Source: Candidatus Omnitrophota bacterium (GTDB lineage: Bacteria; CAIJMQ01). Taken from it: a DNA stretch of 64,000 nucleotides. Positions 1 to 64,000 of this stretch are shown piece after piece; positions within the stretch are counted from its first letter, which is position 1; the number at the start of each line of letters is the position of its first letter. The stretch is taken from positions 62,001-126,000 of the forward strand of contig JAHJCU010000003.1 in the NCBI GenBank assembly GCA_018812925.1. The letters run 5' to 3'. The position numbers and the translations under genes were made by a program. The notes below the pieces were generated by a model. It made no database searches. It was not told the origin of the DNA and saw only the letters and a list, made by a program, of their open reading frames with translations.

Positions 1-799
1 TTAAAGCTGGGTGCACTCTGAATTGAAAGTTGCCATTATTCTCTTTTGCTATTGCTAGTAATTTTATGACATAACCAAACTCTTTGGCGAATTTTAAATC
101 CATAGGAGTAAGCAAAGAAATACCTTCTGTATATATGTTGCTTAAAGTCAAAGGTATGTTGAAAATTAGGCTTCCCAAGATGACGAGTTTGTGAGCCGTG
201 TCTGTTCCCTCAATATCTAATGATGGGTTTTTTTCTGCGACACCTTTTTTTTGTGCGTCTATAAGCGCTTGTTTAAAAGTGAATCCCTCTTCCATTCTGC
301 TTAAAATATAATTGGCAGTTCCGTTAATTATTCCCGCCATGTAGTTTATGCGATTAGCAAGCATCCCTTCCCTTATTATTTTTATTATCGGTATCCCTCC
401 GCAAACGCTTGCTCCAAAATATATATCCTGATTGTTGTCTAAAGCGGTTTTTAGAATTTCCCTGCCTTCTTCGGCAAGAAGTGCTTTGTTTGCAGTGACT
501 ACAGCTTTGCCTTTTTTAAGAGATTGGATAATATATTCTTTTGCGGGATGTATTCCCCCCATAAGTTCCAAAACTATTTGTATTTTAGGGTCGTTGATAA
601 CTTCTTCTGCATCTTTGGTAAATGTCTTCCTGTCTATTTTTATGCCTCTATTTTTTTTGACATCTATATCTGCGATTCTTTTTATATGAATTTCCATCCC
701 TATTCTTTTCTTAATCAGGGCGAAATTCTTTTTTAAAAGTTTGACTGTGCCGCTTCCGATATTCCCGAATCCTATGATTCCTATATATATTTTCTTCAT
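1..799 (-). CDS. hom: homoserine dehydrogenase (3' end cut by window edge)
   Basis: Reads from an ATG at 799 leftward off the window, about 266 codons visible. The N-terminus has a Rossmann motif IGFGNIGSG (residues about 8-16). It is followed by LELMGG and VVTANKALLA, the NAD(P)-binding and substrate signatures of homoserine dehydrogenase, and then the catalytic-domain segment GIINGTANYIL. The enzyme reduces aspartate semialdehyde to homoserine in threonine and methionine synthesis. The C-terminal part, where an ACT domain may or may not follow, is outside the window. The neighbouring prenyl synthase gene begins almost immediately downstream of the start on the same strand, so this gene is probably last in the hom-ispA-tsaE-thiL minus-strand run. 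Confidence 0.93.
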   Translation of the reverse strand, partial: MKKIYIGIIGFGNIGSGTVKLLKKNFALIKKRIGMEIHIKRIADIDVKKNRGIKIDRKTFTKDAEEVINDPKIQIVLELMGGIHPAKEYIIQSLKKGKAVVTANKALLAEEGREILKTALDNNQDIYFGASVCGGIPIIKIIREGMLANRINYMAGIINGTANYILSRMEEGFTFKQALIDAQKKGVAEKNPSLDIEGTDTAHKLVILGSLIFNIPLTLSNIYTEGISLLTPMDLKFAKEFGYVIKLLAIAKENNGNFQFRVHPAL

Positions 800-800
800 T

Positions 801-1652
801 TTAGTTTTTTCTTTCTAAACACCAATCAGCTATATGATTTAGTATTTTAGCATTTTTCCCGAAAATCTTTAGGGCATTTTTAGATTTTTTTATTGCCTTT
901 TTTGCTTCTTTCTCTGCATCTTTAAGCCCAAGCAGGGTTACATAGTTTTCCTCTTTGCTTTTTGCTTCTTTTGCCTCTATTACATCATCCATAATTTGAA
1001 AGCCGAATCCGAGATTTCTCCCGTAACAGGATAAAGCCATAAGTTCTCTTTTATTTGACCTGGCGACTATGCCTCCTATTTTAACGGAAGCTTCTATTAA
1101 AGAGGCGGTTTTACCTATATATATATTTTTTAGTTGCGCTATGTTTAATTTTTCACTTTTAGCTATATCTTTTGCTTGTCCTCCGACAACTCCTTTTATC
1201 CCTAAAAAATAAGAAATTTCTTTAATAACATTTACTTTTGTCTTATCGGGAAGTTTTGAATTTATGATAACCTCATAACCTAAATTAAACAAAGCATCTC
1301 CCGCTAGCAGAGCTATTGGTTCCCCTACAATTTTATGCAATGTGAGTTTACCTCGTCTGTAATCGTCGTTGTCCATACAGGGCAAGTCGTCATGGACAAG
1401 CGTAAAAGCGTGAAACAATTCGATAGAGGAAGCAATGGTTAATATATTGTTATTTTCAGGCAGAAACATCTCATGTGTTGCCATGCATAAAATCGGCCTG
1501 AATCTTTTTCCGCCGGATAATACGCTGTAGCATATGGCTTTTGAGAGGGCATCTTTATTTTTGGCAGGTAACAATTTTTTAAGCGCAGCGTTTACCTTTT
1601 TCCGCTTTTTTTCTATATAATTTTTCAAATCCGAAGAAATTAGAGGTATCAT
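801..1652 (-). CDS. ispA: (2E,6E)-farnesyl/geranylgeranyl diphosphate synthase
   Basis: Trans-prenyltransferase that condenses isopentenyl diphosphate with allylic diphosphates. With the ATG at 1652 it is 283 residues. Visible are GGKRFRP (about 47-53), the first Asp-rich motif DDLPCMD (88-94), KTASLIEAS (about 181-189), and the second Asp-rich region FQIMDDVIE (about 219-226). The second motif reads DDVIE rather than the usual DDxxD, so its last Asp is conservatively Glu. An upstream in-frame TTG at 1688 would overlap tsaE by 17 bases; the ATG gives a typical family N-terminus (LKNYIEKKRKKVNAAL) and is preferred. Product chain length cannot be read reliably from sequence alone. Confidence 0.9.
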   Translation of the reverse strand: MIPLISSDLKNYIEKKRKKVNAALKKLLPAKNKDALSKAICYSVLSGGKRFRPILCMATHEMFLPENNNILTIASSIELFHAFTLVHDDLPCMDNDDYRRGKLTLHKIVGEPIALLAGDALFNLGYEVIINSKLPDKTKVNVIKEISYFLGIKGVVGGQAKDIAKSEKLNIAQLKNIYIGKTASLIEASVKIGGIVARSNKRELMALSCYGRNLGFGFQIMDDVIEAKEAKSKEENYVTLLGLKDAEKEAKKAIKKSKNALKIFGKNAKILNHIADWCLERKN

Positions 1653-1671
1653 GAAAAACTTGTCTCTTATT

Positions 1672-2139
1672 TTATATGTTATCTGCAAAAGATTTCAGTA
1701 ATTTCCCGTATTTACCTTTCGCCTCGATAGTTATTTTTCTTGCGTTTTCTGCAGGTAAAAAATCAAGGTTTATATGTAGCCATTCTCTTGCGGGAATCTT
1801 GTGCATTTTTTCAATCCATTCTATTATACATACGCCTTCGCCGAAAAGATACTCTTCGCAGTCCAAGTCGGCTATTTCTTTTGTATTTAAACGATATAAA
1901 TCCATGTGGTAAACCGGAAATTTCCCTTCGTATTGGTGCGCTAAGACAAAAGAAGGGCTTCTAACATACTGTTTACTGTCTACTCCTAAACCGCGAGCAA
2001 TACCTTGTATCATAGTAGTTTTACCGGCACCCAAATTGCCTGTTAAACCCAAAACATCACCTTTATTTAAAACCTTGCCTATCTTTTCGCCGATATTTCT
2101 GGTTTGTGACGAGGAATTTGAGATTAATTTAAGTTTCAT
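1672..2139 (-). CDS. tsaE: tRNA N6-threonylcarbamoyladenosine biosynthesis ATPase TsaE
   Basis: 155 residues, the usual TsaE length. The P-loop GNLGAGKTT lies at about 34-42. Downstream are the family signatures YHMDLYRL and IIEWIEKM. TsaE hydrolyses ATP to drive turnover of the TsaB-TsaD complex that makes t6A at position 37 of ANN-decoding tRNAs. It sits between thiL and the prenyl synthase on the minus strand, with about 30 bases to thiL that are filled by a 7-base-period repeat. Confidence 0.93.
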   Translation of the reverse strand: MKLKLISNSSSQTRNIGEKIGKVLNKGDVLGLTGNLGAGKTTMIQGIARGLGVDSKQYVRSPSFVLAHQYEGKFPVYHMDLYRLNTKEIADLDCEEYLFGEGVCIIEWIEKMHKIPAREWLHINLDFLPAENARKITIEAKGKYGKLLKSFADNI

Positions 2140-2155
2140 GGTTTCACATTTAAAA

Positions 2156-2183
2156 AGTCTTTAGTCTTCGGTCTATAGTCTAT
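2156..2183. repeat. four-unit degenerate heptamer array
   Basis: Four consecutive 7-base units of the form AGTCTNN (AGTCTTT, AGTCTTC, GGTCTAT, AGTCTAT) fill the gap between thiL and tsaE and run into the thiL stop codon. The array abuts a GC-rich palindrome at 2184. It is one of at least eight period-7 arrays in this window that differ in unit sequence but share the period. Confidence 0.6.
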
Positions 2184-3249
2184 CCCGCCTGCTTGCTTCG
2201 CATTGAAGCGGGCAGGGGTCTGTATTTATAAAGTGGTTATATCCTTTCGGAATTATCTCCTGATTGTTTGAAAAAATTTTCGGTTTACCCTCTCGCCCAT
2301 CAGGATTTGGCGGGCAGGTTATAATTTCCCCGACTATGGTCAAAATAGTCCCATTTACTCTGGAAGGTAATCTTTTTGCTTCTTTTTTAGATAAAGTGAA
2401 CAAAAGTTCATAATCTTCTCCTCCGTATAAAGCAAAATCTAAGACCTTATCTTTGGCGAAATCTTTTAGAGCGGAAGAAACAGGTATTTTTGATATATCT
2501 ATAGATGCCGATACTTTACTTTCCTCAAGAATATGAAATAAGTCTTGAGTAAAGCCGTCTGATATATCTATCATTGAATTTAGTTTTACTTTGGATATAA
2601 TTTTTCTTATCTCGTTGAGCCGGGGAATAGGTCTTAAATGTCTTTTGCAAAGTACCGGATTTTTTCCGGATTTTTTTAGAATTTCCATTCCTGCTTTAGA
2701 ATCACCCAAAGTGCCGGTAACGACGATTAAATCCCCGATTTTGGCGCCAGAACGTTTTACAAACTTGTCTTTCTTTACTTCTCCAATCATTGCTATATCA
2801 ATAACTGTTGAAGAAACGCCTCGTGCAATATTTCCTCCTACTAATGATAAAGGATATTCTTTTATGAATTCTTTAAAGCCGTTGTATAGTTCATCTACCC
2901 ATTTTTCGTTGATTTTTTCATTTAAGACAAGTGATATAGTTGCATATTTAGGTGTTCCTCCCATCGCCGCAATATCGCTTGCGTTTATAGCCAATGCTTT
3001 CCAGCCCAAGTTTTGCGGTTTGGCATAATCTAATGAAAAATGAACGTTTTCAACTAAACAATCGCAGGTAAATAAGAGATATTTATTCCCGGACACTTTT
3101 AAAACGGCTGTATCATCGCCGGGACCTACTATTACCTTACCTTGTTTCCTGCCCGCTATCTTATGAGCGGGTTCCCTTATTGCCTGTCTAATTCTATTGA
3201 TTAAAGCAAACTCGTTTTTTATCATCTGAACTTCTATTGATTTAAGCAT
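2173..3249 (-). CDS. thiL: thiamine-monophosphate kinase
   Basis: 358 residues. ThiL phosphorylates thiamine monophosphate to the diphosphate cofactor. Motifs seen: GPGDDTAVL near residue 42, DCLVENVHFS, the glycine-rich SLVGGNIARG, and DISDGFTQDL, which together are ATP/Mg and substrate-binding signatures of the PurM/ThiL fold. Start is the ATG at 3249, divergent from the adenosine-kinase-like gene. Odd: two GC-rich palindromes lie inside the reading frame. One encodes the segment CPPNPDGREGK just after VGEI. The other, with the heptamer repeat, supplies about the last 16 residues after the normal family terminus GYNHF. The inserts are near the C-terminus and probably tolerated. Confidence 0.92.
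   Translation of the reverse strand: MLKSIEVQMIKNEFALINRIRQAIREPAHKIAGRKQGKVIVGPGDDTAVLKVSGNKYLLFTCDCLVENVHFSLDYAKPQNLGWKALAINASDIAAMGGTPKYATISLVLNEKINEKWVDELYNGFKEFIKEYPLSLVGGNIARGVSSTVIDIAMIGEVKKDKFVKRSGAKIGDLIVVTGTLGDSKAGMEILKKSGKNPVLCKRHLRPIPRLNEIRKIISKVKLNSMIDISDGFTQDLFHILEESKVSASIDISKIPVSSALKDFAKDKVLDFALYGGEDYELLFTLSKKEAKRLPSRVNGTILTIVGEIITCPPNPDGREGKPKIFSNNQEIIPKGYNHFINTDPCPLQCEASRRDRL
2184..2218. repeat. GC-rich palindrome (family P), end of thiL
   Basis: Imperfect inverted repeat with arms CCTGCTTGCTTC (2188-2199) and GAAGCGGGCAGG (2205-2216). Related palindromes built on CCTGCC/GGCAGG arms occur at about 2287-2320, 5316-5344, 13689-13727, 36086-36112, 40126-40155, 50784-50812 and 63326-63352. 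Here it encodes the extreme C-terminus of ThiL. Confidence 0.7.
2287..2320. repeat. GC-rich palindrome (family P) inside thiL
   Basis: Imperfect palindrome running from CTCGCCCATC to GGCGGGCAGG within the thiL reading frame. It encodes CPPNPDGREG on the minus strand and does not disturb the frame. It lies where ThiL proteins normally have a short loop after the V/IGEI strand, which suggests insertion rather than ancestral coding sequence. Confidence 0.6.
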
Positions 3250-3325
3250 GAATTATACACTATAGCAGGTGTTGTTAAAATTCTTCGTGTAGTGATAAAA
3301 TTACACATATAAATGGAGGGAATTT

Positions 3326-3811
3326 ATGGAACTTAAAGTTGTGAAAATTGAAGGGATACCCGAAGGCGCAAATATAATTCTGGGGCAGGCGCATTTTATA
3401 AAATCGGTTGAGGATATTTACGAGGCGATCGTGAATATAAACCCGTTTATAAAATTTGGGGTTGCGTTTTGCGAAGCATCAGGCAAGTGCCTTATTAGAG
3501 TTGAAGGTAATGATGAACAGTTGAAAGAGATAGCTTCAAAAAATGCTTTAAAAATTGGCGCAGGTCATTGTTTTATAATCGTTATGAAAGAAGGATTTCC
3601 GATAAATATATTGAATGCATTAAAGAACATCCCTGAAGTATGTTCGATATATTGCGCGACTGCCAATTCTGTGGAAGTAATCTTAGCCGAAACCGGTCAG
3701 GGTAGGGGAGTTATGGGGGTAATAGACGGTTCTTCTCCTAAGGGTATTGAGGATGAAGCAGGAATTAAATGGAGAAAGGAATTGTTAAGAAAAATAGGAT
3801 ACAAAAGGTGA
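3326..3811 (+). CDS. adenosine-specific kinase-like protein (PF04008 family)
   Basis: 161 residues that match, by eye, the small archaeal/bacterial family annotated adenosine-specific kinase (Adenosine_kin, formerly DUF355). Recognisable stretches are ILGQAHFIKSVEDIYEAI, KFGVAFCEASGKCLIR and the C-terminal ETGQGRGVMGVIDG. The family fold is known structurally but its physiological role is poorly defined. The gene is 4 bases upstream of a MEMO-family gene, so the two are probably cotranscribed. A GGAGG ribosome site precedes the ATG. Confidence 0.85.
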   Translation: MELKVVKIEGIPEGANIILGQAHFIKSVEDIYEAIVNINPFIKFGVAFCEASGKCLIRVEGNDEQLKEIASKNALKIGAGHCFIIVMKEGFPINILNALKNIPEVCSIYCATANSVEVILAETGQGRGVMGVIDGSSPKGIEDEAGIKWRKELLRKIGYKR

Positions 3812-3815
3812 AGTC

Positions 3816-4619
3816 ATGATTAGACAACCTATTGTATCAGGTCAGTTTTATCCTGCAAATCCCGAAGAGTTAAAAAAGCAGATCGAAGGATTTATTCAAA
3901 AAGAAGCAAAGAAACAGGATGTTTTAGGTGTAATTTCTCCTCATGCGGGATATATGTTTTCAGGTTCTGTTGCAGGTGCTGTATATTCCAGAATCCAAAT
4001 TCCGGACAAGGTAATTATCTTGTGTCCAAATCATACGGGTAGAGGCGCGCCTTTTTCAATAGTTACCAAAGGAAGTTGGACAACACCGTTAGGTGAAATA
4101 AAAATTGCTTCAACGCTTGGGGAAAAAATACTTAAGAATTCCAAAGAACTTGAAGAAGATGCTTCTGCTCATACTTCTGAACATTCGATAGAAGTTCAAC
4201 TTCCGTTTTTGCAATATTTTAATCCTAAAATTTCTTTTATTCCCATATGTCTTTCCTCTGGCGACTATTCTTCTTATGAAGACATTGCCTTGGCAATAAG
4301 TAATGCTATAAAAGATGCAGGAGAGAAAATATTAATAATAGCTTCTTCGGATATGACGCATTATGAATCTCATGATGTAGTTAATGAAAAAGACAGGCAA
4401 GCAATTGATGCGATTTTGGAGTTGGACGAGAAACTTTTATTAAAAAGGATAGAGGAATTCAATATATCGATGTGTGGCTATATTCCTGCAACTGTTATGT
4501 TAATTACATGCAAAAAATTAGGCGCTAAAACTGCCGAACTTATAAAATATCAAACCTCAGGAGATGTTACCAGAGATTATGCCGAAGTAGTTGGGTATGC
4601 TGGAATGATAGTAAAATAA
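3816..4619 (+). CDS. MEMO1/AmmeMemoRadiSam family protein B
   Basis: 267 residues. Starts MIRQPIVSGQFYPANPEELKKQI, the hallmark of MEMO-like proteins, followed by SPHAGYMFSGSVAG and the conserved His positions in CPNHTG, TSEHSIEVQLPFLQY and SSDMTHYESHD. The fold is related to class III extradiol dioxygenases with metal-ligating His residues. In many anaerobes it is linked to AMMECR1 and a radical SAM protein, but neither partner is adjacent here; a radical SAM gene lies far away at 53.6 kb. Biochemical function remains unsettled. Confidence 0.88.
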   Translation: MIRQPIVSGQFYPANPEELKKQIEGFIQKEAKKQDVLGVISPHAGYMFSGSVAGAVYSRIQIPDKVIILCPNHTGRGAPFSIVTKGSWTTPLGEIKIASTLGEKILKNSKELEEDASAHTSEHSIEVQLPFLQYFNPKISFIPICLSSGDYSSYEDIALAISNAIKDAGEKILIIASSDMTHYESHDVVNEKDRQAIDAILELDEKLLLKRIEEFNISMCGYIPATVMLITCKKLGAKTAELIKYQTSGDVTRDYAEVVGYAGMIVK

Positions 4620-4632
4620 TGTTAGTATAATC

Positions 4633-5085
4633 TTATTTCTCTATCATTTCTTTTAATTCCAGTTCAGTAAGCATATTCAATAGATGCGTGAACTCTTTAT
4701 CGTCATCCAGTTTCAGGAAAGAAACTCCAGTAAGATATACCGGAGCTAAAACCTTTTTTTTCTGCCAGACAACTTCTGTCAAAGCGGTAAATGGTTCACT
4801 TTTTATCGGAGTGAAAATCTCAATTGTCAATTTAGTGAGGCGAACAAAGGACTCTTTTGTGACAAAACATATTCCGCCGATTGATATGTCACGCGCTATT
4901 GATAGTTCTTGACCTTTTTCTATAAATAAAATATTTCCTTGATTGGTATCTGCTTTTGAGATTCCTTCACCTTTTTTATAGCGAATAAAAAACGGGAAAT
5001 CAAACCTTGGATATTTTCTTCTGTCAGGACCTTGAAACGATTTTGACATTTTGGAACTTTTATCAGCAGTATGGTATTTTTTCAT
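4633..5085 (-). CDS. PilZ domain protein
   Basis: 150 residues with the c-di-GMP binding signature: RRKYPRFDF near residue 22 (RxxxR-type) and DISIGGICF near residue 64 (DxSxxG). Stand-alone PilZ proteins act as c-di-GMP effectors in motility, surface or transcription control. A candidate sigma70 promoter lies upstream on the minus strand (5113-5141). The only c-di-GMP-related enzyme in the window is the HD-GYP protein at 29.6 kb. A target cannot be inferred. Confidence 0.85.
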   Translation of the reverse strand: MKKYHTADKSSKMSKSFQGPDRRKYPRFDFPFFIRYKKGEGISKADTNQGNILFIEKGQELSIARDISIGGICFVTKESFVRLTKLTIEIFTPIKSEPFTALTEVVWQKKKVLAPVYLTGVSFLKLDDDKEFTHLLNMLTELELKEMIEK

Positions 5086-5112
5086 ATTTTTTATTCCCTC
5101 CGACTGTATACT

Positions 5113-5141
5113 ACTATATTTTTAAAAATTAATAAATCCAA
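5113..5141 (-). promoter_or_regulatory. candidate sigma70 promoter for the PilZ gene
   Basis: On the minus strand TTGGAT (5141-5136) and TATAGT (5118-5113) are separated by 17 bases, about 30 bases before the PilZ start. It is divergent from, and interleaved with, the promoter of the PAP2 gene. Confidence 0.5.
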
Positions 5142-5145
5142 TTAT

Positions 5146-5174
5146 TTGAACATAAAGCGCGCAAAAAGTATAAT
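5146..5174 (+). promoter_or_regulatory. candidate sigma70 promoter for the PAP2 gene
   Basis: TTGAAC (5146-5151), a 17-base spacer and a perfect TATAAT (5169-5174). Predicted transcription starts near 5181, at the first base of the nested palindrome at 5178-5356, so that element would form nearly the whole 5' leader. Confidence 0.6.
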
Positions 5175-5177
5175 TTA

Positions 5178-5356
5178 CCCCGTTAGAGATAAAGAGAATA
5201 TGTTTGGTTATTTCTTAGGGGTAGTGAAAAAGTATTATTTGCTATACGACCTTTACCGTGTTGCGGTCGCCATAGATACCCTCGGCTTCGCCGAGAGGCG
5301 AGCAATGGCGACCTACCTGCGCCCGCTAAGATTTGGCAGGCGGGTCTCTAACGGGG
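5178..5356. repeat. nested palindromic element (family R outer arms) in the PAP2 leader
   Basis: Outer arms are CCCCGTTAGAGAT (5178-5190) and GTCTCTAACGGGG (5344-5356). Inside is a second inverted pair, GGTCGCCAT (5265-5273) and ATGGCGACC (5305-5313). That pair encloses a third hairpin, CTCGG-CTTCG-CCGAG (5281-5295). A family P palindrome follows at 5316-5344. The same outer arms enclose a different interior at 47384-47448. The arrangement looks like elements inserted into elements. A short open frame across it (5071-5379) is not considered a gene. Confidence 0.75.
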
Positions 5357-5371
5357 TGGAGAGAGGCATAA

Positions 5372-5971
5372 ATGATTAATACATTGATAGCGTTAGATAA
5401 AAAAATCTTTATTTTTATCCAAGAATCTATGCACACGGGGTTCTTTGATTTTTGGATGCCTATAATTACAGATTTCGATTATTGGAAAATTCCAATAGTG
5501 TTATTTCTATTGGCTTTGGCTATTTGGGGAGGTAAAAAAGGGAGAATAGTTGCAGGACTTGTTCTAATAGTTTTTATCCTTGCCAACCAGATAAGTTCGG
5601 AGGTGATAAAGCCTATATTTTCTCGGGCAAGGCCTTATATGTTTTTTTCACATATATCACCGCTTGTGGAATCTTCCCCCAGATATTCTTTCCCTTCTAC
5701 TCACGCAAGTAATATATTCGCAACTATGTTGCTACTCTCGTTTTATTATAGAAGATTCTTGTTATTGAACTTATTCATAGCTTTCATGGTAAGTTTTTCT
5801 CGGGTATATGTCGGTGTCCATTATCCTTCGGATATTGTTGCCGGGGCTATTCTAGGAACAGCTTGTGCTATTATTGTTGTGGGAATAGAAAGACTTATCA
5901 ATAAAAAAATTCCCACTATTCAATTATTACCTATTGAAAAGACAGATAAAATTAAGACTGATAAAGAGTAA
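5372..5971 (+). CDS. PAP2-family phosphatase, probable undecaprenyl-diphosphate phosphatase
   Basis: 199 residues with several hydrophobic helices and the three PAP2 active-site motifs: KPIFSRARP (80-88, KxxxxxxRP), SFPSTHASN (106-114, PSGH-like with the catalytic His) and SRVYVGVHYPSD (143-154, SRxxxxxHxxxD). Such membrane proteins dephosphorylate lipid pyrophosphates such as undecaprenyl-PP or phosphatidate on the periplasmic side. The substrate is not determinable here. GGAGAGAGG precedes the ATG. The leader consists of nested palindromes. Confidence 0.88.
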   Translation: MINTLIALDKKIFIFIQESMHTGFFDFWMPIITDFDYWKIPIVLFLLALAIWGGKKGRIVAGLVLIVFILANQISSEVIKPIFSRARPYMFFSHISPLVESSPRYSFPSTHASNIFATMLLLSFYYRRFLLLNLFIAFMVSFSRVYVGVHYPSDIVAGAILGTACAIIVVGIERLINKKIPTIQLLPIEKTDKIKTDKE

Positions 5972-6032
5972 AACTTTTAATCTTCATTAACTTCATTAAG
6001 TAAATTTTACAAAACTAATCCGAAATTTATTT

Positions 6033-6473
6033 ATGAATTTTCCAATAGAAACACCTTGGTATATTGACGGATTGCATTTTCAGTGTCAGGAATGTGGAAA
6101 TTGTTGTTGCGGGCCGGAAGAGGGTTACGTTTGGTTAATGCATGAAGAAATTGACCTTATAGCCGATATACTTAAAATTTCCAGGGAACAAATGTTGCAA
6201 ACATATTGTCGGCAAATAGAAGCTAAGATAAGCCTTATGGAGCGGCATGATACTAAAGACTGTGTGTTTTTATGCAATCAAAACAGTCGTAAACATTGCC
6301 TAATTTACAATGTTCGTCCCAGTCAATGTCGCAAATGGCCATTTTGGTTTAGCAGTCTTAATTCAAAGAACGCTTGGGATAAAGCGGCGGAAAAGTGTCC
6401 GGGGATGAATAAAGGCCGTTTGTATAGTTTTGAAGAAATTAGCAAGATACTCGGGTTAGATTCTCTTCTATGA
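6033..6473 (+). CDS. YkgJ-family cysteine cluster protein
   Basis: 146 residues with a Cys-rich start CQECGNCCCG (18-27), then DCVFL, HCLIYNVRPSQCRKWPFWF and CPGMNKG. This is the pattern of the putative zinc- or iron-chelating CxxCxxCC family (YkgJ, PF03692). Function is unknown; Fe-S cluster binding is often suggested. It precedes queD by about 40 bases and may be in the same transcript. Confidence 0.82.
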   Translation: MNFPIETPWYIDGLHFQCQECGNCCCGPEEGYVWLMHEEIDLIADILKISREQMLQTYCRQIEAKISLMERHDTKDCVFLCNQNSRKHCLIYNVRPSQCRKWPFWFSSLNSKNAWDKAAEKCPGMNKGRLYSFEEISKILGLDSLL

Positions 6474-6515
6474 AATAAGATTGAATGGATGTATAATATC
6501 TCGTAGGAGAAAAAA

Positions 6516-6896
6516 ATGCATGAAATCTGGATAAAAACGAGTTTTTCGGCTGCTCATCGTTTGCGGGGTTATGACGGGAAATGTGAAAGTATGCATGGGC
6601 ATAACTGGATGGTAGAAGTATTTATTACTTGCAAAAAGCTAAACAAAATGGGGTTAGGGATAGACTTTCTTGAAGTAAAGAGAAAGCTCGCCGAGGTTGT
6701 GGAGAAACTTGACCATAAGGATTTAAGTAACTTCTTTTTGGTTCCTTTTTTCAAGGATAAAAACCCTTCCGCAGAAAATATTGCATATTTTATATATCAC
6801 GAATTGAAAAGTAAAATAAATAGTTCTGGAATAAAACTTTCCAAAGTTATGGTTAAAGAAAGCGAACATAGCGGAGTAAGTTATTTTGAAAGATAA
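6516..6896 (+). CDS. queD: 6-carboxy-5,6,7,8-tetrahydropterin synthase
   Basis: 126 residues. Zinc ligands are His14 in SAAHRL and His27/His29 in MHGHNW, with catalytic Cys23 in GKCESMHGH. A second conserved portion is LDHKDLSN. QueD converts dihydroneopterin triphosphate to 6-carboxytetrahydropterin, the second step of 7-deazaguanine (queuosine) synthesis. QueE follows, separated by a peculiar AT-rich periodic region. AGGAG lies at the expected distance from the ATG. Confidence 0.94.
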   Translation: MHEIWIKTSFSAAHRLRGYDGKCESMHGHNWMVEVFITCKKLNKMGLGIDFLEVKRKLAEVVEKLDHKDLSNFFLVPFFKDKNPSAENIAYFIYHELKSKINSSGIKLSKVMVKESEHSGVSYFER

Positions 6897-6910
6897 ATCT
6901 TTCAAAATAA

Positions 6911-7080
6911 GAGAAATATAGTAGATATACGATAGATATAAATAGAGATACATAGAAATACGGTAGATATACAATGGATATATGTGGCAGATGGACAACG
7001 TATTTCAAAATATATCCATGTATTTTGATTATATTTCTTTTTTATATATTTCTATTTATTTCAATCTATTTCCATATAAT
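6911..7080. repeat. inverted pair of roughly 10-bp periodic AT-rich arrays
   Basis: From 6911 a degenerate unit around TAGATATA recurs about every 10 bases (for example TAGATATAC, TAGATATAA, TAGAGATAC, TAGAAATAC). From about 7030 to 7080 the complementary motif ATTTCNNTTT recurs with the same period (ATTTC-type units near 7048, 7058 and 7068). Together the halves make a long imperfect inverted repeat between queD and queE. The period matches the DNA helical turn, which suggests curvature or a long hairpin. Confidence 0.6.
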
Positions 7081-7094
7081 TTTTGTTTAGTTCT

Positions 7095-7724
7095 ATGCAA
7101 TCCAACATAAACATTTCAGAAATCTTCTATTCAATACTTGGTGAATCCACCGAACAAGGATTACCTTGCGCGTTTATAAGAGTCGCGGGGTGTAATTTAA
7201 GGTGTTCTTACTGCGATACTGTTTATGCCCAAAAAGGTGGGAAAGAATATCCCGTTGAAAAAATCCTATCTGTTATATCCAAATATCCCACTAAATTGGT
7301 AGAAATTACCGGTGGTGAACCGCTTTTACAAGAAAACATCCGCAAATTAATTCGCGAACTTATCAAGAGAAAGTATAAAGTTCTTATAGAAACGAACGGA
7401 AGTTTAGATATAGGTAGACTGCCAGCAAAAGTAATAGTCATAATGGATATAAAATGTCCCTCAAGCGGAATGCACGATAATATGAATTGGGGGAATGTTA
7501 AAAAATTAAAATCCCAAGACGAAATAAAGTTTGTTCTCTCGGATTCTAAAGATTATCTTTGGGCTAAAGGAGTAATTAAAAAATATAACCTTTCAGATAA
7601 AAATATTCTGCTTTCGCCCGTCTTCAATAAACTTTCATCAAAGATGTTGAGTGAATGGCTCCTCAAAGATGGACTAAACGCACGACTTCATTTGCAACTC
7701 CACAAAATTATTGGGATAAGGTAA
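7095..7724 (+). CDS. queE: 7-carboxy-7-deazaguanine synthase (radical SAM)
   Basis: 209 residues from the ATG at 7095. Radical SAM motif CNLRCSYC (CxxxCxxC) with the preceding FIRVAGC, then EITGGEPLLQ and ETNGSLDI, all typical of QueE. It rearranges carboxytetrahydropterin to 7-carboxy-7-deazaguanine. An in-frame TTG at 7083 is a less likely start; neither has a good ribosome site. The neighbouring queD and, further on, queF support pathway assignment. Confidence 0.93.
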   Translation: MQSNINISEIFYSILGESTEQGLPCAFIRVAGCNLRCSYCDTVYAQKGGKEYPVEKILSVISKYPTKLVEITGGEPLLQENIRKLIRELIKRKYKVLIETNGSLDIGRLPAKVIVIMDIKCPSSGMHDNMNWGNVKKLKSQDEIKFVLSDSKDYLWAKGVIKKYNLSDKNILLSPVFNKLSSKMLSEWLLKDGLNARLHLQLHKIIGIR

Positions 7725-7751
7725 GATAGAGAAATTAAAAAAACAATACTT

Positions 7752-8105
7752 ATGGAAAACACAATATGGGGTATCGAGAAAGCAAAATATAACCAAATGG
7801 CTAATAGTCATTCCAAAGCCAATATCTTCCTGTGGCTTATTTCGGGGGTTATCTATAATATTTATCAGACAAACCTAATAAGTTTTTCTACACTTCTTCT
7901 TATTATTCCGGGAATATTTGTAATATCATATGCTTCAATTCCAACCTTTTGGGTAGAAGTCAAAAAACATCAAATTGTGCCAAAGACAAACAATATTTTG
8001 GTGCTAACACTATTTACCATTTGGTATTTAATAGATATAGTATATCCAGTGATATTAAGTATTGGATATATTTTGCTAATTGAATACATTTTAAAATTTT
8101 TTTAG
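7752..8105 (+). CDS. small integral membrane protein, unknown
   Basis: 117 residues, not recognised. It has three or four predicted membrane helices: roughly 24-42, 44-62 and 82-112. The N-terminal soluble segment is MENTIWGIEKAKYNQMA. It begins 27 bases after queE, but with the next two genes it looks like an accessory block that separates queE from queF. Confidence 0.55.
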   Translation: MENTIWGIEKAKYNQMANSHSKANIFLWLISGVIYNIYQTNLISFSTLLLIIPGIFVISYASIPTFWVEVKKHQIVPKTNNILVLTLFTIWYLIDIVYPVILSIGYILLIEYILKFF

Positions 8106-8180
8106 TGTGCTCATCAAGATTACCTTCGGCGACTTCAGACACACGCATTCTATTAGGCGAAATGTTGCTAGAGGACATAT

Positions 8181-8972
8181 ATGAAAGAAGAACCCCCTAA
8201 AAGAAAACCTTCAAAATACAATAGTGACTATTTTGAAAAAGTTGAAAAAGCTTTTGATAAACCATTCGAAACTGCAAAAACAATAAATGAGATACAGTTT
8301 GCTTTATCTCTAAATCCTGAATTTAGAGGAGCACAAGATGTTGGATGGTGCACAGCTTCCGAAACATTTGTTGCATTTGACGAATACTTAGATTTTATTA
8401 ATAAAATGGAGCAAAGCAGAATGAGAATTAGAATCGCTTTGTCTTTTTATTGTCATCTATCAGAAGCTAGTGGATTCTATGAAATTCCGAAAAATATGTT
8501 GCGTGTAATTGATGGTTCAAATTATAGTATGTGGCCATTTCAAGATATTGTGAAAAAACATAACGATACTGGGAAAATCATAACACCAAATAGTAATAAA
8601 ATTATGAGGAATATAATTGGCCATGCTGAAGCTATAGGTATGCATGAAGTAGCTGAAGTATTTAAGGAGGCTTTTGATTCTGATATTAGAAATGCATATT
8701 CACATGCTGACTATATAATATGGGGAGATGGTTTACGTATCCGTTTCAGAAATGGAGGATATCCAAAGGAAATTTCTTGGGAGGATTTCTCTGATATATT
8801 TGATAGAGGAATAAATTTCTTCAATATTTTAAAAGCTAAAGTTGATGAATGTTTAAGAACATATCACCCAGCGAAAACAATTGATGGCCAATTAAATAAT
8901 GAACCGAAAGGAAAGTGGAAGATAGAATATGATCCAAGAAGTGGGGGGTTTTCAATATCGACACATTCTTAG
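8181..8972 (+). CDS. HEPN-like hypothetical protein
   Basis: 263 residues, family not recognised. The mainly helical sequence contains DIRNAYSHADYIIW (near residue 170), which fits the R-x4-6-H signature of HEPN domains (here RNAYSH). Many HEPN proteins are metal-independent RNases in toxin-antitoxin, abortive-infection or CRISPR systems, or are non-catalytic RNA binders. No adjacent nucleotidyltransferase (MNT) is seen; the next gene is an unrelated helical protein. Defence function is inference from the motif and from the accessory location within the que genes. Confidence 0.5.
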   Translation: MKEEPPKRKPSKYNSDYFEKVEKAFDKPFETAKTINEIQFALSLNPEFRGAQDVGWCTASETFVAFDEYLDFINKMEQSRMRIRIALSFYCHLSEASGFYEIPKNMLRVIDGSNYSMWPFQDIVKKHNDTGKIITPNSNKIMRNIIGHAEAIGMHEVAEVFKEAFDSDIRNAYSHADYIIWGDGLRIRFRNGGYPKEISWEDFSDIFDRGINFFNILKAKVDECLRTYHPAKTIDGQLNNEPKGKWKIEYDPRSGGFSISTHS

Positions 8973-9021
8973 TTGCGATCCTAGTTTTTAAGGAGAAGCA
9001 AGAAATAAGCAGGAGGCTGTT

Positions 9022-9570
9022 ATGTCTAAAGAAAATTTCTATACAGATAAAATATTTAAGATGGTAGAGGATGGTATGGCATTAGTAACGCCTTGGGGAA
9101 TTCTAGATTCTGCTGACAAAGATTTTCTTTCTTTTGAATTGGCGTTCTTTTATTTTTTTGTATACGATTATAAGATATTTAGCAAATTAGATAATAAATT
9201 AAGAGCAAGAATACTAAATAAGTTTCTAGAGAAGATTCAAGCAAGCAGACCTAGTGATTTTAAAGATGTAAAGGATGTCGATAAATATTATAAGAAACGG
9301 ATTTTTTCTTACTTTAAGATAATACAAGAAACACAAAAGATGGGTGAGTTTGGGACTAGATGCGCAGACTATATAAACACTCTTATTACTTTTTCTGAAA
9401 AGAATAATGTGTTTACTGGACACACTGTGGAACAGGCAGAAAAGGAGCTTAAACCCCAAATTGAACCGAATAAATATACGGAAGAGTTAAAGGTATTACT
9501 TACAGTGTCAAGTTCTCCTTTAATGATTAATGGAATTGACCCTACCGAGATACCAAGAGATGATTTTTAG
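9022..9570 (+). CDS. hypothetical helical protein
   Basis: 182 residues, not recognised. Predicted mostly alpha-helical, Lys/Phe-rich, with an aromatic patch (ELAFFYFFVYDYKIF near 34-48) and no signal peptide or clear catalytic motif. It lies 49 bases downstream of the HEPN-like gene behind AGGAGG, so the two could be a functional pair. Base composition is AT-rich like its neighbours. Confidence 0.5.
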   Translation: MSKENFYTDKIFKMVEDGMALVTPWGILDSADKDFLSFELAFFYFFVYDYKIFSKLDNKLRARILNKFLEKIQASRPSDFKDVKDVDKYYKKRIFSYFKIIQETQKMGEFGTRCADYINTLITFSEKNNVFTGHTVEQAEKELKPQIEPNKYTEELKVLLTVSSSPLMINGIDPTEIPRDDF

Positions 9571-9670
9571 ATTTTTATGTTGTTGAAACTGGGACAGGCA
9601 TCATCGCATTAATTTTAAATCCATTTATATTTTCTTGTAGTAAAAAATAGAAAATGTTAAGATAAAATCA

Positions 9671-10078
9671 ATGGATAAAAACAGAATAAAAGGGCTGAAA
9701 CTGCTTGGCAAGAAGAAGGTTAAGTTCCCTTCTTCTCCCGAAAAAGCGGTTCTTGAGGTATTTGATAATGCTTATCCGAAGAGGGATTATTGGATAGAGT
9801 TTGTTTGTCCGGAGTTTACATCTATATGCCCTGTAACAAGTCAGCCGGATTTTGGTAAAATAACCATCCAGTATGTTCCCGATAAAAAGTGTATAGAATC
9901 AAAATCTTTAAAGTTTTTTATGTTTTCGTTTCGTAATTATGGAAGTTTTGCGGAAGACATAGTCAATACAGTGTTAGATAGGGTAGTTAAGGCGTGCAAG
10001 CCAAGAAAAGCAAAGGTTATAGGAGAATTTGTCCCAAGAGGCGGTATTTCTATTAAGATAGAGGCGGAATATCCTTAA
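9671..10078 (+). CDS. queF: NADPH-dependent 7-cyano-7-deazaguanine reductase, short type
   Basis: 135 residues, the length of type I (unimodular) QueF. Diagnostic stretches are FVCPEFTSICPVTSQPDFG, with the catalytic Cys in the SICP motif, then ESKSLKFFMFSFRNYGSFAE with the substrate-binding ESKSLK and the NADPH-binding region. It reduces preQ0 to preQ1. QueD and queE are upstream, while queC is at 28.9 kb, so the pathway is split over two loci. Confidence 0.94.
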   Translation: MDKNRIKGLKLLGKKKVKFPSSPEKAVLEVFDNAYPKRDYWIEFVCPEFTSICPVTSQPDFGKITIQYVPDKKCIESKSLKFFMFSFRNYGSFAEDIVNTVLDRVVKACKPRKAKVIGEFVPRGGISIKIEAEYP

Positions 10079-10081
10079 CTT

Positions 10082-10109
10082 AGTGAAGAGTGATCAGTGA
10101 TAAGTGGTC
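10082..10109. repeat. four-unit degenerate heptamer array
   Basis: Four 7-base units AGTGAAG, AGTGATC, AGTGATA and AGTGGTC lie directly after the queF stop and before the dCMP deaminase ATG at 10124. Same period as other arrays in the window, different unit. Confidence 0.6.
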
Positions 10110-10123
10110 AGAATAAAAAGAAA

Positions 10124-10648
10124 ATGAAAATAAAAAGACCTGATTGGGATGAATATTTTTTGAATATTGCAAAAGCGGTTTCAAGAAGAGGCACTTGTAT
10201 TAGAAGAAGATTTGGTGCTGTAATTGTAAAAAACAATGTTCATATAAGTGATGGATATGTAGGTGCGCCGCGAAATACTCCTAATTGTGTAGATATTGAT
10301 TACTGCCTAAGAGATAGATTGAAAATTCCTTCAGGACTTCTTTATGAGTTATGCAGAAGCGTTCATGCCGAGGAGAATTCCATAATAAATGCTGCTCGAA
10401 ACGGGATATCTGTAGTGGGAGCAAAACTATATCTATACGGAGAAGATATTGCAACAGGCAAGATATATCCTGTGCCTCCGTGCTGGAGGTGCAAAAAAGC
10501 TATAATTAACGCTGGAATAGTCAATGTCTATGTTAAAGAAGAGAAGGGCAAAAAGTTGTATAAAGTTAGCAAGTGGATAAAAGAGATGAAAAAAGACCCC
10601 GATTTTTACCTCAAAGACCAATATCAGAGAATAAAAAAACTCGCCTAA
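10124..10648 (+). CDS. dCMP deaminase family protein
   Basis: 174 residues from the ATG at 10124 (MKIKRPDWDEYF). It has the cytidine/deoxycytidylate deaminase zinc site: HAEENSIINAA (His ligand and catalytic Glu) and PPCWRCKKAI (PCxxC). GAPRNTPNC and DYC upstream give the additional Cys positions seen in ComEB/dCMP deaminases. It supplies dUMP for thymidylate synthesis. Its position next to nrdR-nrdD is consistent with a nucleotide-metabolism neighbourhood. An upstream GTG at 10097 lies in the heptamer repeat and is unlikely to be the start. Confidence 0.88.
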   Translation: MKIKRPDWDEYFLNIAKAVSRRGTCIRRRFGAVIVKNNVHISDGYVGAPRNTPNCVDIDYCLRDRLKIPSGLLYELCRSVHAEENSIINAARNGISVVGAKLYLYGEDIATGKIYPVPPCWRCKKAIINAGIVNVYVKEEKGKKLYKVSKWIKEMKKDPDFYLKDQYQRIKKLA

Positions 10649-10679
10649 AAATTTCCCCAAAAAAAACTTTTTAAAGCTG

Positions 10680-10707
10680 TTGACAATACTATCTATTGGG
10701 CTATAAT
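10680..10707 (+). promoter_or_regulatory. sigma70 promoter of nrdR-nrdD
   Basis: TTGACA (10680-10685) and TATAAT (10702-10707), both perfect consensus, with a 16-base spacer. Transcription would start near 10714, about 65 bases before nrdR. Confidence 0.75.
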
Positions 10708-10719
10708 GCTCTTGCAACT

Positions 10720-10735
10720 ACAACATATATTGTTT
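10720..10735. promoter_or_regulatory. candidate NrdR box
   Basis: ACAACATATATTGTTT, a near-palindrome resembling the NrdR consensus ACAcwATATATwGTGT. It overlaps the predicted start region of the nrdR-nrdD promoter. A weaker dyad (CAATACTATCTATTG, 10684-10698) lies between -35 and -10. Tandem boxes are usual for NrdR, but the spacing here is a little wider than typical. Confidence 0.55.
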
Positions 10736-10780
10736 TGGAGCTATCTGAAACTAGACGCATAAAGCGAATTTAATTTAATT

Positions 10781-11248
10781 ATGAAGTGTCCTTATTGTGG
10801 TGATGTGGTAAATAAAGTAATTGATTCTCGTCTTACGACTAATTCTTTGTCCATAAGACGCAGGAGAAAATGTCTTAAATGCAGCAGGCGTTTTACAACC
10901 TATGAGAGAATTGAAAGTGTTCCTTTTATGGTCATCAAAAAAGACGGAAGAAGAGAACCATTCAAAAGAGAAAAATTATTGAGCGGATTGATTAGGTCGT
11001 TCGAAAAAAGGCCGGTTAGCACTGCGGATATCGAGAATTTGGTCGAAGAAACAGAAAAGGAGGTGAAGGAAAAGTTCTATGATGAGGTCTCGTCGGAGAA
11101 AATAGGAGAAATTGTTATGCGTAGCCTGAGGAAAATGGACGATATTGCTTATGTAAGATTTGCTTCTGTTTATAGACAGTTCACCGACGTAGATGATTTT
11201 TTAAAAGAAGTTAAGCAATTTTCTCACACCAAAAGAAGGAGGAAATAA
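10781..11248 (+). CDS. nrdR: transcriptional repressor NrdR
   Basis: 155 residues. The N-terminal zinc ribbon MKCPYCGDVVNKVIDSR with CLKC (residues 3-34) is followed by an ATP-cone domain (VIKKDGRREPFKREKLLSGL). NrdR binds (d)ATP and represses ribonucleotide reductase genes. It is immediately upstream of nrdD (2-base gap) and carries a candidate box in its own promoter, implying autoregulation of the operon. Confidence 0.96.
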   Translation: MKCPYCGDVVNKVIDSRLTTNSLSIRRRRKCLKCSRRFTTYERIESVPFMVIKKDGRREPFKREKLLSGLIRSFEKRPVSTADIENLVEETEKEVKEKFYDEVSSEKIGEIVMRSLRKMDDIAYVRFASVYRQFTDVDDFLKEVKQFSHTKRRRK

Positions 11249-11250
11249 AT

Positions 11251-13683
11251 ATGGAGAAATTGATAGACAAATGCCAGATCAAGCAGTTCACAATAGAAAA
11301 AGTGAGAAAAAGAGATGGGAGGGTCGTTTCTTTTGATAAATCCAAGATTGCAGATGCAATATTTAAAGCTGCTGAATCTGTTGGTGGTGAAGACAGGTTT
11401 TTAGCCGACCAGTTGGCGAAAGTAGTAGAGTTCTATATTGGGAAAAAAGGCGTAGATGTTCCGGAGATAGAAGAGATTCAAGATGCAGTCGAAAAAGTCC
11501 TTATTGAGACAGGACATGCTAAAACAGCAAAAACATTCATACTTTATAGAGATTGGCGGACACGAGTAAGAAATACTATGAAAGTCAGCAAGCAGGCAAA
11601 ATCTTCTAATATTTCGTCCACGGATTTTGCTTTGATGGTATCAACCAGTCAAATGGCTGATATTCTTCCATGGGATAAGAAAAAAATCAGTGACGCACTA
11701 ATAAAAGAATGTGATATTTCTCCTTCCATTGCAAGCACAATTGCTTCAAGTGTTGAAGAGAAAATTATGCGCAGCGAACTTAAAAATATTTCGACTATTC
11801 TAATAAGAGAATTGGTTGACAATGAACTTTTAGTAAGAGGATACAGTAAGCATCTCAAACGGGAGAAACTGTTGGGGATGTCTATGTTCAATCTTGAAAA
11901 TATAGTTTTTTCCAAATCCAATGAAAATTCTAATATTGCCGCTAATAATCCCGAAGCGGTAAATTTGGAAATTGCAGAAAATACTTTAAAGCAATATTCC
12001 TTGGAAAAACTTTTTTCTACTGAAGTTTCCCAAGCTCATTTAAAGGGCATTATCCATATTCATGATTTAGGTTATCCCATTAGAGTTTACTGCTCTTCTC
12101 ATTCCATTGAATACATAAAAAAATACGGTCTTGAATTAAATAATCTTGACACCTCTTCTTTCCCTGCTTCTCATGCCCGCACATTGACCGGACATTTGAA
12201 CACTTTTCTTGCTTCCATGCAGGCTTATTATGCAGGCGCTTTGGGGGTTGGATATATAAATATTCTTTATGCTCCTTATCTTGTGGGCATGAGCGATAAA
12301 CAGCTCAAACAAGAGGCGCAGTATTTAATATTTTCATGCTCACAGAATGCTTTTTCAAGAGGCGGACAGACATTATTTTTAGATTTTAATCTTCATACCG
12401 GTGTCCCGAGTTATCTTGCAGATGTTCCTGCTATTGGTCCGGGAGGTAAATATACAGGGAAAACATACAAAGATTACGAAAAAGAAACACAAAGATTTTG
12501 CAAAGCGTTGATGGATGTATGGAGGGAAGGCGACTGCTATGGGCATGTGTTTGCTTTTCCTAAGATGGACTTACACATTAATAATGATACTTTCAGCGAC
12601 TCGGCACAACATGAGCTTTTTGAGTATGCTTGCCAGGTTGCGTCAGAAAATGGCTCGCCATACTTTGTCTTTGATAGAGATGAGGTTACAATTGCTCAAT
12701 GTTGTCGTCTAAGAACGAAGATTGATAGAACGAAAGTTGATGATGAGTATTTAATAAAACATCCCGAGAGCATGAGGTTTTGCGGATTTCAGAATGTTAC
12801 AATTAATCTTCCGCAGGCTTCTTATCGCGCTGGAAAAGGCAATTTTGAAGGGGTGTTGAAAGAAATAGAAAAAGCCATAAAGCTGGCAATGAAAGCTCAT
12901 ATTCAGAAAAAGAAATTTATTTCAAAATTGATGTCTGCGCCACATATGCCTTTATGGCAGATAGGCAAGACTGCAAAGGATGATAAGCCTTATGTTGATT
13001 TGGAAAAATCAACATATATTATAGGAATACTCGGACTTAACGAATGTGTTCAACACTTAACTGGAAAAGAACTTCACGAAGACGACGAGACATATAAGTT
13101 GGGTCTTAAAATTATCGCATGGATGAATTTAAAAGCCAAAGAGATGGGGAAGGAACATGACCTAAAGGTTGCTTTGGAAGAATCCCCTGCAGAATCGGCG
13201 GCAAGGCGACTTGCAAGAATCGATTTACGAGAGTTTCCGGTTTCAAAAGAAGTAATAAAGGGAGATATAGAGAACGAAGAATACTATTATACGAATTCTA
13301 TTCATTTCAGAGCAGACGCGCCAATTTCACTTGTGGAAAGAATAGAGAAGCAAAGTCGTTTTCATCCTTTAATTGAATCGGGGGCGATATTACATGCTTT
13401 TATTGGCGAACAAAAACCGTCCAAGGAAAGTGTTATGAATCTTATAGATAAAACATTCCATAACACTCAAGCAGCCCAGATTGCTATTTCTCCCGAGTTT
13501 ACCATGTGTAACGGTTGTTATCGTTCAGTAAGGGGGTTGAAAGATTCCTGCAGTTATTGTGGAAGCTCAAACGTATATGGAATAACTCGTATTGTCGGTT
13601 ATTTTTCTCGCGTAAATAATTGGAATAAATCTAAAATAGGAGAACTAAAAGATAGGAAAAAAGGCAATTACAGGATAGGATAA
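11251..13683 (+). CDS. nrdD: anaerobic (class III) ribonucleoside-triphosphate reductase
   Basis: 810 residues. An N-terminal ATP cone (VRKRDGRVVSFDKSKIADAI, about 18-110) gives allosteric control. The body is a glycyl-radical enzyme fold. The C-terminus has a zinc site CNGC...CSYC (about 749-770) and the glycyl-radical loop RIVGYFSR (Gly near 780). It reduces NTPs to dNTPs without oxygen. No nrdG activase is nearby, but a small CPKC redoxin gene follows, a context associated with thioredoxin/NrdH-dependent NrdD variants rather than the formate-dependent type. Confidence 0.95.
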   Translation: MEKLIDKCQIKQFTIEKVRKRDGRVVSFDKSKIADAIFKAAESVGGEDRFLADQLAKVVEFYIGKKGVDVPEIEEIQDAVEKVLIETGHAKTAKTFILYRDWRTRVRNTMKVSKQAKSSNISSTDFALMVSTSQMADILPWDKKKISDALIKECDISPSIASTIASSVEEKIMRSELKNISTILIRELVDNELLVRGYSKHLKREKLLGMSMFNLENIVFSKSNENSNIAANNPEAVNLEIAENTLKQYSLEKLFSTEVSQAHLKGIIHIHDLGYPIRVYCSSHSIEYIKKYGLELNNLDTSSFPASHARTLTGHLNTFLASMQAYYAGALGVGYINILYAPYLVGMSDKQLKQEAQYLIFSCSQNAFSRGGQTLFLDFNLHTGVPSYLADVPAIGPGGKYTGKTYKDYEKETQRFCKALMDVWREGDCYGHVFAFPKMDLHINNDTFSDSAQHELFEYACQVASENGSPYFVFDRDEVTIAQCCRLRTKIDRTKVDDEYLIKHPESMRFCGFQNVTINLPQASYRAGKGNFEGVLKEIEKAIKLAMKAHIQKKKFISKLMSAPHMPLWQIGKTAKDDKPYVDLEKSTYIIGILGLNECVQHLTGKELHEDDETYKLGLKIIAWMNLKAKEMGKEHDLKVALEESPAESAARRLARIDLREFPVSKEVIKGDIENEEYYYTNSIHFRADAPISLVERIEKQSRFHPLIESGAILHAFIGEQKPSKESVMNLIDKTFHNTQAAQIAISPEFTMCNGCYRSVRGLKDSCSYCGSSNVYGITRIVGYFSRVNNWNKSKIGELKDRKKGNYRIG

Positions 13684-13688
13684 TAATT

Positions 13689-13727
13689 CCGCCTGCTTGC
13701 TCCGATGTTACGTCGGAGCGGACAGGT
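13689..13727. repeat. GC-rich palindrome (family P)
   Basis: Inverted repeat CCTGCTTGCTCCGA (13692-13705) with TCGGAGCGGACAGG (13713-13726), between nrdD and the redoxin gene. It lacks a following T-run, so it is not an obvious terminator; it belongs to the dispersed palindrome family. Confidence 0.65.
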
Positions 13728-13798
13728 CTCCGGGTACAGTTTCACAACGGGAATCGGAGGGTTGGAACAAAACTAATAAACATACAAAGGAGAAACAA

Positions 13799-14032
13799 AT
13801 GGATATCAAATTATTTTTACGAAACGATGGTTGTCCAAAATGTGAAGAATTAAAAAGTGAACTCGGAGAACATCTTCAAAAAATTCCTGTATTTTTTGTG
13901 GATACTTTGGATGGACTGACAGAAGCCACATATAACAATGTTTTGACTACTCCCACATTAATTCACGAAGGAAATCATGTGATGGAATTGGAAGAAATAA
14001 AGAAAATAATCGGCGAAGAAACAGACGACTAA
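13799..14032 (+). CDS. glutaredoxin/NrdH-like redoxin
   Basis: 77 residues starting MDIKLFLRNDGCPKCEELK. The CPKC dithiol motif lies at residues 12-15, and TTPTLIHEG supplies the cis-Pro of the thioredoxin fold (TPT). An AAAGGAG ribosome site lies before the ATG. Its position right after nrdD suggests that it delivers electrons to the reductase. The longer reading frame upstream is only the palindrome region. Confidence 0.8.
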   Translation: MDIKLFLRNDGCPKCEELKSELGEHLQKIPVFFVDTLDGLTEATYNNVLTTPTLIHEGNHVMELEEIKKIIGEETDD

Positions 14033-14042
14033 TAAGAGATTG

Positions 14043-14073
14043 CCCTGCAATAATGCTTGTTATTATTGCGGGG
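14043..14073. terminator. hairpin between convergent nrdD operon and cca
   Basis: Stem CCCTGCAATAAT (14043-14054) pairs with ATTATTGCGGGG (14062-14073), 12 base pairs with one wobble and a 7-base loop, followed by TTTACTTTTT on the plus strand. It ends one base before the cca stop codon and can serve the plus-strand operon. Confidence 0.7.
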
Positions 14074-14074
14074 T

Positions 14075-15427
14075 TTACTTTTTGGTATTTTTAAGAAATT
14101 TGGAAGCAGACTGGAAATAAATCTTTTTGTCTGCGTCTTGAGGCAGGCGTCCTTCTATTACCTCGTTCATTACGAAATCCTTAATTTTTCCTATCATTGG
14201 TCCCGCAGAAAGATCAAACTGTTTCATAATGTCGTTTCCGGAAATCGGACATTTTAATTCTTTTATGGATGTTAAATCTTTAATTCTTTCTCCCAACTCA
14301 TCAAGTGTCTTGATTTTTTCTCTTACCTTTTCTTTTCTGTACGAAGTTATATCGCAACGAGATAACATAAGAACTTTATCAAGTCGATGTCCCATATCTT
14401 TTATAAATCTTCGCACGGCGGAATCTGTCCATTCCCGCGTATAAAGATTGGCACGCATATGTTTTGCTATTAAAAAAGATATATCTTCTTTAAGTTCCTT
14501 TGGAAACTTCAGACGCGAGAGGATAGAGTAAGCCATCTTTGAGCCTAGTTCCTCGTGTCTGTAAAAATGAATCTCGTTTTTTTCTACTGCTTTTACATAC
14601 GGTTTTGCAATATCGTGTAATAATGTTGCCCATCTCAAAGTTTCGTCTTTGGGCGTATTTTCAACTACTTTTAAAGTATGCAGCCATACATCTTTATGGT
14701 GATGGTCGCTTTCTTGATGTAAGTTTTTTAGCGGATACAATTCCGGTACGAAAAAATTCAAAACCTTTGCGTTCATCATATCTATTAACGCTTTTATGAC
14801 AAAATCTCCGAGTAAGAGTTTATTCATTTCTGCTCGAATTCTCTCTTCGGAAATATACATTATTCTAAACGCATTTTTTTCGATTGATTTATAGGTCGTG
14901 TTTTCTATTTTGAACCCTAGTTGGGATTGAAAACGAAACGCTCTTAAAATTCTTAAAGGGTCATCCTGAAAAGACTCATCCGGATGAGAAGGCGTACGTA
15001 TTATTTTTTCCGAAAGATCTTTGGCTCCGTTATATATATCTATGATTTTTCCTTCGGGAGAGATTGCAAGCGTATTAATGGTAAAATCTCTTCGTTTAAG
15101 ATCTTCCTCAAAACTTGTGCCGAATTCTACCGCAGGTTTTCTATTTCGAGGACGATATGTTTCTTTTTTTCTGTAAGTTGTTATATGTAGCTCTTTGCCG
15201 TCGATGATAGCTCCAACAGTGCCAAAAGCTATCCCCACGGGAAAGTTTTTAATCTTATTCTTATTCAGTATTTCTCTTGTCTTTTGTGGTGGGAAAGAAG
15301 TGGCAAAATCAAAATCTGTTAATTCTTTATTCATAAGCATATCTCTAACAGAACCGCCTACGAGAAAAATTTCCCCTTTTTCTTTTTTGAATATCTCGTA
15401 TATTTTTTTGAATATCCCCATTTCCAT
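14075..15427 (-). CDS. cca: CCA tRNA nucleotidyltransferase / poly(A) polymerase family with HD domain
   Basis: About 450 residues. The nucleotidyltransferase core has LVGGSVRDMLM and DFDFATS (the DxD metal site), then RRDFTINTLAI and DPLRILRAFRFQSQLGF. A C-terminal HD domain carries RWATLLHDIAKP. It adds or repairs the 3' CCA of tRNAs; the tRNA genes in this window lack an encoded CCA, so the enzyme is needed. The ATG at 15427 is preceded closely by a minus-strand TATAAT (15441-15436), suggesting a leaderless or very short leader mRNA. Confidence 0.92.
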   Translation of the reverse strand: MEMGIFKKIYEIFKKEKGEIFLVGGSVRDMLMNKELTDFDFATSFPPQKTREILNKNKIKNFPVGIAFGTVGAIIDGKELHITTYRKKETYRPRNRKPAVEFGTSFEEDLKRRDFTINTLAISPEGKIIDIYNGAKDLSEKIIRTPSHPDESFQDDPLRILRAFRFQSQLGFKIENTTYKSIEKNAFRIMYISEERIRAEMNKLLLGDFVIKALIDMMNAKVLNFFVPELYPLKNLHQESDHHHKDVWLHTLKVVENTPKDETLRWATLLHDIAKPYVKAVEKNEIHFYRHEELGSKMAYSILSRLKFPKELKEDISFLIAKHMRANLYTREWTDSAVRRFIKDMGHRLDKVLMLSRCDITSYRKEKVREKIKTLDELGERIKDLTSIKELKCPISGNDIMKQFDLSAGPMIGKIKDFVMNEVIEGRLPQDADKKIYFQSASKFLKNTKK

Positions 15428-15503
15428 AATGGGCAATTATAGCACAGCTTATAGATTGTGGTATAATGACTACACATTATTAAAAATTCAAGATTAAAGA
15501 CAT

Positions 15504-17189
15504 ATGAGAATCTTTAAATCCAGATTACAAAAAAAACTTATACTTTCTTTTCTTGCCGTTGGTATAGCTCCAATGGTTATATCTATTTTTATGACTACTC
15601 AAATTATGTCCAGGCGTGTGGAAGAAGATATCAAAAATACCATATACGATGCTTATAATTTGGCGGAAGAAGAAATCACCCAATTACAAGCAATGGCTTT
15701 TGAAAGTAATGAACATTACTTGAATCAACCCGAGTTCTTTAAAAGTACGAAAAAAGCTTTCTTTGAAATTAAAACATGGGATGAACAACCATATTTGCCT
15801 ATTGCAGAAAATGTCTTCCTTTATAAAGGTCCTCATCCAAAAGAAGGGAAATTGTTTATAGAGGTAGGGGTGGGGCAATTAAAGACTTTAATGACTGGGG
15901 TAGTATCGCCCATAAAGGATGAAAACGAAAATGTTATCGGCGGATTGGGAACAGTATATCCCCTAGGCCAGAGATTCGAGCAGAATATAACTCGTCTTAC
16001 CGGAGTTGCGGTGCGAATTTTTGCAATGGTTTCATCGGAAGAAGAAGAAGAAGAAAAAAAAGAGATTAGAGATGTAAAATTCTCCCAAAAAGCCGAAGAA
16101 GAAATTTTCCAGAAACACGAAACATATTATGACCAGGGAGCAACATTAAAAGGTAAACCGTATGCTGCTTTATGTAAACCCTTTATGGGAGAAGACAAAA
16201 TTTTGGGGCTTATGCTTATAGGTATTCCAAAAACTTATGCTTTTCAAACGGTTCTTAAGGAATATCTTCCTTTTTTCTTGGGTATATGGATATTAGTAGC
16301 CGGAGCCTTGGGATATATCATAACTCGTGGAATAACAAATCCGATAAGCAAATTCATCAAGGGAGCAAATGCTATTGCATCCGGCGACTTGAACCAGCAC
16401 ATTATTCTTAATTCCAAAGATGAAATCGGTAGTTTGGCGTTGGCATTTAACAATATGGCAGCAGAACTTAAAAAAATGCAGAAGATGCAGGAAGAACTTA
16501 GGAAACTTGATAGGTTGTCTGCTTTGGGGCAACTGGCGGCTGAAGTTGCGCATGAGGTTAAAAATCCGCTGGGCATAATAAAAAACTCCGCGCAAATTTT
16601 AGAAAGTAGCCCTTTAGATGAAATAAAAAGAAAGGAAATCGTAAACTTCATCATAGAAGAAGCCGAACGTATAAATAAAGTTGTTGATAATTTCCTGCAA
16701 TTTGCAAGACCGCCCAAAACAAGAAAACAAAAGACTAACATAATTGAAGTACTAAATAGAACTGTTCAGCTTGTGAGCGATACCTTAACAAAAAATAATA
16801 TTGAAGTTATTAAAGAGTATAAAGGTACGGTTCTGTTGATTCGTACCGACCAATCTCAATTGCAACAGCTTTTCTTAAATTTAACATTAAATGCAATAGA
16901 AGCAATGTCTGAAGGAGGCAGGTTAAAAATTTCAGCTCAACTTGAATTTGAAAAAGCACCTAGACATACAAAAGAGAAATGGATACAAATTATCTTTTCA
17001 GATACAGGTCGCGGAGTATCTGCCAAACTGAAAAAGAAAATTTTTGAACCTTTTTATACAACACGCGAGCATGGGACAGGATTGGGCCTATCGATTTCGC
17101 GGAAAATTGTGGAAAATCATGGAGGAAAAATTACTTTGGAATCTGAAGTTGGAAAAGGTTCCAGCTTTAAAATATTATTCCCTGTATAA
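15504..17189 (+). CDS. membrane sensor histidine kinase (NtrB-like)
   Basis: 561 residues. Membrane helix at about 12-32, an extracytoplasmic sensor of about 220 residues, a second helix at about 257-277, a HAMP domain (TNPISKFIKGANAIASGDLN), a coiled linker, HisKA with the phospho-acceptor in AAEVAHEVKNPLG, and HATPase boxes (NLTLNAIEAM, FSDTGRGVS, TREHGTGLGLSISR). The sensor contains an acidic run of six Glu from a GAA repeat. The gene is 12 bases upstream of a sigma54-type response regulator, its likely partner. The signal is unknown. Confidence 0.9.
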   Translation: MRIFKSRLQKKLILSFLAVGIAPMVISIFMTTQIMSRRVEEDIKNTIYDAYNLAEEEITQLQAMAFESNEHYLNQPEFFKSTKKAFFEIKTWDEQPYLPIAENVFLYKGPHPKEGKLFIEVGVGQLKTLMTGVVSPIKDENENVIGGLGTVYPLGQRFEQNITRLTGVAVRIFAMVSSEEEEEEKKEIRDVKFSQKAEEEIFQKHETYYDQGATLKGKPYAALCKPFMGEDKILGLMLIGIPKTYAFQTVLKEYLPFFLGIWILVAGALGYIITRGITNPISKFIKGANAIASGDLNQHIILNSKDEIGSLALAFNNMAAELKKMQKMQEELRKLDRLSALGQLAAEVAHEVKNPLGIIKNSAQILESSPLDEIKRKEIVNFIIEEAERINKVVDNFLQFARPPKTRKQKTNIIEVLNRTVQLVSDTLTKNNIEVIKEYKGTVLLIRTDQSQLQQLFLNLTLNAIEAMSEGGRLKISAQLEFEKAPRHTKEKWIQIIFSDTGRGVSAKLKKKIFEPFYTTREHGTGLGLSISRKIVENHGGKITLESEVGKGSSFKILFPV

Positions 17190-17201
17190 AATTTATAAGC
17201 T

Positions 17202-18641
17202 ATGAAAAAGAAAATTTTAATTGTAGAAAACGAATCAAGGCAAGCTAAATTGTGGATGACAAAACTTGAGGGTGAGGGTTATAAGGTGTCTTGGGCTGAA
17301 AACGGGAAAGTAGCGTGCGATAAGATATTAAAAGAAAATTATCAGCTTATTCTTACAGATATAAGAATGCCGCAAATGGATGGATTAGAGCTTCTTGACT
17401 GGATAAGGGAAAAAGATAAGGAAATTCCCGTGATTATAATTACAGCATTTGCGGATGTGGATTCTGCGGTAAGAGCTATGAAAAGAGGCGCTTATGATTA
17501 TGTTAAAAAACCCATGGATTTGGAGGAATTGACGCAGATTATCGGTAAAGTTTTTAGAATGAAAATATTGGAAGAAGAAAATGTATATCTTAAAAAAGAA
17601 TTATCGCGCAAATCAGGAATGTTGGTTGTGGGGGAAAGCTATGAATTTAAAAAAGTTATGGATCTTATTGCAAGAGTGGCAAAAACAAAATCCACGGTCT
17701 TGATTACAGGAGAAACCGGAACGGGCAAGGAGCTTGTAGCTAATGCTATTCATTATAATTCGCCCAGAAAAAATGCGCCTTTAATAGTGGTAAATTGCGC
17801 GGCATTACCTGAAAACTTATTGGAATCGGAATTTTTTGGACATGTTAAGGGCGCTTTTACGGGTGCTTATGAAGATAAAAAAGGAAAATTTGCAGTGGCC
17901 AGTTCTGGAACGCTTTTTTTGGACGAGATTGGAGCTATACCGATTAATCTTCAATCCAAGCTTTTAAGAGCAATCGAAAACCAGCAATTCGAACCAGTGG
18001 GAAGCACAAAGACCGTTTTTTGCGATGTTAGGATTATAGCGGCTACTAATGTAGATTTAAAAAAAGCCATAGAAAAAAATGAGTTTAGAGAAGACCTCTA
18101 TTATCGAATTAACGTTTTCCCAATTTATCTGCCTGCGTTAAGACAAAGAGTGAAGGATATCCCCTATCTTGTTGAACATTTTATTAAGATGTATAACATT
18201 GAATTGAAAAAAGAAATCAAAGATATTCAAGAACAGGTGCTAGATATTTTGACAGCTTATTCTTGGCCTGGCAATGTGCGAGAGCTTGAAAATATTATAG
18301 AAAGAGCAATGGTTCTTTGTGAAAAAGATATTTTGACAACCGACCTTTTCAAGATGTTGGAAAATAAAAATCTTGAGTCAAGAAGCCCTCTTTTAGACGT
18401 AAAATCTTCGGAAGAATTTTTTGTATATCGAAACGAACAAAGCTATTCCGAATCGAAAAGAAAATTTGTTTCGTCCTTTGATAAAAATTTCATATTAAAA
18501 ACTCTCAAAGAAGCAAAAGGCAATATTACAAAAGCTTCGAATATCTCCGGCATAGACAGAAAAAATCTATATAGGAAAATCAAAAGTCTAAAAATAAATC
18601 CGAAAACATTTAAGGAAGTAGCAAATAGAGAAGAAAACTAA
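17202..18641 (+). CDS. sigma54-dependent response regulator, NtrC family
   Basis: 479 residues. Receiver domain with phospho-acceptor Asp in LILTDIRMPQMDG (near residue 53). The AAA+ domain has Walker A GETGTGKE, the sigma54-contact loop GAFTGA intact, Walker B GTLFLDEIG, and the R-finger region. A C-terminal Fis-type HTH (KGNITKASNISGIDRKNLYRKIKSLKI) binds DNA. Together with the preceding kinase it forms a standard two-component pair that activates sigma54 promoters. A candidate sigma54 promoter lies just downstream (18800-18814). Confidence 0.94.
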   Translation: MKKKILIVENESRQAKLWMTKLEGEGYKVSWAENGKVACDKILKENYQLILTDIRMPQMDGLELLDWIREKDKEIPVIIITAFADVDSAVRAMKRGAYDYVKKPMDLEELTQIIGKVFRMKILEEENVYLKKELSRKSGMLVVGESYEFKKVMDLIARVAKTKSTVLITGETGTGKELVANAIHYNSPRKNAPLIVVNCAALPENLLESEFFGHVKGAFTGAYEDKKGKFAVASSGTLFLDEIGAIPINLQSKLLRAIENQQFEPVGSTKTVFCDVRIIAATNVDLKKAIEKNEFREDLYYRINVFPIYLPALRQRVKDIPYLVEHFIKMYNIELKKEIKDIQEQVLDILTAYSWPGNVRELENIIERAMVLCEKDILTTDLFKMLENKNLESRSPLLDVKSSEEFFVYRNEQSYSESKRKFVSSFDKNFILKTLKEAKGNITKASNISGIDRKNLYRKIKSLKINPKTFKEVANREEN

Positions 18642-18799
18642 TCTTTTCTTCTGCTTTTTTGTGGCGTGGTGTGGGGTTAAAACACTACTATTATTGTGGT
18701 AGCAATACTACATTTAGGCTTAATCTTTATATTGGTGTTGAGAAGAAAAAAAAGAAAAACAAGCTTGCCTGGCGTGTTTAACAACGTATATGTTAGTGT

Positions 18800-18814
18800 T
18801 GGCATGCAATTTGT
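18800..18814 (+). promoter_or_regulatory. candidate sigma54 (-24/-12) promoter
   Basis: TGGCATGCAATTTGT matches TGGCACG-N4-TTGCW with the GG and TG dinucleotides in register. It lies in the 271-base gap after the NtrC-like gene and before lpxD. The gap also holds repeated GTGTT motifs upstream and a 10-bp hairpin downstream (18841-18884). No other gene is seen in this gap. Confidence 0.4.
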
Positions 18815-18840
18815 GTAGTAATATAGTATGTGCGAGTGTT

Positions 18841-18884
18841 CCGGGCAGAGTGTTCTTTCCCCTTTCCTTCTTCTCTCTGCCCGG
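18841..18884. other. hairpin upstream of lpxD
   Basis: Perfect 10-base-pair stem CCGGGCAGAG (18841-18850) / CTCTGCCCGG (18875-18884) with a pyrimidine-rich 24-base loop. There is no T-run after it, so it is not a standard terminator. It would lie in the leader of lpxD or at the end of a short RNA started at the sigma54-like site. Confidence 0.5.
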
Positions 18885-18912
18885 TCTCCACTAAAAATTT
18901 AAGGTATAAAAA

Positions 18913-19938
18913 ATGAGAAAGACTCTTAAGGAACTTACAGCAATAGTAGGCGGAGAAATAGTAGGCGATCCTTTGGTTCTGATAAAAGGTGTGGCTCCTC
19001 TTGAGGAAGCAAAAGAAGGAGATATAACCTTTTTCGCAAATTCCAAGTTATCTCAATTTTTGCATAAGACCAGAGCGTCTGCCGTGATAGTAGATTCTAA
19101 GACGCCGGGAAATGGAAAACCCTTAATTAGAATAGATAATCCTTACGCAGCTTTTAGTAAGATTATGGAATTATGGGTGCAAAATAAAACCTACTGCTTG
19201 GGAATTCATCCCACTGCCGTTTTGGGAGAAAATGTGAAATTAGGAGAAAATGTTTCGATTGGAGCTTATGCGGTTATAGACGACCGAGTAGAAATAGGAG
19301 ACGGGACGATAATTCGGCCTCATACGTGTATAGGAGAGAACAGTAAAATCGGAAAGAATTGTCATATTTTTCCTCAAGTTACAATTGCCGAAAAAGTGGA
19401 ACTTGCAGACAATGTTGTAATTCATTCCGGTACAGTGATAGGTTCCGACGGATTTGGTTTTATAGGAGAAAACGGAACTTATCGTAAGATTCCTCAAATT
19501 GGTAAAGTAATTATAGGCAACAATGTCCAAATAGGCGCAAATGTAGCTATTGATAGGGCCACTTTTGGAAAGACATGGATAAAAGACGGAACAAAAATAG
19601 ATAATTTGGTTCAAATAGCTCACAATGTAGAAATTGGAAAAAACTGTATAATCGTAGGTCAAGTCGGTATATGCGGTTCTGTTAAAATAGGAGATGGCGT
19701 AATTTTGGCGGGTCAAGTGGGTATAGTAGACCATTTATCAATAGGAGATGGAGCCAAAGTTGCGGCTAAATCCGTAGTAACAAAGAGCGTTGCTGCAGGC
19801 AAATTTGTATCAGGGTATCCCGCAAGAGACCATAACGAAGAAAGAAGAATTAAGGCTTCGGTTGCACGTCTTCCTTCCCTCTATAAGAAGGTTAAAGAGC
19901 TTTCAAAAAAACTGGAAAAGTACGAAAGAAAATCATAA
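18913..19938 (+). CDS. lpxD: UDP-3-O-(3-hydroxyacyl)glucosamine N-acyltransferase
   Basis: 341 residues. N-terminal uridine-binding domain (about 1-100, with GDITFFANSKL) followed by a left-handed beta-helix of hexapeptide repeats (about 105-310) and a C-terminal helix. The catalytic His is in LVQIAHNVEIG, and SDGFGF is also conserved. It performs the third step of lipid A synthesis and shows that the organism has an LPS-type outer membrane. No other lpx genes are adjacent. Confidence 0.95.
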   Translation: MRKTLKELTAIVGGEIVGDPLVLIKGVAPLEEAKEGDITFFANSKLSQFLHKTRASAVIVDSKTPGNGKPLIRIDNPYAAFSKIMELWVQNKTYCLGIHPTAVLGENVKLGENVSIGAYAVIDDRVEIGDGTIIRPHTCIGENSKIGKNCHIFPQVTIAEKVELADNVVIHSGTVIGSDGFGFIGENGTYRKIPQIGKVIIGNNVQIGANVAIDRATFGKTWIKDGTKIDNLVQIAHNVEIGKNCIIVGQVGICGSVKIGDGVILAGQVGIVDHLSIGDGAKVAAKSVVTKSVAAGKFVSGYPARDHNEERRIKASVARLPSLYKKVKELSKKLEKYERKS

Positions 19939-20040
19939 TACTCTTCATTTTTCTCCGCATTTTTTAACACCACTGGTATTCTAATAATAGCTCCTATGGC
20001 TTATATAAAAACGTAAAATACAAGATTTTTTGTAATAGGA

Positions 20041-20070
20041 TTGACAAGATAAGTTACCTTCCTATACAAT
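20041..20070 (+). promoter_or_regulatory. candidate sigma70 promoter of the isocitrate dehydrogenase gene
   Basis: TTGACA (20041-20046) and TATACA (20063-20068; 16-base spacer) or TACAAT (20065-20070; 18). The start would fall within a few bases of the ATG at 20081, giving a nearly leaderless mRNA; no ribosome site is visible. Confidence 0.55.
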
Positions 20071-20080
20071 TACCTGCGTT

Positions 20081-22392
<2,312 letters not shown>

Positions 22393-22564
22393 AAATTTCG
22401 AATTCATACTTTCTATGCTCTCAATTGTAATTATCTAACCTATTGACAAGCTTTATAAGATATCCTTTTTTAAATCAGACTGAGGTATAATAAACGCGTA
22501 AAATAGGTAACGGCGATTTTAAAGAGATTATAGAAGCAATAATCAATACCCTATAACTGTAGAA

Positions 22565-24397
22565 TTGAAAAGAGAACTCGGTTTATTAGAAATTTTTTGT
22601 ATTGCTTCGGGGGCAATGATTAGCTCCGGACTTTTCATTCTCCCTGGGCTTGCTTATGCTCAAGCGGGTCCTGCAGTAATTATCTCATATCTTCTTGCAG
22701 GATTTATCTCTTTGGCAGGAATGTTAAGTATTGCGGAAATGACTACTGCAATGCCTAAAGCCGGAGGGGATTGTTTTACCGTCATCCGCAGTATGGGTCC
22801 TGCCATAGGAACTGTTGCGGGACTGCTGAGCTGGTTTTCTCTTTCCATGAAAAGCGCCTTTGCTCTGATTGGGATGTCTGTATTTACAATGATGATAGTG
22901 TCTGTCGATATCCATATAATCGCTGTATCATTTTGTTTTATTTTCTTGATTGTCAATATCATTGGCGTCAAAGAAGCAGCAAAAACTCAAGTAGTTATGG
23001 TTGTAGGATTATTAATACTCATGTTTCTTTATGTAGTTTGGGGAATGCCGTCAGTAGAAATTGCGCGATTTACTCCATTTGTTACTCATGGTTTCCGGGG
23101 AGTTTTTTCAACGGCAGGTTTTGTTTTTGTTTCTTATGCGGGGCTTCTCAAGATTGCAAGTGTAGCTGAAGAAGTAAGAAATCCAGGTCGCAATATCCCT
23201 TTAGGGATGATACTCTCACTTATTGTAGTAGTTATTTTTTATATTTTTATGATTTTTGTCGCTGTAGGAGTGCTGGCTCCTTCAAAACTTAGCCAATCCC
23301 TTACTCCGATTTCTGATGCAGCAGAAGTATTTATGGGGTTAGGCGGGAAAATTGCTTTGGCTATTGCGGCTATTCTTGCATTTCTCTCCACGGCTAACGC
23401 CGGCATTATGACTGCTGCAAGGTCTCTGGTCCCTTTAAGTAGAGACGGATTATTTCCCGGCATTTTCGGAAATTTTAATCGCAGGTTCGCAACTCCGCAA
23501 AATGCTTTATTCCTTACAGGCTTTTTTATTGTTCTGTCTTTTTTTCTGAAGTTAGAAATTCTTGTAGAGGCGGCTTCAATTACTCTTATTCTTACTAATT
23601 TACTCGCGTGCTTTTCAATTATCATATTAAGAGAAAGTAAAATCCAGAACTATCGACCAAGGTTTCGAGCTCCTCTATATCCGTGGCTTCAGATTTTTGG
23701 AATTTTGACATTAGGGTTTCTTATATTCGAAATGGGTAAAATAGCTCTTATCATAACTTTTTTGCTTATTGTCGGAGGCTTTTTGACATACTGGCTTTAT
23801 GGAAGGGTTCGTGGTTACAGAGAGTATGCCCTACTGCATCTGATAGGAAGAATTACGGCCAAGGAGCTGACGAGTCGTTCTCTTGAACAAGAATTAAAAG
23901 AAATTATACGGGAAAGAGATAACATTATCAGCGATAGATTTGACGCTATAATTGAAAACAGCCTTATTCTTGATATAGATAAAGCATTGTCATTAGAAGA
24001 ATTTTTCAAACTTGTTGCGGATACTATGGCAGATAAACTTCAAATGGAGTCCACGGTTCTTTTTGATTTGCTGATGAGGCGGGAAAAAGAAGGTAGTACT
24101 GCAATAATGCCCACATTGGCAATTCCGCATATTGTTATTGAAGGCGAAAAGCATTTTGCTGTTCTTCTTGTACGGTGTCGTAGAGGGATTATGTTTTCGC
24201 AGAATATTGCTCCCAATGTCCACACTGTTTTTGTTCTTGTGGGAACAAAAGACGAAAGACAGTTTCATCTCGTTTCTTTGGCGGCTATATCACAGATTAT
24301 AAAGGAACACGATTTTGAAAAGAGATGGTTGGAAGCTAAAAATCAAGAAGACCTTAGAGATATTGTTCTTTTAGGAAAAAGGCGACGGGCGGAATAA
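22565..24397 (+). CDS. APC-type amino acid permease fused to a PTS EIIA-like domain
   Basis: 610 residues starting at TTG. Residues about 1-420 form 12 membrane helices of the APC superfamily, with GAMISSGLFILPG in helix 1 and SYAGLLKIASVAEEVRNPGRNIP in helix 6. Residues about 460-605 resemble a type 2 (fructose/PtsN-like) EIIA domain: the candidate phospho-His is in PTLAIPHIVIEG, followed by FAVLLVRCRRGIMF and VFVLVGTKDERQFHLVSLAAISQII. The C-terminal domain could regulate transport by phosphorylation or ligand binding. The transported substrate is unknown. Confidence 0.85.
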   Translation: MKRELGLLEIFCIASGAMISSGLFILPGLAYAQAGPAVIISYLLAGFISLAGMLSIAEMTTAMPKAGGDCFTVIRSMGPAIGTVAGLLSWFSLSMKSAFALIGMSVFTMMIVSVDIHIIAVSFCFIFLIVNIIGVKEAAKTQVVMVVGLLILMFLYVVWGMPSVEIARFTPFVTHGFRGVFSTAGFVFVSYAGLLKIASVAEEVRNPGRNIPLGMILSLIVVVIFYIFMIFVAVGVLAPSKLSQSLTPISDAAEVFMGLGGKIALAIAAILAFLSTANAGIMTAARSLVPLSRDGLFPGIFGNFNRRFATPQNALFLTGFFIVLSFFLKLEILVEAASITLILTNLLACFSIIILRESKIQNYRPRFRAPLYPWLQIFGILTLGFLIFEMGKIALIITFLLIVGGFLTYWLYGRVRGYREYALLHLIGRITAKELTSRSLEQELKEIIRERDNIISDRFDAIIENSLILDIDKALSLEEFFKLVADTMADKLQMESTVLFDLLMRREKEGSTAIMPTLAIPHIVIEGEKHFAVLLVRCRRGIMFSQNIAPNVHTVFVLVGTKDERQFHLVSLAAISQIIKEHDFEKRWLEAKNQEDLRDIVLLGKRRRAE

Positions 24398-24546
24398 TTG
24401 TTAAAACAGTTTTTGTTTTCTTATATTGTCAAACCATTATTATATCACTCCGGATTTTTGAAAATTCCTCCCTATGTAATACAGTTAAAAAAGGCAAATA
24501 AATTTATTGATGTAATAAGGCATATGAGGTAAGATAATCAAAAATT

Positions 24547-25878
24547 ATGAAAGTATTAATTCTAGCGCTTTTCTTTGCCGCATATCTTGGAATACTGTTC
24601 AAAAGAGAATGGGGGCTGTTCTTTGTCTATGGCGCTGTTTCTATTCTTCTGTTAAGCGGAGCTATTTTCCCGCAGCAAATTTTCTCTTTCATTAACTGGA
24701 ATGTTCTTGGCATATTTCTAGGCACGACAATCCTTTCATATCTTTTTATTTTTTCCGGCATTCCTTCTTTTTGGATAGAAAGTATAATAAAAAAAGGATT
24801 TTCTTTACCTGTGTGTTACCTGCTGATATGCGCTTTTACCGGACTTATTTCCACGTTTATGGAAAATGTGGCTACAATTTTATTGATGGCGCCAATAGCC
24901 TTTGAATTTTCGAGAAAACTCAAATTAAACCCTGTGCCTTTGTTTATCGGCATGGCGATTTCGAGCAATCTTCAAGGATGCGCCACTATGGTAGGAGATA
25001 GCCCTAGTATAATCATGGCTTTGGAAACAGGCATGAATTTCAACGATTTCTTTTGGTTAAACGGCAGACCAGGCATATTCTTTTCTGTTCAAATAGGAGC
25101 AATTCTTGGTTATATCGTTTTATATCTATTTTTCAGAAAAATAAACACTCCACTTAAACAAGATTTTTCAAAAATAGAGAAAGTAAACCTCGTTAGAAGT
25201 AAGTCGTCAGAGGTGACTGCCACACCTTTGGTGGGAACTTCTATCAGGGTAAAAAGTTGGTTCCCGCTCCATCTTTTGGGACTATTTATTATGAGTTTTG
25301 CTCTGGGTTCTTTATTTCTTGCCGGAGAATTCGAATTTTATCCGGCTTTTTTGGCGCTTGGATGGGGTATGGTTGGTATCGTTTGGCAGTTGATTTTTCA
25401 TCGCGAAAAAATCTCTTTTAAAAGAGATATCGATTGGGCGAGTTTCTTCCTTTTAGCGGGAATATTTATATTGGTAGGAAGTTTAAATAGCGCCGGAATC
25501 ATAGGGGATTTTTCAAACAAACTGTCGCAATTTAGTTCACACCCTTTTGGTCTTTATAATGTAATTGTTTGGACTTCGGTTCTTATTTCGGGTTTCGTCG
25601 ATAATATCCCGTATGCTATGGCTATGATTTCGGCAATCAAATTGTTAGCGGGTTCTTTAAATCTTTCAGTCTATCCCTATGTATTCGGATTGCTTTTGGG
25701 AACTTGTATCGGCGGCAATATCACTCCCATCGGCGCCAGCGCCAATATAGTTGCAGTCGGTCTTTTAAAGAAAGAAGGCTATCATGTGAGATTTAGCCAG
25801 TTTGTAAAAATAGGATTGCCATTTACTCTTGTTTCTGTAATAGGAAGTTGTTTAGTTAATTGGTTGATTTGGAGATAA
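24547..25878 (+). CDS. ArsB/NhaD-type anion or Na+/H+ transporter (IT superfamily)
   Basis: 443 residues, about 11-12 membrane helices. Motifs resemble the ion transporter superfamily: FMENVATILLMAPIAFEF (the substrate-helix repeat 1), GDSPSIIMALETG, and in the second half FVDNIPYAMAMISAIK and GTCIGGNITPIGASANIVAVGLLKKEG. It faces a second family member on the minus strand with convergent ends 4 bases apart. Substrate (arsenite, citrate, Na+) cannot be assigned. Confidence 0.82.
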   Translation: MKVLILALFFAAYLGILFKREWGLFFVYGAVSILLLSGAIFPQQIFSFINWNVLGIFLGTTILSYLFIFSGIPSFWIESIIKKGFSLPVCYLLICAFTGLISTFMENVATILLMAPIAFEFSRKLKLNPVPLFIGMAISSNLQGCATMVGDSPSIIMALETGMNFNDFFWLNGRPGIFFSVQIGAILGYIVLYLFFRKINTPLKQDFSKIEKVNLVRSKSSEVTATPLVGTSIRVKSWFPLHLLGLFIMSFALGSLFLAGEFEFYPAFLALGWGMVGIVWQLIFHREKISFKRDIDWASFFLLAGIFILVGSLNSAGIIGDFSNKLSQFSSHPFGLYNVIVWTSVLISGFVDNIPYAMAMISAIKLLAGSLNLSVYPYVFGLLLGTCIGGNITPIGASANIVAVGLLKKEGYHVRFSQFVKIGLPFTLVSVIGSCLVNWLIWR

Positions 25879-25882
25879 AAAC

Positions 25883-27274
25883 CTATCGGTAAAACGGCAG
25901 AAATGTTAGTCCGGCCCATACAATACTCGTAGTAATTATACCCACCACAGACCCTATCCAAAACCATTGAAGAAAAGATATTTTAATATCTTTTTCTTTT
26001 TCCATTATTCCTAATGCAACAATATTAGCTGTTGAACCTACTATTGTGATGTTACCTCCGAAACAACCACCGAACAACAGCGCCCACCATAAAGGATGCA
26101 GGTTTAGATTTAAAGCCTGGAAGCTCTGTATGACCGGAATAAATGCAGCCACGAGAACAACATTATCTAGAATACTCGAACCTATGGCAGAAACCCATAA
26201 AACCAGCCCGGTAAGAGACATTAAATTATGACCTGCTAAACTTACCAATTTTTGCGCAAGCACATCGGTTGCGCCGGTATATTTTAGAGTTCCGGCTTGC
26301 GCGAAAAGCAACATAAAAAATAAAAGAGTCCACCATTCCACGTCTTTTTCAATATAATCCCGCGCTCTTCTCCATTTCCATATCATTACACAACCGCTGG
26401 AAAAAAGCGGCATGGTCAAAAGTATAGTGTTGGGTTCAAGGTTCCAGAGAAGTTCCAGCCGATGATGTAATGCTATAAAAGCCAATGTTACGGCAAATAT
26501 ACTCAAACTCACTTTCAATTGTTTATCCGGAGGAACAGAAATCAATTGAATTAGCATCTCATTAGCTCCCAGCTTTTCAATCTGTTTATCCAGTTTTTTA
26601 AGAGATTCTCTATACCAAAATATTACCAGGAAGATTGTAACGGTTAGACATACCATTGACATTGGAAAGGCCTTAATAATAAAATCTTCAAAAGTTAGTC
26701 CTGCCTTTGACGCAATTAATATCCCTATGGGATTACCTAATACCGTAGCTGCGCTTCCGATATTTGTCGCAAGAATGCAGATAATGATATAGGGGACACT
26801 ATCCACTTCAAAATAATCGCATATTTCCAATATGGCCGCTACCATAAAAATAATCGAGACTACTTCCGAAGTCATTGTGGATAGTATTGCCGAAGCAAAA
26901 GAAATAATGAATACGAATTTAATCGCAGTCATCTTCCTTACTCGTAATATCAACTGGACTATCCATGCAAAAAATCCCGATTCCTTCATCAATGCGACCA
27001 AGACCATCATACCTACCAAAAAGAGAATTACATCCAACGAGGCAAATTTAACCATATGTTCCAAGTCAATTGTGTGGGTCATTAATAGTATGGAAATCCC
27101 GATAAAAGCAAATGCCAAGCGGAAATCCCAAAAGAACAAAGTTCCCAATATCGAAATAGAAAAAATAGATATGGCTAATGCCTGAGATGTGTTCAATCCG
27201 ATGTTTCTGGAAGTTAATCCCAAAGTAATAGATATAGAAAGAAGTAATATAAATTTTAAAATAAGATTTTTCAT
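25883..27274 (-). CDS. ArsB/NhaD-type transporter (IT superfamily)
   Basis: 463 residues, 11-12 membrane helices. TMTSEVVSIIFMVAAILEI, GSAATVLGNPIGILIASKAG, SSILDNVVLVAAFIPVIQ and FGGCFGGNITIVGSTANIVALGIMEKE give the duplicated re-entrant-loop motifs of the family. Its start overlaps the stop of the upstream CBS gene by 4 bases (minus strand), so the two are cotranscribed and translationally coupled. The CBS protein may therefore regulate this transporter. It is a distant relative of the neighbouring convergent gene. Confidence 0.83.
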   Translation of the reverse strand: MKNLILKFILLLSISITLGLTSRNIGLNTSQALAISIFSISILGTLFFWDFRLAFAFIGISILLMTHTIDLEHMVKFASLDVILFLVGMMVLVALMKESGFFAWIVQLILRVRKMTAIKFVFIISFASAILSTMTSEVVSIIFMVAAILEICDYFEVDSVPYIIICILATNIGSAATVLGNPIGILIASKAGLTFEDFIIKAFPMSMVCLTVTIFLVIFWYRESLKKLDKQIEKLGANEMLIQLISVPPDKQLKVSLSIFAVTLAFIALHHRLELLWNLEPNTILLTMPLFSSGCVMIWKWRRARDYIEKDVEWWTLLFFMLLFAQAGTLKYTGATDVLAQKLVSLAGHNLMSLTGLVLWVSAIGSSILDNVVLVAAFIPVIQSFQALNLNLHPLWWALLFGGCFGGNITIVGSTANIVALGIMEKEKDIKISFLQWFWIGSVVGIITTSIVWAGLTFLPFYR

Positions 27275-27738
27275 GGTATTTGCGACCCCGTTCTTTCTTC
27301 CTCTTCAAAGACAGCTTTTGTAATATCTCCTCTTGCTACTATACCCACAACGAGCTTTTCTTTGTTGAGTATAGGTATCCTTCTGATTTTTTGTGTGAGC
27401 ATAATACGGGCAACTTCATAAAGGTTTGTATCTTCGTCTACCGCAACTACTTGGTTGCGCATTATTTTTTTTACTTGAATATTGCGGAAATTAGCTATCT
27501 TCTGTTTCACCGCTTTGGGATTATCCTGATAAATAAATAGACCCACTTTTTCAATGTAACTGGGTAATATTGCCGATAATGCCTCCTTCTCGGTAAACAT
27601 CCCTACAAGTTTATGATTATCGTCTATAACCGGAAGCCCGCTGATATCTATTTTCTGTAACAATTTCAATGCTTCTTGAGCATTCATGTCAGGAGAAATA
27701 TGAGTTACATCCTTTTTCATTACCTCTTTTACTTTCAT
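27271..27738 (-). CDS. tandem CBS domain protein
   Basis: 155 residues, two CBS repeats: VKEVMKKDVTHISPDMNAQEALKLLQ...GLPVIDDNHKLVGMFTEKEAL (1-60) and VKKIMRNQVVAVDEDTNLYEVARIM...RRIPILNKEKLVVGIVARGDI (about 87-145). CBS pairs bind adenosyl ligands and act as energy sensors. The overlap with the downstream transporter gene suggests that it gates or regulates it. A GGAGG site precedes the start. Confidence 0.88.
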   Translation of the reverse strand: MKVKEVMKKDVTHISPDMNAQEALKLLQKIDISGLPVIDDNHKLVGMFTEKEALSAILPSYIEKVGLFIYQDNPKAVKQKIANFRNIQVKKIMRNQVVAVDEDTNLYEVARIMLTQKIRRIPILNKEKLVVGIVARGDITKAVFEEEERTGSQIP

Positions 27739-27754
27739 CTTATCCTCCTTAATT

Positions 27755-27858
27755 CATCCCCATCATGGAGATGAATTAATCCCGAAGCTTAAGCTAAAAT
27801 TATCGGGGGAAAATTTTAGCTTGTTTAAGCAAGGGATAAATTCCCTTATTTTTTTAAC
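27755..27858. repeat. hairpin-rich AT element upstream of the CBS gene
   Basis: Two adjacent dyads: AATTCATC...GATGAATT (27755-27778) and a longer one with arms GCTTAAGCTAAAATT and AATTTTAGCTTGTTTAAGC (about 27787-27830), enclosed by further CCCG/AAGGG-like bases. There is no coding potential. It lies in the CBS gene's 5' region on the minus strand and resembles the other nested palindromes. Confidence 0.5.
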
Positions 27859-27987
27859 ATTATACTCCCTTTTATTCTATTGAAACATTGTTTGTTATTT
27901 TATTGGTCTCCTGATAGTGTTCATATTACTCATGAAGCAGTAAAGAAAGTGGGCAGTATAACATCTTTGTAAGCCCTATAGGGAGTT

Positions 27988-28140
27988 ATGACTGAGAAAA
28001 GTTCGAATAACTTAAAAACTGATTTTATAGACAATATAAGTCATGAGCTGAGAACACCTCTTGCTGTTGCAAGAGAATTTTCATCTATTATTCTAAATGA
28101 ATTAGCCAGTAAGGTTAATAAATTCCAAGGTGTGTTATAA
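27988..28140 (+). pseudogene. histidine kinase remnant (HisKA H-box only)
   Basis: A 50-codon open frame, MTEKSSNNLKTDFIDNIS followed by HELRTPLAVARE, gives a clear HisKA phospho-acceptor box (FIDNISHELRTPLA) but stops after SKVNKFQGVL. No ATPase domain follows: the next gene is a prepilin. It is most simply a decayed fragment of a larger sensor kinase. The surrounding 440-base gap has no other gene. Confidence 0.7.
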
Positions 28141-28179
28141 TTTCTCGTCTAGTAGCGATGAAAAGAAAAGGAGGTGGAA

Positions 28180-28464
28180 ATGTTTAACCCACGGAAAAGT
28201 AAGGGTTTTACCCTTATTGAAATCTTGTTTGTCGTAATTGCAATCGGTATTTTGGCAGCAATAGTAGTGCTAAGGATGTTACATACCGCTTTAGAGGCTA
28301 AAATTGCGGCAAATGATGCCAATAAAGCCAATATTAATACCAGTGTGGAAAGATATTTTTTTGACGAAGGGAGTTGGCCTGCGGCTGACTTAAGCGATAT
28401 TGGGGCAGATGGCGACTATTTCCCGGAGGGCGTACCCCTTTGTCCTGTATGTGGTCTTGCTTAA
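28180..28464 (+). CDS. type IV prepilin / pseudopilin-like protein
   Basis: 94 residues from the ATG at 28180, behind AAAGGAGGTG. The prepilin peptidase site is KSKGFTLIEILFVVIAIGILAAIVV, with cleavage expected after Gly and the usual Glu at mature position 5. The globular part is short and ends DYFPEGVPLCPVCGLA. That resembles the C-terminal YFPxGxPxCP segment of small type II/IV pilin-like proteins in some candidate phyla, perhaps slightly truncated. No secretion genes are adjacent. Confidence 0.8.
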   Translation: MFNPRKSKGFTLIEILFVVIAIGILAAIVVLRMLHTALEAKIAANDANKANINTSVERYFFDEGSWPAADLSDIGADGDYFPEGVPLCPVCGLA

Positions 28465-28541
28465 TTTATACCAACTTTTATCCATAATAGTCCTCCCTAT
28501 TGAACACCAAAGACAAAGTAGGTTATAATGAGCTGTTTTTT

Positions 28542-28614
28542 GGGGCAATAACTCAGTTGGTAGAGTAACGGCCTTTTAAGCCGTGAGTCGGGAGTTCGAA
28601 TCTCCCTTGCCCTA
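28542..28614 (+). tRNA. tRNA-Lys (anticodon TTT)
   Basis: Cloverleaf reads well: acceptor GGGGCAA/TTGCCCT (one G.U), D arm ACTC...GAGT, anticodon stem ACGGC/GCCGT with loop CTTTTAA (TTT), T arm GGGAG-TTCGAAT-CTCCC. Discriminator A at 28614; CCA not encoded. Confidence 0.96.
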
Positions 28615-28630
28615 CTTTAATCCCGATGAA

Positions 28631-28723
28631 ACGAAGGACGAGAGAGACGACGGACAAAATAGAATAGAATCGTCCCTCGTTCGGGTGAACGAAGTGAATA
28701 AACATCCATCGTCTATCGTGAAA
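28631..28723. repeat. inverted heptamer arrays between the two tRNAs
   Basis: Left arm units ACGAAGG, ACGAGAG, AGACGAC, GGACAAA (28631-28658); right arm CGTCCCT, CGTTCGG (28671-28684); then CATCCAT, CGTCTAT, CGTGAAA (28703-28723). All are 7 bases, with the right arms complementary in style to the left. This fills the tRNA-Lys/tRNA-Glu spacer. Confidence 0.6.
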
Positions 28724-28727
28724 ATTT

Positions 28728-28800
28728 GTCCCCATCGTCTAGAGGCCTAGGACACCGGGTTTTCATCCCGGCGACAGGGGTTCGACTCCCCTTGGGGACG
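28728..28800 (+). tRNA. tRNA-Glu (anticodon TTC)
   Basis: Acceptor GTCCCCA/TGGGGAC, anticodon stem CCGGG/CCCGG with loop TTTTCAT (TTC), T arm with GTTCGACT. Discriminator G at 28800; CCA not encoded. It lies 58 bases before queC; tRNA-Glu itself is not a queuosine target (Q is found in GUN-decoding tRNAs). Confidence 0.96.
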
Positions 28801-28858
28801 CTGATTTTTTCGCCTGAGGCGATAAAAATCATCCGCACAAAATCTAAAGAATCTTCCT

Positions 28859-29539
28859 ATGAAAAAAGCAGTTGTATTAACAAGCGGTGGTTTGGATTCA
28901 ACGACGGTTCTTGCTCTTTCCAGAAGCAAGGGTTTCAAAATTTACGCTTTAACTTTTGATTATGGGCAAAGACATAAACAAGAACTATCAAGCGCAAAGA
29001 AAGTTGCAAAATATTTTGGAATTGTTGAACATAAGATTATAAAAATAAACCTTAGATGCTTTGGCGGTTCTGCTTTAACCGACGATATAAAAGTTCCTCA
29101 AGGTGGGAAGATAAAACGGAAAAACATTCCTATAACATATGTTCCTGCAAGAAACACAATATTCCTTTCTTATGCTTTAGCATGGGCTGAAGTTTTAAAA
29201 GCCCAGGACATATTTATAGGTGTTAATGCGATTGATTATAGCGGTTATCCCGATTGTAGGCCCGAATATATAGATGCATATCAAAAGATGGCTGACCTTG
29301 CTACAAAAGAAAGCGTTGAAGGTAGGCTCATAAAAATCCATACTCCTTTAATAAATATGAGCAAGGCTGAAATTATAAAAAAGGGCATAGAATTAGGCGT
29401 TGATTACTCTATTACGCACAGTTGTTATAGTCCTACACGAAATGGAGTAGCTTGCGGAAAATGTGATAGTTGTATTTTAAGAAAAAAAGGATTTAACAAA
29501 GCAGGTATAAAGGATATTATAAGATATATACAGGATTAA
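28859..29539 (+). CDS. queC: 7-cyano-7-deazaguanine synthase
   Basis: 226 residues. N-terminal PP-loop [13 protein letters not shown], then [31 protein letters not shown], and the C-terminal zinc site [25 protein letters not shown]. It converts 7-carboxy-7-deazaguanine to preQ0 with ATP and ammonia. It is separated by about 19 kb from queD/queE/queF. Confidence 0.96.
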
Positions 29540-29628
29540 ATTTTTTTGTTGAATAATTTGTGTTGGATTTTATTATTGTAATTTCAAAATACTTACAAAA
29601 GATGTAAAATAGCACCAGAGAATTAATA

Positions 29629-30723
29629 ATGGTGAAGTTATTGAAAAGTAAAATCGAAAAAGAAGTAGTAAGTCTCCGCAAGAAAATTGCTCAATTGCAA
29701 AAATTGGAAGCTAAATGCAGGCATTCAGAATCCAAATACAAACAGTTAGAACATGAGAATGCCAAACTTCTACAAACTATTGAAACCACTAAAGAAGCTA
29801 TATGTGTTACCTCTAATGATGGAACAATAACACATACGAATTCAGCTATGGATGAACTTTTTGGTTATGGAAAAGGAGAATTGATTGGGAAAAAGCCATC
29901 TGTTTTAATTGCAGGACCTACTCCAGTCAAGGTTATGAACAATATAGTAGGGGTCCTTAAAAAAGAGGGATACTGGGAAGGAGAAACACATGATAAGAGA
30001 AAGGATGGCACTAAATTTATAAGCTATTCAAGGATATGTGTTTTTAAGGATGGTCGGGGAAATATAATAAATTTTCTTTCAACTCAGCACGATATTACAG
30101 AGCATGATTATATGAAGCATGAGCTTAAAGAAAGTGTCAATAAACTCCAGAATGTTTTAGAAGAAACCATCCGTGCGATAGCATTGACAATTGAAAAAAG
30201 AGACCTATTTACTGCTGGTCATCAGCGCCGAGTGGCGGAGTTGGCTTCTGCCATAGCAAAGGCGATGAAACTCCCTGAAGATAGAATTACAGGAGTTTAT
30301 ATGGCGGGACTTCTTCACGACATAGGCAAAATAAACATTCCCGCAGAGCTTCTCATGAAACCCGCCAAATTGACCGAACTTGAATTTAAGCTGATAAAAA
30401 ATCATCCAAAAGTAGCGTATGACATTTTAAAAGGCATAGAATTTCCTTGGCCCATTGCCAAGTTTTCACTTCAGCATCATGAAAGAATGGACGGTTCGGG
30501 CTATCCCGATGGTTTAAAAAACAAAGATATAGCTCTGGAATCGCGCATATTGGCCGTTGCCGATGTTGTTGAAGCTATGTCGTCAGCTAGGCCTTATCGA
30601 CCGGCTCTTGGTGTAAATAAAGCATTGGAAGAAATTTCCAGCAAAAAAGGTCTGCTTTATGACGCCGATGTGGTGGATATTTGTATAAAGCTTTTTAATG
30701 AAAAAGGTTTTAAATTCAAATAG
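29629..30723 (+). CDS. PAS domain HD-GYP protein, putative c-di-GMP phosphodiesterase
   Basis: 364 residues. A coiled coil (about 1-50), a PAS domain (ICVTSNDGTITHTNSAMDELFGYGKGELIGKKPS, about 55-165), then HD-GYP: AGHQRRVAELASAIA, LLHDIGKINIP, NHPKVAYDIL, and HHERMDGSGYPDGLK with the HHExxDGxGYP signature intact. There is no membrane helix, so it is a cytoplasmic sensor. It may set c-di-GMP levels read by the PilZ protein at 4.6 kb. It directly precedes the nuclease gene (6-base gap). Confidence 0.92.
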   Translation: MVKLLKSKIEKEVVSLRKKIAQLQKLEAKCRHSESKYKQLEHENAKLLQTIETTKEAICVTSNDGTITHTNSAMDELFGYGKGELIGKKPSVLIAGPTPVKVMNNIVGVLKKEGYWEGETHDKRKDGTKFISYSRICVFKDGRGNIINFLSTQHDITEHDYMKHELKESVNKLQNVLEETIRAIALTIEKRDLFTAGHQRRVAELASAIAKAMKLPEDRITGVYMAGLLHDIGKINIPAELLMKPAKLTELEFKLIKNHPKVAYDILKGIEFPWPIAKFSLQHHERMDGSGYPDGLKNKDIALESRILAVADVVEAMSSARPYRPALGVNKALEEISSKKGLLYDADVVDICIKLFNEKGFKFK

Positions 30724-30729
30724 AATTAA

Positions 30730-31470
30730 ATGGAAAAGCAGGCAATATTTAATTTTCAAGAAAAGGAAAGTGCAACTCTACAGGCGTTATCTGACAGTAA
30801 TAAGATTAAAAAAAATCACAGAAATAAATTTGTTTTATCTCCAAGCAGTTTGAATATTTTCAGGGACTGCCCGCGTTGTTTTTGGTTACAATTAAATTGC
30901 GATATAAGAAGACCACGAGGCGCATTTCCATCTATTGCCTCAGGATTAGATAGGGTAATAAAAGAATATTTTGATTCTTATAGGCAACAAGGAATTCTAC
31001 CTCCGTTACTAAAAGATGAAATTGAAGGAAAACTCATACCGAAACTTCCTCAAAAATTATATTTCAACGATTATACGAAGAACGCTTCTCTGATGGGAAT
31101 GCTCGATGAATGTTTGATATTACCTGGAGATATCTATGTGGCTTTGGACTATAAAACAAGAGGGTCTTTGCCTACAGGTGTCCATCCTGCATATCAACTG
31201 CAGATGGATATGTATACTTTATTGCTTGAGAAAAACAATTATAAAGCCGGCGATATTGCCTATCTTATGTATTTTGTCCCAAGCCCCGGCACACTTCACG
31301 AAGGCATTCCGTTTAATATAAAATTAATGGAAGTAAAAACTTCTACCAAAAGAGCGCTAGACATGTTTCATGAAGGGCTTGATTTGCTGAAAGCGCCAAT
31401 GCCGGATTCTTCTTCGGCTTGCGAATATTGCAATTGGGTAAAACAATTAAAAGAAAATAGCATAGAATAA
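30730..31470 (+). CDS. PD-(D/E)XK nuclease family protein (RecB/Cas4-like)
   Basis: 246 residues. LSPSSLNIFRDCPRCFWLQ near the N-terminus, MGMLDECL and VALDYKTRG (the D...DxK active-site core), YQLQMDMYTLLLE (the QxxxY motif) and a C-terminal SACEYCNW. This is the RecB-family nuclease arrangement seen in Cas4-like proteins, with Cys residues at both ends that could hold an Fe-S cluster. No cas genes or CRISPR array occur in the window, so a DNA-repair role is as likely. It is one base upstream of nikR. Confidence 0.8.
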   Translation: MEKQAIFNFQEKESATLQALSDSNKIKKNHRNKFVLSPSSLNIFRDCPRCFWLQLNCDIRRPRGAFPSIASGLDRVIKEYFDSYRQQGILPPLLKDEIEGKLIPKLPQKLYFNDYTKNASLMGMLDECLILPGDIYVALDYKTRGSLPTGVHPAYQLQMDMYTLLLEKNNYKAGDIAYLMYFVPSPGTLHEGIPFNIKLMEVKTSTKRALDMFHEGLDLLKAPMPDSSSACEYCNWVKQLKENSIE

Positions 31471-31471
31471 A

Positions 31472-31888
31472 ATGCCGCAGATAATACGATTTGGCGTTTC
31501 TATAGAGAAAGAACTTTTAAGTAAATTCGATAAAATAATAAAAAAAGAGCAGTATTCCAATCGTTCTGAAGCTATCAGGGACCTTATAAGAAAAGGCCTT
31601 GTAAAAGAACAGTGGCAGAGCAAAGCAATAGTGATTGGCAGTATTTCTTTAGTTTATGACCATCACAAAAGAGAACTCGTAGAAAAACTAATTGAAATTC
31701 AACATGAGTTCCACACTCTTGTTGTTTCGACCCAGCATATCCATGTAGACCACGATAATTGTTTTGAAGTCGTTATCGTAAAAGGAAAAGCCGACCAAGT
31801 CCGCAAATTATCTCAAAAGATGCAGTCTGAAAAAGGAGTGAAATACCTTAGTTTGAGTATGTCTACTACAGGACAAGGCATCGTTTAA
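31472..31888 (+). CDS. nikR: nickel-responsive regulator NikR
   Basis: 138 residues. N-terminal ribbon-helix-helix (IIRFGVSIEKELLSKFDKII, SNRSEAIRDLIRKGL) and a C-terminal ACT-like domain carrying the nickel ligands in TQHIHVDHDNCFE: His, His and Cys in the canonical H-x-H-x5-C spacing, plus an upstream His (VYDHHKRE). It senses Ni(II) and represses nickel uptake. The likely target is the NicO-like transporter at 35.3 kb; nickel users in the window are the lar genes and the hydrogenase. Confidence 0.95.
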   Translation: MPQIIRFGVSIEKELLSKFDKIIKKEQYSNRSEAIRDLIRKGLVKEQWQSKAIVIGSISLVYDHHKRELVEKLIEIQHEFHTLVVSTQHIHVDHDNCFEVVIVKGKADQVRKLSQKMQSEKGVKYLSLSMSTTGQGIV

Positions 31889-31889
31889 T

Positions 31890-32095
31890 CGGAACGCATT
31901 TCCGGTTACCCCGCAAAGTGTCTGAAAAATATCGAACCCTCTGGAATTCTTTCTTTAGAGATTCAAAGAATCTCAAGGACTTAATCCCTGAAATCGCATT
32001 TGCGATTTCTAGGGGCGAATTCCTCGGGGGAAAATTTGGAGGAATTTCTGAAAATTTTTCTGATGTCTTACGTTGCGGGGTTTATTCAATAACCC
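31890..32095. repeat. nested palindromic element (family S core)
   Basis: Outer arms ACCCCGCAA (about 31909) and TTGCGGGGT (about 32074-32082) enclose a series of hairpins. These include GAGATTC-AAA-GAATCTC (about 31958-31974), then AGGACTTAATCCCT, AAATCGCATTTGCGATTT (about 31993-32010) and GAATTCC...GGAATTTC. The core is closely similar to 52243-52306. There is no coding potential. It separates nikR from ilvC. Confidence 0.7.
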
Positions 32096-32160
32096 TAATT
32101 TAAAACTAAATTATGATATACTTTAATCACATTTTTAAAAATAAAAGGAGGATTTATCTC

Positions 32161-33261
32161 ATGGCAAAGATTAATTTTGGTGGAGTAAAAGAAGAAGTGG
32201 TTATGCGCAAAGAATTTCCCATGTCAAAAGCTCGCAGTATCCTAAAAAAAGAAACCATTGCTGTTATAGGATATGGTGTTCAGGGGCCCGCACAATCGCT
32301 TAATATGAAAGACAACGGGTTCAATGTTATTATCGGACAATCAAAAAAATTCAAAAAAGATTGGGATAGAGCCAAGAAAGACGGATGGAAACCTGGAAAA
32401 GATTTATTTGAAATGGAAGAAGCGGCAAAACGCGCTACAATTGTCGAAATGCTGGTTTCTGATGCGGCTCAAAAAGAAATTTGGCCTGTTATAAAAAAAT
32501 GTCTCAAGTCTGGTGATGCTTTATATTTTTCGCACGGATTTTCCATTGTATATAAAAACCAGACAAAAATTATTCCTCCTAAGAATATTGATGTTATTAT
32601 GGTTGCTCCTAAAGGTTCGGGAACTTCACTTCGCAGGAATTTCCTTTCGGGTGCCGGAATTAATGCAAGTTTTGCAGTTTTTCAGGATTTCACTAAACGA
32701 GCTGAGCAAAGATGTATGGCTTTGGGTATTGCTATTGGCGCAGGATATCTATTCCCGACGACATTTAAGAAAGAAGTTTATAGCGATTTAACAGGCGAAC
32801 GCGGTGTTCTTATGGGCGCTTTGGCGGGTATTATGGAAGCGCAATACAAGGTTCTTAGAACACACGGACATAGCCCCAGTGAAGCATTCAACGAAACAGT
32901 CGAAGAATTAACCGAAAGCTTGATTCGTCTTGTAAGCGAAAACGGTATGGACTGGATGTATTCAAACTGTTCGGCTACAGCCCAGCGCGGAGCTCTTGAT
33001 TGGAAACCAAAATTCAGAGATGCAGTAATGCCGGTATTCAAAGAACTGTATAAAAGAGTAGCAAGCGGCGCAGAAACTGCGAGGGTTTTATCCTCTTGTG
33101 GCAAGCCGAATTATCAAAAAAGACTCACCAAGGAACTTGACGCTCTTGGTAATTCCGAAATGTGGTTAGCAGGCAAAGCGACTCGCGCTCTTAGACCTAA
33201 AGAACCTGCAAAGAAAATTTCTAAAGCAACTAAGGGAATGGGTGGAAGAAAATCCAATTAA
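32161..33261 (+). CDS. ilvC: ketol-acid reductoisomerase
   Basis: 366 residues from the ATG at 32161, behind AGGAGGA. NAD(P)-binding GYGVQGPAQ with a longer loop after beta2 (GQSKKFKKDWDRAKKDGW), VAPKGSGTSLRR, DLTGERGVLMGALAGIMEAQY (metal-binding Asp/Glu) and MYSNCSATAQRGALDW. The sequence style resembles the yeast/Bacteroidota subtype rather than the 330-residue class I or the E. coli long form. A basic Lys-rich tail follows residue 350. It makes the dihydroxy acid precursors of valine and isoleucine; other ilv genes are not nearby. Confidence 0.94.
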   Translation: MAKINFGGVKEEVVMRKEFPMSKARSILKKETIAVIGYGVQGPAQSLNMKDNGFNVIIGQSKKFKKDWDRAKKDGWKPGKDLFEMEEAAKRATIVEMLVSDAAQKEIWPVIKKCLKSGDALYFSHGFSIVYKNQTKIIPPKNIDVIMVAPKGSGTSLRRNFLSGAGINASFAVFQDFTKRAEQRCMALGIAIGAGYLFPTTFKKEVYSDLTGERGVLMGALAGIMEAQYKVLRTHGHSPSEAFNETVEELTESLIRLVSENGMDWMYSNCSATAQRGALDWKPKFRDAVMPVFKELYKRVASGAETARVLSSCGKPNYQKRLTKELDALGNSEMWLAGKATRALRPKEPAKKISKATKGMGGRKSN

Positions 33262-33277
33262 ACAGGGGTGATATGTT

Positions 33278-33823
33278 TTGGACATTATAGAACATAAAAT
33301 CACGCTTAAAGGAGAAAAAGTTGTTCTTCGTCCCATAGCTGAATATGATTGGGATGTAATATGGCGTTGGAATTACAATCCTGATGCTTTATTCTTTTCC
33401 GAAGGACGTAATCTCATCAAAGCTTCTCCAAATCAAATTCAGGAAGCGTATCGCCATATGACTAAAGAATCATTCGGTTTTATTATAGACGCAAATGATA
33501 AACCTATCGGTGATTGTTGGCTTCAGAAAATGAATGTTGCAAAGATTTTAAGAGACCATCCTGTAAAACGGTGTAGGTGTATAGATTTACTTATAGGGGA
33601 TATGGAATTTTTTAATCGGGGGTTTGATATAGATGTAATTCGGACAGTGACAAAATTCGGTTTTGATGAAGAAAATGCGGATATGATATTTGGTTGTGAT
33701 ATTCCTGATGATAATAAGCAAAGTTTAAAAGCTTTTAAAAAAGCCGGATATCAAATATACGATAAGGTCAAGCAACCTTTGGGTAGTAAATCTAAATATC
33801 TTTATGATGTTGTTATTAGTTAA
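33278..33823 (+). CDS. GNAT-family N-acetyltransferase
   Basis: 181 residues starting at TTG behind GGGGTGA. MDIIEHKITLKGEKVVLRPIAEYDWDVIWRWNYNP is the classic start of RimJ/RimL-type acetyltransferases, with DLLIGDMEFFNRGFDIDVIRTVTKFGFDEENADMIFGCDIPDDNKQSLKAFKKAGY providing the acetyl-CoA and motif B regions. The acetyl acceptor is unknown. The acetyl-CoA loop deviates from Q/RxxGxG/A, so the activity is not certain. Confidence 0.78.
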   Translation: MDIIEHKITLKGEKVVLRPIAEYDWDVIWRWNYNPDALFFSEGRNLIKASPNQIQEAYRHMTKESFGFIIDANDKPIGDCWLQKMNVAKILRDHPVKRCRCIDLLIGDMEFFNRGFDIDVIRTVTKFGFDEENADMIFGCDIPDDNKQSLKAFKKAGYQIYDKVKQPLGSKSKYLYDVVIS

Positions 33824-33854
33824 ATAACAATATCAGCCGTAAAAGGAGGAATAT

Positions 33855-34142
33855 ATGTCTAATGGAGTAGGGGGAGCTGGAGCGGCTTCATATTACGCAG
33901 CAATTGCGAATGCAATCAAGGCATCTGGAACAATTGTTCAAGTTGGACCAGAAGATTTCCAAAAAATTCTTATGAAGGCAGAAAAACCGCTTGTTGTATA
34001 TGCCAAAGGTAATTTTTTCACAGGTAATCATCAGTATATTACAAGTTATAAAGGATTAGCCTTTTTTGTCAAGTCAAAAACGGAATTGATGTTGTCTGGA
34101 GCCGAAATAATTAAAGCAAAAAGCATTTGGATTCCCACTTAA
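33855..34142 (+). CDS. small conserved-looking hypothetical protein
   Basis: 95 residues behind AAGGAGG. It has a Gly/Ala-rich start (NGVGGAGAASYYAAIANAIKASG) and a beta-rich remainder ending FFVKSKTELMLSGAEIIKAKSIWIPT. It is not a recognised family to me, though the pattern (short, no cysteine, no membrane helix) is common among uncharacterised proteins. It is followed at 29 bases by a membrane protein with its own AAGGAGG. Confidence 0.6.
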   Translation: MSNGVGGAGAASYYAAIANAIKASGTIVQVGPEDFQKILMKAEKPLVVYAKGNFFTGNHQYITSYKGLAFFVKSKTELMLSGAEIIKAKSIWIPT

Positions 34143-34171
34143 TATTTACCAAACGTTAAGGAGGGTTAAAT

Positions 34172-35188
34172 ATGATAGAGGATAAAAATCAGGAAGTGGT
34201 TGCTCCACCGATTTTTAAGGATAGGAAAGGCGGTCTTATAGCATTTGGAATAATTCAAATTATTCTTGGTTCGTTTTTTATTCTTGTAATACCTCTTATG
34301 CTAATTGGTATGTCTGCTTCATCTGCAGGTGGTCAGTCTAATGCAATGCCAATGCCCCCTCAGCTAATGGCTCAAGTTATCATTTTCTATCTTTTAATGG
34401 CTATATGGTTTATCTCTATGGGAATTGGCTCTATCAATGCCCGCAGATGGGCAAGAGCGCTTATACTCATATCGTCTTGGTTTTGGTTTATCTTTGGAAT
34501 AGTGGGATTTATATTCTGGTTAATCTTTATGCAAAACATATATGGTCAGATGGCTGTTAATGGACAAATGCCCCCCACTGCAATCGCTATTGTGAAAGTT
34601 GTAACAATAATATTTATGATTATTTTTTATATTGTTGTTCCGGGCATTATTATTCTTTTCTATGGAAGTAGAAATGTAAAAACTACCTGCGAATCAAGAA
34701 ACCCTAACCCTAGTTGGACAGATAAGTGTCCTCTGCCTGTTCTGGGTTTAAGTGTTCTATTTGCCATTAGCCCGGTTTCAATGATACAAATGGCATCTTA
34801 CAACTTTTTAATTGCGTTTTTTGGCTCCCTAATTAGCGGAGCTGCAGGCGCGGGGGTTTCTCTTATTATTGTTCTACTGCTCATTTATATTGCAATAGGT
34901 TTCTATAAACTCCAAATCAAAGCGTGGTGGACTGCAATTGCAGTAATCGTTATTGGAACATTATCAACAATAATTACATTCTCCCGCATAAACTTGCTTG
35001 AGTTTTATCAAAAAATGAATTTTCCCGAACAACAAATGGAAATTATAAAACAAATGGGTATGATAGAAAACTCTAATATATTTATGACTTGGATTCCTCT
35101 CTTTTATGCTGTTGTTATTATAGGGTATCTATTGTATATAAAAAAATATTTTACTCCTGTGGCAGAATTAGGAGAGGGGAAAGGATAA
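34172..35188 (+). CDS. multi-pass membrane protein, unknown
   Basis: 338 residues with roughly eight membrane helices arranged as two sets of four (about 20-135 and 185-325). The central loop has a short soluble part containing CESRNPNPSWTDKCPLPV with two Cys. The first set contains FWFIFGIVGFIFWLIFM. Not recognised; no transporter signature is evident. Confidence 0.6.
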   Translation: MIEDKNQEVVAPPIFKDRKGGLIAFGIIQIILGSFFILVIPLMLIGMSASSAGGQSNAMPMPPQLMAQVIIFYLLMAIWFISMGIGSINARRWARALILISSWFWFIFGIVGFIFWLIFMQNIYGQMAVNGQMPPTAIAIVKVVTIIFMIIFYIVVPGIIILFYGSRNVKTTCESRNPNPSWTDKCPLPVLGLSVLFAISPVSMIQMASYNFLIAFFGSLISGAAGAGVSLIIVLLLIYIAIGFYKLQIKAWWTAIAVIVIGTLSTIITFSRINLLEFYQKMNFPEQQMEIIKQMGMIENSNIFMTWIPLFYAVVIIGYLLYIKKYFTPVAELGEGKG

Positions 35189-35294
35189 GGACAAGTAAAT
35201 TTTATCTTTTCAAAGGATATTTTTCTTCATTTCTTCTCCAAAAAAATCTTGAAATCTTTTCTTTAGTTTGATAAACTTTCCGCATAATTAGTAG

Positions 35295-35313
35295 CACGAA
35301 TTTAAAATTTGTG
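35295..35313. promoter_or_regulatory. candidate operator upstream of the NicO-like transporter
   Basis: Near-perfect dyad CACGAATTT-A-AAATTTGTG, immediately followed by TATACT (35315-35320), a plausible -10. The position suggests repressor control. NikR is an obvious candidate, although the classical NikR box GTATGA-N16-TCATAC is not present. Confidence 0.45.
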
Positions 35314-35349
35314 TTATACTTTTCAGGATAAAATAAGGAGACAATAAAA

Positions 35350-36063
35350 ATGACACCGGAACTAACAGTTTTAGTAATTACTGCCGCTTCAATAGGTTTC
35401 TTTCATACACTATTTGGCCCCGACCATTATTTGCCGTTTATAGTAATGGCTCAAGCAAGGAAATGGTCTTTGCCAAAGACATCATTGATAACCTTTTTAT
35501 GCGGACTTGGACACGTTGGCAGTTCCGTTTTATTAGGCATGGTAGGTATCGCCTTAGGTGTTGCGGTAGGGAAATTAGAGTTTATTGAATCGTTCCGCGG
35601 AAATATAGCAGCGTGGATGTTTATTGCTTTTGGCTTAGTGTATTTTGTCTGGGGACTACGCCAAGCTATTCGGAATAAACCCCATACACACATGCATTTA
35701 CACAGTGACGGTGACAGTCACACGCACGAACATAAACACCAGACAGAACATCTCCATCCTCACGAAAAAACAAAAGCGGTCAATATCACCCCCTGGATTA
35801 TCTTTACTATTTTTGTTTTTGGGCCCTGTGAGCCTTTAATCCCGATTCTTATGTATCCCGCAGCAAAAAGCAGTATCTTCGGTATGGTTTTAGTGGCGAG
35901 TGTTTTTAGCGCGGTTACCATTGCTACGATGGTGAGCATTGTTCTCGTATCAACTTTCGGCGTAAATTTTCTACCGATGAAAAAACTGGAGCGATACAAT
36001 CACGCATTGGCAGGCGCTGTAATACTTATGTGCGGAGTAGCGATTCAATTCCTCGGCTTGTAA
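35350..36063 (+). CDS. NicO/RcnA-UreH-like nickel/cobalt transporter with His-rich loop
   Basis: 237 residues, about six membrane helices. FFHTLFGPDHYLPFIVMA in helix 1 supplies the HxxxxxxDH-type motif of NiCoT-related proteins, FGPCEPLIPILMYP lies in a later helix, and the cytoplasmic loop (about 113-142) contains at least eight His. Such loops bind Ni or Co. Uptake or efflux is not clear from sequence. NikR upstream and larE/larB/larC downstream support a nickel substrate. It has its own promoter and candidate operator. Confidence 0.78.
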   Translation: MTPELTVLVITAASIGFFHTLFGPDHYLPFIVMAQARKWSLPKTSLITFLCGLGHVGSSVLLGMVGIALGVAVGKLEFIESFRGNIAAWMFIAFGLVYFVWGLRQAIRNKPHTHMHLHSDGDSHTHEHKHQTEHLHPHEKTKAVNITPWIIFTIFVFGPCEPLIPILMYPAAKSSIFGMVLVASVFSAVTIATMVSIVLVSTFGVNFLPMKKLERYNHALAGAVILMCGVAIQFLGL

Positions 36064-36134
36064 ATTCTTGATTACACAGATTTCTACCACCTGCTTGCTT
36101 CGCAGCAGGTGGTGATTACAGGGATTACAAGAAT
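36064..36134. repeat. nested palindrome downstream of the transporter gene
   Basis: Inner stem ACCACCTGC (36086-36094) / GCAGGTGGT (36104-36112) is a family P-like core. Outer imperfect arms ATTCTTGATTACACAG and GATTACAAGAAT extend it to 36134. There is no T-run, so terminator function is possible but not specifically indicated. Confidence 0.6.
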
Positions 36135-36200
36135 AAAAATACCATCTCTTTATCCTCATATATTTTGACGCTTGCCTTCAAAAACAATACAATAGGCGTG

Positions 36201-37016
36201 ATGAATAGTCTCGAAAAAAAGCTGGATAAACTCAAAAACATCTTAAAGGGATTAGACAGTGTCATTGTCGCTTTTTCAGGTGGTGTTGACAGCGCTTTTT
36301 TACTTAAAACGGCACGAGATGCTTTAGGTGAAAGAGTAATAGCAGTAACCGCAGATTCCGAAATTCATCCCGCATTTGAACTTAAAGACGCAAAGAAGCT
36401 TACCCGCAAGTTAGGTGTAAAACATATCGTTCTTACAGTTAAAGCATTATCAAATCCCGCGTTTGTAAAAAATCCGAAGAACAAATGTTATATCTGCAAA
36501 AAATATTTATTTTCTAAATTAAAGAAAATAGCTAAAGAAAAAGGAATACATCATATCCTAGAAGGTTCCAATTATGATGATTTAGGCGACTTTCGTCCCG
36601 GTATGAAAGCTCTCTTGGAACTTGATGTAAAAAGCCCTTTGCTACAGGCAAAACTAATAAAAGCAGACATAAGAAAACTTTCCAAGAAAGAAGGCCTTCC
36701 TACGTGGAATAAACCGTCTTGCGCGTGTCTTGCATCCAGAATACCTTATGGAGCGGAAATAACTCTTGCTAAACTAAAACGGATTGAAAAATCCGAAGAA
36801 TTTTTGAAAAGCTTGGGATTAAAACAAGTCAGAGTAAGGAATTACGATAACCTTGCCAGAATTGAAGTATTAAAAAAAGATATGCCGTTAATTTTAAAAG
36901 AAAAGATAAGGACGAAAATTATTGAGAAGTTGAGCAAATTAGGATACCATTACATTACGCTTGATTTAGAAGGATATAGAACGGGTAGTATGAATAAAAA
37001 TCTCGGTAAAGGGTAA
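36201..37016 (+). CDS. larE: ATP-dependent sacrificial sulfur transferase LarE
   Basis: 271 residues from the ATG at 36201. PP-loop VAFSGGVDSAFLL, ADSEIHP, the CxxC-bearing NPKNKCYICKKYLF, ILEGSNYDDLGDFRPG, and KPSCACLASRIPYG, where the sulfur-donor Cys region has two Cys (CAC). LarE supplies sulfur for the nickel-pincer nucleotide cofactor. Multiple Cys at this site are reminiscent of LarE variants proposed to use a [4Fe-4S] cluster instead of sacrificing a Cys; this is inference. LarB and larC are downstream; larA is not in the window. Confidence 0.92.
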   Translation: MNSLEKKLDKLKNILKGLDSVIVAFSGGVDSAFLLKTARDALGERVIAVTADSEIHPAFELKDAKKLTRKLGVKHIVLTVKALSNPAFVKNPKNKCYICKKYLFSKLKKIAKEKGIHHILEGSNYDDLGDFRPGMKALLELDVKSPLLQAKLIKADIRKLSKKEGLPTWNKPSCACLASRIPYGAEITLAKLKRIEKSEEFLKSLGLKQVRVRNYDNLARIEVLKKDMPLILKEKIRTKIIEKLSKLGYHYITLDLEGYRTGSMNKNLGKG

Positions 37017-37142
37017 CTCGTAAATAGTAAATCGTAATTTTTTTAGTTGTTTTTATTATTTAGTTGATTACTGTTTACCATTTACGCTTTACGGGTTACA
37101 GATTTTTAATTACCATTTACCGATTACCAATTACTAATTACG
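37012..37142. repeat. inverted heptamer arrays upstream of larB
   Basis: Left arm: GGTAACT, CGTAAAT, AGTAAAT, CGTAATT (37012-37039). Spacer: T-rich, 26 bases. Right arm: eleven consecutive 7-base units from 37066 to 37142, ten of which fit NNTTACN (for example GATTACT, GTTTACC, ATTTACG, AATTACC). The arms are reverse-complementary in style and could form a hairpin. This is the longest and cleanest of the period-7 arrays. Confidence 0.75.
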
Positions 37143-37153
37143 AAAAACAAGTT

Positions 37154-37894
37154 ATGCACAAAGAACAAATTGAAAAGATATTGAAGCAGGTTAAGTCCAG
37201 CAAATTGTCTGTTGAAAAAGCAGTCGGTAAATTAAAACATTTCCCGTACCAAGACCTTGGCTTTGCAAAGATTGATACGCATAGGAGTCTAAGAAGGGGT
37301 TTTCCTGAAGTGATTTTCTGTAAAGGTAAGACAATAGAGCAAATAAAGAAAATAATTAAAAAAACAAAAAAGAGCGAGATTATAGCGTCTAAAGCAAGTC
37401 CCGAAGTCTTTAAAGCAATAAAAAAGATTATTCCCGAAGCAGTATACTTCAAGCAAGCGCGTATAGTTGCTGTTAAACCGAAGAATAAACCGAATTCAAA
37501 GAAAACTATCCTCGTAATAACCGCAGGAACTGCCGATATTCCAGTAGCCGAAGAAGCCGCAGTTACGGCGGAACTTATGGGTAATAGGGTAGAGCGTTTA
37601 TACGATGTCGGAGTTGCGGGAATCCATCGTCTTTTAGACCATCATAAGGAACTATCCCAGGCAAGCGTTCTCATTGTAGTTGCGGGAATGGAAGGAGCTC
37701 TTCCCAGCGTAGTTGGAGGACTCGTTGATAAACCCGTTATAGCAGTCCCTACCAGTGTAGGTTACGGTTCAAGTTTTGAAGGTTTAGCCGCTCTACTTGC
37801 AATGCTTAACAGTTGTTCTCCTGGAATAACTGTGGTTAATATTGATAACGGCTTTGGAGCAGGTTATTTTGCTAGTTTAATAAATAAAAAATGA
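37154..37894 (+). CDS. larB: pyridinium-3,5-biscarboxylic acid mononucleotide synthase LarB
   Basis: 246 residues from the ATG at 37154; the open frame upstream is the heptamer repeat and unlikely coding. FAKIDTHRSLRRGFPEVIFCKGK, then a PurE-like domain: ITAGTADIPVAEEAAVTAELMG, YDVGVAGIHRLL, VVAGMEGALPSVVGGL, TSVGYGSSFEGLAALLAMLNSCSPG. LarB carboxylates NaAD to start nickel-pincer cofactor synthesis. The stop overlaps the next gene by 4 bases. Confidence 0.92.
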   Translation: MHKEQIEKILKQVKSSKLSVEKAVGKLKHFPYQDLGFAKIDTHRSLRRGFPEVIFCKGKTIEQIKKIIKKTKKSEIIASKASPEVFKAIKKIIPEAVYFKQARIVAVKPKNKPNSKKTILVITAGTADIPVAEEAAVTAELMGNRVERLYDVGVAGIHRLLDHHKELSQASVLIVVAGMEGALPSVVGGLVDKPVIAVPTSVGYGSSFEGLAALLAMLNSCSPGITVVNIDNGFGAGYFASLINKK

Positions 37895-39309
37895 AAAAGT
37901 TTTTTAAAGTATTAGGTGTTATATTTGGCATATTAATCGGGATATATATTATTCTTGATATTACGTTCAGTATTCAGCTCAAAAATAAAATTGCCGAGCT
38001 GAAAGCACAAGGCAGACCCATCACAATCGCTGAAATTATTCCTCCGCCGGTTCCCGACGAAGAAAATGCGGCAATACTCTACAACAAGGTATTTGCATTA
38101 ATGAAATACGAAGAGGGAAACAATCTAAAAAAGCTGAGTACAATCGAAAAGGAACTTAAATCTTTATATGATATTTCCCAATGGACTGATGAACAAAGAA
38201 AAGAAATTCCTAAATTGGTAAACTCAGAAGAATTACAGGAGATTTATTTTCTTCTTGAAGAAGGTTCCCAAAAGTCTAAATGTAGATTTAACCTTGAATA
38301 TGAAAAAGGAGCTGAAACGGAATTGCGTCATCTCTCAAAGATGCGAGCAGTTACCAGATTGTTTTGTGTGAAGGCTGTGCTTGAAGCAGAATCAGGTAAT
38401 GTAGGAAAAGCATTTGATACGATTCTTATAGGCTTAAGAATTTCAAATCATCTGAAAGATGAGCCGATTCAAATTTCACAGTTGCTAAGGGTTTCCTGTG
38501 ATGGAATGATAATAGAATGCATTAAAAATATAGCGGAATCAAAAAACATATCACTTGAACAAGCAAATATGATAATAAGTGAATTATCTATTCGTAAAGA
38601 TATCAAACCCTTTATTAAAGGTGAAGATAATCAAAGAATTTTAGGAATATGGTTCTTTCAAGATATGCTACATAATAAAATACCATTGTCTGTTCTGTTC
38701 GCTTTTGATAATTGGTATTTCCCTCGTAAGGTGAAAATAATCTCGTCATTAATTTTACCTATATACAAACCACTTTTGAAAAAAGATTTTCTATTTTATC
38801 TAACATTAGAATCTCAAGTGCAAGACAGTTTTAATCTGCCTTATTATGAATTTGTTAAAAATAATCCTATAGAAAAAGGGATTCCCATGTACTATAGAAT
38901 AAGTCTGTATTTTTTTAGGGGGGAACAACTTCCTGATCCATATAATATGATACTTAGGCGTATTGCAAGGCATCAGGCAAATATTGAAGTCTGTAAAACC
39001 GGGCTTGCTTTAAAAATCTACAAAGAAGAGAACGGAACGTATCCCGAAACATTGGATTTCTTAAGTGAATTTCCCATTGACCCGTTCAGCGGTAAAAAAC
39101 TAATTTATAAAAAAATTGCCGACAGTTTTATTCTTTATAGTTTAGGACCAAATATGGAGGATGACGGTGGGATTTCGCAAATGGAAAAGATAATACAATT
39201 ACAATCTCTACAAGAACCCATAAAGACTCCTGACGGACGTAGTCTTAAACCACAAGTCCATCCAAATTCTGCTAAAGATTATGATATTGTGTGGAAATGT
39301 GAGAAATAA
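37891..39309 (+). CDS. membrane-anchored hypothetical protein
   Basis: 472 residues with an N-terminal membrane helix (FFKVLGVIFGILIGIYIILDI, about 4-24) and a large extracytoplasmic part. The last 110 residues (TGLALKIYKEENGTYPETLDFL...DPFSGKKLIYKKIADSFILYSLGPNMEDDGG) resemble the C-terminal segment of type II secretion pseudopilins, found also at the end of many large uncharacterised planctomycete/omnitrophote proteins. The ATGA overlap with larB implies translational coupling, but a role in nickel cofactor synthesis is not evident. Confidence 0.65.
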   Translation: MKKFFKVLGVIFGILIGIYIILDITFSIQLKNKIAELKAQGRPITIAEIIPPPVPDEENAAILYNKVFALMKYEEGNNLKKLSTIEKELKSLYDISQWTDEQRKEIPKLVNSEELQEIYFLLEEGSQKSKCRFNLEYEKGAETELRHLSKMRAVTRLFCVKAVLEAESGNVGKAFDTILIGLRISNHLKDEPIQISQLLRVSCDGMIIECIKNIAESKNISLEQANMIISELSIRKDIKPFIKGEDNQRILGIWFFQDMLHNKIPLSVLFAFDNWYFPRKVKIISSLILPIYKPLLKKDFLFYLTLESQVQDSFNLPYYEFVKNNPIEKGIPMYYRISLYFFRGEQLPDPYNMILRRIARHQANIEVCKTGLALKIYKEENGTYPETLDFLSEFPIDPFSGKKLIYKKIADSFILYSLGPNMEDDGGISQMEKIIQLQSLQEPIKTPDGRSLKPQVHPNSAKDYDIVWKCEK

Positions 39310-39316
39310 AAATTAA

Positions 39317-39448
39317 CCCTGTACCACGTAGGATGCAGGGCAGGGGATAAAAAATATGAATAAAAATACTAAATTGAATAAACCCCGCACCACCGAACCA
39401 CGTAGGGTTCGGGGCACAGTACGCCCCGTACTACGTAGAGTACAGGGC
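39317..39448. repeat. cluster of three palindromes (family Q) at the larC start
   Basis: Three short inverted repeats with an ACGTAG centre: CCCTGTACCACGTAGGATG... (39317-39340), CCGAACC-ACGTA-GGGTTCGG (39393-39414) and GCCCCGTACT-ACGTAG-AGTACAGGGC (39423-39448). A fourth, in the opposite orientation, is at 52148-52170. All are GC-rich relative to the surrounding DNA. Two lie inside the frame that leads into larC. Confidence 0.75.
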
Positions 39449-40651
39449 ACGTTGGATACAGTGCAGGTGGCATATTTTGATTGTTTCTCTGGAATTAGCG
39501 GGGATATGATACTTGGGGCTTTGATTGATTTGGGTGTAAGCCCTAAATATTTGGAAAAAGAATTGAACAAGATGACTCTTCCTGCTTTCAAACTTGTTGT
39601 TAAGAATGTAAAAAAACAGGGTATCGGCGGGGTAGGGTTGGAAGTTGTTACTAAGGATAAGAAGGAAAGAACCTTAAAAGATATTTTAACGATAATTGAT
39701 AAGAGCAGTTTAGATAAAGATATTAAGGGAACTGCTAAGAAAATATTTGCACGATTAAATGATGCTGAAAGCCGAGTCCACCGCGAACATAAAGAGCGTA
39801 TGCATTTTCACGAGCTCGGAATGCTGGATACTATTGTTGATGTAGTCGGCGTTTTGGTTGGAATAAAAAAATTAGGCATTGAACAAATCTATAGCTCGCC
39901 TCTACATTTGGGAACGGGTTTTGTAAAATGTGTTCACGGAATTTTGCCTGTACCATCACCTGCTACTGCGGAACTGTTAAAAGGGATTCCTGTTTACAAT
40001 AAAAATATAGAAGCGGAATTGGTTACTCCAACAGGGGCGGTGTTAATTACTTCATTGGCGCAAAAGTTTGGCGATATGCCAAAAATGGAAGTAGAAAAAA
40101 TAGGTTATGGCGCGGGACATAAAGACCTGCCCGCTTCGCAGCAGGCGGGCCTGCCTATACCCAATCTTTTAAGGGTTATGGTAGGTGATATGGCAAAAGA
40201 TTATGAGCAGGATACTGTTTCTCTTATCCAGACCAATATTGATGATATGAATCCGCAAATCTGCGGTTATCTTATGGATAAGTTATTGGAACAGAGCGCG
40301 CTTGATGTATGGTTTACACCGATTCAGATGAAGAAGAATAGGCCTGCCGTTTGTTTAAGCGTATTGGCGGAAAAGAACGATGTGGATAGTTTGTGTGAGG
40401 TTATTTTTAGCCAGTCCACTTCTATCGGCGTGAGAATTTCCGAGGTAAATAGAAAGAAGTTGGCAAGGGAAACAAAAACGATAAAAACAAAATACGGTAA
40501 AGTAGTTCTCAAAATAGGAAGAGTAGGTAAGATAGTTAAAAACATCTCTCCAAGTTATGACGATTGCAGTAAACTCGCCGATAAACTCAACATTCCTCTA
40601 AAAGACGTATTGGAAGAAGCAAAGAAGGAAGCTCGTCGATTAATCAAATAA
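39356..40651 (+). CDS. larC: nickel-pincer cofactor nickel insertion protein LarC
   Basis: 431 residues if started at the ATG 39356, but the first about 35 residues (PRTTEPRRVRG, RPVLRRVQG) are translated family Q palindromes. The conserved start VAYFDCFSGISGDMILGALIDLG follows a GTG at 39461, a plausible true start. Later: HFHELGMLDTIVDVVGV (metal-ligand region), TPTGAVLITSLA, and the C-terminal domain NIDDMNPQICGYLMDKL. A family P palindrome inside the frame encodes ASQQAGLP between DLP and IPN. The gene is a single uninterrupted frame with no programmed frameshift evident, and it works with larB and larE. Confidence 0.9.
   Translation: MNKNTKLNKPRTTEPRRVRGTVRPVLRRVQGTLDTVQVAYFDCFSGISGDMILGALIDLGVSPKYLEKELNKMTLPAFKLVVKNVKKQGIGGVGLEVVTKDKKERTLKDILTIIDKSSLDKDIKGTAKKIFARLNDAESRVHREHKERMHFHELGMLDTIVDVVGVLVGIKKLGIEQIYSSPLHLGTGFVKCVHGILPVPSPATAELLKGIPVYNKNIEAELVTPTGAVLITSLAQKFGDMPKMEVEKIGYGAGHKDLPASQQAGLPIPNLLRVMVGDMAKDYEQDTVSLIQTNIDDMNPQICGYLMDKLLEQSALDVWFTPIQMKKNRPAVCLSVLAEKNDVDSLCEVIFSQSTSIGVRISEVNRKKLARETKTIKTKYGKVVLKIGRVGKIVKNISPSYDDCSKLADKLNIPLKDVLEEAKKEARRLIK
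40126..40155. repeat. GC-rich palindrome (family P) inside larC
   Basis: CCTGCCCGC (40126-40134) paired with GCAGGCGGG-type bases (40141-40149), then CCTGCC again. It encodes LPASQQAGLP within LarC, in a region where the family normally continues directly from the GxGxGxKD-like segment to PN(L)LR. Confidence 0.7.
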
Positions 40652-40710
40652 TATCCCATATCCCCTTTCCATGGCACCAATATTTTCTCCGTTTTCTATT
40701 AAATTATCTC

Positions 40711-40760
40711 TTGACTATTCCTTAATATATTATATAATGGTAATGAAAATCATTTTCATT
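40711..40760 (+). promoter_or_regulatory. promoter and Fur box of the fur-like gene
   Basis: TTGACT (40711-40716) and a perfect TATAAT (40733-40738) with a 16-base spacer. Overlapping the predicted start is AATGAAAATCATTTTCATT (40742-40760), a perfect 9-1-9 palindrome matching the 19-bp Fur box. The expected result is iron-dependent autoregulation of this operon. Confidence 0.8.
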
Positions 40761-40772
40761 AAGGAGAATAAA

Positions 40773-41234
40773 ATGTACGGAAGAAGACAGGAAAGAGCAC
40801 AATTTTTCAGGCATCACGGTTTTAGATGCACGTTGCCTCGAGAGGTGATATTGGATATTTTATATAAAACAAAAAGCCATCTTTCTGCCGAAGATATATA
40901 TTTTAAAGTTCATCCTATATATCCTCAAATAGGGTTAACTACAGTTTATAGGACGCTTGATTTGTTAAACAAAATGGAGCTGATATCAAGGTTTGATTTT
41001 GGTGATGGTAAAGCCCGATATGAACTTATCAAAGAGGGAGACACTTCACATCATCACCATCTTGTTTGCAGAAAATGTAATAGGGTTATTGACTATACGG
41101 ATTTTATGAAAGAAGAAACACGTTTCATAAAGAAGATAGAAGAAGTTCTTTCTAAAAAGCACAACTTTGAAATAGATTCTCATAAGATTCATTTTCAGGG
41201 ATTATGTAGTAAATGTAAAAGTGAAGGGAGGTGA
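40773..41234 (+). CDS. Fur-family metalloregulator
   Basis: 153 residues from the ATG at 40773 with AAGGAG upstream. Winged-helix region GFRCTLPREVILDILYKTKSHLSAEDIYFKV and TTVYRTLDLLNKMELI, then the metal-sensing HHHHLVCRKCNRVIDY, and a second CSKC pair at the C-terminus, giving a structural Cys4 zinc site. The Fur box in its promoter favours an iron regulator (Fur) over PerR or Zur, but Fur-type specificity cannot be proven from sequence. It heads a run of metal-cluster and iron-transport genes to 50.4 kb. Confidence 0.9.
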   Translation: MYGRRQERAQFFRHHGFRCTLPREVILDILYKTKSHLSAEDIYFKVHPIYPQIGLTTVYRTLDLLNKMELISRFDFGDGKARYELIKEGDTSHHHHLVCRKCNRVIDYTDFMKEETRFIKKIEEVLSKKHNFEIDSHKIHFQGLCSKCKSEGR

Positions 41235-41240
41235 ATAATT

Positions 41241-41603
41241 ATGCCAGGTGGAGACAGAAGCGGTCCTAATGGATTGGGACCAATGACAGGTCGTGGGGCA
41301 GGTTATTGCGCGGGTTATGCTGTGCCCGGATATGTTAATCCTGTTGGAGGTAGGATGGGATTAGGTCGAGGCAGAGGTTTTGGTAGAGTTCGCGGTTTTG
41401 GGCGTGGCTTTAGAGGAGCTGCTTACGGTTATGGAGTTCCTTATAATCCGGTTGCTTTGGGTGGTGGCTATCCTGTTCAGGAATTAAGTCCTCAGCAAGA
41501 AGTGGATATGCTTAAAGACCAAGCCAAAGCGATGCAGAATGAAATGGAAGCTATAAACGAACGCATCAGTGAACTAACAACTGCTGCCAAGAAGTCCAAA
41601 TAA
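41241..41603 (+). CDS. DUF5320 domain protein
   Basis: 120 residues beginning MPGGDRSGPNGLGPMTGRGAGYCAGY, the conserved start of DUF5320 proteins. A Gly/Arg-rich middle (LGRGRGFGRVRGFGRGFRGAAYGYG) is followed by a C-terminal coiled coil (QQEVDMLKDQAKAMQNEMEAINERI). Family members typically sit beside NifX/NifB-like proteins and MinD-like ATPases in anaerobes, as here. The molecular role is unknown. Confidence 0.82.
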   Translation: MPGGDRSGPNGLGPMTGRGAGYCAGYAVPGYVNPVGGRMGLGRGRGFGRVRGFGRGFRGAAYGYGVPYNPVALGGGYPVQELSPQQEVDMLKDQAKAMQNEMEAINERISELTTAAKKSK

Positions 41604-41604
41604 C

Positions 41605-41661
41605 TGCACTCAAGAACAAGAGTAGGTAAGCCAGAGCTCGCTTACTTACTCCTTGAGTGTA
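41605..41661. terminator. long hairpin between DUF5320 and NifX-like genes
   Basis: CACTCAAG...GTAGGTAAGC (about 41609-41634) pairs with GCTTACTTACTCCTTGAGTG (about 41640-41659), a long slightly bulged stem with a short loop. It lacks a strong T-run. It could be a partial terminator or mRNA-processing or stability element within the operon. Confidence 0.5.
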
Positions 41662-41677
41662 TGTTTAATAAAGGAGG

Positions 41678-42070
41678 TTGTATATGAAAGTGGCGATATC
41701 TACAGACGGGGATTTTGTGTCTGCTCATTTTGGCAGATGCCCCACTTTTACTATTGTGGATTTAAAGGATGGGAAGATTATTACAAAAGAAAGTGTAGAT
41801 AATCCAGGACATGAGCCCGGATTTATTCCACAATTTTTACATCAAAAAGGTGTTCAATGTATTGTAGCCGGTGGTATGGGTATGCGCGCATCTGGATTAT
41901 TTGGTGAATTGGGCATAAAACCGATTATGGGTGTAAGCGGAAAAATTGATGAGGTAATAAACAAACTTTTGGATGGAACTTTGAAAGAAGGTGAAAGTTC
42001 ATGCAAGCCTGGTGCAGGAAAGGGTTACGGTTTAGATAAAACCGAATGTGACCATCCACAGGAAAAATAA
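41678..42070 (+). CDS. NifX/NifB-like dinitrogenase cofactor family protein
   Basis: 130 residues. MKVAISTDGDFVSAHFGRCPTFTIVDL is the typical start of the Fe-Mo cofactor biosynthesis family (Nitro_FeMo-Co), with VAGGMGMRASGLFGELGIKPIMGVSG in the middle. Such stand-alone proteins carry metal-sulfur clusters (for example the Mo-Cu cluster of orange protein). No nitrogenase genes are present, so nitrogen fixation is not implied. The C-terminal tail has two Cys (SSCKPG, TECDHP). Confidence 0.88.
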   Translation: MYMKVAISTDGDFVSAHFGRCPTFTIVDLKDGKIITKESVDNPGHEPGFIPQFLHQKGVQCIVAGGMGMRASGLFGELGIKPIMGVSGKIDEVINKLLDGTLKEGESSCKPGAGKGYGLDKTECDHPQEK

Positions 42071-42074
42071 ATTT

Positions 42075-42134
42075 CGTAAATCGTAAATAGTAATCGGTAA
42101 TTAGTAATTTAAAAATTAAGGATTACTAATTATG
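42075..42134. repeat. inverted heptamer arrays between the two NifX-like genes
   Basis: CGTAAAT, CGTAAAT, AGTAATC, GGTAATT, AGTAATT (42075-42109), an 11-base spacer, then GATTACT, AATTATG (42121-42134). The unit and inverted design are the same as at 37012-37142, five kilobases away. Confidence 0.7.
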
Positions 42135-42165
42135 AAAAAGAAGTGTTATTAGAAAGGAGTTTTTT

Positions 42166-42534
42166 ATGAAGATTTGTGTAACTTCACAGGGGAATGATTT
42201 GGATTCACAAGTTGATCCCCGATTTGGCAGATGTAAGTATTTTATTATTGTTGATACCGAATCCTTGGAATTTGAAGCGGTTGAAAATCCGAACCTTAAC
42301 ACTACAGGCGGAGCAGGTATTCAATCCGGTCAAATAATGGCAGATAAGGATGTAAAAGCGGTTTTAACGGGTAACGTTGGGCCGAATGCATTCCAGACGC
42401 TACAAGCAGGCAGTATAGATATTGTGACGGGAGTATCTGGGTTGGTGAAAGATGCAGTTGAAAAATATAAAAAGGGTGAATTTAAACCGACGCAAAATCC
42501 GAGTGTAGGTTCGAAGTTTGGTGTGCAAAAGTAA
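42166..42534 (+). CDS. NifX/NifB-like dinitrogenase cofactor family protein
   Basis: 122 residues, second family member: [31 protein letters not shown], then [45 protein letters not shown]. Only one Cys pair is seen (ICV, RCK), unlike the upstream paralogue. A clear AAAGGAG precedes the start. Two divergent copies suggest separate carrier roles or heteromers. Confidence 0.88.
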
Positions 42535-42541
42535 GACAAAT

Positions 42542-42597
42542 AACAGAGGACAGAGAGACAGAAAAATCTGACTTCTGAATTCTGTTTTCTGATTTCT
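42542..42597. repeat. inverted heptamer arrays with a different unit
   Basis: AACAGAG, GACAGAG, AGACAGA (42542-42562), then after a short A-rich spacer GACTTCT, GAATTCT, GTTTTCT, GATTTCT (42570-42597). The right units read as complements of the left style. Sequence differs from the GTAAT arrays but period and inverted design are the same. Confidence 0.65.
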
Positions 42598-42616
42598 AAA
42601 GAAAGGAGATAATAAT

Positions 42617-42865
42617 ATGCCAAGAGGAGATGGAACAGGACCAACAGGACAAGGCCCCAAAACAGGCAGAGGTATGAGCGGTAGTGATAGAGGAATAGGA
42701 CAAGGTGGAGGTGGTAGAGGTATGGGTGGCGGTAATCGTCCCGGCGCAGGTCCGGTGGGAAATTGTGTATGCCCAAGTTGCGGAGCGAAAGCATCGCATC
42801 AGCGAGGCGTAGCTTGTTATGCTATAGATTGTCCAAAATGTGGGAGTAAGATGGTGAGGGAATAA
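42617..42865 (+). CDS. DUF5320-like protein with zinc ribbon
   Basis: 82 residues: MPRGDGTGPTGQGPKTGRGMSG start like DUF5320, Gly/Arg-rich middle, and a C-terminal CVCPSCGAKASHQRGVACYAIDCPKCGSKMVRE with two CxxC pairs (rubredoxin/zinc-ribbon like). The combination looks like a short relative of the 41.2 kb gene with a metal-binding tail. It is preceded by AAAGGAG and ends 3 bases before the methyltransferase. Confidence 0.78.
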   Translation: MPRGDGTGPTGQGPKTGRGMSGSDRGIGQGGGGRGMGGGNRPGAGPVGNCVCPSCGAKASHQRGVACYAIDCPKCGSKMVRE

Positions 42866-42868
42866 TTT

Positions 42869-43471
42869 TTGGAAGCCAGAGTATTGGAAAATTATAAAAG
42901 ATATTTAGAGAGGGTGAATTTTTGCAAGAATTTTGGATATGATATTGAGCAAGAAAGAAATTTTATTTTAAAAGAATCTAAACCTATTAAGGGCAATATT
43001 TTAGAGATAGGTACGGGGAAAGGATATTTTACAATTGAACTTGCCAAAGAGGGATATAGTTTTACGAGTGTAGATATTTCAGAAAAAGAACAGGAATTTG
43101 CAATGCTTAATTTAGCGTATTTGGGTTTAGAAAAACAGGTGAATTTTAAGATAGATAATGCTGAGGATTTAAGTTTCAAAAACGAAAGTTTTGATGTTAT
43201 TTTTGCAATAAATGCTATACATCATTTTACAAGTCCTTTTAAAGCAATGGACGAATTTATAAGAGTTGCTAAATTGAAAGGTAAAATTATTTTAAGTGAT
43301 TTTAACGAGGAAGGTATGAAGATGATAGGTAAAATTCATCTAAGCGAAGGAAGAAAACACGAAGCAGGGGAAGTTAATTTATCTCAAATAGATAATTATT
43401 TAAAAGGAAAAGAACTCAATACTCAAATACATAAAGGCGGGTTTGAAGATATTGTTATTGCCTTTCGTTGA
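42869..43471 (+). CDS. class I SAM-dependent methyltransferase
   Basis: 200 residues from TTG. SAM-binding motif ILEIGTGKGYFTIELAKEG, acidic residue in FTSVDIS, and NAEDLSFKNESFDVIFAINAIHHF, a UbiE/COQ5-like pattern. The substrate is unknown. It continues the run of closely spaced genes; a role in the metal-cluster system is only suggested by context. Confidence 0.82.
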   Translation: MEARVLENYKRYLERVNFCKNFGYDIEQERNFILKESKPIKGNILEIGTGKGYFTIELAKEGYSFTSVDISEKEQEFAMLNLAYLGLEKQVNFKIDNAEDLSFKNESFDVIFAINAIHHFTSPFKAMDEFIRVAKLKGKIILSDFNEEGMKMIGKIHLSEGRKHEAGEVNLSQIDNYLKGKELNTQIHKGGFEDIVIAFR

Positions 43472-43485
43472 ATAATATATAAAAA

Positions 43486-43920
43486 ATGAGTAAAAATTTT
43501 ATTTTTAAGACAAAGATTAAATGGACCGAGGGTAAAAAAGGAAAGCTGTATAGTTTAAAGAAACCATCAATTGAAGTTTCTACACCTCCCGAGTTTAAAG
43601 GCCCTGATGGCTATTGGTCTCCTGAAGATTTATTTCTTGCATCTATTAACTCTTGTATTATGACTACTTTTATCCATTTTGCTCAAAAGGAGTCTTTTAC
43701 CTTTCTATCTTATGAGAGTGAAGTTGAAGGAGAAGTAAGTTTTGAAGAAGGTAAATTAATATTTTCCTCTGTAACTGTTAGACCTGTTATAGAAGTTAAA
43801 AGCGAATCTGATAGGGGAAAAGCAGAACAATTAATAGAGAAAAGCGAAAGATATTGTTTAATATCGGCTTCTGTTAAATCAAAGGTTACTATATTGCCGA
43901 AGATTGAAGGAAATTTTTAA
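43486..43920 (+). CDS. OsmC-family protein
   Basis: 144 residues: PSIEVSTPPEFKGPDGYWSPEDLFLASINSCIMTTF with the first conserved Cys, and SERYCLISASVKSKV with the second, matching the OsmC/Ohr peroxiredoxin-like layout. Such proteins reduce organic hydroperoxides by a Cys pair. It is adjacent to MBL and DUF89 proteins and could protect cluster assembly from oxidants (inference). Confidence 0.82.
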   Translation: MSKNFIFKTKIKWTEGKKGKLYSLKKPSIEVSTPPEFKGPDGYWSPEDLFLASINSCIMTTFIHFAQKESFTFLSYESEVEGEVSFEEGKLIFSSVTVRPVIEVKSESDRGKAEQLIEKSERYCLISASVKSKVTILPKIEGNF

Positions 43921-44640
43921 ATGGTTCGTAAATTAAAGATATTAGCTGATAATCATCAAGTAGATAAAAATTCGAGAATGTGCTGGGGATTTTCGTGTTT
44001 GATAGGTGAAAATGTGCTCTTTGATACTGGTGAAAGCAATGAAGTTCTTGCTTTCAATATGGATAAAATGGGAGTGCAAGCGGACAAAATAAAAAAACTT
44101 GTTATATCCCACGACCATTTTGACCATACAGGCGGTTTGGAAGCTATTCTTAAGAAAAATCCCAGTATAGAAGTATATCTTCTTTTAGATTTTGGTAGTG
44201 AACTAAAAAAAAGAATATTATCTTTGGGCGCAAGGGTGATTGATAACGATAAATTTATAGAAATTGAAGAGGGAATATATACAACCGGCAAGATAGAGGG
44301 AGAATATGGAGGCGAGTCGATTTCAGAACAAGCTATTGTAGTTAGAGGCAAAAGCGGATTGGTTATAATTACAGGATGTGCCCATCCGTTGATTACTGAT
44401 ATTGTTGAAACCGTAAAGAAAAGATTTCCAAAAGATAAAATTTTTATGGTTTTAGGCGGATTCCATCTTCTTGAAAAGGATATTAGGGAAGTAGAAATTA
44501 TCGCTCAAAAAATGAAAGACTTGGAAGTTGGAAAAGTTGGTCCTACTCATTGTACAGGTGAAGAAGCTATTCAGATTTTTCGCAAAAAATTTGGGAATAA
44601 TTTTGTTCGCATCGGAGTTGGAGCAATAATAAAAATATAA
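43921..44640 (+). CDS. MBL-fold metallohydrolase
   Basis: 239 residues. Metal-binding ISHDHFDHTGGLEAIL (HxHxDH), then ITGCAHPLI and GPTHCTGEEAI giving further His ligands. It resembles the 7,8-dihydropterin-6-methyl-4-(beta-D-ribofuranosyl)-aminobenzene synthase-like MBL branch common in anaerobes; the exact reaction is not assignable. It starts on the base after the OsmC stop codon. Confidence 0.83.
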   Translation: MVRKLKILADNHQVDKNSRMCWGFSCLIGENVLFDTGESNEVLAFNMDKMGVQADKIKKLVISHDHFDHTGGLEAILKKNPSIEVYLLLDFGSELKKRILSLGARVIDNDKFIEIEEGIYTTGKIEGEYGGESISEQAIVVRGKSGLVIITGCAHPLITDIVETVKKRFPKDKIFMVLGGFHLLEKDIREVEIIAQKMKDLEVGKVGPTHCTGEEAIQIFRKKFGNNFVRIGVGAIIKI

Positions 44641-44643
44641 AAA

Positions 44644-45495
44644 ATGAAAACCTACTTAGATTGTATCCCCTGTTTTTTAAAGCAGACAATTGAATTAGCG
44701 CGAATTACCGGTGTTGATGACAAATTGCAGAAGAAAATTATAGATGAAGTTTGTAAAATAATCCCTGAGTTCTCTTTTGAGGCTTCTCCTCCCCAAATGG
44801 CTGTAAAAATCCATAAGATAGTAAGAAGACTTACTTCTAATAAAGACCCGTATAAGAAAATTAAACAGGATTCGCAAAAGTTGGGGCTTGATATGTATCC
44901 GTATCTAAAAGAACAGGTTGCCAAAGCGGATGATGCCTTGGCTTTGGCGATTAAAATAGCTGCTATAGGAAATGTTATTGATTTTGCTACAAATGATTTC
45001 ATCACGATTAAGAAAGAATTAAAAGATATTACAAATCATAAGTTTGCAGTTTTTGATTATGAAAAATTTAAAGATTCTTTAAATAATGCAAAAACAATTC
45101 TTTATCTTGGAGATAATGCAGGTGAAACCGTTTTTGATAAAGTATTGCTTGAGAAAATTTCAAAAGATAAAAGAACATATTATGCAGTAAGAGGTTTCCC
45201 TACGATAAATGATGCATTAGAAGAGGACGCAATAGAGGCAGGTATAGCTCATTATGCGGAAATAATATCAAATGGTTCAGATGCTCCTGGAACTTTTTTA
45301 AATTCTTGTTCTAAGGAGTTTTCAGATATTTTTCTTAATGCAGACCTGATAATAAGCAAAGGACAGGGTAACTTTGAGTCTTTGCACGGTGGTAATTATC
45401 CTATCTTTTTTATCTTTATGATTAAATGTCCACCTGTAGCAAAAGAATTGAATTGTAAGGTTGGTAATTTGATATTAAAAAGTGGAAAAGAATAA
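44644..45495 (+). CDS. DUF89/ARMT1-like damage-control phosphatase
   Basis: 283 residues. MKTYLDCIPCFLKQTIELAR is the archetypal start of DUF89 subfamily I proteins (CxxC), and ILYLGDNAGETVFDKVLLEKI carries the metal and phosphate-binding DN/GE motif; LIISKGQGNFESL follows. DUF89 proteins are metal-dependent (Co/Ni/Mn) phosphatases acting on damaged metabolites. Its position in a metal-cluster operon is worth noting. Confidence 0.87.
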   Translation: MKTYLDCIPCFLKQTIELARITGVDDKLQKKIIDEVCKIIPEFSFEASPPQMAVKIHKIVRRLTSNKDPYKKIKQDSQKLGLDMYPYLKEQVAKADDALALAIKIAAIGNVIDFATNDFITIKKELKDITNHKFAVFDYEKFKDSLNNAKTILYLGDNAGETVFDKVLLEKISKDKRTYYAVRGFPTINDALEEDAIEAGIAHYAEIISNGSDAPGTFLNSCSKEFSDIFLNADLIISKGQGNFESLHGGNYPIFFIFMIKCPPVAKELNCKVGNLILKSGKE

Positions 45496-45507
45496 GGAGC
45501 TATCACA

Positions 45508-45801
45508 TTGGATAAATTTGAGATGATTGATAAAGCCAGAAAAATATTAGGGTTAGGTGAAGAAACTAATAGAGAAGAGATTAAAGAAAAATACAGAGAA
45601 CTAATGAAAAAATATCATCCTGATAAAACATCCGATAATCAAGAATATTTAGAGAAAGCTAAAAATATAAATTGGGCTTATAGCGTTATTACTTCTTACT
45701 GCGATGAATATAAATTTTCATTTAGCAGGGAAGATATAGAAAGAATGAATCCAGAGTTAAAACTTAATAGACAATTCGGAGACGATTGGCTATTAAAATA
45801 A
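45508..45801 (+). CDS. stand-alone J-domain protein
   Basis: 97 residues from TTG behind AGGAG. It has a J-domain: ARKILGLGEETNREEIKEKYRELMKKYHPDKTSDNQEYLEKAKNINWAYSVI with the invariant HPD at 37-39. There is no zinc finger or C-terminal substrate domain, so it is a small Hsp70 co-chaperone. It is located between DUF89 and a MinD-like ATPase, in the same run as an IscU/NifU-like scaffold. An HscB-like function in Fe-S transfer is possible by analogy, but the fold outside the J-domain is too short to be HscB. Confidence 0.85.
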   Translation: MDKFEMIDKARKILGLGEETNREEIKEKYRELMKKYHPDKTSDNQEYLEKAKNINWAYSVITSYCDEYKFSFSREDIERMNPELKLNRQFGDDWLLK

Positions 45802-45841
45802 GTTAGCCAGTCAACGGGTTAATCGGTTAACTCGTAAACAA
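45802..45841. repeat. degenerate octamer array
   Basis: Five 8-base units starting with GT: GTTAGCCA, GTCAACGG, GTTAATCG, GTTAACTC, GTAAACAA. The period here is 8 rather than 7, but position (intergenic, before a MinD-like gene) and style match the heptamer arrays. Confidence 0.5.
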
Positions 45842-45853
45842 TAAAACCAAAAT

Positions 45854-46717
45854 ATGATTATTACAGTCGCAAGCGGCAAAGGTGGAACAGGTAAGACATT
45901 GGTCTCAACCAGTCTTGCTTTGTCTTTGAAAACACCCGTGCAGTTTTTGGATTGTGACGTTGAAGAACCCAATGCCCATATTTTTTTAAAAACTGAGATT
46001 AAAGAGAGAGAAAAAGTTTATTTACCTAAACCAATTGTGGAAGATTCTAAATGTATAGGGTGTGGGAAATGCAGTGAAATCTGTCAGTATAATGCGATTG
46101 CGGTGGTTAAGGGTAAAGTTTTAATATTCTATGAATTATGCCATTCTTGCGGAGCTTGTTCTTTGGTTTGTCCTGAAAAAGCTATATTTGAAGAGGATTC
46201 GGAAAAAGGAATCCTAGAGGGTGGTTACAGTGGTAACATAGAATTCTGGAAAGGCACCCTGACTGTTGGAGAAGCTGCACCCACTCCTTTAATTAAGGCC
46301 CTAAAAAAGAAAATAGATAATAAAAAAACCGTGATAATAGATTCATCGCCGGGTACTTCCTGTCCTATGGTAGAAGCAGTTAATAATTCAGATTTTACAA
46401 TTCTTGTTACTGAACCTACACCTTTTGGGCTTAATGATTTGATATTGGCAGTTGAAGTGGTTAAAAAATTAAAGCTTCCTGTTGGCGTGATAATCAATCG
46501 TTTTGACATTGGAGATGATAAAGTTGAGCTATATTGTAAAGAAAATAAAATACCCATATTGATGCGTATCCCTTTTGACAGAGAGATAGCAGTGTTGTAT
46601 TCAAAGGGGATACCGATTACTCAAGAAAAAAAAGAATATATTAAAAAGTTTCAGGATGCATTTGACGTAATAAATATGTTGCAACAAAAATATAATAATA
46701 AAGCTATAAAAAGTTAA
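45854..46717 (+). CDS. MinD/Mrp-like P-loop ATPase with inserted 2[4Fe-4S] ferredoxin domain
   Basis: 287 residues. Deviant Walker A ASGKGGTGKT (6-15), DCDVEEPNAH, ferredoxin-type CIGCGKCSEIC (about 62-72) and CHSCGACSLVCPE (about 93-105) inserted after the first strands, then IDSSPGTSCPM and TEPTPFGLNDLILAVE. This is the architecture of the ATPases found with orange-protein (ORP) clusters in anaerobes, where they are thought to deliver or assemble metal-sulfur centres. A second similar ATPase follows at 47.1 kb, suggesting a heterodimer. Confidence 0.9.
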   Translation: MIITVASGKGGTGKTLVSTSLALSLKTPVQFLDCDVEEPNAHIFLKTEIKEREKVYLPKPIVEDSKCIGCGKCSEICQYNAIAVVKGKVLIFYELCHSCGACSLVCPEKAIFEEDSEKGILEGGYSGNIEFWKGTLTVGEAAPTPLIKALKKKIDNKKTVIIDSSPGTSCPMVEAVNNSDFTILVTEPTPFGLNDLILAVEVVKKLKLPVGVIINRFDIGDDKVELYCKENKIPILMRIPFDREIAVLYSKGIPITQEKKEYIKKFQDAFDVINMLQQKYNNKAIKS

Positions 46718-46718
46718 T

Positions 46719-47129
46719 ATGAATAAAATTAAATCAGGTGAAGATTCTAAAAAATTTCATAAGAATTGTTTTGCGTGCGGAAAAAATTCTCCGATTGGAT
46801 TAAAGTTAAAGTACTTGCTTTGTGGTAATACGCTTACAAGTGAGTTCAAAATTCCCGATAATTATCAGAGTTATGACGATATAGTACACGGGGGAATTAT
46901 TTCTACAATTCTTGATTCCAGCATGGTGAATTTGTTTTATAAAAGGGATGGTTTAAAGCTAAAGACAGCCAAATTGAACATAATTTTTCGGAAAAGTGTT
47001 CCCATAAATAGAAGTTTTGTTGTTACGGCAATTGCCGATGATAACGCAAGACATTTCTATAAAGCTAATGCCCAAATAAAAATAGGCGATACGGTTTTTG
47101 CCGAGGCAGAAGGATATTTCAGGAGATAA
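46719..47129 (+). CDS. PaaI-type hotdog thioesterase-like protein
   Basis: 136 residues. CFACGKNSPIGLKLKY at the N-terminus (two Cys) and YDDIVHGGIISTILDSSMVNLF, the helix bearing the catalytic region of PaaI-type acyl-CoA thioesterases (HGG), then AKLNIIFRKSVPI. It sits between the two MinD-like genes with only a 1- to 3-base spacing. An involvement in cluster assembly is not known; the family acts on acyl or aryl thioesters. Confidence 0.8.
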   Translation: MNKIKSGEDSKKFHKNCFACGKNSPIGLKLKYLLCGNTLTSEFKIPDNYQSYDDIVHGGIISTILDSSMVNLFYKRDGLKLKTAKLNIIFRKSVPINRSFVVTAIADDNARHFYKANAQIKIGDTVFAEAEGYFRR

Positions 47130-47132
47130 CAA

Positions 47133-48041
47133 ATGAAACAAATATTAATAATCAGCGGTAAAGGCGGCACAGGCAAAACGGTAGTAACCGCTTCATTTGC
47201 AGTTCTTGCCAAAAATAAGGTAATGGTTGATGCAGATGTGGATGCTGCTAATCTTTATCTTTTGCTTGACCCCGAAATTAAAAGCACAAATGCATATATA
47301 GGAAGCAAGTCGGCGTTTATTGATGAAGAAAAATGTATAGGGTGCGGAAAATGTGAGCAGATTTGTAGATTTGACGCTATTAGCCCCGTTAGAGATAAGA
47401 CACCTAAGGTATCTGACAGTTGCCTTGAGCAACCTATCTCTAACGGGGTTTATTATATAGATAAATTTGCATGTGAGGGATGTGGTGCCTGTAGGGTTGT
47501 TTGTCCCAAAGATGCGGTAACTTTAAATGAAGAAGAAACAGGTAAATGGTTTGTTTCAGATACTAAATATGGACCATTTGTCCACGCAAAACTTGGTATT
47601 GCTCAGGAAAATTCGGGCAAACTCGTTTCTGTAATAAGAGAAAAGGCAAAAGTTCTCGCGATAGAAAAAAATGCTGATTACATAATCATTGACGGCCCGC
47701 CCGGAATTGGTTGCCCCGTAATTGCTTCCCTAAATGGCATAGATATGGCAATTGTAGTTACGGAGCCATCTCTTTCAGGTATACACGATATGCAAAGAGT
47801 TATAGGTGTTGCGCAGCATTTCGGAGTGGATACGAAGGTTATTATAAATAAATATGATATTAATTTGGAGAATACAAATGCCATCAAGGAAATCTGTAAA
47901 GATAATAAAGTGGAAGTCTTGGGACAGTTGCCTTTCTCTGATAAAGTTCCCCAAGCTATAGTTAAGGGTGTTCCTATTATTGAGTTTTGTAATGACCAAA
48001 TAGCTCAAGATATTATTAATGTATGGGAACAAATAAAATAA
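47133..48041 (+). CDS. MinD/Mrp-like P-loop ATPase with ferredoxin domain and an inserted palindrome
   Basis: 302 residues, paralogue of the upstream ATPase. ISGKGGTGKTV (8-18), DADVDAANL, CIGCGKCEQIC (68-78), CEGCGACRVVC (114-124), then IDGPPGIGCPVIASL and TEPSLSGIHDMQRV. Residues 84-106 (SPVRDKTPKVSDSCLEQPIS plus NGV) are encoded by a 65-base nested palindrome (47384-47448) with family R arms, lying between the two Fe-S motifs; the frame is kept. The insertion adds one extra Cys and probably forms a surface loop. Confidence 0.9.
   Translation: MKQILIISGKGGTGKTVVTASFAVLAKNKVMVDADVDAANLYLLLDPEIKSTNAYIGSKSAFIDEEKCIGCGKCEQICRFDAISPVRDKTPKVSDSCLEQPISNGVYYIDKFACEGCGACRVVCPKDAVTLNEEETGKWFVSDTKYGPFVHAKLGIAQENSGKLVSVIREKAKVLAIEKNADYIIIDGPPGIGCPVIASLNGIDMAIVVTEPSLSGIHDMQRVIGVAQHFGVDTKVIINKYDINLENTNAIKEICKDNKVEVLGQLPFSDKVPQAIVKGVPIIEFCNDQIAQDIINVWEQIK
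47384..47448. repeat. nested palindrome (family R) inside a coding gene
   Basis: Outer arms CCCCGTTAGAGAT (47384-47396) and ATCTCTAACGGGG (47436-47448). The interior has ACACCTAAGGT and GTTGCCTTGAGCAAC dyads. The same outer arms bound the element at 5178-5356. It is 65 bases with only sense codons in the frame used. Confidence 0.8.
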
Positions 48042-48046
48042 AAATT

Positions 48047-48430
48047 ATGCATGAAGAAAATCTATCCGGTTATTCCGAAAATATAATAAAAATATCCCAA
48101 AATTTAAAACATTTTGGCAGAATGAATGACCCAACAAGCGTTGCATCTATTAAGGGACCTTGCGGTGATGAGATGGAATTTTATCTTATTATTAACAATG
48201 GGATTATAGAAGACGTAAAGTTTTATACGGATGGATGTATTGCCACAAAAGCTTGCGGTTCTATGGCGGCTCGGTTTGCATTCGGAAAAACGATTGAAGA
48301 AGTTTTAAGTATCTCACCGCAGAAAATAATAGAATCTTTGAAAGGTTTACCCAAAGACCATTGTCACTGTTCTATTTTAGCTGTCAGCACTCTGTATAGA
48401 GCTATAGCAGATTATTTACTGAAAAAATAG
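48047..48430 (+). CDS. IscU/NifU-like iron-sulfur scaffold protein
   Basis: 127 residues from the ATG at 48047 (an ATG at 48023 would overlap the ATPase). It follows the NifU-N/IscU pattern: KGPCGDEMEFYL with the first Cys, FYTDGCIATKACGSMAA with the next, and PKDHCHCSILAVSTLYRAIADYL with the C-terminal Cys. This supplies the three cluster ligands of a scaffold, with variant spacing. It probably holds a nascent Fe-S cluster for the neighbouring ATPases. Confidence 0.83.
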   Translation: MHEENLSGYSENIIKISQNLKHFGRMNDPTSVASIKGPCGDEMEFYLIINNGIIEDVKFYTDGCIATKACGSMAARFAFGKTIEEVLSISPQKIIESLKGLPKDHCHCSILAVSTLYRAIADYLLKK

Positions 48431-48450
48431 GAAATTTATAGAGGTATGCA

Positions 48451-48684
48451 ATGGAAATAAATTTAACACAATTAAAACCCGGTGAATCGGCAATAGTAAA
48501 AACAATACAGGGCGGATTCGGATTTATCAATAAAATACATTGTATTGGGATAAGACCGGGCAAGAAAATTAAAAAAGTAAGCTCTCATTTTTGGGGAGGT
48601 CCGCAAACCGTAGAAGTGGACAATATGCAGGTAGCTATAGGTTTCGGTATGGCTAAAAAAATTTTTGTTGAGGTGAAGGAATGA
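48451..48684 (+). CDS. feoA: FeoA ferrous iron transport protein
   Basis: 77 residues, SH3-like FeoA: INLTQLKPGESAIVKTIQGGFGFINKIHCIGIRPGKKIKKVS. It is a small cytosolic partner of FeoB. The stop overlaps the feoB ATG by 4 bases (ATGA). The presence at the end of the Fur-headed run is expected for iron supply. Confidence 0.9.
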   Translation: MEINLTQLKPGESAIVKTIQGGFGFINKIHCIGIRPGKKIKKVSSHFWGGPQTVEVDNMQVAIGFGMAKKIFVEVKE

Positions 48685-50396
48685 AAAATAAGATTTTATT
48701 GATGGGTAATCCCAACGTGGGGAAAAGCGCCATATTTTCACGTCTTACAGGCGCAAAAGTAATAATCTCCAATTATCCCGGCACTACAATAGAGTTTACC
48801 CAGGGACAGATGAAAATAGGCGACGAAAGGCCAATGGTAATAGATGTCCCCGGTACTTATTCGTTAGAACCTACCTGTAATGCAGAAGAAGTGGCAGTTC
48901 GAATGTTAAATAACTGCAGTGGTGTAATTATAAATATTATTGATGCTACAAATTTGGAGAGAAATCTGTATTTGACACTGCAGTTATTGGAAAAGGGCAT
49001 TCCTATGATTGTAGCTTTGAATATGTGGGATGATACAAAACATAAGGGAATTCATATTGATGTAAAAAAGCTGGAAAAAAAATTAGGTGTTCCGGTAATT
49101 CCCACCTGCGGTTTAACGGGTGAAGGCATAAATGAATTAGTTAAGCGGTTACCCAAAGCGAAGGTTGTAAAAAAACAACCACTTTCCAAAAACAAAATAT
49201 GGGAAAAAATAGGTCGTATCGTTGCAGAATCACAAAAATTATCTCATCATCATCACACTCTATTGGAAAGGTTGGAAGATTTAAGCATTAAACCTTTGAC
49301 CGGGTTGCCTCTTGCTGCAGGTGTTATATTTTGTGCCTTCTGGCTGGTTCGCTTTATAGGGGAAAACCTTATTAACTATATATTTAATCCTCTTTTTTAT
49401 AAATTATGGTTACCTTTGATTGTGAAATTAAGTAATTTTTTAGGTGCTGGGACTTTCTTGCATAATATTTTAATCGGCAGTCTAATTAACGGAAAAATAG
49501 ATTTTGGGCAGTCTTTTGGCCTTTTAACAACGGGATTTTTTGTGCCGATTGCAATGGTTTTACCTTACATATTAAGTTTTTATTTGATATTAGGATTTTT
49601 GGAGGATTTTGGTTATTTACCCCGCCTTGCTGTTTTAGTCGATAACTTTATGCATCATTTAGGTCTTCACGGATACGCAATAGTTCCTTTTATTTTAGGG
49701 TTGGGTTGTAATGTCCCCGGAGCATTAGCTATTCGGATTTTGGAAGGAAGGCGTGAAAAATTTATAGCAGCTACTTTAATGGCAATTGCTATTCCCTGTA
49801 TGGCGCAGATTGCGATGATTATAGGCTTGTTAGGTCCAAGAGGAGGAAAGTATGTAGCATTTGTATTTCTCATTCTTTTTGCTCTCTTAATCTTAAAGGG
49901 ATTAGTTTTAAATAAAGTGTTAAAAGGCACTAGTCCTGAACTTCTTCTTGAAATACCACCTTATAGAATACCCCAGGCGCTTGCAGTAATTAAAAAACTC
50001 TGGATGCGTTTAGCCGCATTTTTAAAAGAAGCATTGCCTTTAGTACTATTGGGCGTGTTTTTAGTTAATATGCTTCATTACTTAGGAATAATGGATTTTA
50101 TTGCGAAATTATTTGCGCCTGTTTTTACAACTTTACTCGGACTTCCCAAAGAAGCAATTTCCTCTTTAATAGTCGGTTTCTTAAGAAAAGACGTAGCCAT
50201 CGGTATGCTTGGACCTCTTAATTTAACCACTAAACAATTGATTATCGGTTCAACGATTTTAACTATCTATTTCCCCTGCATTGCCACTTTTGTTGTCCTA
50301 ATCCGCGAACTGGGCATAAAAGATATGTTCAAAATTGCTATCATTATGATTACAGTCGCGTTATTGGTAGGCACAACACTTAATTTATTTTTATAA
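48681..50396 (+). CDS. feoB: FeoB ferrous iron transporter
   Basis: 571 residues, shorter than the 773 of E. coli. N-terminal G domain: GNPNVGKSAIF (G1), DVPGTYSLE (G3), NMWD (G4). The helical part and about 8-10 membrane helices follow, with FILGLGCNVPGALAIRILEGRREKF and IVGFLRKDVAIGMLGPL, the duplicated gate motifs (normally GxGCxxP and similar). It imports Fe(II). The overlap with feoA gives coupled translation. Confidence 0.94.
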   Translation: MKNKILLMGNPNVGKSAIFSRLTGAKVIISNYPGTTIEFTQGQMKIGDERPMVIDVPGTYSLEPTCNAEEVAVRMLNNCSGVIINIIDATNLERNLYLTLQLLEKGIPMIVALNMWDDTKHKGIHIDVKKLEKKLGVPVIPTCGLTGEGINELVKRLPKAKVVKKQPLSKNKIWEKIGRIVAESQKLSHHHHTLLERLEDLSIKPLTGLPLAAGVIFCAFWLVRFIGENLINYIFNPLFYKLWLPLIVKLSNFLGAGTFLHNILIGSLINGKIDFGQSFGLLTTGFFVPIAMVLPYILSFYLILGFLEDFGYLPRLAVLVDNFMHHLGLHGYAIVPFILGLGCNVPGALAIRILEGRREKFIAATLMAIAIPCMAQIAMIIGLLGPRGGKYVAFVFLILFALLILKGLVLNKVLKGTSPELLLEIPPYRIPQALAVIKKLWMRLAAFLKEALPLVLLGVFLVNMLHYLGIMDFIAKLFAPVFTTLLGLPKEAISSLIVGFLRKDVAIGMLGPLNLTTKQLIIGSTILTIYFPCIATFVVLIRELGIKDMFKIAIIMITVALLVGTTLNLFL

Positions 50397-50441
50397 AAGT
50401 GGTAAAGTAAACACAGTTCTACCAAATAAACTATTAATAAA

Positions 50442-52124
50442 ATGAACAAAATATATTTTCCCCAATACAAAAAAGAAAAGGAAGGACTGGCTTTTAAAAA
50501 AGGTCTTTCTATTTTAGATTATCTTAAAGAATCCGGCATAGAAATCAATGCCGAGTGCGGCGGTAATGGTAAATGCGGCAAGTGTAGAGTAAGAATAGAA
50601 AAAGGGAAAGAGAACTTAAACGAATTAACCAAGTCAGAACAATCCTTTTCATTAGCTTTCAACGAAAGATTAGCTTGTCAGGCAGTAGTGGCAAAGAATA
50701 AAGAAGATATAGTTGTCTTTATAAAAGAATCCGGCAAGTATGAAATCCTGACAGAAAGTCTTGCCCCGAACCGAACTTGTTCTCCCGCCTGCCAATCTTT
50801 TGCGGGCAGGGGTTTGGGGTTAAAATTAAATCCCTCCACTATACTAAAAGATAATAGGGTAGTATGCGATGGTGAAACGCTTGATGATTATAAAGGCAAA
50901 ATTTACGGGCTTGCAGTAGATGTTGGAACAACAACTTTAGTATTTGAGATAGTCAATCTCCAGACCCCGATAAAATCAACGGGGCAGGCAGGTGAAATCG
51001 TCAAAACCATAGCAAAAACAAATCCGCAAATTGCCTATGGCGGAGATGTCATATCAAGAATTGAATACGCAATAGTAGGGGAGAGGAAACTCGTATATCG
51101 TACAGTTCAAGAAATAGAAATAAAAATAAAAGAATTACAAAAATGTGTAATTGACAGAATAAATGAATCTTTAAAAGAATTAGATATCATGCCATATATT
51201 TACGAGGCGGTAATAGTCGGCAATTCTACAATGAGAAATATCTTCTTTGGACTTGATATATTTTCTCTGGGCTTAAGACCTTATGAACCTGTCCATAAAG
51301 AACCGATTGTAAGAACTGCAGAAGAACTGGGGCTTAATATATTCCCAAAGGCAAAAGTATACGGCGCCTCTTTAATTGGCGGACACGCAGGAGCAGATGC
51401 TTTGGCGGATATTATTGCTTCGGGAATTTATAAGAACGCCAAACCCAGTATGCTCATTGATATTGGCACAAACGGCGAAGTAATACTCGGAAATTCAAAA
51501 CGATTAATCAGCGCGACTCTTGCCGCAGGTGGCGCATATGAAGGAGCAAACGTAAGCTCGGGAACAGGCGCTATTGAAGGGGCAATAAAGAATATAAAAA
51601 TTGAAAATGGCAAAGCCATCTATGAAACGATAGGGGATAAAGAACCAATTGGAATATGCGGTTCAGGACTTATTGATTTATTGGCCGAACTTTTAAGATG
51701 CGGAATTATGGACAAGAGCGCAAAAATAAAAGAGGATTTTAAAGTAACCGATAAGATTAAACTAACCCAATCGGATATCTATCAACTCGTTAATGCGAAA
51801 GCAAGTTTAAAAACAGACCAAATTATTCTCTTAAAACATTACGGCATAGATGTTAAAGATTTGGATAAGATTTATCTTTCAGGCGGATTTGGCAATTATA
51901 TAAATGTTAAAAACGCCATAAAGATTGGTCTATTACCCGATGCGGAAGACAAAATAGTTAAGATAGGCAATGGCGCTTTAGCAGGCGCGAGAGAAATGCT
52001 TTTTTCCAAGGAAGCCAGGAAAACTTCAGAGGAAATAGCCAAGAAGATTGAGCATACTAAACCGAACGAACTGGAAAAAGATTTTAATAATTTAGTAGCG
52101 GATAATATGTACTTCGAGGATTGA
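50442..52124 (+). CDS. RACo/ASKHA-type reductive activator with 2Fe-2S domain (DUF4445)
   Basis: 560 residues. N-terminal plant-type 2Fe-2S domain (ECGGNGKCGKCRVRI with LACQ, about residues 35-85) and a C-terminal ASKHA fold: AVDVGTTTLVFEIV, DIGTNGEVILG, GSGLIDLLAEL, YLSGGFGNYI. This layout is that of activators of corrinoid Fe-S proteins and methyltransferases (RACo-like), which re-reduce Co(II). A family P palindrome (50784-50812) lies in the linker and encodes SPACQSFAGRG in frame. No corrinoid protein is adjacent in the window. Confidence 0.87.
   Translation: MNKIYFPQYKKEKEGLAFKKGLSILDYLKESGIEINAECGGNGKCGKCRVRIEKGKENLNELTKSEQSFSLAFNERLACQAVVAKNKEDIVVFIKESGKYEILTESLAPNRTCSPACQSFAGRGLGLKLNPSTILKDNRVVCDGETLDDYKGKIYGLAVDVGTTTLVFEIVNLQTPIKSTGQAGEIVKTIAKTNPQIAYGGDVISRIEYAIVGERKLVYRTVQEIEIKIKELQKCVIDRINESLKELDIMPYIYEAVIVGNSTMRNIFFGLDIFSLGLRPYEPVHKEPIVRTAEELGLNIFPKAKVYGASLIGGHAGADALADIIASGIYKNAKPSMLIDIGTNGEVILGNSKRLISATLAAGGAYEGANVSSGTGAIEGAIKNIKIENGKAIYETIGDKEPIGICGSGLIDLLAELLRCGIMDKSAKIKEDFKVTDKIKLTQSDIYQLVNAKASLKTDQIILLKHYGIDVKDLDKIYLSGGFGNYINVKNAIKIGLLPDAEDKIVKIGNGALAGAREMLFSKEARKTSEEIAKKIEHTKPNELEKDFNNLVADNMYFED
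50784..50812. repeat. GC-rich palindrome (family P) inside the RACo-like gene
   Basis: CCCGCCTGCC (50784-50793) with TGCGGGCAGG (50801-50810), loop AATCTTT. Flanking CCCCGAACC (about 50764) and GGGG (about 50816) may extend it. It encodes part of the linker between the 2Fe-2S and ASKHA domains without interrupting the frame. Confidence 0.65.
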
Positions 52125-52147
52125 ACTTGGGAAAGTCTAATCCTCAT

Positions 52148-52170
52148 CCCGCACCCTACGTGGTGCGGGG
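52148..52170. repeat. family Q palindrome after the RACo-like gene
   Basis: CCCGCAC-CCTACGTG-GTGCGGG, in the opposite orientation to the ACGTAG palindromes at the larC start. It begins 24 bases past the RACo-like stop and could also act as a weak terminator. Confidence 0.65.
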
Positions 52171-52189
52171 CAATGTATAAGTTTAGTTT

Positions 52190-52412
52190 TTGTCCCCCCC
52201 CCTGCTTTGATTTTGACTTGCACCTGCGGTTTGATTTCGCACCCTGAGAAATTCAAAGAATTTCCAGGACCAAAGTCCCTGAAATTGTATTCGCAATTTT
52301 TAGGGGGAAATCAGCAGGTGAAGAAATCAAGGGGGGATTATTTATTGTGTAAGAATTTACTTTTATCCTGTACCCAACGTGTCTACCCCGAATTCCGATG
52401 TGGTTCGGGGGT
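52190..52412. repeat. nested palindromic element (family S core) with no gene
   Basis: Outer arms: a C9-rich CCCCCCCCTGCTTTGATT (about 52195) and AAATCAAGGGGGG (about 52325-52337). The interior, 52243-52306, closely resembles 31958-32014: GAGAAATTCAAAGAATTTC, then AGGACCAAAGTCCCTG, AAATTG...CAATTT and TAGGGGG. A further dyad CCCCGAA/TTCGGGG lies at 52386-52410. With 52148-52170 it fills the 300-base gap to the next gene. Confidence 0.7.
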
Positions 52413-52423
52413 AAGGACAGAAG

Positions 52424-52639
52424 TTACTTCTTCTTTCTTAGAATATATCCTAAAATAATTAGTGTCGTACCAGATCCTACTAATGCCCAATTTAAATTCC
52501 AGATTATATTTTCCTTTTTCTCTCTTGCAGATAGTACACGATGCATTGTGTCTGTATACCTAAATGCCGGTATTGCCATTATGACTAAAATGCATACAAT
52601 TAAAAATACTGTCCCGATATTTATTAGCAATTTATACAT
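52424..52639 (-). CDS. small membrane protein, unknown
   Basis: 71 residues from the ATG at 52639: MYKLLINIGTVFLIVCILVIMAI is a membrane helix, a soluble middle (RYTDTMHRVLSAREKKENI) follows, then NWALVGSGTTLIILGYILRKKK as a second helix. Both ends are probably cytoplasmic. It is not a recognised family, and coding status is supported only by length and helix pattern. Confidence 0.45.
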   Translation of the reverse strand: MYKLLINIGTVFLIVCILVIMAIPAFRYTDTMHRVLSAREKKENIIWNLNWALVGSGTTLIILGYILRKKK

Positions 52640-52671
52640 AAGAAAAGTCAAAAATTAAAAGTAGAAGTAGT

Positions 52672-52911
52672 TTATTTCTCCAAATTTTCGAGGTCGGCTA
52701 AATCTTGAAGTCTACCACTCGCTTTCTTGTTTTTCTTTAAAACAGTAACTGTAATAGTTTTCTGTATTCTTATAGTAGATGGGTCGTAACCAAATGCAAT
52801 TTTCCTCAATTCCTCTAATGCAGCTAACCTTTCAAGATAGGTCTTATTTTTCCAATAATTTTGGCTATTATTAGTGTGAAGAGAAGTTATTTCTAAAACC
52901 TTTTTATTCAC
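52672..52911 (-). pseudogene. 79-residue protein resembling joined ends of a two-gene nucleotidyltransferase cassette
   Basis: Starts at GTG. KNKTYLERLAALEELRKIAFGYDPSTIRIQKTI looks like the small protein commonly encoded upstream of an AbiEii/MNT-type nucleotidyltransferase (erLaaLeeLR...yG...RlQr pattern). The last residues ASGRLQDLADLENLEK look like the C-terminus of that nucleotidyltransferase (GRxxDLADLExL). An internal deletion could have joined them. The alternative is a genuine short family. The recognition is from memory of family patterns only. Confidence 0.4.
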
Positions 52912-53019
52912 GCGATAATTATATCATATTTAACTAATATGACCCACTTGCCTAAGCCGAAAAACCAAGAGGGATTATTATATAGAGGTATCAATAAGTA
53001 ACCATGCAAACTCACTCCC

Positions 53020-53050
53020 AAAAAAAAGACCCGGCATTACTGCCGAGCCT
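53020..53050 (-). terminator. intrinsic terminator of cspA
   Basis: On the minus strand GGCTCGGCA-GTAA-TGCCGGGTC forms a 9-bp stem with two wobbles, directly followed by a T-run (plus-strand A8 at 53020-53027). It is about 22 bases after the cspA stop. Confidence 0.8.
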
Positions 53051-53072
53051 TTTTCTCATCAACAATTAAACG

Positions 53073-53276
53073 TTATAGTTTTTTTACGTTTGTTGCTTGC
53101 GGACCCTTGGGACCTTCTTCGATGTCAAATTCGACTTGCTGTCCTTCTTCTAAAGACTTGAATCCTTCGCCTTGAATTGCATTGTGATGTACAAAGCAAT
53201 CTTTGCTTCCATCATCAGGTGTTATGAACCCATAACCTTTTTGGTCGTTGAACCACTTAACTGTTCCTTTTGCCAT
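53073..53276 (-). CDS. cspA: cold-shock domain protein
   Basis: 67 residues, full-length [25 protein letters not shown] with RNP1 (KGYGFI), DCFVHHNAI (RNP2 FVHH), then the basic [15 protein letters not shown]. It binds single-stranded RNA/DNA as an RNA chaperone. GGGAGGTGA precedes the ATG. It has a long (about 120-base) leader with an internal terminator-like hairpin and a consensus promoter. Confidence 0.96.
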
Positions 53277-53326
53277 TACTTACTTCACCTCCCTTCTATT
53301 CCATTAGAGTAAATAATGGCAGAAAT

Positions 53327-53365
53327 AAAAAAAATCCGTAAGGTAAATTGTTTCCTACCTTACGG
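53327..53365 (-). terminator. terminator-like attenuator in the cspA leader
   Basis: On the minus strand a perfect 10-bp stem (CCGTAAGGTA, GGAAACAATT loop, TACCTTACGG; plus-strand 53336-53365) is followed by eight T residues (plus-strand A8, 53327-53334). It lies between the cspA promoter and its start codon, so it would terminate most leader transcripts unless the hairpin is prevented. Confidence 0.75.
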
Positions 53366-53401
53366 TCCGAAATCTCTACTCACCTATTTACCTCAAGGGG
53401 C

Positions 53402-53430
53402 AATATACTCCATTCAAATTTATTTGTCAA
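53402..53430 (-). promoter_or_regulatory. cspA promoter
   Basis: On the minus strand TTGACA (53430-53425, perfect) and TATATT (53407-53402) are separated by 17 bases. Predicted start is near 53395, giving a leader of about 120 bases. The rest of the 304-base gap up to 53580 holds a degenerate heptamer array (53471-53512). Confidence 0.75.
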
Positions 53431-53470
53431 CCCCCTTATAAGTTAAATACAGGTTTTCGTAAATACTACT

Positions 53471-53512
53471 AACGGTTAGCGGTTTGCGTAGAAACTAAGA
53501 AACGAGAATCGA
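53471..53512. repeat. degenerate heptamer array upstream of a radical SAM gene
   Basis: AACGGTT, AGCGGTT, TGCGTAG, AAACTAA, GAAACGA, GAATCGA. The left units (CGGTT) and right units (AAC/CGA) are weakly complementary. Lower confidence than the GTAAT arrays. Confidence 0.4.
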
Positions 53513-53580
53513 ACACTGTTTTCTTTTTTAACAAATCCATTCTTGCCTCACCTTCCTATTTCCCTTATAATCCAAATTCA

Positions 53581-54348
53581 ATGAATGAGAAATATATTTT
53601 CGGACCTGTTGTATCAAGAAGATTGGGAATTTCTTTGGGGGTAGATATTGTTTCTTTCAAGACGTGTACTCTTGATTGTATATATTGTCAGGTTGGCAAG
53701 ACTACACGCAAGACAATCGAAAGAAAGCAGTATTTATCGCCGGAAAAAATCCTTACGGAATTAAAAGAAGTTTTAAAGGCAGGTAAAAAGATTGACTATA
53801 TTACTCTATCAGGTAACGGCGAACCGACACTGAATTCAAAGTTAGGAGAGATTATAAGAGAAATAAAAAGCATTACTGCTATCTCTATTGCTGTTATTAC
53901 AAACGGGACATTGCTTAACGATAAAAACGTGAGAGAGGAGTTGTTGTCGGCGGATTTAGTAATGCCTTCGCTTGATGCGGCAACACAGGAAACTTTTGAA
54001 AAGATTGATAGACCATATCCATCACTTAAGATAGAAGATATAATTGAAGGGATGGTGGAGTTTAGAAAGGTTTACAGTGGTAATCTCTGGCTTGAAATAA
54101 TGCTTGTTAAAGGTATAAATGACAATAAGTATGAACTGGCTGCGCTTAAAAAAGCTACGGAAAAAATTGAACCAGATAAAATTCAACTCAATACTCCTGT
54201 ACGTCCCACTTGTGAAAAAGAATTGCAGACCTTATCTGTACAAGAGCTTCTTGCAATAAAAGAATTTTTCGGGAACAAATGCGAGATTATTCTGGAGCTT
54301 AACAGGAAAGAACACGAAGAGCATATTAGGCAGATACAAAAAAGATAA
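53581..54348 (+). CDS. radical SAM protein, Wyosine/MoaA-like family
   Basis: 255 residues: MNEKYIFGPVVSRRLGISLGVDIVSFKTCTLDCIYCQVG has the CxxxCxxC motif (CTLDCIYC), then YITLSGNGEPTLN (SAM-binding GNGEPT) and AVITNGTLL. The FGPVxSRRLGxSLGVD start is typical of a widespread uncharacterised radical SAM family in anaerobes (COG0731-like). The reaction is unknown. A membrane protein gene follows 25 bases later. Confidence 0.82.
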   Translation: MNEKYIFGPVVSRRLGISLGVDIVSFKTCTLDCIYCQVGKTTRKTIERKQYLSPEKILTELKEVLKAGKKIDYITLSGNGEPTLNSKLGEIIREIKSITAISIAVITNGTLLNDKNVREELLSADLVMPSLDAATQETFEKIDRPYPSLKIEDIIEGMVEFRKVYSGNLWLEIMLVKGINDNKYELAALKKATEKIEPDKIQLNTPVRPTCEKELQTLSVQELLAIKEFFGNKCEIILELNRKEHEEHIRQIQKR

Positions 54349-54373
54349 AAACAATTGAAAGGAGATAAAAAAG

Positions 54374-55036
54374 ATGGGAAAAGGCAGAATGGTTTGGGAA
54401 GAACTGAAGCATCATCTTCCGTTTTCAATTTTAAGTGTTGTTATAGGATTAATTATGGTCGGTATTTTGAGTTTCATTGCCGAAATGACGAATACAACCG
54501 ATGCATCGTCTCATTTTAAAGAGCTTTTTCATATATTCCATCCTACTCATATTCTTTTTTCCGCCCTTGCAACTACGGCGATGTTTTGGCAGAAGGAAAA
54601 GAAGTTTTTTAAAGCAATAGCTGTGGGTATTATCGGTTCAGTTGGTATTTGCAGTGTAAGCGATATTTTTATACCTTATCTTGCGGGACATTTGTTGGGT
54701 GTAGAACATATGCATTTGCATATTTGTATTTTGGAACATCCACAAATGGTAATTCCGTTTTTGGTTTTAGGTGTTATAGTCGGTTTTCTTGCGCCTGGTA
54801 ATCTTGAAAAATCAGAGGGTGTAGTGTTGTCGCATTCTTTTCATATATTCGTAAGCGCTTCGGCTTCTATTATGTATCTTGTAAGTTTTGGCGTAACAGA
54901 TTGGGCACACAAAATAGGGGCGGTTTTGATATATATGGTGCTTGCGGTAGTTATTCCCTGTTGCACGAGCGATATAATTTTTCCGCTGATTTGTACCGGT
55001 AAGGTACCTTGCGACCATCATGTAGAGCATAAATAA
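54374..55036 (+). CDS. His-rich membrane protein, unknown
   Basis: 220 residues, about six membrane helices. Abundant His in or near the helices: FHIFHPTHILF, LLGVEHMHLHICILEHPQM, LSHSFHIFV, and a His-rich tail KVPCDHHVEHK. Cys pair CC at about 199. This points to metal binding or transport, but no family is recognised. AAAGGAG lies before the ATG. It ends 2 bases before the YggS-type gene. Confidence 0.65.
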   Translation: MGKGRMVWEELKHHLPFSILSVVIGLIMVGILSFIAEMTNTTDASSHFKELFHIFHPTHILFSALATTAMFWQKEKKFFKAIAVGIIGSVGICSVSDIFIPYLAGHLLGVEHMHLHICILEHPQMVIPFLVLGVIVGFLAPGNLEKSEGVVLSHSFHIFVSASASIMYLVSFGVTDWAHKIGAVLIYMVLAVVIPCCTSDIIFPLICTGKVPCDHHVEHK

Positions 55037-55038
55037 CT

Positions 55039-55707
55039 ATGAGCATAAAAGAAAACTATCAGAAAATCAGAAGTGAAATTGGCGACAATGTAATGATAAT
55101 TGTAGCTGTGAAGGGGAGAACGAAAGAAGAGATTGAAGAAGTTATAGATGCGGGTGCGCAGGATTTAGGAGAAAACTATGTCCAGGAAGCTGAAAGCATT
55201 TATGAATCTTTAGGTGATAAGGTGGGAAAAGTCAGATGGCATATGATAGGGCATCTACAGAAAAATAAAATCAATAAAGCGCTTCAAATCTTTGATGTTA
55301 TACAGACGATAGATTCAAAGGGTATTGCTTTAGCTTTGAATGAAAGAGCGAAAAGGATAGGGAAGGTGGTTCCTGTTTATATCGAGATGAACATCGGTGA
55401 TGAAATGACAAAAAGCGGTGTCAAAGGGGAATATGAGGTTGTTGAGGGCTTGGCTAAAGAAATTTCAAAGATGGAGTTCTTACGATTGGAAGGTTTAATG
55501 GCAATGGAACCGCAATTTGATAACCCTCAAGATTCAATATCCTGCTTCAAAAAAGCAAAAGATATATTTGAAAGAATTGGAGCTCTTAATTTGCCCAACG
55601 TTGATATGAAAGAACTTTCTATGGGTATGTCCGGTTCATACAAAATAGCAATCCAAGAAGGCAGTAATATGGTAAGGTTGGGCTCGGCAATATTCGGAGC
55701 AAGGTGA
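55039..55707 (+). CDS. YggS/PROSC-family pyridoxal-phosphate homeostasis protein
   Basis: 222 residues. GAQDLGENYVQEAESI, VRWHMIGHLQKNKINKAL, VIQTIDSKGIALALNERA, YIEMNIGDEMTKSGV, ELSMGMSGSYKIAIQEGSNMVRLGSAIFG, all typical of the family. The PLP-lysine, normally in VAVSKxxP, is replaced in register by VAVKGRTKEE: the Lys is shifted or present as VAVK. This should be checked. The role is PLP homeostasis. Confidence 0.88.
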   Translation: MSIKENYQKIRSEIGDNVMIIVAVKGRTKEEIEEVIDAGAQDLGENYVQEAESIYESLGDKVGKVRWHMIGHLQKNKINKALQIFDVIQTIDSKGIALALNERAKRIGKVVPVYIEMNIGDEMTKSGVKGEYEVVEGLAKEISKMEFLRLEGLMAMEPQFDNPQDSISCFKKAKDIFERIGALNLPNVDMKELSMGMSGSYKIAIQEGSNMVRLGSAIFGAR

Positions 55708-55814
55708 GCGTTATTCTAATAGAGATGTTGGTCTAAGCATACCGTTTGGACAATTTTGTACACTCTTGCAAAATCATAGATAAAATGACTTCATACCGGA
55801 AACTTTAGGTTAGC

Positions 55815-55958
55815 TTATTTTCTCGCTTTTTTGGGCATACATTTTCTTTTCCATATCTTCTTCTTAATATTTTTATTTCGCTTTATTCCTCCTAATGAAG
55901 CAAGTCCAAATTCTCTTCGCAAATCTTCTGATTTACGCTTGTAAATAATTTGACAAAT
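55815..55958 (-). CDS. short lysine-rich reading frame (doubtful gene or remnant)
   Basis: On the minus strand a 47-codon frame bounded by an upstream stop reads QIIYKRKSEDLRREFGLASL and ends KRKCMPKKARK. It has no ATG/GTG/TTG at its beginning; an ATT with AAGGA upstream is the only conventional possibility. The sequence is very basic, like a small ribosomal or nucleic-acid-binding protein, but is not recognised. It occupies the 270-base gap before rex, where nothing else is seen apart from rex control sites. Confidence 0.25.
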   Translation of the reverse strand: MCQIIYKRKSEDLRREFGLASLGGIKRNKNIKKKIWKRKCMPKKARK

Positions 55959-55996
55959 AAATTCCTTTTATGATATCCTTGTGAAAAATTTCACAA
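55950..55996 (+). promoter_or_regulatory. rex promoter and Rex operator
   Basis: TTGACA (55950-55955) with a weak -10 (TATCCT, 55974-55979), followed by TTGTGAAAAATTTCACAA (55979-55996), which matches the Rex operator TTGTGA-N6-TCACAA perfectly. It ends 2 bases before the rex ATG at 55999. Rex would repress itself and the hydrogenase operon unless NADH is high. Confidence 0.85.
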
Positions 55997-55998
55997 AG

Positions 55999-56631
55999 AT
56001 GACTTGGAAAATTCCTGCTAGTACTATTGATAGGTTATCTATATATATGAGGGCTCTGGATAAATTGGGATTAGATGGTATGGAAACAGTATCTTCATTG
56101 CAGTTGGCGGAACTGTCAGGAGTTAATTCCGCGCAGTTACGAAAAGATTTAGCCTATTTTGGTCAGTTCGGTACACGTGGAAGAGGTTATGAGATAAAAT
56201 CACTTCTTCAAAATTTAAGGAAGATACTGGGAGTAGATAAGAAGTGGAAAACGGTTTTAATCGGAATTGGTAACTTGGGTTCGGCTTTACTTGCGTATCC
56301 GGAATTTAAAGAAGAAGGTTTTGAAGTTGTAGGAGCTTTTGATAATAGTTTCTCAAAAGTCGGCAAAAAACTTGAAGGAATAAAAATTCAGGAGATTGAT
56401 AAAGTAGAAGCATTTTTAAAGATAGAAAAAATAAAAATAGGGATTATAACGACTCCAGCAACAGTAGCTCAGGAAGTAGCCGATAGTTTGGTAAAAGGCG
56501 GGGTAAAAGCAATACTAAATTTTGCCCCGGTGTCATTAAATGTTGCTAAAGGTATAAAAGTGAAAAATGTAGACCTTTCAAAAGAACTCGAATCACTTTC
56601 TTATTTTTTGACTCACAAGAAAACGGTTTAA
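55999..56631 (+). CDS. rex: redox-sensing transcriptional repressor Rex
   Basis: 210 residues from the ATG at 55999; the upstream GTG at 55981 lies inside the operator and is less plausible. Winged-helix: MTWKIPASTIDRLSIYMRAL, SSLQLAELSGVNSAQLRKDLAYFGQFGTRGRGYE, then a Rossmann NAD domain (VLIGIGNLGSALLAY). It senses NADH/NAD+. It heads a closely packed hydrogenase operon (3-base gap to hydB). Confidence 0.95.
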   Translation: MTWKIPASTIDRLSIYMRALDKLGLDGMETVSSLQLAELSGVNSAQLRKDLAYFGQFGTRGRGYEIKSLLQNLRKILGVDKKWKTVLIGIGNLGSALLAYPEFKEEGFEVVGAFDNSFSKVGKKLEGIKIQEIDKVEAFLKIEKIKIGIITTPATVAQEVADSLVKGGVKAILNFAPVSLNVAKGIKVKNVDLSKELESLSYFLTHKKTV

Positions 56632-56634
56632 ACT

Positions 56635-57699
56635 ATGATAAAGTTTATTTCTCATAACAATTTTATAAGACTTCTTGCACAACTCAATAAGGATTATCGT
56701 GTTTATGTGCCGGTTAAAAGAGAAGATAAACGTTTCTATGGAAGATTTGAGAATACTCCAACAGAAGATATTGTAATCGGAGAAGTAAGAGCTTTTGAGC
56801 CTCTCAAAGCATTTTTCTTTAAAGGAAGAGAAAAAGTTGCAGATGGCTTTAAAGCCGATATGCCCAGTTCCGGCGACAAACCGTTTGCTATCGTAGGTGT
56901 TAAGGCCTGTGATTTAAAAGGGTTTAAAGTGCAAGATTACGTTTTTTCTGCCAAAAGCGGCACTACTCCTGATGGAACAAATAATGACGATACTGACCCG
57001 TTTTATCTTCAAATGCGGGATAAAAATCTTATTATTTCATCGGATTGCACTTGTGTTATAGATACTTGTTTCTGTCTAGCTTTAGGTGTAAAGCCGTATC
57101 CTCAGGATGATTTTGATATTAATCTGTCTCAAATTAATGGCGGTTTTATTGTGGAGAGTTCTTCAGAAAAAGGAGAAAAAGTTATTCAGCAGAACTTATC
57201 TCTTATGGAAGAATCGACAAAAGGAAAATTATCCGAAAGAGATAAACAAAGAGACAAGGTAGTTAAACAAATAGAGAAGAATATTCAAGAAAACGATATT
57301 CCTTCACAGAAAGTTTTTGAAGGGATTATTGAAAAAAATTACGATTCCGGTATTTGGGAAGAAGAAGCGAAGACCTGTGTTGAATGCGGTGCTTGTAATA
57401 CTATATGTCCTACTTGCCATTGTTTTTTATTATATGACCAGAAGGATGCCAAGAAAATGGCGAGGTTTCGTATATGGGATTCCTGCATGGTAAAAGATTT
57501 TGCCCGTGTTGCCGGTGGTGCAAATCCAAGACATAAACTATGGATGAGACTTAGAAATAGATTTGAGAAGAAATTTGATTTTTTCCCGAAAGTGGCAAAT
57601 CTCTATGCATGTACAGGATGCGGGCGTTGTATATCTGCCTGTCCGGCTAAGATAGATATAAGAAAAGTTCTTAAGAAACTAGTAGATAATAAAAAATGA
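56635..57699 (+). CDS. hydB: hydrogenase-associated Fe-S subunit (HydB/anaerobic sulfite-reductase A-like)
   Basis: 354 residues. The N-terminal part (KDYRVYVPVKREDKRFYGRF) and C-terminal CVECGACNTICPTCHC and CTGCGRCISACPAKIDI, two [4Fe-4S] clusters plus extra Cys, match beta subunits of sulfhydrogenase/NAD(P)-linked hydrogenases. It transfers electrons between the FAD subunit (next gene) and the hydrogenase module. The N-terminal half also has CTCVIDTCFCLALG. Confidence 0.85.
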   Translation: MIKFISHNNFIRLLAQLNKDYRVYVPVKREDKRFYGRFENTPTEDIVIGEVRAFEPLKAFFFKGREKVADGFKADMPSSGDKPFAIVGVKACDLKGFKVQDYVFSAKSGTTPDGTNNDDTDPFYLQMRDKNLIISSDCTCVIDTCFCLALGVKPYPQDDFDINLSQINGGFIVESSSEKGEKVIQQNLSLMEESTKGKLSERDKQRDKVVKQIEKNIQENDIPSQKVFEGIIEKNYDSGIWEEEAKTCVECGACNTICPTCHCFLLYDQKDAKKMARFRIWDSCMVKDFARVAGGANPRHKLWMRLRNRFEKKFDFFPKVANLYACTGCGRCISACPAKIDIRKVLKKLVDNKK

Positions 57700-58511
57700 A
57701 AAATCCATATAGACCAATTAAAGCTGAGGTTTTAGATGTTATAGAAGAAACTCCGACTATAAGCACTGTAAGATTTAAACCGGAAGAATCTATAACTTTT
57801 GCAACCGGACAGTTTGTGGAAATTACAATTCCGGGAGTAGGTGAAGCTCCTTTTACTCCTTCTTCCAAACCTTCCGAAAAGAAAGTAATGGAAGTGACTG
57901 TTATGAAGGTGGGAAAGGTTACAAAAAAAATTCACGAACTCAAAAAAGGAGATGTAATCGGGGTTAGGGGACCTTTCGGGAAGGGTTATCCGGTAGACGA
58001 TTTTAGAGATAAGGAAATATTGGTTGTAGGTGGCGGATGCGGATTTGCACCGTTGAGAAGTCTTATGTATGAATTATTTCACAGGAGTGGACAGTTTAAG
58101 AAATTATTTTTTAGGGGTGGATGTAAAACGTCAAAGGAATTAGTGTTTAAGAGCGAAATTGATACTTGGGCTGAAAGAAAAGACCTGGATTTAAAACTCA
58201 CTGTTGATGTAGGTGATAGCCAGTGGAAGGGCAATACCGGAGTTGTTACTACTATTCTTGAGAATATAGACATGGATTGTGCAAGTGGTATTGCGATTAT
58301 TTGCGGACCGCCGATAATGATGAAATTTGCAACTAAGAAGGCGCTTGAAATGGGTTTTAAAGAAGAGAATATATATCTTTCTATGGAAAAAAACATGTCT
58401 TGTGGTATAGGCAAATGCGGACATTGCAGGTTAGGAACTTATTATGCCTGCAAGGACGGACCTGTTTTTACCTACGATAAAATAAAAAATTTCTCCAATA
58501 TATGGGACTAA
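57696..58511 (+). CDS. hydG: FAD/NAD(P)H-binding diaphorase subunit (HydG-like)
   Basis: 271 residues of the ferredoxin-NADP reductase fold: RFKPEESITFATGQFVEITIPG (FAD), VVGGGCGFAPLRSLMYE (NAD(P)) and C-terminal MSCGIGKCGHCRLGTYYACKDGPVF (2Fe-2S Cys4). The overlap of 4 bases with hydB implies coupling. Homologous to the gamma subunit of sulfhydrogenases and to dihydroorotate dehydrogenase electron-transfer subunits. It would exchange electrons with NAD(P)H. Confidence 0.88.
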   Translation: MKNPYRPIKAEVLDVIEETPTISTVRFKPEESITFATGQFVEITIPGVGEAPFTPSSKPSEKKVMEVTVMKVGKVTKKIHELKKGDVIGVRGPFGKGYPVDDFRDKEILVVGGGCGFAPLRSLMYELFHRSGQFKKLFFRGGCKTSKELVFKSEIDTWAERKDLDLKLTVDVGDSQWKGNTGVVTTILENIDMDCASGIAIICGPPIMMKFATKKALEMGFKEENIYLSMEKNMSCGIGKCGHCRLGTYYACKDGPVFTYDKIKNFSNIWD

Positions 58512-58513
58512 TT

Positions 58514-59125
58514 ATGGAAAGTCAAAACTCAAAAGTAAAAAGACAAAAATTAGAAGAAATAATTACCTCGGCACAGCAAATTCATCATGGAAAATTGAAT
58601 ATCAATCCAAAGAAAACTAAAGAGAAGAGATTATTCCTTGACCTTGATATTTGCTCGGCAGGCGAGTGCAAAGAGTGCGTCATTCAGTGTAGTTATTTAT
58701 ATCATCAACAGAAACCTGGAAATAACGGTATTGTTTCGGTAGCCGAACTTGCAACATATGCGCTTGTTTGCAGAAAGTGTGAAGAACCGCATTGTGTCAA
58801 TGCCTGTCCTTTTGAAGCTCTTGAACAACAAAAAGATAAGAATAAATTATTGATAAGACATAATATGAGATGTGTCAGTTGTAAATCATGTTCTCATGCC
58901 TGTCCTTACGGAACAATATATCCGGAGAATGTTCCGTTTTTAATTCATAACTGTGATTTTTGTCTTGACAGGAGAGAACAAAAAAATGAGCCGCTGTGCA
59001 TCAAGAGTTGCCCTTACGGAGCATTGTCTCTTAAAGAAAGCGATGTAGAACTTGACGAAAATACTTTTTTAGTTGGAGATAATTTAATAGTCCATTCCAC
59101 ACATTGGAATAGAGAAAAAGCATGA
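58514..59125 (+). CDS. ferredoxin-like Fe-S subunit of hydrogenase (HycB/CooF-like)
   Basis: 203 residues from the ATG at 58514 (58502 is an alternative that overlaps hydG). Four cysteine clusters: CSAGECKECVIQC, CRKCEEPHCVNACP, CVSCKSCSHACP and CDFCLDR...CIKSCPYG. Polyferredoxin-type subunits with this pattern link a soluble electron donor to the membrane-bound hydrogenase. It overlaps the next gene by 4 bases. Confidence 0.85.
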   Translation: MESQNSKVKRQKLEEIITSAQQIHHGKLNINPKKTKEKRLFLDLDICSAGECKECVIQCSYLYHQQKPGNNGIVSVAELATYALVCRKCEEPHCVNACPFEALEQQKDKNKLLIRHNMRCVSCKSCSHACPYGTIYPENVPFLIHNCDFCLDRREQKNEPLCIKSCPYGALSLKESDVELDENTFLVGDNLIVHSTHWNREKA

Positions 59126-60054
59126 TATATCTATTAGACCCTTTAATCTATCTTTTAATATATGGTTTTTTACTGACGGCTATAATGGGTTTGATAGCCA
59201 GTTGGATAGATAGAAAAGTTACTGCAAGAGTCCAATATAGAGTAGGTCCGCCGCTATTACAACCGTTAATAGATATTATAAAGTTATTAGGCAAAGAAAC
59301 TCTTATCCCGGAGGGCGCTTCAAAGATCACTTTTTTAATGGCTCCCATTATTGGTTTCTCCGGTGTTGTTTTAGTGTCAACTATATTATGGATAAATAAC
59401 ATTGATCCGACAAAAAGTTTCATGGGGGATTTAATAGTGGTCTTGTATCTTTTAGTTGTTCCCTCTATAAGCATTATTATGGGCGGATTTGCATCAAGAA
59501 ATCCTCTTGCAAGTTTAGGCGCTTCAAGAGAAATGAAACTTATTATGGGTTACGAATTGCCCTTTATTCTTGCGGTATTGGTTCCTGTAATACACACACA
59601 TTCTATTAGGTTGGGAAATATTGTAAGTTATCAAGCTACTAACGGTATATTTATAGGTAGTTTATCCGGTTTTCTTGCTTGGATAGTAGTAATTCTTTGT
59701 GTGCAGGCCAAACTGGCTCTTGTTCCTTTTGATATGCCTGAAGCAGAAACGGAAATAGTAGGCGGTCCATTAATAGAATATTCAGGTAGTGGTTTGGCTG
59801 TGTATCGGCTTATGAAAAATATGATGCTTTTTACATTACCTTTTTTCGTAATGATTCTCTTCATGGGTGGATGGAAGTTTGAAGGAATATATTCTTTAAC
59901 CGGACTCCTTAAATATATTGGTGTAGTTGCAATTATTACTGTGATAAGAAATACAAATCCGCGTGTCAGAATTGATCAGGCGGTAAAATTTTTCTGGGGA
60001 CCGATGACTATAATTGCTATAATAGCGGTCATATTGGCCTTTTTGGGTAAATAA
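59122..60054 (+). CDS. membrane subunit NuoH/HyfC-like
   Basis: 310 residues, about 8 membrane helices. IASWIDRKVTARVQYRVGPPLLQPLIDIIKLLGKETLIPE is the hallmark N-terminal NuoH/EchB motif, with FASRNPLASLGASREMKLIMGYELPF and VPFDMPEAETEIVGGP, the acidic loop contacting the hydrogenase peripheral arm. It anchors the catalytic module and couples it to ion translocation. Confidence 0.93.
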   Translation: MIYLLDPLIYLLIYGFLLTAIMGLIASWIDRKVTARVQYRVGPPLLQPLIDIIKLLGKETLIPEGASKITFLMAPIIGFSGVVLVSTILWINNIDPTKSFMGDLIVVLYLLVVPSISIIMGGFASRNPLASLGASREMKLIMGYELPFILAVLVPVIHTHSIRLGNIVSYQATNGIFIGSLSGFLAWIVVILCVQAKLALVPFDMPEAETEIVGGPLIEYSGSGLAVYRLMKNMMLFTLPFFVMILFMGGWKFEGIYSLTGLLKYIGVVAIITVIRNTNPRVRIDQAVKFFWGPMTIIAIIAVILAFLGK

Positions 60055-60056
60055 AG

Positions 60057-60482
60057 ATGAGCGTAAAATTAAAAGCGTTATTAAAATCTCCGTGGGTATT
60101 TCATCTTTCTACGGGTAGTTGTAACAACTGTGATATAGAGATATTGGATTGTCTTACCCCCAGATTTGATATTGAAAGATTCGGTATGCTTTTAGCTTCA
60201 AGTATCAGGCACGCTGACGTCCTTTTGGTTACTGGTTCAGGCAACCGAAAATCCATGGAAATAGTCAAGAGACTCTATGAACAGATGCCGAAACCGGGAC
60301 TTGTTGTTGCAATAGGGGAATGTGCCATGTCGCGCGGTATGTTTATTCATAGTTATAACTGTCCTGTTCCGATAGATAAGATAATACCGGTGGACGTATA
60401 TATACCCGGATGTCCTCCCAAACCGGAAGCGATAATCGCCGGCGTGGTTAAGTTAATAGAGAAGTTAAATAAGAGAAAATAG
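60057..60482 (+). CDS. [NiFe] hydrogenase small subunit (NuoB/HycG/EchC-like)
   Basis: 141 residues. STGSCNNCDIEILDC (CxxC plus Cys), VVAIGECAMSRGMF, and YIPGCPPKPEAI provide the four ligands of the proximal [4Fe-4S] cluster seen in group 4 hydrogenases. No medial/distal clusters, so it is the short membrane-bound type. Confidence 0.93.
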   Translation: MSVKLKALLKSPWVFHLSTGSCNNCDIEILDCLTPRFDIERFGMLLASSIRHADVLLVTGSGNRKSMEIVKRLYEQMPKPGLVVAIGECAMSRGMFIHSYNCPVPIDKIIPVDVYIPGCPPKPEAIIAGVVKLIEKLNKRK

Positions 60483-60484
60483 AT

Positions 60485-60505
60485 TAGTAAATAGTATATG
60501 GTAAA
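60485..60505. repeat. three-unit heptamer array in the hydrogenase operon
   Basis: TAGTAAA, TAGTATA, TGGTAAA fill the only sizeable gap (49 bases) of the operon. Units resemble the GTAAAT arrays at 37.0 and 42.1 kb. Confidence 0.5.
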
Positions 60506-60531
60506 AAAACGAAATACAAAAGACTAAAAAG

Positions 60532-61008
60532 ATGAAAAGAGAAGAAATTATTAAAGGTATAAAAAATAAATTCAAAAACGATATTATTGAAGTTTTTGAT
60601 AAATCTCCTGCAAGGGTTTATATAGAAATCAAACCCGAGTCTATCGTAGAAATTGCACAATATGTATTCAAGGATTTAGGAGCAAGGTTCAACATAGCAT
60701 CCGGAGTAGATTTAAGAAATCATATGGAGATTTTATATCATTTTCTTATTGAGGACATTAATTTATTGATTTCATTAAGAGTCAAACTTGATAAATCAAA
60801 ATTAGAAATAGATTCACTTGCTAATATAATTGAAGCAACGAATTGGATTGAAAGAGAGATGTGGGAACTTCTGGGTATAACATTCAAAGGTCATCCTGAT
60901 ATGAGAAAACTTCTTCTTTCTGATGATTGGCCCAAAGGAGTATATCCATTAAGAGCAGATTACAAAGAATGGGACAAAAAGGCAATTAGAGATAGAGGTG
61001 TGAAATAA
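60532..61008 (+). CDS. NuoC-like hydrogenase subunit
   Basis: 158 residues, the 30-kDa (NuoC) type: EAT NWIEREMWELLGITFKGHPDMRKLLLSDDWPKGVYPLRADYKEWDKK is the diagnostic C-terminal segment, read here with EATNWIEREMWELLG and HPDMRKLLL. In group 4 hydrogenases this is either separate or fused to the large subunit; here separate. It has no redox centre. Confidence 0.88.
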   Translation: MKREEIIKGIKNKFKNDIIEVFDKSPARVYIEIKPESIVEIAQYVFKDLGARFNIASGVDLRNHMEILYHFLIEDINLLISLRVKLDKSKLEIDSLANIIEATNWIEREMWELLGITFKGHPDMRKLLLSDDWPKGVYPLRADYKEWDKKAIRDRGVK

Positions 61009-61010
61009 AA

Positions 61011-62204
61011 ATGGCAAAGACAATAATTCCGATTGGTCCGTATCATCCTCTTCAGGAAGAGCCGGAGTTTTTTACTCTGACTGTTGAAGGTGAGAGGGTT
61101 GTAGCAATAGATGTAAATGTTGGTTATAACCATCGAGGGATAGAGAAACTTTCCGAAAGTAAGACCTTTGACCAATCTACTTTTCTTGTGGAAAGGATAT
61201 GCGGAATATGTTCTACAAGCCATCCTTTTGCTTTTACGAGGGCTGTAGAAGATATCATACCCGTTGAAGTTCCGGAAAGAGCTAAGTTCATAAGGACAAT
61301 AATTGCAGAAGGTGAAAGAATTCATTCGCATCTTTTGTGGTTAGGTCTTGCAGGACATTTTTTGGGATATAACACCGTTTTTATGTGGGCGTGGAAATTA
61401 AGAGAAGAAATTTTGGACGTGATGGAAATTCTATCCGGTAACAGAAACAACTATGCTATGTTCAAACCGGGTGGAGTAAGACGCGATATAAAATCCGTAG
61501 ACATACCACCTGTCATAAAGAAAATAGATTCTATTATCCCAACACTTGAAATGCTTAAAAAAGCTGTAATAGACGACCCTGTCCTACATGCAAGAACAAA
61601 AGGGATAGGCGTTCTTTCCAAAGAAGATGCAATAAATTTTGGCGCTCTTGGTCCCACATCCAGGGCATCGGGTGTAGCCCGCGATGTAAGAAAGGATTCT
61701 CCTTATGGTGCTTACGATAAAGTGCAGTGGGACATGATAGTTACACAGAATGGTGATGTCTTTGATAAAGCGGTTATAAGAATCCTGGAAACTTTTGAAT
61801 CTATAAAAATAATTAAATATTGTCTTTTGAATCTTCCTGATACGGAAATTGATTTGAATTTAAAAGATATTCCTCCGGGTGAGGGTATTGGACATATCGA
61901 AGCTCCCCGTGGTGAAACATTTCATTATGTAAGAAGCGATGGAACCAATAGACCCGTGCGCCATAAAGTCAGAGCTCCTACATTTATGAATCTTCCTACG
62001 TATAAAGCAACTATTATAGGTGAAACCATATCAGACGCGACCATAATTTTGGCGGCGATTGACCCGTGTTATTGTTGCACAGAAAGAGTAGCTGTGCGCA
62101 ACTTAAAGGGTAATCAGATTTATGATGGACAAGACTTAGTTAAGCTGTCACAACAGAAGACAGAAAAAATAAGAGAAAAAAATGGGTGTTTAAAATGGAT
62201 TTAA
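61011..62204 (+). CDS. [NiFe] hydrogenase large subunit, group 4 (NuoD/HycE/EchE-like)
   Basis: 397 residues. Both Ni-binding CxxC motifs are present: ERICGICSTSHPFAF near residue 65 and DPCYCCTERVAVRN near residue 350, so this is a true [NiFe] enzyme and not the Ni-free NuoD of complex I. IPIGPYHPLQEEPEFF and GVNYNHRGIEK-like NVGYNHRGIEKLSE are also typical. The C-terminal tail past the second motif is about 40 residues; proteolytic maturation cannot be judged. It evolves or consumes H2. Confidence 0.93.
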   Translation: MAKTIIPIGPYHPLQEEPEFFTLTVEGERVVAIDVNVGYNHRGIEKLSESKTFDQSTFLVERICGICSTSHPFAFTRAVEDIIPVEVPERAKFIRTIIAEGERIHSHLLWLGLAGHFLGYNTVFMWAWKLREEILDVMEILSGNRNNYAMFKPGGVRRDIKSVDIPPVIKKIDSIIPTLEMLKKAVIDDPVLHARTKGIGVLSKEDAINFGALGPTSRASGVARDVRKDSPYGAYDKVQWDMIVTQNGDVFDKAVIRILETFESIKIIKYCLLNLPDTEIDLNLKDIPPGEGIGHIEAPRGETFHYVRSDGTNRPVRHKVRAPTFMNLPTYKATIIGETISDATIILAAIDPCYCCTERVAVRNLKGNQIYDGQDLVKLSQQKTEKIREKNGCLKWI

Positions 62205-63922
62205 TAAATTTAGAACTTTTTAAAATTGACAGTCTCTCTACTTTTGTAGGGGTATTTGTCGGTCTGTTTACATTACTCACCGTTATCTATTCTTTTGGGT
62301 TCATGGACAAAAAGAAAGGATTATTTTCTTACTATTTTTATATTATCCTAACTCTTGTAGCTTCTCTAGGAGTTGTTTTCTCAAATGATCTTGTTTTGTT
62401 TATGGTATTCTGGGGTTTTTTGGGAATTCTTTTATATCTTTTGATAGGTGTTGGAGAAAAACCGAATACATCTAAAACATCCAAAAAAGCATTAATAATA
62501 GTAGGTGGAGCAGACGCTCTTATGTTGTTGGGATTAGCTTTAATATGGCATTTGACAGGGACATTTAAGATGGATGGCATGCGAATCCCTTTAAATAGCG
62601 CCGAAGCTATTTGGGCATATCTTCTGCTCGCAATAGGTGCATTTGCTAAAGCAGGCGTTATGCCTTTTCATAGTTGGGTGCCGGATACTGCCGAGGACGC
62701 ACTTACGCCTGTTACGGCATATTTGCCGGCGTCACTTGATAAACTTCTGGGTATATATTTCTTAGTACGGCTCACCCTGAATATGTTTGTTATGAACTTG
62801 GATATGAACACATTTTTAATGGCAGTAGGTAGTTTCACAATTATCGCAGCGGTAATGATGGCGCTTATTCAGAATGATTTTAAGAGACTTTTAGGTTATC
62901 TTGCAGTAAGCTCTGCAGGTTATATGGTCTTAGGTTTAGGAACTGGGAATTTTATTGGTATTGCCGGGGGACTTTTTTACATGTTAAATGGTGCTATTTG
63001 TATGAGTTGTCTCTTTATGACCTGTGGTAGTGTAGAAAAAAATGTCAGGACAATGGATTTGGATAAACTCGGTGGCTTTGCTAAAATTATGCCCATAACA
63101 TTTATCACTTTTGTGATAGCTTCTCTCGCCATTTCAGGAGTTCCTCCTTTTAACGGATTTGCATCAAAATGGATGATATATCAGGGAATAATCAATGTAG
63201 GTAAAAATGGCGGTTCTTTATGGATGCTATGGCTTGTCGCCACTATGTTTGGCAGTGCTCTTACTCTTGCAAGTTTTATGAAATTAATACATGCTGTCTT
63301 CCTTGGTCAACCATCACCCGAAAACCCTGCCCGCAAAGATTTGGCAGGCGGGCGAATACCGAAATCCCCATTGATTTCTCCGAAATCAAGCCATGGGGAC
63401 AGGGCCGAACACCGAGAAGTTAATCCTGTTATGTGGGTTCCGACTGTTATACTGGCTGTTCTCTGTGTTGTATTTGGCGTTTTTGCATATCAAGTACCGC
63501 TTAAAATGTTTATACTGCCGAGTTTAAAAATGGCTGTAAACTTTTCCGGTACATGGAATGCGACTTTGGCGACTTTATTAATGTTGGTGTCAATTGCTAT
63601 CGGCATTATAATTTATTTCTTAGGCACTATAACAAAAACAAGAGAAACCGAAAGTTTCGTAGGCGGAGAAGTTTTGAAGGAGCATCCCGATATGAGAGTT
63701 TCGGGAGTGGAACTTTATAATACGGTTCAAGATATAAAAAGTTTGAAAACGATTTATAATATGGCTAAAAATAAAGCCTTTGACTTATATGAGGTGGTCA
63801 GTAAAATAGTTTTCGGAATAAATAAAATACTGCGTTATATGCATAACGGAATTTTACCTACTTATTTGGCTTGGTGTCTTTTAGGTATGGGAATTCTTTT
63901 TTATGTTTTAATATTGAGGTAA
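62195..63922 (+). CDS. NuoL/MrpA/HyfB-like antiporter subunit with an inserted palindrome
   Basis: 575 residues from the ATG at 62195, overlapping the previous gene by 10 bases. About 14 membrane helices; AGVMPFHSWVPDTAEDALTPVTAYLPASLDKLLG carries the conserved antiporter region, with KRLLGYLAVSSAGYMVLGLG and AISGVPPFNGFASKW. A palindromic insert at 63326-63398 encodes about 25-35 extra hydrophilic residues (PARKDLAGGRIPKSPLI and more) in the loop after FLGQP, in frame. It is the ion-pumping subunit. Confidence 0.9.
   Translation: MDLINLELFKIDSLSTFVGVFVGLFTLLTVIYSFGFMDKKKGLFSYYFYIILTLVASLGVVFSNDLVLFMVFWGFLGILLYLLIGVGEKPNTSKTSKKALIIVGGADALMLLGLALIWHLTGTFKMDGMRIPLNSAEAIWAYLLLAIGAFAKAGVMPFHSWVPDTAEDALTPVTAYLPASLDKLLGIYFLVRLTLNMFVMNLDMNTFLMAVGSFTIIAAVMMALIQNDFKRLLGYLAVSSAGYMVLGLGTGNFIGIAGGLFYMLNGAICMSCLFMTCGSVEKNVRTMDLDKLGGFAKIMPITFITFVIASLAISGVPPFNGFASKWMIYQGIINVGKNGGSLWMLWLVATMFGSALTLASFMKLIHAVFLGQPSPENPARKDLAGGRIPKSPLISPKSSHGDRAEHREVNPVMWVPTVILAVLCVVFGVFAYQVPLKMFILPSLKMAVNFSGTWNATLATLLMLVSIAIGIIIYFLGTITKTRETESFVGGEVLKEHPDMRVSGVELYNTVQDIKSLKTIYNMAKNKAFDLYEVVSKIVFGINKILRYMHNGILPTYLAWCLLGMGILFYVLILR
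63326..63398. repeat. two adjacent palindromes inside the NuoL-like gene
   Basis: Family P copy: CCTGCCCGC (63326-63334), AAAGATT loop, TGGCAGGCGGG (to 63352). A second dyad follows: CCCCATTGATTTC (63366-63378), TCC, GAAATCAAGCCATGGGG (to 63398). Both are inside the coding frame in a hydrophilic loop. 5316-5344 shares the AAGATTTGGCAGGCGGG part. Confidence 0.7.
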
Positions 63923-63924
63923 TT

Positions 63925-64000
63925 ATGGTTGAACTTTATATACTTTTGATATTTATGATTGTCGGTGCAATCATAGCAATAGAAGTGAAGGATTTACTTT
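63925..64000 (+). CDS. small membrane subunit, MbhD/MrpB-like (5' end only)
   Basis: 25 codons before the window edge: MVELYILLIFMIVGAIIAIE, then VKDLL. This matches the start of the short DUF4040/MbhD-like hydrophobic subunits that accompany group 4 hydrogenases of the Mbh/Mrp type. It starts 2 bases after the NuoL-like stop, so the operon continues to the right. Confidence 0.6.
   Translation, partial: MVELYILLIFMIVGAIIAIEVKDLL

Follow-up and report, generated by a model that had tools for sequence, protein, structure and literature searches.

The genes of the orange protein (ORP) complex of D. vulgaris are under sigma-54 control. Published work connects the complex with cell division and reports a MinD-like C-terminal amphipathic helix in Orp3 and Orp4 (PMC6345978). 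The Di-Nase domain of MrpORP, a fusion of Mrp with Di-Nase, binds [3Fe-4S], MrpORP hands clusters to Orp3, Orp4 and Orp8, and D. gigas ORP holds S2MoS2CuS2MoS2 (PMC6345978). In a second described group, IssA and the uncharacterised 'IssX' clade, a NifX domain carries a Gly-rich, high-pI tail; IssA is produced under conditions of abundant iron and sulfur (PMC5524996). Strict anaerobes rely heavily on Fe–S enzymes, and their cluster assembly and rationing are poorly known; Orp3 and Orp4 were the only members of the ATPase pair for which published biochemistry was found.

The locus described here, from a Candidatus Omnitrophota bacterium, has an ORP-type set as its core: two NifX proteins, Gly/Arg-rich DUF5320-type proteins and two ferredoxin-insert ATPases. 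This core is shared by many anaerobic bacteria and archaea from unrelated lineages, but has been studied in one branch only, that of sulfate reducers with their orange protein system. Compared with the ORP complex, the island adds a NifU scaffold, FeoAB, DUF5320 tails, DUF89, OsmC and a J-domain protein. With somewhat more confidence than doubt, we read it as a Fur-repressed operon that would couple ferrous iron uptake to an ORP-type Fe–S assembly and transfer machine under iron scarcity.

Gene content and predicted Fur control

Coordinates refer to the window, the whole stretch of 64 000 nucleotides that was analysed. The following features were assigned.

40711..40738, +, sigma-70-like promoter ahead of fur, TTGACT-16-TATAAT (11/12 consensus matches; promoter-like sites as a class occur at chance level)
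40743..40759, no strand, Fur box ATGAAAATCATTTTCAT immediately 3' of the −10 element (0 mismatches to the delta-proteobacterial-type box)
40773..41234, +, fur, iron-responsive regulator, 153 aa, ATG at 40773 (PF01475)
41241..41603, +, DUF5320 protein, Gly/Arg/aromatic-rich cationic region and C-terminal coiled coil (PF17253, 100.5 bits)
41604..41661, +, strong RNA hairpin between DUF5320 and NifXa (z −6.1)
41684..42070, +, NifXa, related to the Di-Nase domain of MrpORP but free-standing, HFGRC and CDH motifs (PF02579)
42166..42534, +, NifXb, ORP-like NifX carrier (PF02579)
42617..42865, +, DUF5320-like Gly/Arg protein with C-terminal zinc ribbon (from sequence)
42869..43471, +, SAM methyltransferase (PF13847, PF08241)
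43486..43920, +, OsmC family protein (PF02566)
43921..44640, +, MBL-fold hydrolase (PF00753)
44644..45495, +, DUF89/ARMT1-like phosphatase (PF01937, 225 bits)
45508..45801, +, J-domain protein, 97 aa, HPD present (PF00226)
45854..46717, +, ATP1, P-loop ATPase with two inserted 4Fe-4S ferredoxin motifs, Cys170 after switch II (PF01656 and Fer4)
46719..47129, +, probable hotdog thioesterase (weak TIGR00369, below cut-off)
47133..48041, +, ATP2, second ferredoxin-insert ATPase, Cys194 after switch II (PF01656 and Fer4)
48023..48430, +, NifU/IscU-type scaffold, cluster-associated subfamily (PF01592)
48451..48684, +, FeoA (PF04023)
48681..50396, +, FeoB ferrous iron transporter (PF02421, PF07670, PF07664; TIGR00437 above cut-off)
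50442..52124, +, RACo-like ASKHA ATPase with 2Fe-2S domain, probable final operon gene (PF14574, PF17651, PF00111)

Genes were found where the initial annotation had placed them (40742–50396), and Pfam confirmed Fur, DUF5320, two Nitro_FeMo-Co (NifX) proteins, methyltransferase, OsmC, MBL, ARMT1/DUF89, the DnaJ domain, two CbiA/ParA ATPases with two Fer4 motifs each, NifU_N, FeoA and FeoB; the thioesterase gave only a weak hotdog match. The run was earlier ended at 50396 and continues into the RACo-like gene; the unit is best drawn as 40711–52124, with fur first and the RACo-like gene last. Its gaps, described as mostly under 30 bases, are ≤52 bp in 13 of 16 cases between fur and the RACo-like gene and 80–95 bp in three cases near the NifX genes. 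The same-genus genome L032 has a hairpin at the equivalent position (z −3.5) and also retains the sigma-70-like promoter ahead of fur.

The Fur box lies over the promoter and overlaps the probable transcription start of fur. It was earlier called perfect, which holds for the delta-proteobacterial type (0.29 matches expected at ≤2 mismatches, with 0 mismatches in the site at 40743–40759) but not for the classical box TGATAATNATTATCA, from which it differs at two positions and for which the number of such sites is at chance. The delta-proteobacterial form, from the Fur sites tabulated in PMC545781, was then used. Papers on the C. beijerinckii and delta-proteobacterial regulons yielded Fur box forms only. 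The product of fur scored higher with the NCBIfam model for Fur (128.8 bits) than with that for PerR (99.3 bits), both under cut-off. Since fur itself is the first gene of the run, the box would serve fur autoregulation. It is retained ahead of the leading fur gene in L032, L044, L051, L055, L062, L065 and L066, across several phyla and several unrelated clusters, and the description of the island as Fur-headed agrees with this. From the sequence we infer that Fur would repress the operon. The position of the box at the probable fur start, the presence of FeoAB in the same run and the recurrence of the box in several phyla support an iron-starvation operon; the island is probably induced under iron shortage and joins iron uptake to proteins that build and carry Fe–S clusters.

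NifX and DUF5320-type proteins

NifXb matches D. gigas ORP (2wfb) and MTH1175 (1eo1) equally well, both at 3e-20. NifXa matches NF041136 (MrpORP) with 98.6 bits over model positions 264–365 of 365 only, which is the C-terminal domain, and its structural matches are of the TM1816 type (1t3v/1o13). An ORP (Orp8)-like NifX and a NifX domain of MrpORP type are thus common to the island and the ORP complex and, with an ATPase pair that fits Orp3/Orp4 (PMC6345978), they bear out the orange-protein kinship proposed earlier. The island differs in that NifXa is free-standing, with no Mrp gene among its neighbours, and in that a sigma-70-like promoter with a Fur box, and no NtrC-type gene, takes the place of a sigma-54 promoter and cognate regulator. 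An Mrp gene does lie in the related islands L032 and L033.

The initial annotation envisaged an unusual metal–sulfur centre, to which nothing examined points. An ORP-like pathway for a heterometal cluster (Mo–Cu or other) is improbable: NifXb is nearest to D. gigas ORP, the holder of S2MoS2CuS2MoS2 (PMC6345978), but MTH1175 matches it as well as ORP does, the Fur/Feo link indicates iron, and neither ModA (WtpA/TupA-type transporters were outside the search) nor a homologue of the nitrogenase-component families was found in the 92% complete genome. Because both searches came back empty, the Mo–Cu reading was lowered and Fe–S is considered likelier.

Two DUF5320 proteins had been claimed. The first is confirmed as the sole DUF5320 match in this genome, whereas the second shares the MPxGDGxGP start and the Gly/Arg region but ends in a zinc ribbon and has no DUF5320 Pfam match. 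A literature search on the function of DUF5320 found nothing. Residues 1–80 of the first protein contain 26 Gly, ten aromatic and nine Lys/Arg residues (pI 10.6). This composition, and the fusion of NifXb to DUF5320 in 11 other loci, resemble the architecture described for IssA/'IssX' of Pyrococcus furiosus and relatives (PMC5524996) and would suit an IssA-type Fe–S storage island, in which NifX and the cationic Gly/aromatic tail would form thioferrate-like particles that the ATPases and NifU mobilise. We regard storage as rather unlikely, since the tail sits on a separate protein here and IssA is made at plentiful iron and sulfur (PMC5524996), the opposite of what would be expected for an operon that contains feoAB and is repressed by Fur.

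Paired ATPases and the NifU-like scaffold

The AF2 models of ATP1 and ATP2 have pLDDT values of 94.9 and 92.2, respectively. Both ATPases have the deviant Walker A motif of Mrp/NBP35 proteins (GKGGhGK), here GKGGTGK and invariant in 46 ATP1 and 45 ATP2 sequences, and both carry two 4Fe-4S ferredoxin motifs, as do the paired ATPases of the ORP complex. The eight ferredoxin cysteines of each ATPase are conserved across archaea and bacteria, one of them being nearly invariant in ATP2. Outside the inserts the only invariant cysteines are C170 of ATP1 (46/46 sequences) and C194 of ATP2 (45/45), so that the bridging CXXC of Mrp/NBP35/ApbC carriers is absent. Both residues lie at switch-II Asp+7, like Cys132 of NifH, where Mrp/ApbC has Asp; no invariant residue of either ATPase corresponds to Cys97, the second NifH-type interface cysteine. 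When the ATPase families were aligned with NifH as profiles in hhalign, only short ends aligned, and the Cys132 match therefore rests on the ungapped spacing from the switch-II Asp and on fold similarity. ATP1 and ATP2 further differ from NifH/BchL in their ferredoxin insert and in having no nitrogenase-like partner in the genome. Literature searches for ATPases with an 'inserted ferredoxin domain' under COG names found nothing.

Among the closest folds, the P-loop Fe–S carrier ApbC is best or tied best (Z of 24.1 and 23.5), and MinD (Z 21–23.5), NifH and BchL (both Z about 20–23) are also among them; as all of these are about equally near, the fold does not tell whether the pair would serve positioning, electron transfer or cluster transfer. 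The nearness of MinD, together with the MinD-like amphipathic helix of Orp3/Orp4 and the link of the ORP complex to cell division (PMC6345978), would fit a MinD/ParA-like role of the ATPases in setting the position of the NifX complex or of the division site, which has been proposed for the D. vulgaris ORP complex. We give this little credence, because eight ferredoxin cysteines and a switch-II cysteine per ATPase, kept across archaea and bacteria, would be needless for positioning and because NifU, Feo and Fur are ill-fitting partners.

The NifU-like gene overlaps ATP2 by 19 bp. Its product keeps the three Cys and the Asp of U-type scaffolds of ISC/NIF-type assembly, with one residue fewer before the first Cys than in canonical NifU. 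The island resembles ISC/MIS and SUF/SMS in having such a scaffold and a J-domain protein (as HscB in ISC), but its scaffold belongs to a separate subfamily, ferredoxin-insert ATPases would be the drivers, and there is no cysteine desulfurase among its genes. NifS adjoins the canonical NifU of this genome on another contig, where SufBC also lies, and the earlier idea of a self-contained pathway is accordingly not upheld.

The kept NifU active-site residues, the invariant Cys170/Cys194 and the ApbC-like fold support Fe–S assembly and transfer, as do the published cluster binding and transfer by MrpORP (PMC6345978) and the recurrence and fusions described below. The sigma-54 control and division link of the D. 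vulgaris ORP genes, the missing Cys97 counterpart and the non-discriminating fold count against this reading. In the favoured scheme, FeoAB would import Fe2+ and the NifX proteins would hold polynuclear Fe–S clusters, their Gly/Arg-rich cationic tails being made here as separate DUF5320-type proteins. The NifU-like scaffold (elsewhere apparently fused to ATP2) would receive or donate clusters. A putative ATP1–ATP2 heterodimer would use ATP and electrons from the inserted ferredoxin domains for reductive cluster transfer at a site on the interface to which each subunit would contribute one invariant Cys, placed as Cys132 of the nitrogenase Fe protein, and the J-domain protein might recruit an Hsp70 for cluster release from the scaffold. 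We infer the heterodimer, the electron and cluster flow and the J-domain role.

Recurrence of the gene set

With ATP1 alone as the query, 80 named loci from many phyla were collected. Beside ATP1 these contain ATP2 (73 loci), NifXb (64), NifXa (57), DUF5320-like proteins (28/23), NifU (17), DUF89 (8), Fur (8) and FeoB (4), all well above a rough chance estimate. In an independent sample the ATPase pair was present in 98 of 290 genomes, and 11 of the 98 with ATP2 have NifU within about 7 kb on the same strand. Scaffold and iron uptake, which had been presented as additions, thus belong with the set and are not unique to this genome; the J-domain gene is largely a class-level addition. Co-conservation in relatives, on which the initial annotation had staked its proposal, was found: nearly the whole gene set recurs in L032 and the core extends across phyla. 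Natural fusions of NifX with DUF5320 (11) or a zinc ribbon (5), of ATP1 with ATP2 (3; L037–L039) and, apparently, of ATP2 with NifU (1) also occur, and those of NifX–DUF5320, ATP1–ATP2 and ATP2–NifU tie the parts together.

A Fur/Feo operon that merely stands beside unrelated housekeeping genes, with no joint pathway, is highly improbable. The methyltransferase, OsmC, MBL and thioesterase genes do differ between clusters, and the long hairpin and the wider gaps near the NifX genes could split transcripts, but NifX, DUF5320, the ATPases, NifU, DUF89 and Fur recur jointly in many phyla, with natural fusions. We tentatively suggest, as a possibility, that the favoured Fe–S machine represents one more widespread system for Fe–S assembly (or for storage and mobilization), which anaerobic bacteria and archaea would have in addition to ISC, NIF, SUF, MIS and SMS. 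Iron starvation would induce this system, in which a heterodimeric NifH-like ferredoxin-ATPase would work with NifX/DUF5320 carriers and a NifU subfamily of its own. Testable handles for the family are Fur control, the NifU subfamily dedicated to it, the detachable NifX tail represented by DUF5320 and, in each ATPase, the one invariant Cys placed like Cys132 of NifH.

The proposed scheme leaves the OsmC, MBL, methyltransferase, thioesterase and DUF89 proteins unexplained, which counts against it. The methyltransferase family occurs in ten of the 80 clusters, the MBL-fold hydrolase in 11 and DUF89 in eight, and OsmC lies within the cassettes of L032, L033 and L051. Like the J-domain gene, OsmC is for the most part an addition at the level of the class. 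The J-domain gene was considered as a core part and rejected: the full-length family occurs in five genomes of the class, always within the cassette, and outside the class only one Desulfobacterales genome (L083), where the same family adjoins ATP2, and two planctomycete loci whose J-domain is of another type were found. The RACo-like gene has the equivalent position in L032 and lies directly 3' of ATP2 in L034.

Extent and composition of the gene run

The genome that holds the window is a draft of 1.47 Mb in 14 contigs, 92% complete, and its closest relatives make up a small class. The island genes noted in the initial annotation were confirmed with Pfam and NCBIfam, and the unit is best taken to start with the promoter at 40711 and to stop with the RACo-like gene, which ends at 52124. 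The gene order is fur, DUF5320, NifXa (MrpORP Di-Nase-like), NifXb (ORP-like; ORP, the orange-protein system), a DUF5320-like zinc-ribbon protein, methyltransferase, OsmC, MBL and DUF89, followed by the J-domain gene, ATP1, thioesterase, ATP2, NifU, FeoA, FeoB and RACo, where ATP1 and ATP2 are P-loop ATPases, each with two inserted 4Fe–4S ferredoxin motifs. The 16 gene junctions measure −19 to 95 bp. Among named genomes, an ATP1 relative with 61% identity (partial) lies on a short Candidatus Ratteibacteria contig (L106). Other features of the window are as follows.

39356–40651: LarC, a nickel-pincer cofactor/nickel insertion protein; its gene borders fur on the upstream side, ahead of the promoter
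41604–41661: very stable hairpin RNA between DUF5320 and NifXa (z −6.1)
42089–42107 and 37110–37135: short interspersed repeat AGTAATCGGTAATTAGTAA and near copies (3 matches versus 0.05 expected)
56635–63922: downstream of the island, an operon of complex-I-like and group-4-type [NiFe] hydrogenase subunits, ferredoxin and diaphorase-like subunits

LarC probably lies outside the operon. It is also found directly upstream of fur in L032, a locus of a same-genus genome (3–1079, reverse strand coordinates), and near the ATPase clusters of L036 and L053. A hairpin occupies the matching DUF5320–NifXa position in L032 (12646–12737, minus strand); as the hairpin of the window has no clear T-run, its role may lie in RNA processing or stability and not in termination.

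Fur box and promoter

A sigma-70-like promoter, TTGACT-16-TATAAT, precedes fur and is followed directly by ATGAAAATCATTTTCAT, so that a repressor bound there would sit over the start site. A published table of delta-proteobacterial sites lists boxes of this form at fur and feo genes (PMC545781). The box was the sole match at ≤2 mismatches in the 64 kb window (0.29 expected), a count that is modest evidence by itself; the weight of the case lies in location and recurrence. Upstream of the head fur, sites matching at ≥13 of 16 positions were found in L032, L044, L055, L062, L065 and L066 (each beaten by 0 of 200 shuffles), palindromic sites of 12 in L051 and L130 (shuffle fractions 0.01 and 0.075), and weak or no sites in L053, L059, L068 and L048. 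L032 has a second Fur-box-like palindrome between fur and DUF5320. Fur would be expected to repress the island.

Recurrence and natural fusions

Eighty named loci were gathered with ATP1 as the sole query, such that the other genes were not selected for. The same-strand run around ATP1 contained ATP2 in 73 loci, NifXb in 64, NifXa in 57, DUF5320-like genes in 28 and 23, NifU in 17, MBL in 11, methyltransferase in 10, DUF89 and Fur in 8 each, FeoB in 4 and the J-domain gene in 3. A rough chance model, which assumes 1.2–2 copies in a genome of 3 Mb and a same-strand reach of 7 kb, gives 0.2–0.4 loci for each of NifU, Fur, DUF89 and FeoB, its probabilities being indicative only because it ignores shared ancestry. 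In a separate sample ATP2 was present in 98 of 290 genomes, at least 11 of which have a NifU match within ~7 kb on the same strand. The order in L032 is nearly that of the window, but the locus lacks DUF89 and carries genes for Mrp and a TrmO-like protein at places that other genes hold in the window.

Gene orders at three further loci
L053, Clostridia MAG: FeoA-FeoB-Fur-DUF5320-NifXa-NifXb-ATP1-ATP2-DUF89
L055, WOR-3: Fur-DUF5320-NifXa-NifXb-zinc-ribbon-ATP1-ATP2
L119, 'bacterium H5_UNCL2': NifX-DUF89-ATP1-radical SAM-FeoA-FeoB-ATP2/NifU-NifXa

Further recurrent neighbours of the ATPase pair, named by eye from sequence, are radical SAM proteins at 13 loci, DUF134-like DNA-binding proteins at 11, FmdB-like zinc ribbons and sigma-54 activators at 10 each, and DUF364-like putative metal chelatases at 7; examples are in L034, L050, L089, L090 and L093.

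NifX is joined in one protein to a DUF5320 domain in 11 loci and to the zinc-ribbon type in five, and ATP1 to ATP2 in three (L037, L038 and L039; 603–619 residues). In L119 (14039–15675) ATP2 is joined to the front of NifU, the remainder of which is encoded, together with NifXa, in the following frame, which overlaps; the split is likely to reflect a frameshift in the record or the gene, and the locus is possibly a frameshifted larger fusion. The ATP2 and NifU genes of the window overlap by 19 bp. The fusions speak for DUF5320 as a detachable tail of NifX, for a pairing of ATP1 with ATP2 and for joint action of NifU and ATP2. The fused ATP1–ATP2 form of the same-genus genome G001 shares a contig with DUF89 and the J-domain gene.

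ATPases, scaffold and carriers

The AlphaFold2 models of ATP1 and ATP2 are confident (94.9 and 92.2). Their VIA-align neighbours are ApbC, MinD, HypB-type, BchL and NifH proteins with mostly tied Z scores of about 20–24, so that the modelled fold identifies the superfamily only. In both families all eight ferredoxin cysteines, in two sets of four, are invariant or almost so. One extra cysteine is invariant in each ATPase, C170 in 46/46 ATP1 and C194 in 45/45 ATP2, both seven residues past the conserved switch II aspartate. A Methanosarcina NifH has a cysteine at the same spacing, which we take to be the cluster-binding Cys132, whereas Mrp/ApbC has an aspartate at the position of C170/C194; no Mrp-type CXXC is invariant in the ATP1 and ATP2 sequences. 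With one such cysteine per subunit, a heterodimer would have two at its interface.

Most cluster NifU proteins, bacterial and archaeal, lack one residue ahead of the first active-site cysteine and carry a TDGC motif, with the three cysteines and the aspartate kept; that of L076 is of the usual type. The second NifU of the genome has the usual form and adjoins NifS, and SufCB is encoded elsewhere in the genome. The island is thus not self-contained for sulfur, contrary to the self-contained pathway proposed initially.

The HFGRC and CDH motifs and the PGHEPGFIP stretch of NifXa are those reported for the [3Fe–4S]-binding Di-Nase domain of MrpORP (PMC6345978); NifXb is nearest to ORP and MTH1175. 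The gene set, its Fur box and the fusions are observed directly, and all of the chemistry is inferred. The island is best read as a version of the ORP system for iron starvation, assembling or moving Fe–S clusters; the proposal of an unusual metal–sulfur centre was not supported. The main rival is iron–sulfur storage of the IssA type. DUF5320 residues 1–80 (rich in Gly, aromatics and Arg; pI 10.6) resemble the cationic tail that PMC5524996 reports in IssA and in the uncharacterised IssX clade, but the predicted direction of regulation weakens the storage reading. The NifX and DUF5320 genes of the island are the only ones found in the genome.

Follow-up and report, generated by a model that had tools for sequence, protein, structure and literature searches.

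A probable MITE-like palindromic element lying in frame in the ferredoxin insert of a MinD-like ATPase gene from an Omnitrophota genome

The palindromic elements of Rickettsia (RPEs) are in-frame palindromic repeats found in unrelated protein genes, in which they encode a recurrent peptide (Ogata et al. 2000, reviewed in PMC10969869). The family of repeats analysed here, one copy of which lies in the gene of a MinD-like ATPase of an Omnitrophota bacterium, works like RPEs, which are the closest known case: its copies, too, enter a variety of unrelated protein genes in frame and add a recurrent peptide. The likeness is one of behaviour, the anatomy being different: unlike RPEs, which measure about 150 bp, the family has short fixed 13-mer arms and a 4-bp target-site duplication (TSD), and its copies in genes span 29-122 nt, lengthening the protein by a loop of roughly 11 to 42 residues. 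Moreover, it occurs in many uncultivated phyla and includes rare longer copies with a GIY-YIG nuclease. Protein-coding palindromes have been reported as a peculiarity of Rickettsia; the present family is far wider, extending over phyla of groundwater and sediment whose genomes are small.

Other described systems share part of this anatomy. Like MITEs, the family has terminal inverted repeats (CCCCGTTAGARAT) and a TSD of fixed length, its members being small, non-autonomous, present in high copy number and variable in their interior; unlike MITEs, it has no classical transposase partner found, is used recurrently in frame and keeps the same arms across phyla. With REP/REPIN sequences it shares nested hairpins, dispersal and palindrome pairs of about 100 nt, and it differs from them in its 4-bp TSD and in its presence within genes. 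Finally, intron-less GIY-YIG insertions have been described in the rRNA genes of CPR bacteria, at non-conserved sites and apparently not spread by homing (PMC11270868). These insertions and the GIY-YIG homing endonucleases resemble the longer copies in having a small GIY-YIG domain protein within a mobile insertion, although the gene of the present family, unlike those of homing endonucleases, lies between palindromic arms and is dispersed over YNNR tetramers. The CPR rRNA insertions may belong to the same family.

The ATPase copy was found in a 64-kb window (the whole stretch of DNA analysed) of a 1.47-Mb draft genome, G000, whose elements were studied in stretches around the arm sites. The original prediction had described a 65-base element with perfect 13-bp arms and inner dyads, and both features hold: the arms are exactly complementary and nested hairpins are present (Table 1). 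The DNA fold of a 73-nt strand (-19.6 kcal/mol, z = -6.9) has the arms as stem and two hairpins inside; in the second hairpin, related copies of 65-71 nt have a compensatory change from C-G to T-A. Perfect 13-bp inverted arms at most 60 nt apart occur at only three places in the window, and in one of ten dinucleotide-block shuffles. The element was also correctly placed as encoding residues 84-106 (SPVRDKTPKVSDSCLEQPISNGV) between two [4Fe-4S] motifs, the open reading frame being continuous across it. Pfam identifies one Fer4 motif at residues 62-84 of the host protein, and the second cluster region lies beyond residue 107; the frame is unbroken and every Fe-S cysteine is retained. An AlphaFold model of the ATPase alone was set aside (pLDDT 39.5).

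Table 1. Coordinates of the elements, their parts and the ATPase genes in the window
Feature	Position	Strand	Remarks
MinD-like P-loop ATPase with 2[4Fe-4S] ferredoxin insert (host gene)	47133..48041	+	302 aa, intact
Sister ATPase	45854..46717	+	no element here; G001 orthologue filled in frame, +69 nt, TSD TCCA
Palindromic element, 65 nt	47384..47448	+	in frame within the host gene; codes for (S)PVRDKTPKVSDSCLEQPISNG(V)
Left arm CCCCGTTAGAGAT	47384..47396	+	translated PVRD
Right arm	47436..47448	-	gives ISNG on + strand
Inner hairpin 1, AGACACCTAAGGTATCT	47398..47414	.	DNA fold
Inner hairpin 2, GTTGCCTTGAGCAAC	47419..47433	.	DNA fold and related copies
Left flanking tetramer TTAG	47380..47383	+	fits YNNR, differs from right-hand tetramer
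Right flanking tetramer TTTA	47449..47452	+	
Third element, degenerate, 62 nt	25188..25249	+	in frame in permease gene 24547-25878; not in the original prediction
Family member, 179 nt, intergenic	5178..5356	+	common to G001, absent from G002

The arms are widely dispersed. G000 contains 66 arm sites with at most one mismatch (2 in a reversed control), and exact arm sites number 87 and 33 in two other species of the genus, G001 and G002. Some elements are identical between G002 and Candidatus Ratteibacteria STD1_7, and the window is accordingly placed in this group of phylum rank. A scan of a genome collection for both facing arms (CCCCGTTAGARA), 57-117 nt apart, gave more than 119 further stretches from at least eight phyla among the matches listed: Omnitrophota, Ratteibacteria, many Patescibacteria, Desulfobacterota, Planctomycetota, Elusimicrobia, WOR-3/Stahlbacteria and Nitrospirota. 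Across these phyla the arms are constant and the interiors variable. The arms can also serve as a tracer of horizontal spread among uncultivated phyla. One subfamily of 101-105 nt (L063, L069, L125, L021, L121 and L005) has its own conserved interior, TTTAATAAGTTGC...GTTTTTTAAA, occurs in all three species of the genus and is unrelated inside to the GIY-YIG gene. In the literature searched, with subscription journals mostly outside its reach, neither a description of these repeats nor a GIY-YIG transposon was found.

The suggestion that the arms are the mobile or recognised part and the interior cargo fares well in its first half, the arms being fixed across phyla and sibling copies having exact empty sites with a 4-bp duplication; the second half mostly fails, since short copies contain little beyond two hairpins, and applies to the rare gene-bearing copies of 270-314 nt. 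The intergenic element at 5178-5356 had been taken for a quite different one bounded by the same arms. It does carry these arms, though the right one matches at 12 of 13 positions instead of 13, and it rather belongs to this family too, as one of the longer copies. Its counterpart in G001 (C40) is missing 76 inner nt, which shows inner loss at a hairpin with the arms retained.

Insertion has left a clear trace in the flanks. Identical 4-mers border 67 of the 136 distinct elements (10.8 expected from shuffles, maximum 21), identical 2-, 3- and 5-mers being found at 4, 5 and 3 of them, respectively, and the flanking tetramer fits YNNR on 253 of the 272 sides. For the collection loci alone, 77 of 142 have identical 4-mers, as against 11.4 expected. 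Furthermore, two sibling copies form clean filled/empty pairs, each differing by exactly the element plus 4 nt. The permease copy, with its TSD TAAA at 25184-25187 and 25250-25253, faces a 66-nt empty site (62 + 4) in both G001 and G002, whose permeases are 94% and 77% identical. The second pair is given by the sister ATPase, filled in G001 (KEPIH[PVRDKISEVSNGCLGQPISNG]IQFLDCD) and empty in the window (KTPVQFLDCD), the 69 nt being 65 + TCCA; the sister gene at 45.9 kb had indeed been read as lacking the element. The G001 copy concerned (L113:2031-2095, 65 nt) is 87% identical to the ATPase copy.

The TSD of a MITE is thus seen in the 67 and 77 cases above, yet about half of the elements, including the ATPase copy, have unequal tetramers, each side still fitting YNNR, often as TTCA/TAAA or TTTA/TGAA. 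Unequal tetramers are not predicted by a simple TSD model and might come from recombination between copies. An inverted rather than direct duplication was rejected, as 2 reverse-complement pairs were found and 7.7 expected.

These data bear on the idea that the palindrome is an RNA-level or regulatory element (a terminator, attenuator or processing hairpin) repeated by chance. The strong hairpin and the location of the majority of copies outside open frames would suit such a role; the target duplication and the exact empty sites, which show insertion, and the position within coding sequence make it scarcely credible. The evidence supports the view that the palindrome was inserted as a mobile element and belongs to a dispersed family whose copies enter with a 4-bp duplication. 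Taken as a whole, it is highly probable that it is a non-autonomous MITE-like element of the family defined by the arms, the YNNR duplication and the inner hairpins.

Each arm can be read without a stop in two phases, the left one as PVRD or PLE and the right one as ISNG or SLTG, and a copy length of 3n+2 (65, 62, 68, 71 or 89 nt) plus 4 nt gives a multiple of three, keeping the frame. Such copies insert in frame because the PVRD...ISNG phase runs through both arms without a stop and the length plus 4 is divisible by three, and the host protein gains a tolerated peptide, of 23 residues in the present ATPase. No host gene shows the SLTG phase, perhaps because there the next codon would start the tetramer and is often TAA or TGA. 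When an open frame is defined as open for 40 codons on each side of the element, 9 of the 21 elements of at most 92 nt lie in one, in contrast to a single one of the 111 longer elements (Fisher p = 1e-7); each of the 9 has a length plus 4 divisible by three and a translation PVR[D/N/E]...SNG. That a MITE-like family moves and inserts in frame is well supported.

The hosts, named by Pfam, include MutL, PyrD (dihydroorotate dehydrogenase), a LipB-type transferase, TrpE (anthranilate synthase component I), Ogg, HemC (porphobilinogen deaminase), Ppx/GppA, a PD-(D/E)XK nuclease, a radical SAM protein, an indolepyruvate-oxidoreductase-like protein and a B12-binding protein. The in-frame copies would be the survivors among insertions into genes. 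An inserted peptide of one and the same kind is thus tolerated or retained by proteins as different as MutL, dihydroorotate dehydrogenase, lipoyl transferase, anthranilate synthase and porphobilinogen deaminase. The family also offers a natural experiment on how well proteins tolerate added loops.

At the ATPase itself, orthologues without the element exist in G002 and other genomes, and they vary in length at the insert loop. The G002 orthologue (77% identical) has IAEKDEVY in place of the insert, without arms or peptide, and a search for relatives that lack the arms and still encode the 23 residues found none. An empty site equal to the element plus its target duplication, as expected in the original prediction, was obtained for the two sibling copies and not here: the net difference from G002 is +51 nt instead of +69. 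Since the orthologues differ in loop length, the likely explanation is either a short deletion or an allelic difference at the site that is older. G001 was ruled out as an empty site because its orthologue is truncated. Two further features of that genome were observed: both ATPase genes of the pair, at L113 (G001:C3) and L114 (G001:C18), are decayed at the syntenic place, and a separate 621-aa fusion copy of the two ATPases lies at G001:C3:7311-9113.

It could be argued that the insert has been domesticated, as a loop kept by selection because of what it does to the ferredoxin domain, in view of the intact host frame and Fe-S cysteines and of the MutL copy, which G000 and G001 both retain (66/68 identity). 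This identity, however, resembles that of the MutL flanks; moreover, the same peptide appears in the same phase in unrelated proteins, orthologues with loops of variable length manage without the insert, and the G001 sister copy sits in a decaying gene with a P-loop frameshift and truncation. Selection for a functional loop is consequently very improbable. The 23-residue peptide is most likely without function in the ATPase and probably neutral in effect.

The enzyme that moves the family is less certain. Facing perfect arms 262-322 nt apart occur in 14 of 384 Omnitrophota genomes, one of which has four copies, and nearly all of these elements contain a GIY-YIG frame of about 85 aa; further GIY-YIG copies were found in G002 and in a Desulfobacteraceae contig, and no full-length one in G000. 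The assignment rests on Pfam PF01541 (60.9 and 61.1 bits, cut-off 22.6), the match to TIGR01453 being far under its cut-off. The proteins end in ...GKRYLKNRLKRFLSLTG, where LSLTG is encoded by the right arm itself, and in most copies the stop codon comes from the flanking TAA or TGA. The gene is under purifying selection (median pN/pS 0.31 for 91 pairs of 14 copies, with pS near saturation). A homing endonuclease or group I intron was rejected as an account of these copies, which occupy numerous unrelated sites that share nothing beyond YNNR. In one Omnitrophota contig (L150:3773-4160), a full-length GIY-YIG element is itself split by a second palindrome of this family.

The best candidate for an autonomous element is the GIY-YIG form, a plausible and unproven role, because its gene is the only one that facing arms with matching tetramers were seen to enclose, a search of 8-kb loci in a few genomes having yielded no other. 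Its arms are identical to those of the short copies, whose autonomous partner it may be. The short copies could then be internal-deletion derivatives retaining arms and hairpins. As a general origin of the mid-length copies this was rejected: GIY-YIG remnants above shuffles were found in 2 (strict) to 6 of about 59, and in none of the 93-110-nt class. The remnant score of the 179-nt copy, 14.5, is borderline (shuffles: mean 10.5, maximum 16).

That the nuclease of the rare 270-314-nt copies catalyses movement in trans is a possibility that falls somewhat short of even chances. It is weighed down by the absence of full-length GIY-YIG elements from G000 and from the 287 Patescibacteria genomes searched, and by the small number of copies with remnants. 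A stronger proposal, in which a self-sufficient element of about 280 bp with the GIY-YIG nuclease as its sole gene transposes with a 4-bp duplication and drives the cross-phylum swarm of MITEs by which housekeeping proteins gain peptides, can be put forward only tentatively. We know of no GIY-YIG enzyme that transposes DNA with a duplication; if the proposal were true, GIY-YIG enzymes would be a new class of transposase, and they are a clear candidate for new transposition chemistry.

One alternative is a conventional DDE transposase from an unrecognised IS with the same terminal repeats and 4-bp YNNR duplication, the GIY-YIG gene being a passenger. Terminal inverted repeats with a fixed 4-bp TSD are typical of DDE elements, MITEs often outlast their parent, and no 262-322-nt GIY-YIG form was found in 287 Patescibacteria genomes, despite many short copies there. 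Against it, facing arms in the same 8-kb loci were not seen to enclose any element with an ORF that exceeds the GIY-YIG form in size, so that this alternative is to be taken seriously without being probable. An apparent larger transposon in G049 was discarded, the 1.17-kb pair being two halves around a host-like gene with unmatched tetramers.

A Y1 transposase (REP-associated, RAYT/IS200-like), moving the family through single-stranded DNA hairpins as in REP/REPIN, is unlikely. The nested hairpins would fit, and Y1_Tnp genes occur in 6 of 7 other element-bearing genomes tested; yet neither Y1_Tnp nor RAYT was found in G000 (92% complete) or in G043, which has 25 exact arms. In other genomes, unlike repeat-flanked RAYTs, the genes are not systematically bordered by arms, which lie within about 1 kb of only 2 of 20 Y1_Tnp loci. 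Furthermore, single-strand IS200/IS605 transposition leaves no 4-bp duplication, unlike the movement of the present family.

Apart from this family, the window contains at 6881-6910 a perfect 14-bp inverted repeat, TTATTTTGAAAGAT / ATCTTTCAAAATAA.

Follow-up and report, generated by a model that had tools for sequence, protein, structure and literature searches.

A short untagged palindromic element, nested in a NuoL/HyfB-like gene and dispersed within and between genes of its host genome

Palindromes that stand in frame in genes have so far been seen mainly as a peculiarity of Rickettsia and Wolbachia, alongside the REPs that certain other bacteria carry in genes. The Rickettsia palindromic elements (RPEs) and their Wolbachia counterparts comprise several families, and at a given loop orthologues may have an insert in common or carry different ones (PMC10969869, PMC3767692); in R. 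conorii, the RPEs terminate in a CGTC tag (PMC3733652). GTAG- and CGTC-tagged REPs are hairpins of 20-40 bp, many of which are intergenic and a minority of which lie in frame within genes, often DNA-repair genes (uvr genes, recB, DNA ligase), and the CGTC type is reported without a dedicated transposase (PMC3733652). In TnpAREP subclass 2.4, REPs occur in frame within the tnpAREP genes, and subclass 2.6 has atypical hairpins without GT[AG]G (PMC6006769). Coding MITEs, found in Coxiella and as the RU elements of enterobacteria, are small and non-autonomous and can add peptides to proteins (PMC5896051, PMC2759123). Terminal inverted repeats and target duplications are typical of MITEs.

Here, we analyse a palindromic insert in a window of 64,000 nt, by which we mean the whole stretch of DNA under study (G000:C10:62001-126000). 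Genome G000 comprises 1.47 Mb in 14 contigs and is 92% complete; the relatives compared are its congeners G001 and G002, the family member G003 and three class members, G004-G006, and the genus of G000-G002 is Candidatus Ratteibacteria. Our results support a model whereby part of the insert, here termed element A, is mobile, non-autonomous and very small: most probably a REP-like hairpin of 27 bp, with variants of 24, 30 and 33, that inserts as a discrete unit without target duplication. Its dispersal, its exact empty sites, its in-frame copies in genes and its nesting are read directly from the sequences; how it moves is inferred.

Element A nested in element B

The host gene is an uninterrupted ORF of 578 aa that matches PF00361, and its product is homologous to 6cfw_H and other antiporter subunits of complex I and MBH. 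The surrounding region (window 59122-64000) is a cluster of hydrogenase/complex I-like subunits. The features of the gene and its insert are the following.

62186..63922, + strand: NuoL/HyfB-like antiporter-type subunit gene, host of the nested insert
63319..63325, + strand: left end of element B, CGAAAAC, separated from the remainder by A (alignment with the hypF copy)
63326..63352, + strand: element A, 27-nt imperfect hairpin CCTGCCCGC(8)GGCAGGCGGG, translated frame PARKDLAGG
63353..63415, + strand: right part of element B, with the hairpin CCCCAT..ATGGGG at about 63366-63398; copies in hypF, C11 and G001

Custom scans took over after a repeat search at default settings on 300 bp had returned no inverted repeat. 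BLAST of 63300-63430 against its own genome gave 23 matches, in which query positions 27-53 (element A) recur many times and positions 54-116 are element B. An identical 27-mer lies at G000:C14:110247-110273. Copies of B are present in hypF, 16 kb downstream (G000:C10:141363-141425; 95%, E = 7.6e-23), at C11:61644-61709 of the same genome (80%) and in G001 (86%). Removal of A restores B: in the alignment of B copies, the NuoL copy, CGAAAAC-CGAATACCGAAATCCCC, matches the hypF copy, CGAAAAC-CGAACCCCGAAATCCCC. The insert in the NuoL-like gene is element A nested inside element B. The translation of B in hypF is PNPEIPIDFSEIKPWGQGRKP, and the NuoL-like gene uses a different frame.

In the protein, the loop from FLG to PVMW has 39 residues, compared with 12-17 in 26 of 29 homologues from other genomes and 19, 25 (L017) and 35 (L043) in the remaining three. 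Class relatives that are 42-43% identical have a loop of 12-13 residues, and the net gain from the insert is about 24-27 residues. Neither G003 nor the two congeners, G001 and G002, gave a match to the gene itself. The original prediction, made from sequence alone, placed palindromes at 63326-63352 and 63366-63398 and held that they leave the frame unbroken; both are present at these coordinates and the ORF is intact. Its description of the two as consecutive is corrected by the nesting, and its estimate of 25-35 added residues held only in part, at the low end. It also named two outcomes that would refute it, namely homologues from unrelated lineages sharing the insert at the same place and an absence of copies elsewhere in the genome. 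Neither was obtained: NuoL/HyfB homologues lack the insert at that site when aligned, and copies are abundant. A scan of the 1.47 Mb of G000 for the loose pattern CCTGCC..GGCAGG returned 23 instances, compared with 0 for a backwards-read control, the GC content of the window being 0.36. Further copies within the window, in thiL, larC and the RACo-like gene, had been claimed as well, and this held: ThiL has three GC-rich palindromes, LarC a 24-nt and RACo a 27-nt element.

50784..50810, - strand: element A in the RACo-like gene (50442-52124), translated frame PACQSFAGR, nested in a second palindrome
40126..40149, + strand: 24-nt A-like element CCTGCCCGCTTCGCAGCAGGCGGG in larC; 8 added residues, missing from 4 of 4 aligned homologues
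3148..3171, - strand: A-like palindrome near the thiL N-terminus; insert common to G001, missing from 5 of 5 other aligned homologues
2295..2318, - strand: degenerate A-like element in the C-terminal part of thiL; 9 added residues common to G001, missing from 5 of 5 others aligned
2188..2216, - strand: GC-rich palindrome forming the C-terminal tail of thiL in G000 (sequence scan and homologue alignment)
5316..5344, + strand: degenerate 29-nt copy of A outside conserved genes (covariance-model match)

The third thiL insert is missing from all 6 aligned relatives, except for a short different tail in one homologue. GC-rich hairpins of types other than A and B, mostly intergenic, were also seen in the window at 13692-13726, 36086-36113 and 52148-52169.

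The element family, its empty sites and its reading frames

A covariance model of A built from 24 copies found matches in 6 of the 7 genomes searched (at E <= 1, 54 in G000, 45 in G001, 15 in G002, 2 in G003, 11 in G004, 12 in G005 and 0 in G006), counts that include weak and both-strand matches. The census used below is restricted to 68 strong copies with E < 0.08 (28 in G000, 30 in G001 and 10 in G002); it leaves out three E < 0.08 matches in G004/G005 and all weaker ones, among them the ribD copy of G000 (E = 0.32), both-strand repeats and many matches of 23-25 nt. Some computations rest on 67 copies, without a 35-nt intergenic copy of G002, and the flank analysis on 66, another copy lying near a contig end. 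Copy length is 27 nt in 53 cases, 33 in eight, 30 in two, 26 in two and 29, 35 and 51 (nested) in one each, so that 64 of 68 are multiples of three.

The 43 distinct 27-mers form an imperfect 13-bp hairpin whose outer pairs are almost always standard. Positions 3 and 25 form a T.G wobble in 40 of them and positions 7 and 21 a C/A mismatch in 41, and these conserved irregularities give the hairpin a polarity. No stop codon occurs in any of the six frames in 40 of the 53 copies of 27 nt, compared with 28% of shuffled copies. In the flanks (n = 66), A is found at -3 in 47 and at +2 in 39, A or C at -1 in 51 and G at +1 in 29; some flanks are not mutually independent, and this weak target preference may be compatible with a sequence-guided enzyme.

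Comparison with relatives shows that A inserts, to the base, as a discrete unit of 27 or 33 nt, in both directions between G000 and G001. Copies present in G000 face empty sites in G001 and G002 at rseC and in G001, G002 and G003 at uvrC, while the 33-nt insertion in the hflK-like gene faces an ungapped empty alignment in G001 and a nearly ungapped one in G002; conversely, pdxA carries A in G001 and is empty in G000. No target-site duplication was detected at these four loci or at two phage portal sites described below. Within sets of homologues, A is missing from 3 of 3 for ligA, 3 of 3 for the addA-like gene, 6 of 6 for the hflK-like gene, 5 of 5 for uvrC and 2 of 2 for rseC, and the hypF and larC inserts are missing from all aligned relatives (4 and 4). 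Three cases are less tidy: in G001, lnt has at the same place a 27-nt stretch with an A-like beginning that is no copy of A, the RACo gene has another palindrome at the A site, and in fumB an A-like insert occupies a second site. Inherited insertions are represented by folK and ribD, where inserts common to G000 and G001 have acquired substitutions and kept the frame, and by two of the three thiL inserts, which are common to the same two genomes with the frame kept. The original claim, a palindromic element both mobile and translatable, is supported in that copies are dispersed over the genome and two congeners with exact empty sites.

Gene-internal copies number 24 of 68, and all 24 are in frame. 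With gene symbols being our interpretation of Pfam matches, the hosts are the NuoL-like gene, RACo, hypF, ligA, lnt, a fumB-like gene, rseC, an addA-like helicase, an hflK-like gene, uvrC, folK and a pseudopilin-like ORF in G000 (12 of 28); murE, carB, recJ, pdxA, ribD, folK, V-type ATPase subunit C and an ORF without Pfam match in G001 (8 of 30); and an rpsA-like gene, a URO-D-like gene, lnt (at another site) and a Y1_Tnp ORF in G002 (4 of 10). Seventeen copies are oriented along the gene and seven opposite to it, and all six frames of A are in use. Compared with random placement, gene-internal copies are depleted (24 of 67, while about 90% of the window is coding). The four copies with lengths of 26, 26, 29 and 35 nt all lie outside conserved genes, and an exact test on three of these was not significant (p = 0.55). 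Of 14 intergenic copies prepared for a split-gene check, 11 were scanned on both sides (L143, L127 and L112 are outside this set), and no split gene was seen around them: between same-strand ORFs, different Pfam families flank A in 10 of 11 (for example ArgJ and an amino-acid kinase, FtsA and FtsZ, and two fumarase subunits), and in the remaining one, L153, one side has no Pfam match. The other copies outside genes were classed from ORF layout alone.

We considered and rejected the argument that in-frame placement proves selection, as a length divisible by three is also found in 40 of the 44 copies outside genes. Because the length is a multiple of three and the element is mostly open in six frames, the 24 of 24 is weak evidence of selection; it is close to the prediction from the element's own properties, and in-frame landing is largely intrinsic to A. 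That the copies are translated and tolerated by their host proteins is inferred, without direct evidence of translation.

Movement, spread and rival explanations

A lies in intergenic DNA, in genes and in other palindromes, including B and A itself. We suggest that most of its landings in genes lengthen a loop or linker by about nine residues without disrupting the protein; such landings would be mostly harmless because the length is a multiple of three and a stop is rare in any frame. Several copies illustrate nesting. In hypF, A sits inside a 24-nt A-type element (24 + 27 = 51 nt), and larC has the 24-nt form alone; A also lies inside other palindromes in folK, the addA-like gene and RACo. 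At locus L131 of G001, A lies inside A, and the outer halves make one 27-mer once the inner copy is ignored. A strong stem (score >= 20) arises when the flanks of A are joined in 5 of 66 copies, compared with 0.4% of control positions. Hairpin-loop targeting as a general rule was nevertheless rejected: nesting is enriched, yet most copies of A are not nested in this way. The fumB gene of G002 carries an unrelated palindrome, CCCCCACACC..GGTGTGGGGG, exactly where G000 has A. Among side observations, another palindrome-like repeat, GATTACAC...GTGTAATC, repeatedly hosts A mid-way (L135, L153, L124 and L428), and an intergenic palindrome, TGAACCCCGC...GCGGGGTAATCG (L115, L119 and L159), has A in its loop in G000, while L159 of G002 matches the joined flanks of this palindrome without A.

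In our model, A would move as a folded single strand, on which an HUH-type (TnpA-REP-like) or other single-strand-processing enzyme would act in trans; both steps are inferred, and the enzyme has not been identified. The HUH/IS200-type traits seen in A are insertion without target duplication and an imperfect polar hairpin, and for a third trait, a fixed tetra- or pentanucleotide target, the flanks show only the weak preference described above. A GC-skew strand test gave a positive skew on the element strand for 40 of 67 copies (signed-rank p = 0.008) but is confounded with gene direction, so that strand bias lends possible, and at best weak, support to single-strand movement. Y1_Tnp (PF01797) had no match in G000, which is 92% complete, so this absence is not final; there are 4 matches in G001, 2 in G002 and 2 in G005, and 13 of the 19 other genomes that were tested have members of the family. 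At the loci examined in other genomes, no Y1_Tnp/RAYT gene is flanked by A. Two such genes were noted in passing. In L226 (G002:C5:4200-9500), a Y1_Tnp ORF of 446 aa (1586-2923) with a membrane-helix-like segment carries A in frame in its C-terminal part, A itself lying within another palindrome. In L224 (G001:C39:4500-9000), a 242-aa Y1_Tnp gene is REPtron-like, with similar hairpins near both ends (1755-1787 and 2468-2504, core TCCCACCTCCGAGGTGGGA) that are not A.

A is not confined to the window's lineage. A strict pattern found it in 28 stretches of named genomes, from Chloroflexi/Dehalococcoidia, Zixibacteria, KSB1, WOR-3, Cloacimonadota, Saprospiraceae, one Ratteibacteria and one Simiduia, most of which continue with CGGG outside the pattern. 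A search of 386 genomes recovered the full form in 12, mostly as one copy in unrelated genomes, compared with 0 in 386 for the control. The matches in the KSB1 record span a GC content of 0.33-0.51, and this bin may be mixed. Viral contigs carry A as well, in frame within SPP1-type portal genes (PF05133), where it occupies two sites in opposite orientations. Among 89 distinct portal relatives, full A is present in 4 at site 38 (apparently also in a fifth cut by the contig end) and in 3 at site 169, and it is missing by exactly 27 nt in 11 of 11 neighbours compared at site 38, one of which has another palindrome close by, and in 8 of 8 compared at site 169. As a separate observation, the viral portal genes (L275-L406) have different in-frame palindromes at sites 36, 71, 169, 170 and 175, one type being CATTGCGAG...AGCAATC. 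A portal structure prediction (alignment A2, 41 of the 89 relatives) was set aside, its mean pLDDT being 39.4. Spread across phyla is likely but not proven, and the alternative is that a hairpin which one type of enzyme favours arose repeatedly. It is tempting to speculate further that A is one cross-phylum micro-mobile element of 27 bp, strand-polar and frame-neutral. On this view, it would pass horizontally among bacterial phyla and their phages, enter its targets as one folded strand through a mechanism not yet described, and seed new peptides into essential genes, evolution or filtering having made it harmless whatever its frame and orientation; we lean slightly against this bolder reading.

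Other explanations were weighed against a mobile, translated element. The most serious is that A belongs to an ordinary GTAG-type REP system moved by a RAYT, which remains possible: Y1_Tnp genes are present in the relatives and other genomes listed above, one RAYT-like gene of G001 has matching hairpins at both ends, and the Y1_Tnp ORF of G002 contains A in frame, as do the genes of TnpAREP subclass 2.4 with REPs (PMC6006769). Against it, no GTAG/CTAC tag lies near A, no A-flanked RAYT locus was found among those examined, and G000 lacks a Y1_Tnp match. It is unlikely that the insert is present in the gene and not in the protein, through ribosome hopping or RNA excision. Hairpins in coding sequence are the shape of bypass elements in some mitochondria, but no gene copy of A has a frame-breaking length or a stop, all 24 being in frame, and the inherited copies in folK, ribD and thiL are substituted yet have kept their frame.

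We regard the remaining alternatives as very unlikely. Palindromes might be made locally by template switching during replication and be immobile, and many unrelated palindromes do occupy the same loops (fumB of G002 and the five portal sites with varied palindromes); however, A and B each recur with the same sequence at unrelated loci and have empty sites in relatives, and a local inversion is unable to spread a fixed 27-mer to dozens of places. Template switching is contradicted for A and B, and it remains possible for singletons such as the fumB palindrome of G002. The NuoL insert might instead be an old functional loop of the subunit family, whose loop length is variable, as in L043 and L017; against this, the inserted DNA consists of two dispersed elements also present in hypF, ligA and intergenic DNA, and the class relatives have the short loop. 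Finally, the compared genomes are metagenome-assembled or likely so, and the KSB1 bin is possibly mixed, which could point to an assembly or binning artefact, but the folK, ribD and thiL insertions are common to independent assemblies, exact-length insertions lie within intact ORFs at many loci, and the 27-mer is present in named genomes of separate projects.

Comparison with known palindromic elements

A mobile element dispersed in and between genes remains the reading that we prefer, and several consequences follow for its interpretation. The congeners of the host lineage provide a natural before/after comparison for A, which makes two questions testable, namely by what means REP-sized hairpins move and how short peptides come to be added to proteins. 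Moreover, odd enzyme loops in these genomes can be recent DNA insertions and not adaptations. We found no prior description of A in the open-access literature searched, which largely leaves out subscription journals. The present case combines a shorter element, base-exact empty sites, self-nesting and copies in phage structural genes.

Similarly to RPEs and their Wolbachia counterparts, A forms palindromes in and between genes, in frame. The comparison with RPEs made in the original prediction is thus supported in behaviour, while length and tag differ: RPEs have about 100-150 bp, whereas 53 of 67 copies of A have 27 nt and 8 of 67 have 33 nt, and A, in a different lineage, lacks the CGTC tag of the R. 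conorii elements. The further claim that A is unrelated in sequence to RPEs is neither confirmed nor contradicted, as our comparison covered length and tag only. With the tagged REPs, A shares a hairpin size within 20-40 bp, many intergenic copies, a smaller share in frame within genes, and repair-type hosts (uvrC, ligA, the addA/recB-type helicase and recJ). Within 8 nt of A, GTAG/CTAC was found at 0 of 67 copies, CGTC at 1 of 67 and GACG at 1 of 67, so that A lacks the unpaired tetranucleotide at a hairpin foot that defines the GTAG and the CGTC types. Because it fails on RPE length and on both tags, we do not file A under RPEs or tagged REPs. Base-exact empty sites and phage-gene copies are known for A and are not in the relevant sections of PMC3733652 for the tagged REPs. 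Given that CGTC REPs are likewise reported without a dedicated transposase, the missing enzyme is not unusual.

Like the hairpins of the REP/RAYT systems (TnpAREP subclasses 2.4 and 2.6), A is imperfect, with mismatches, and like those of subclass 2.6 it does without GT[AG]G; unlike them, it is not seen beside a Y1_Tnp gene at the loci examined, and the 92%-complete G000 gave no match to a cognate Y1_Tnp. From classical MITEs, A differs in being a single hairpin without target-site duplication. Altogether, A is likely to be a variant akin to the RPEs and the gene-internal REPs, shorter than the former and without the tags of the latter.
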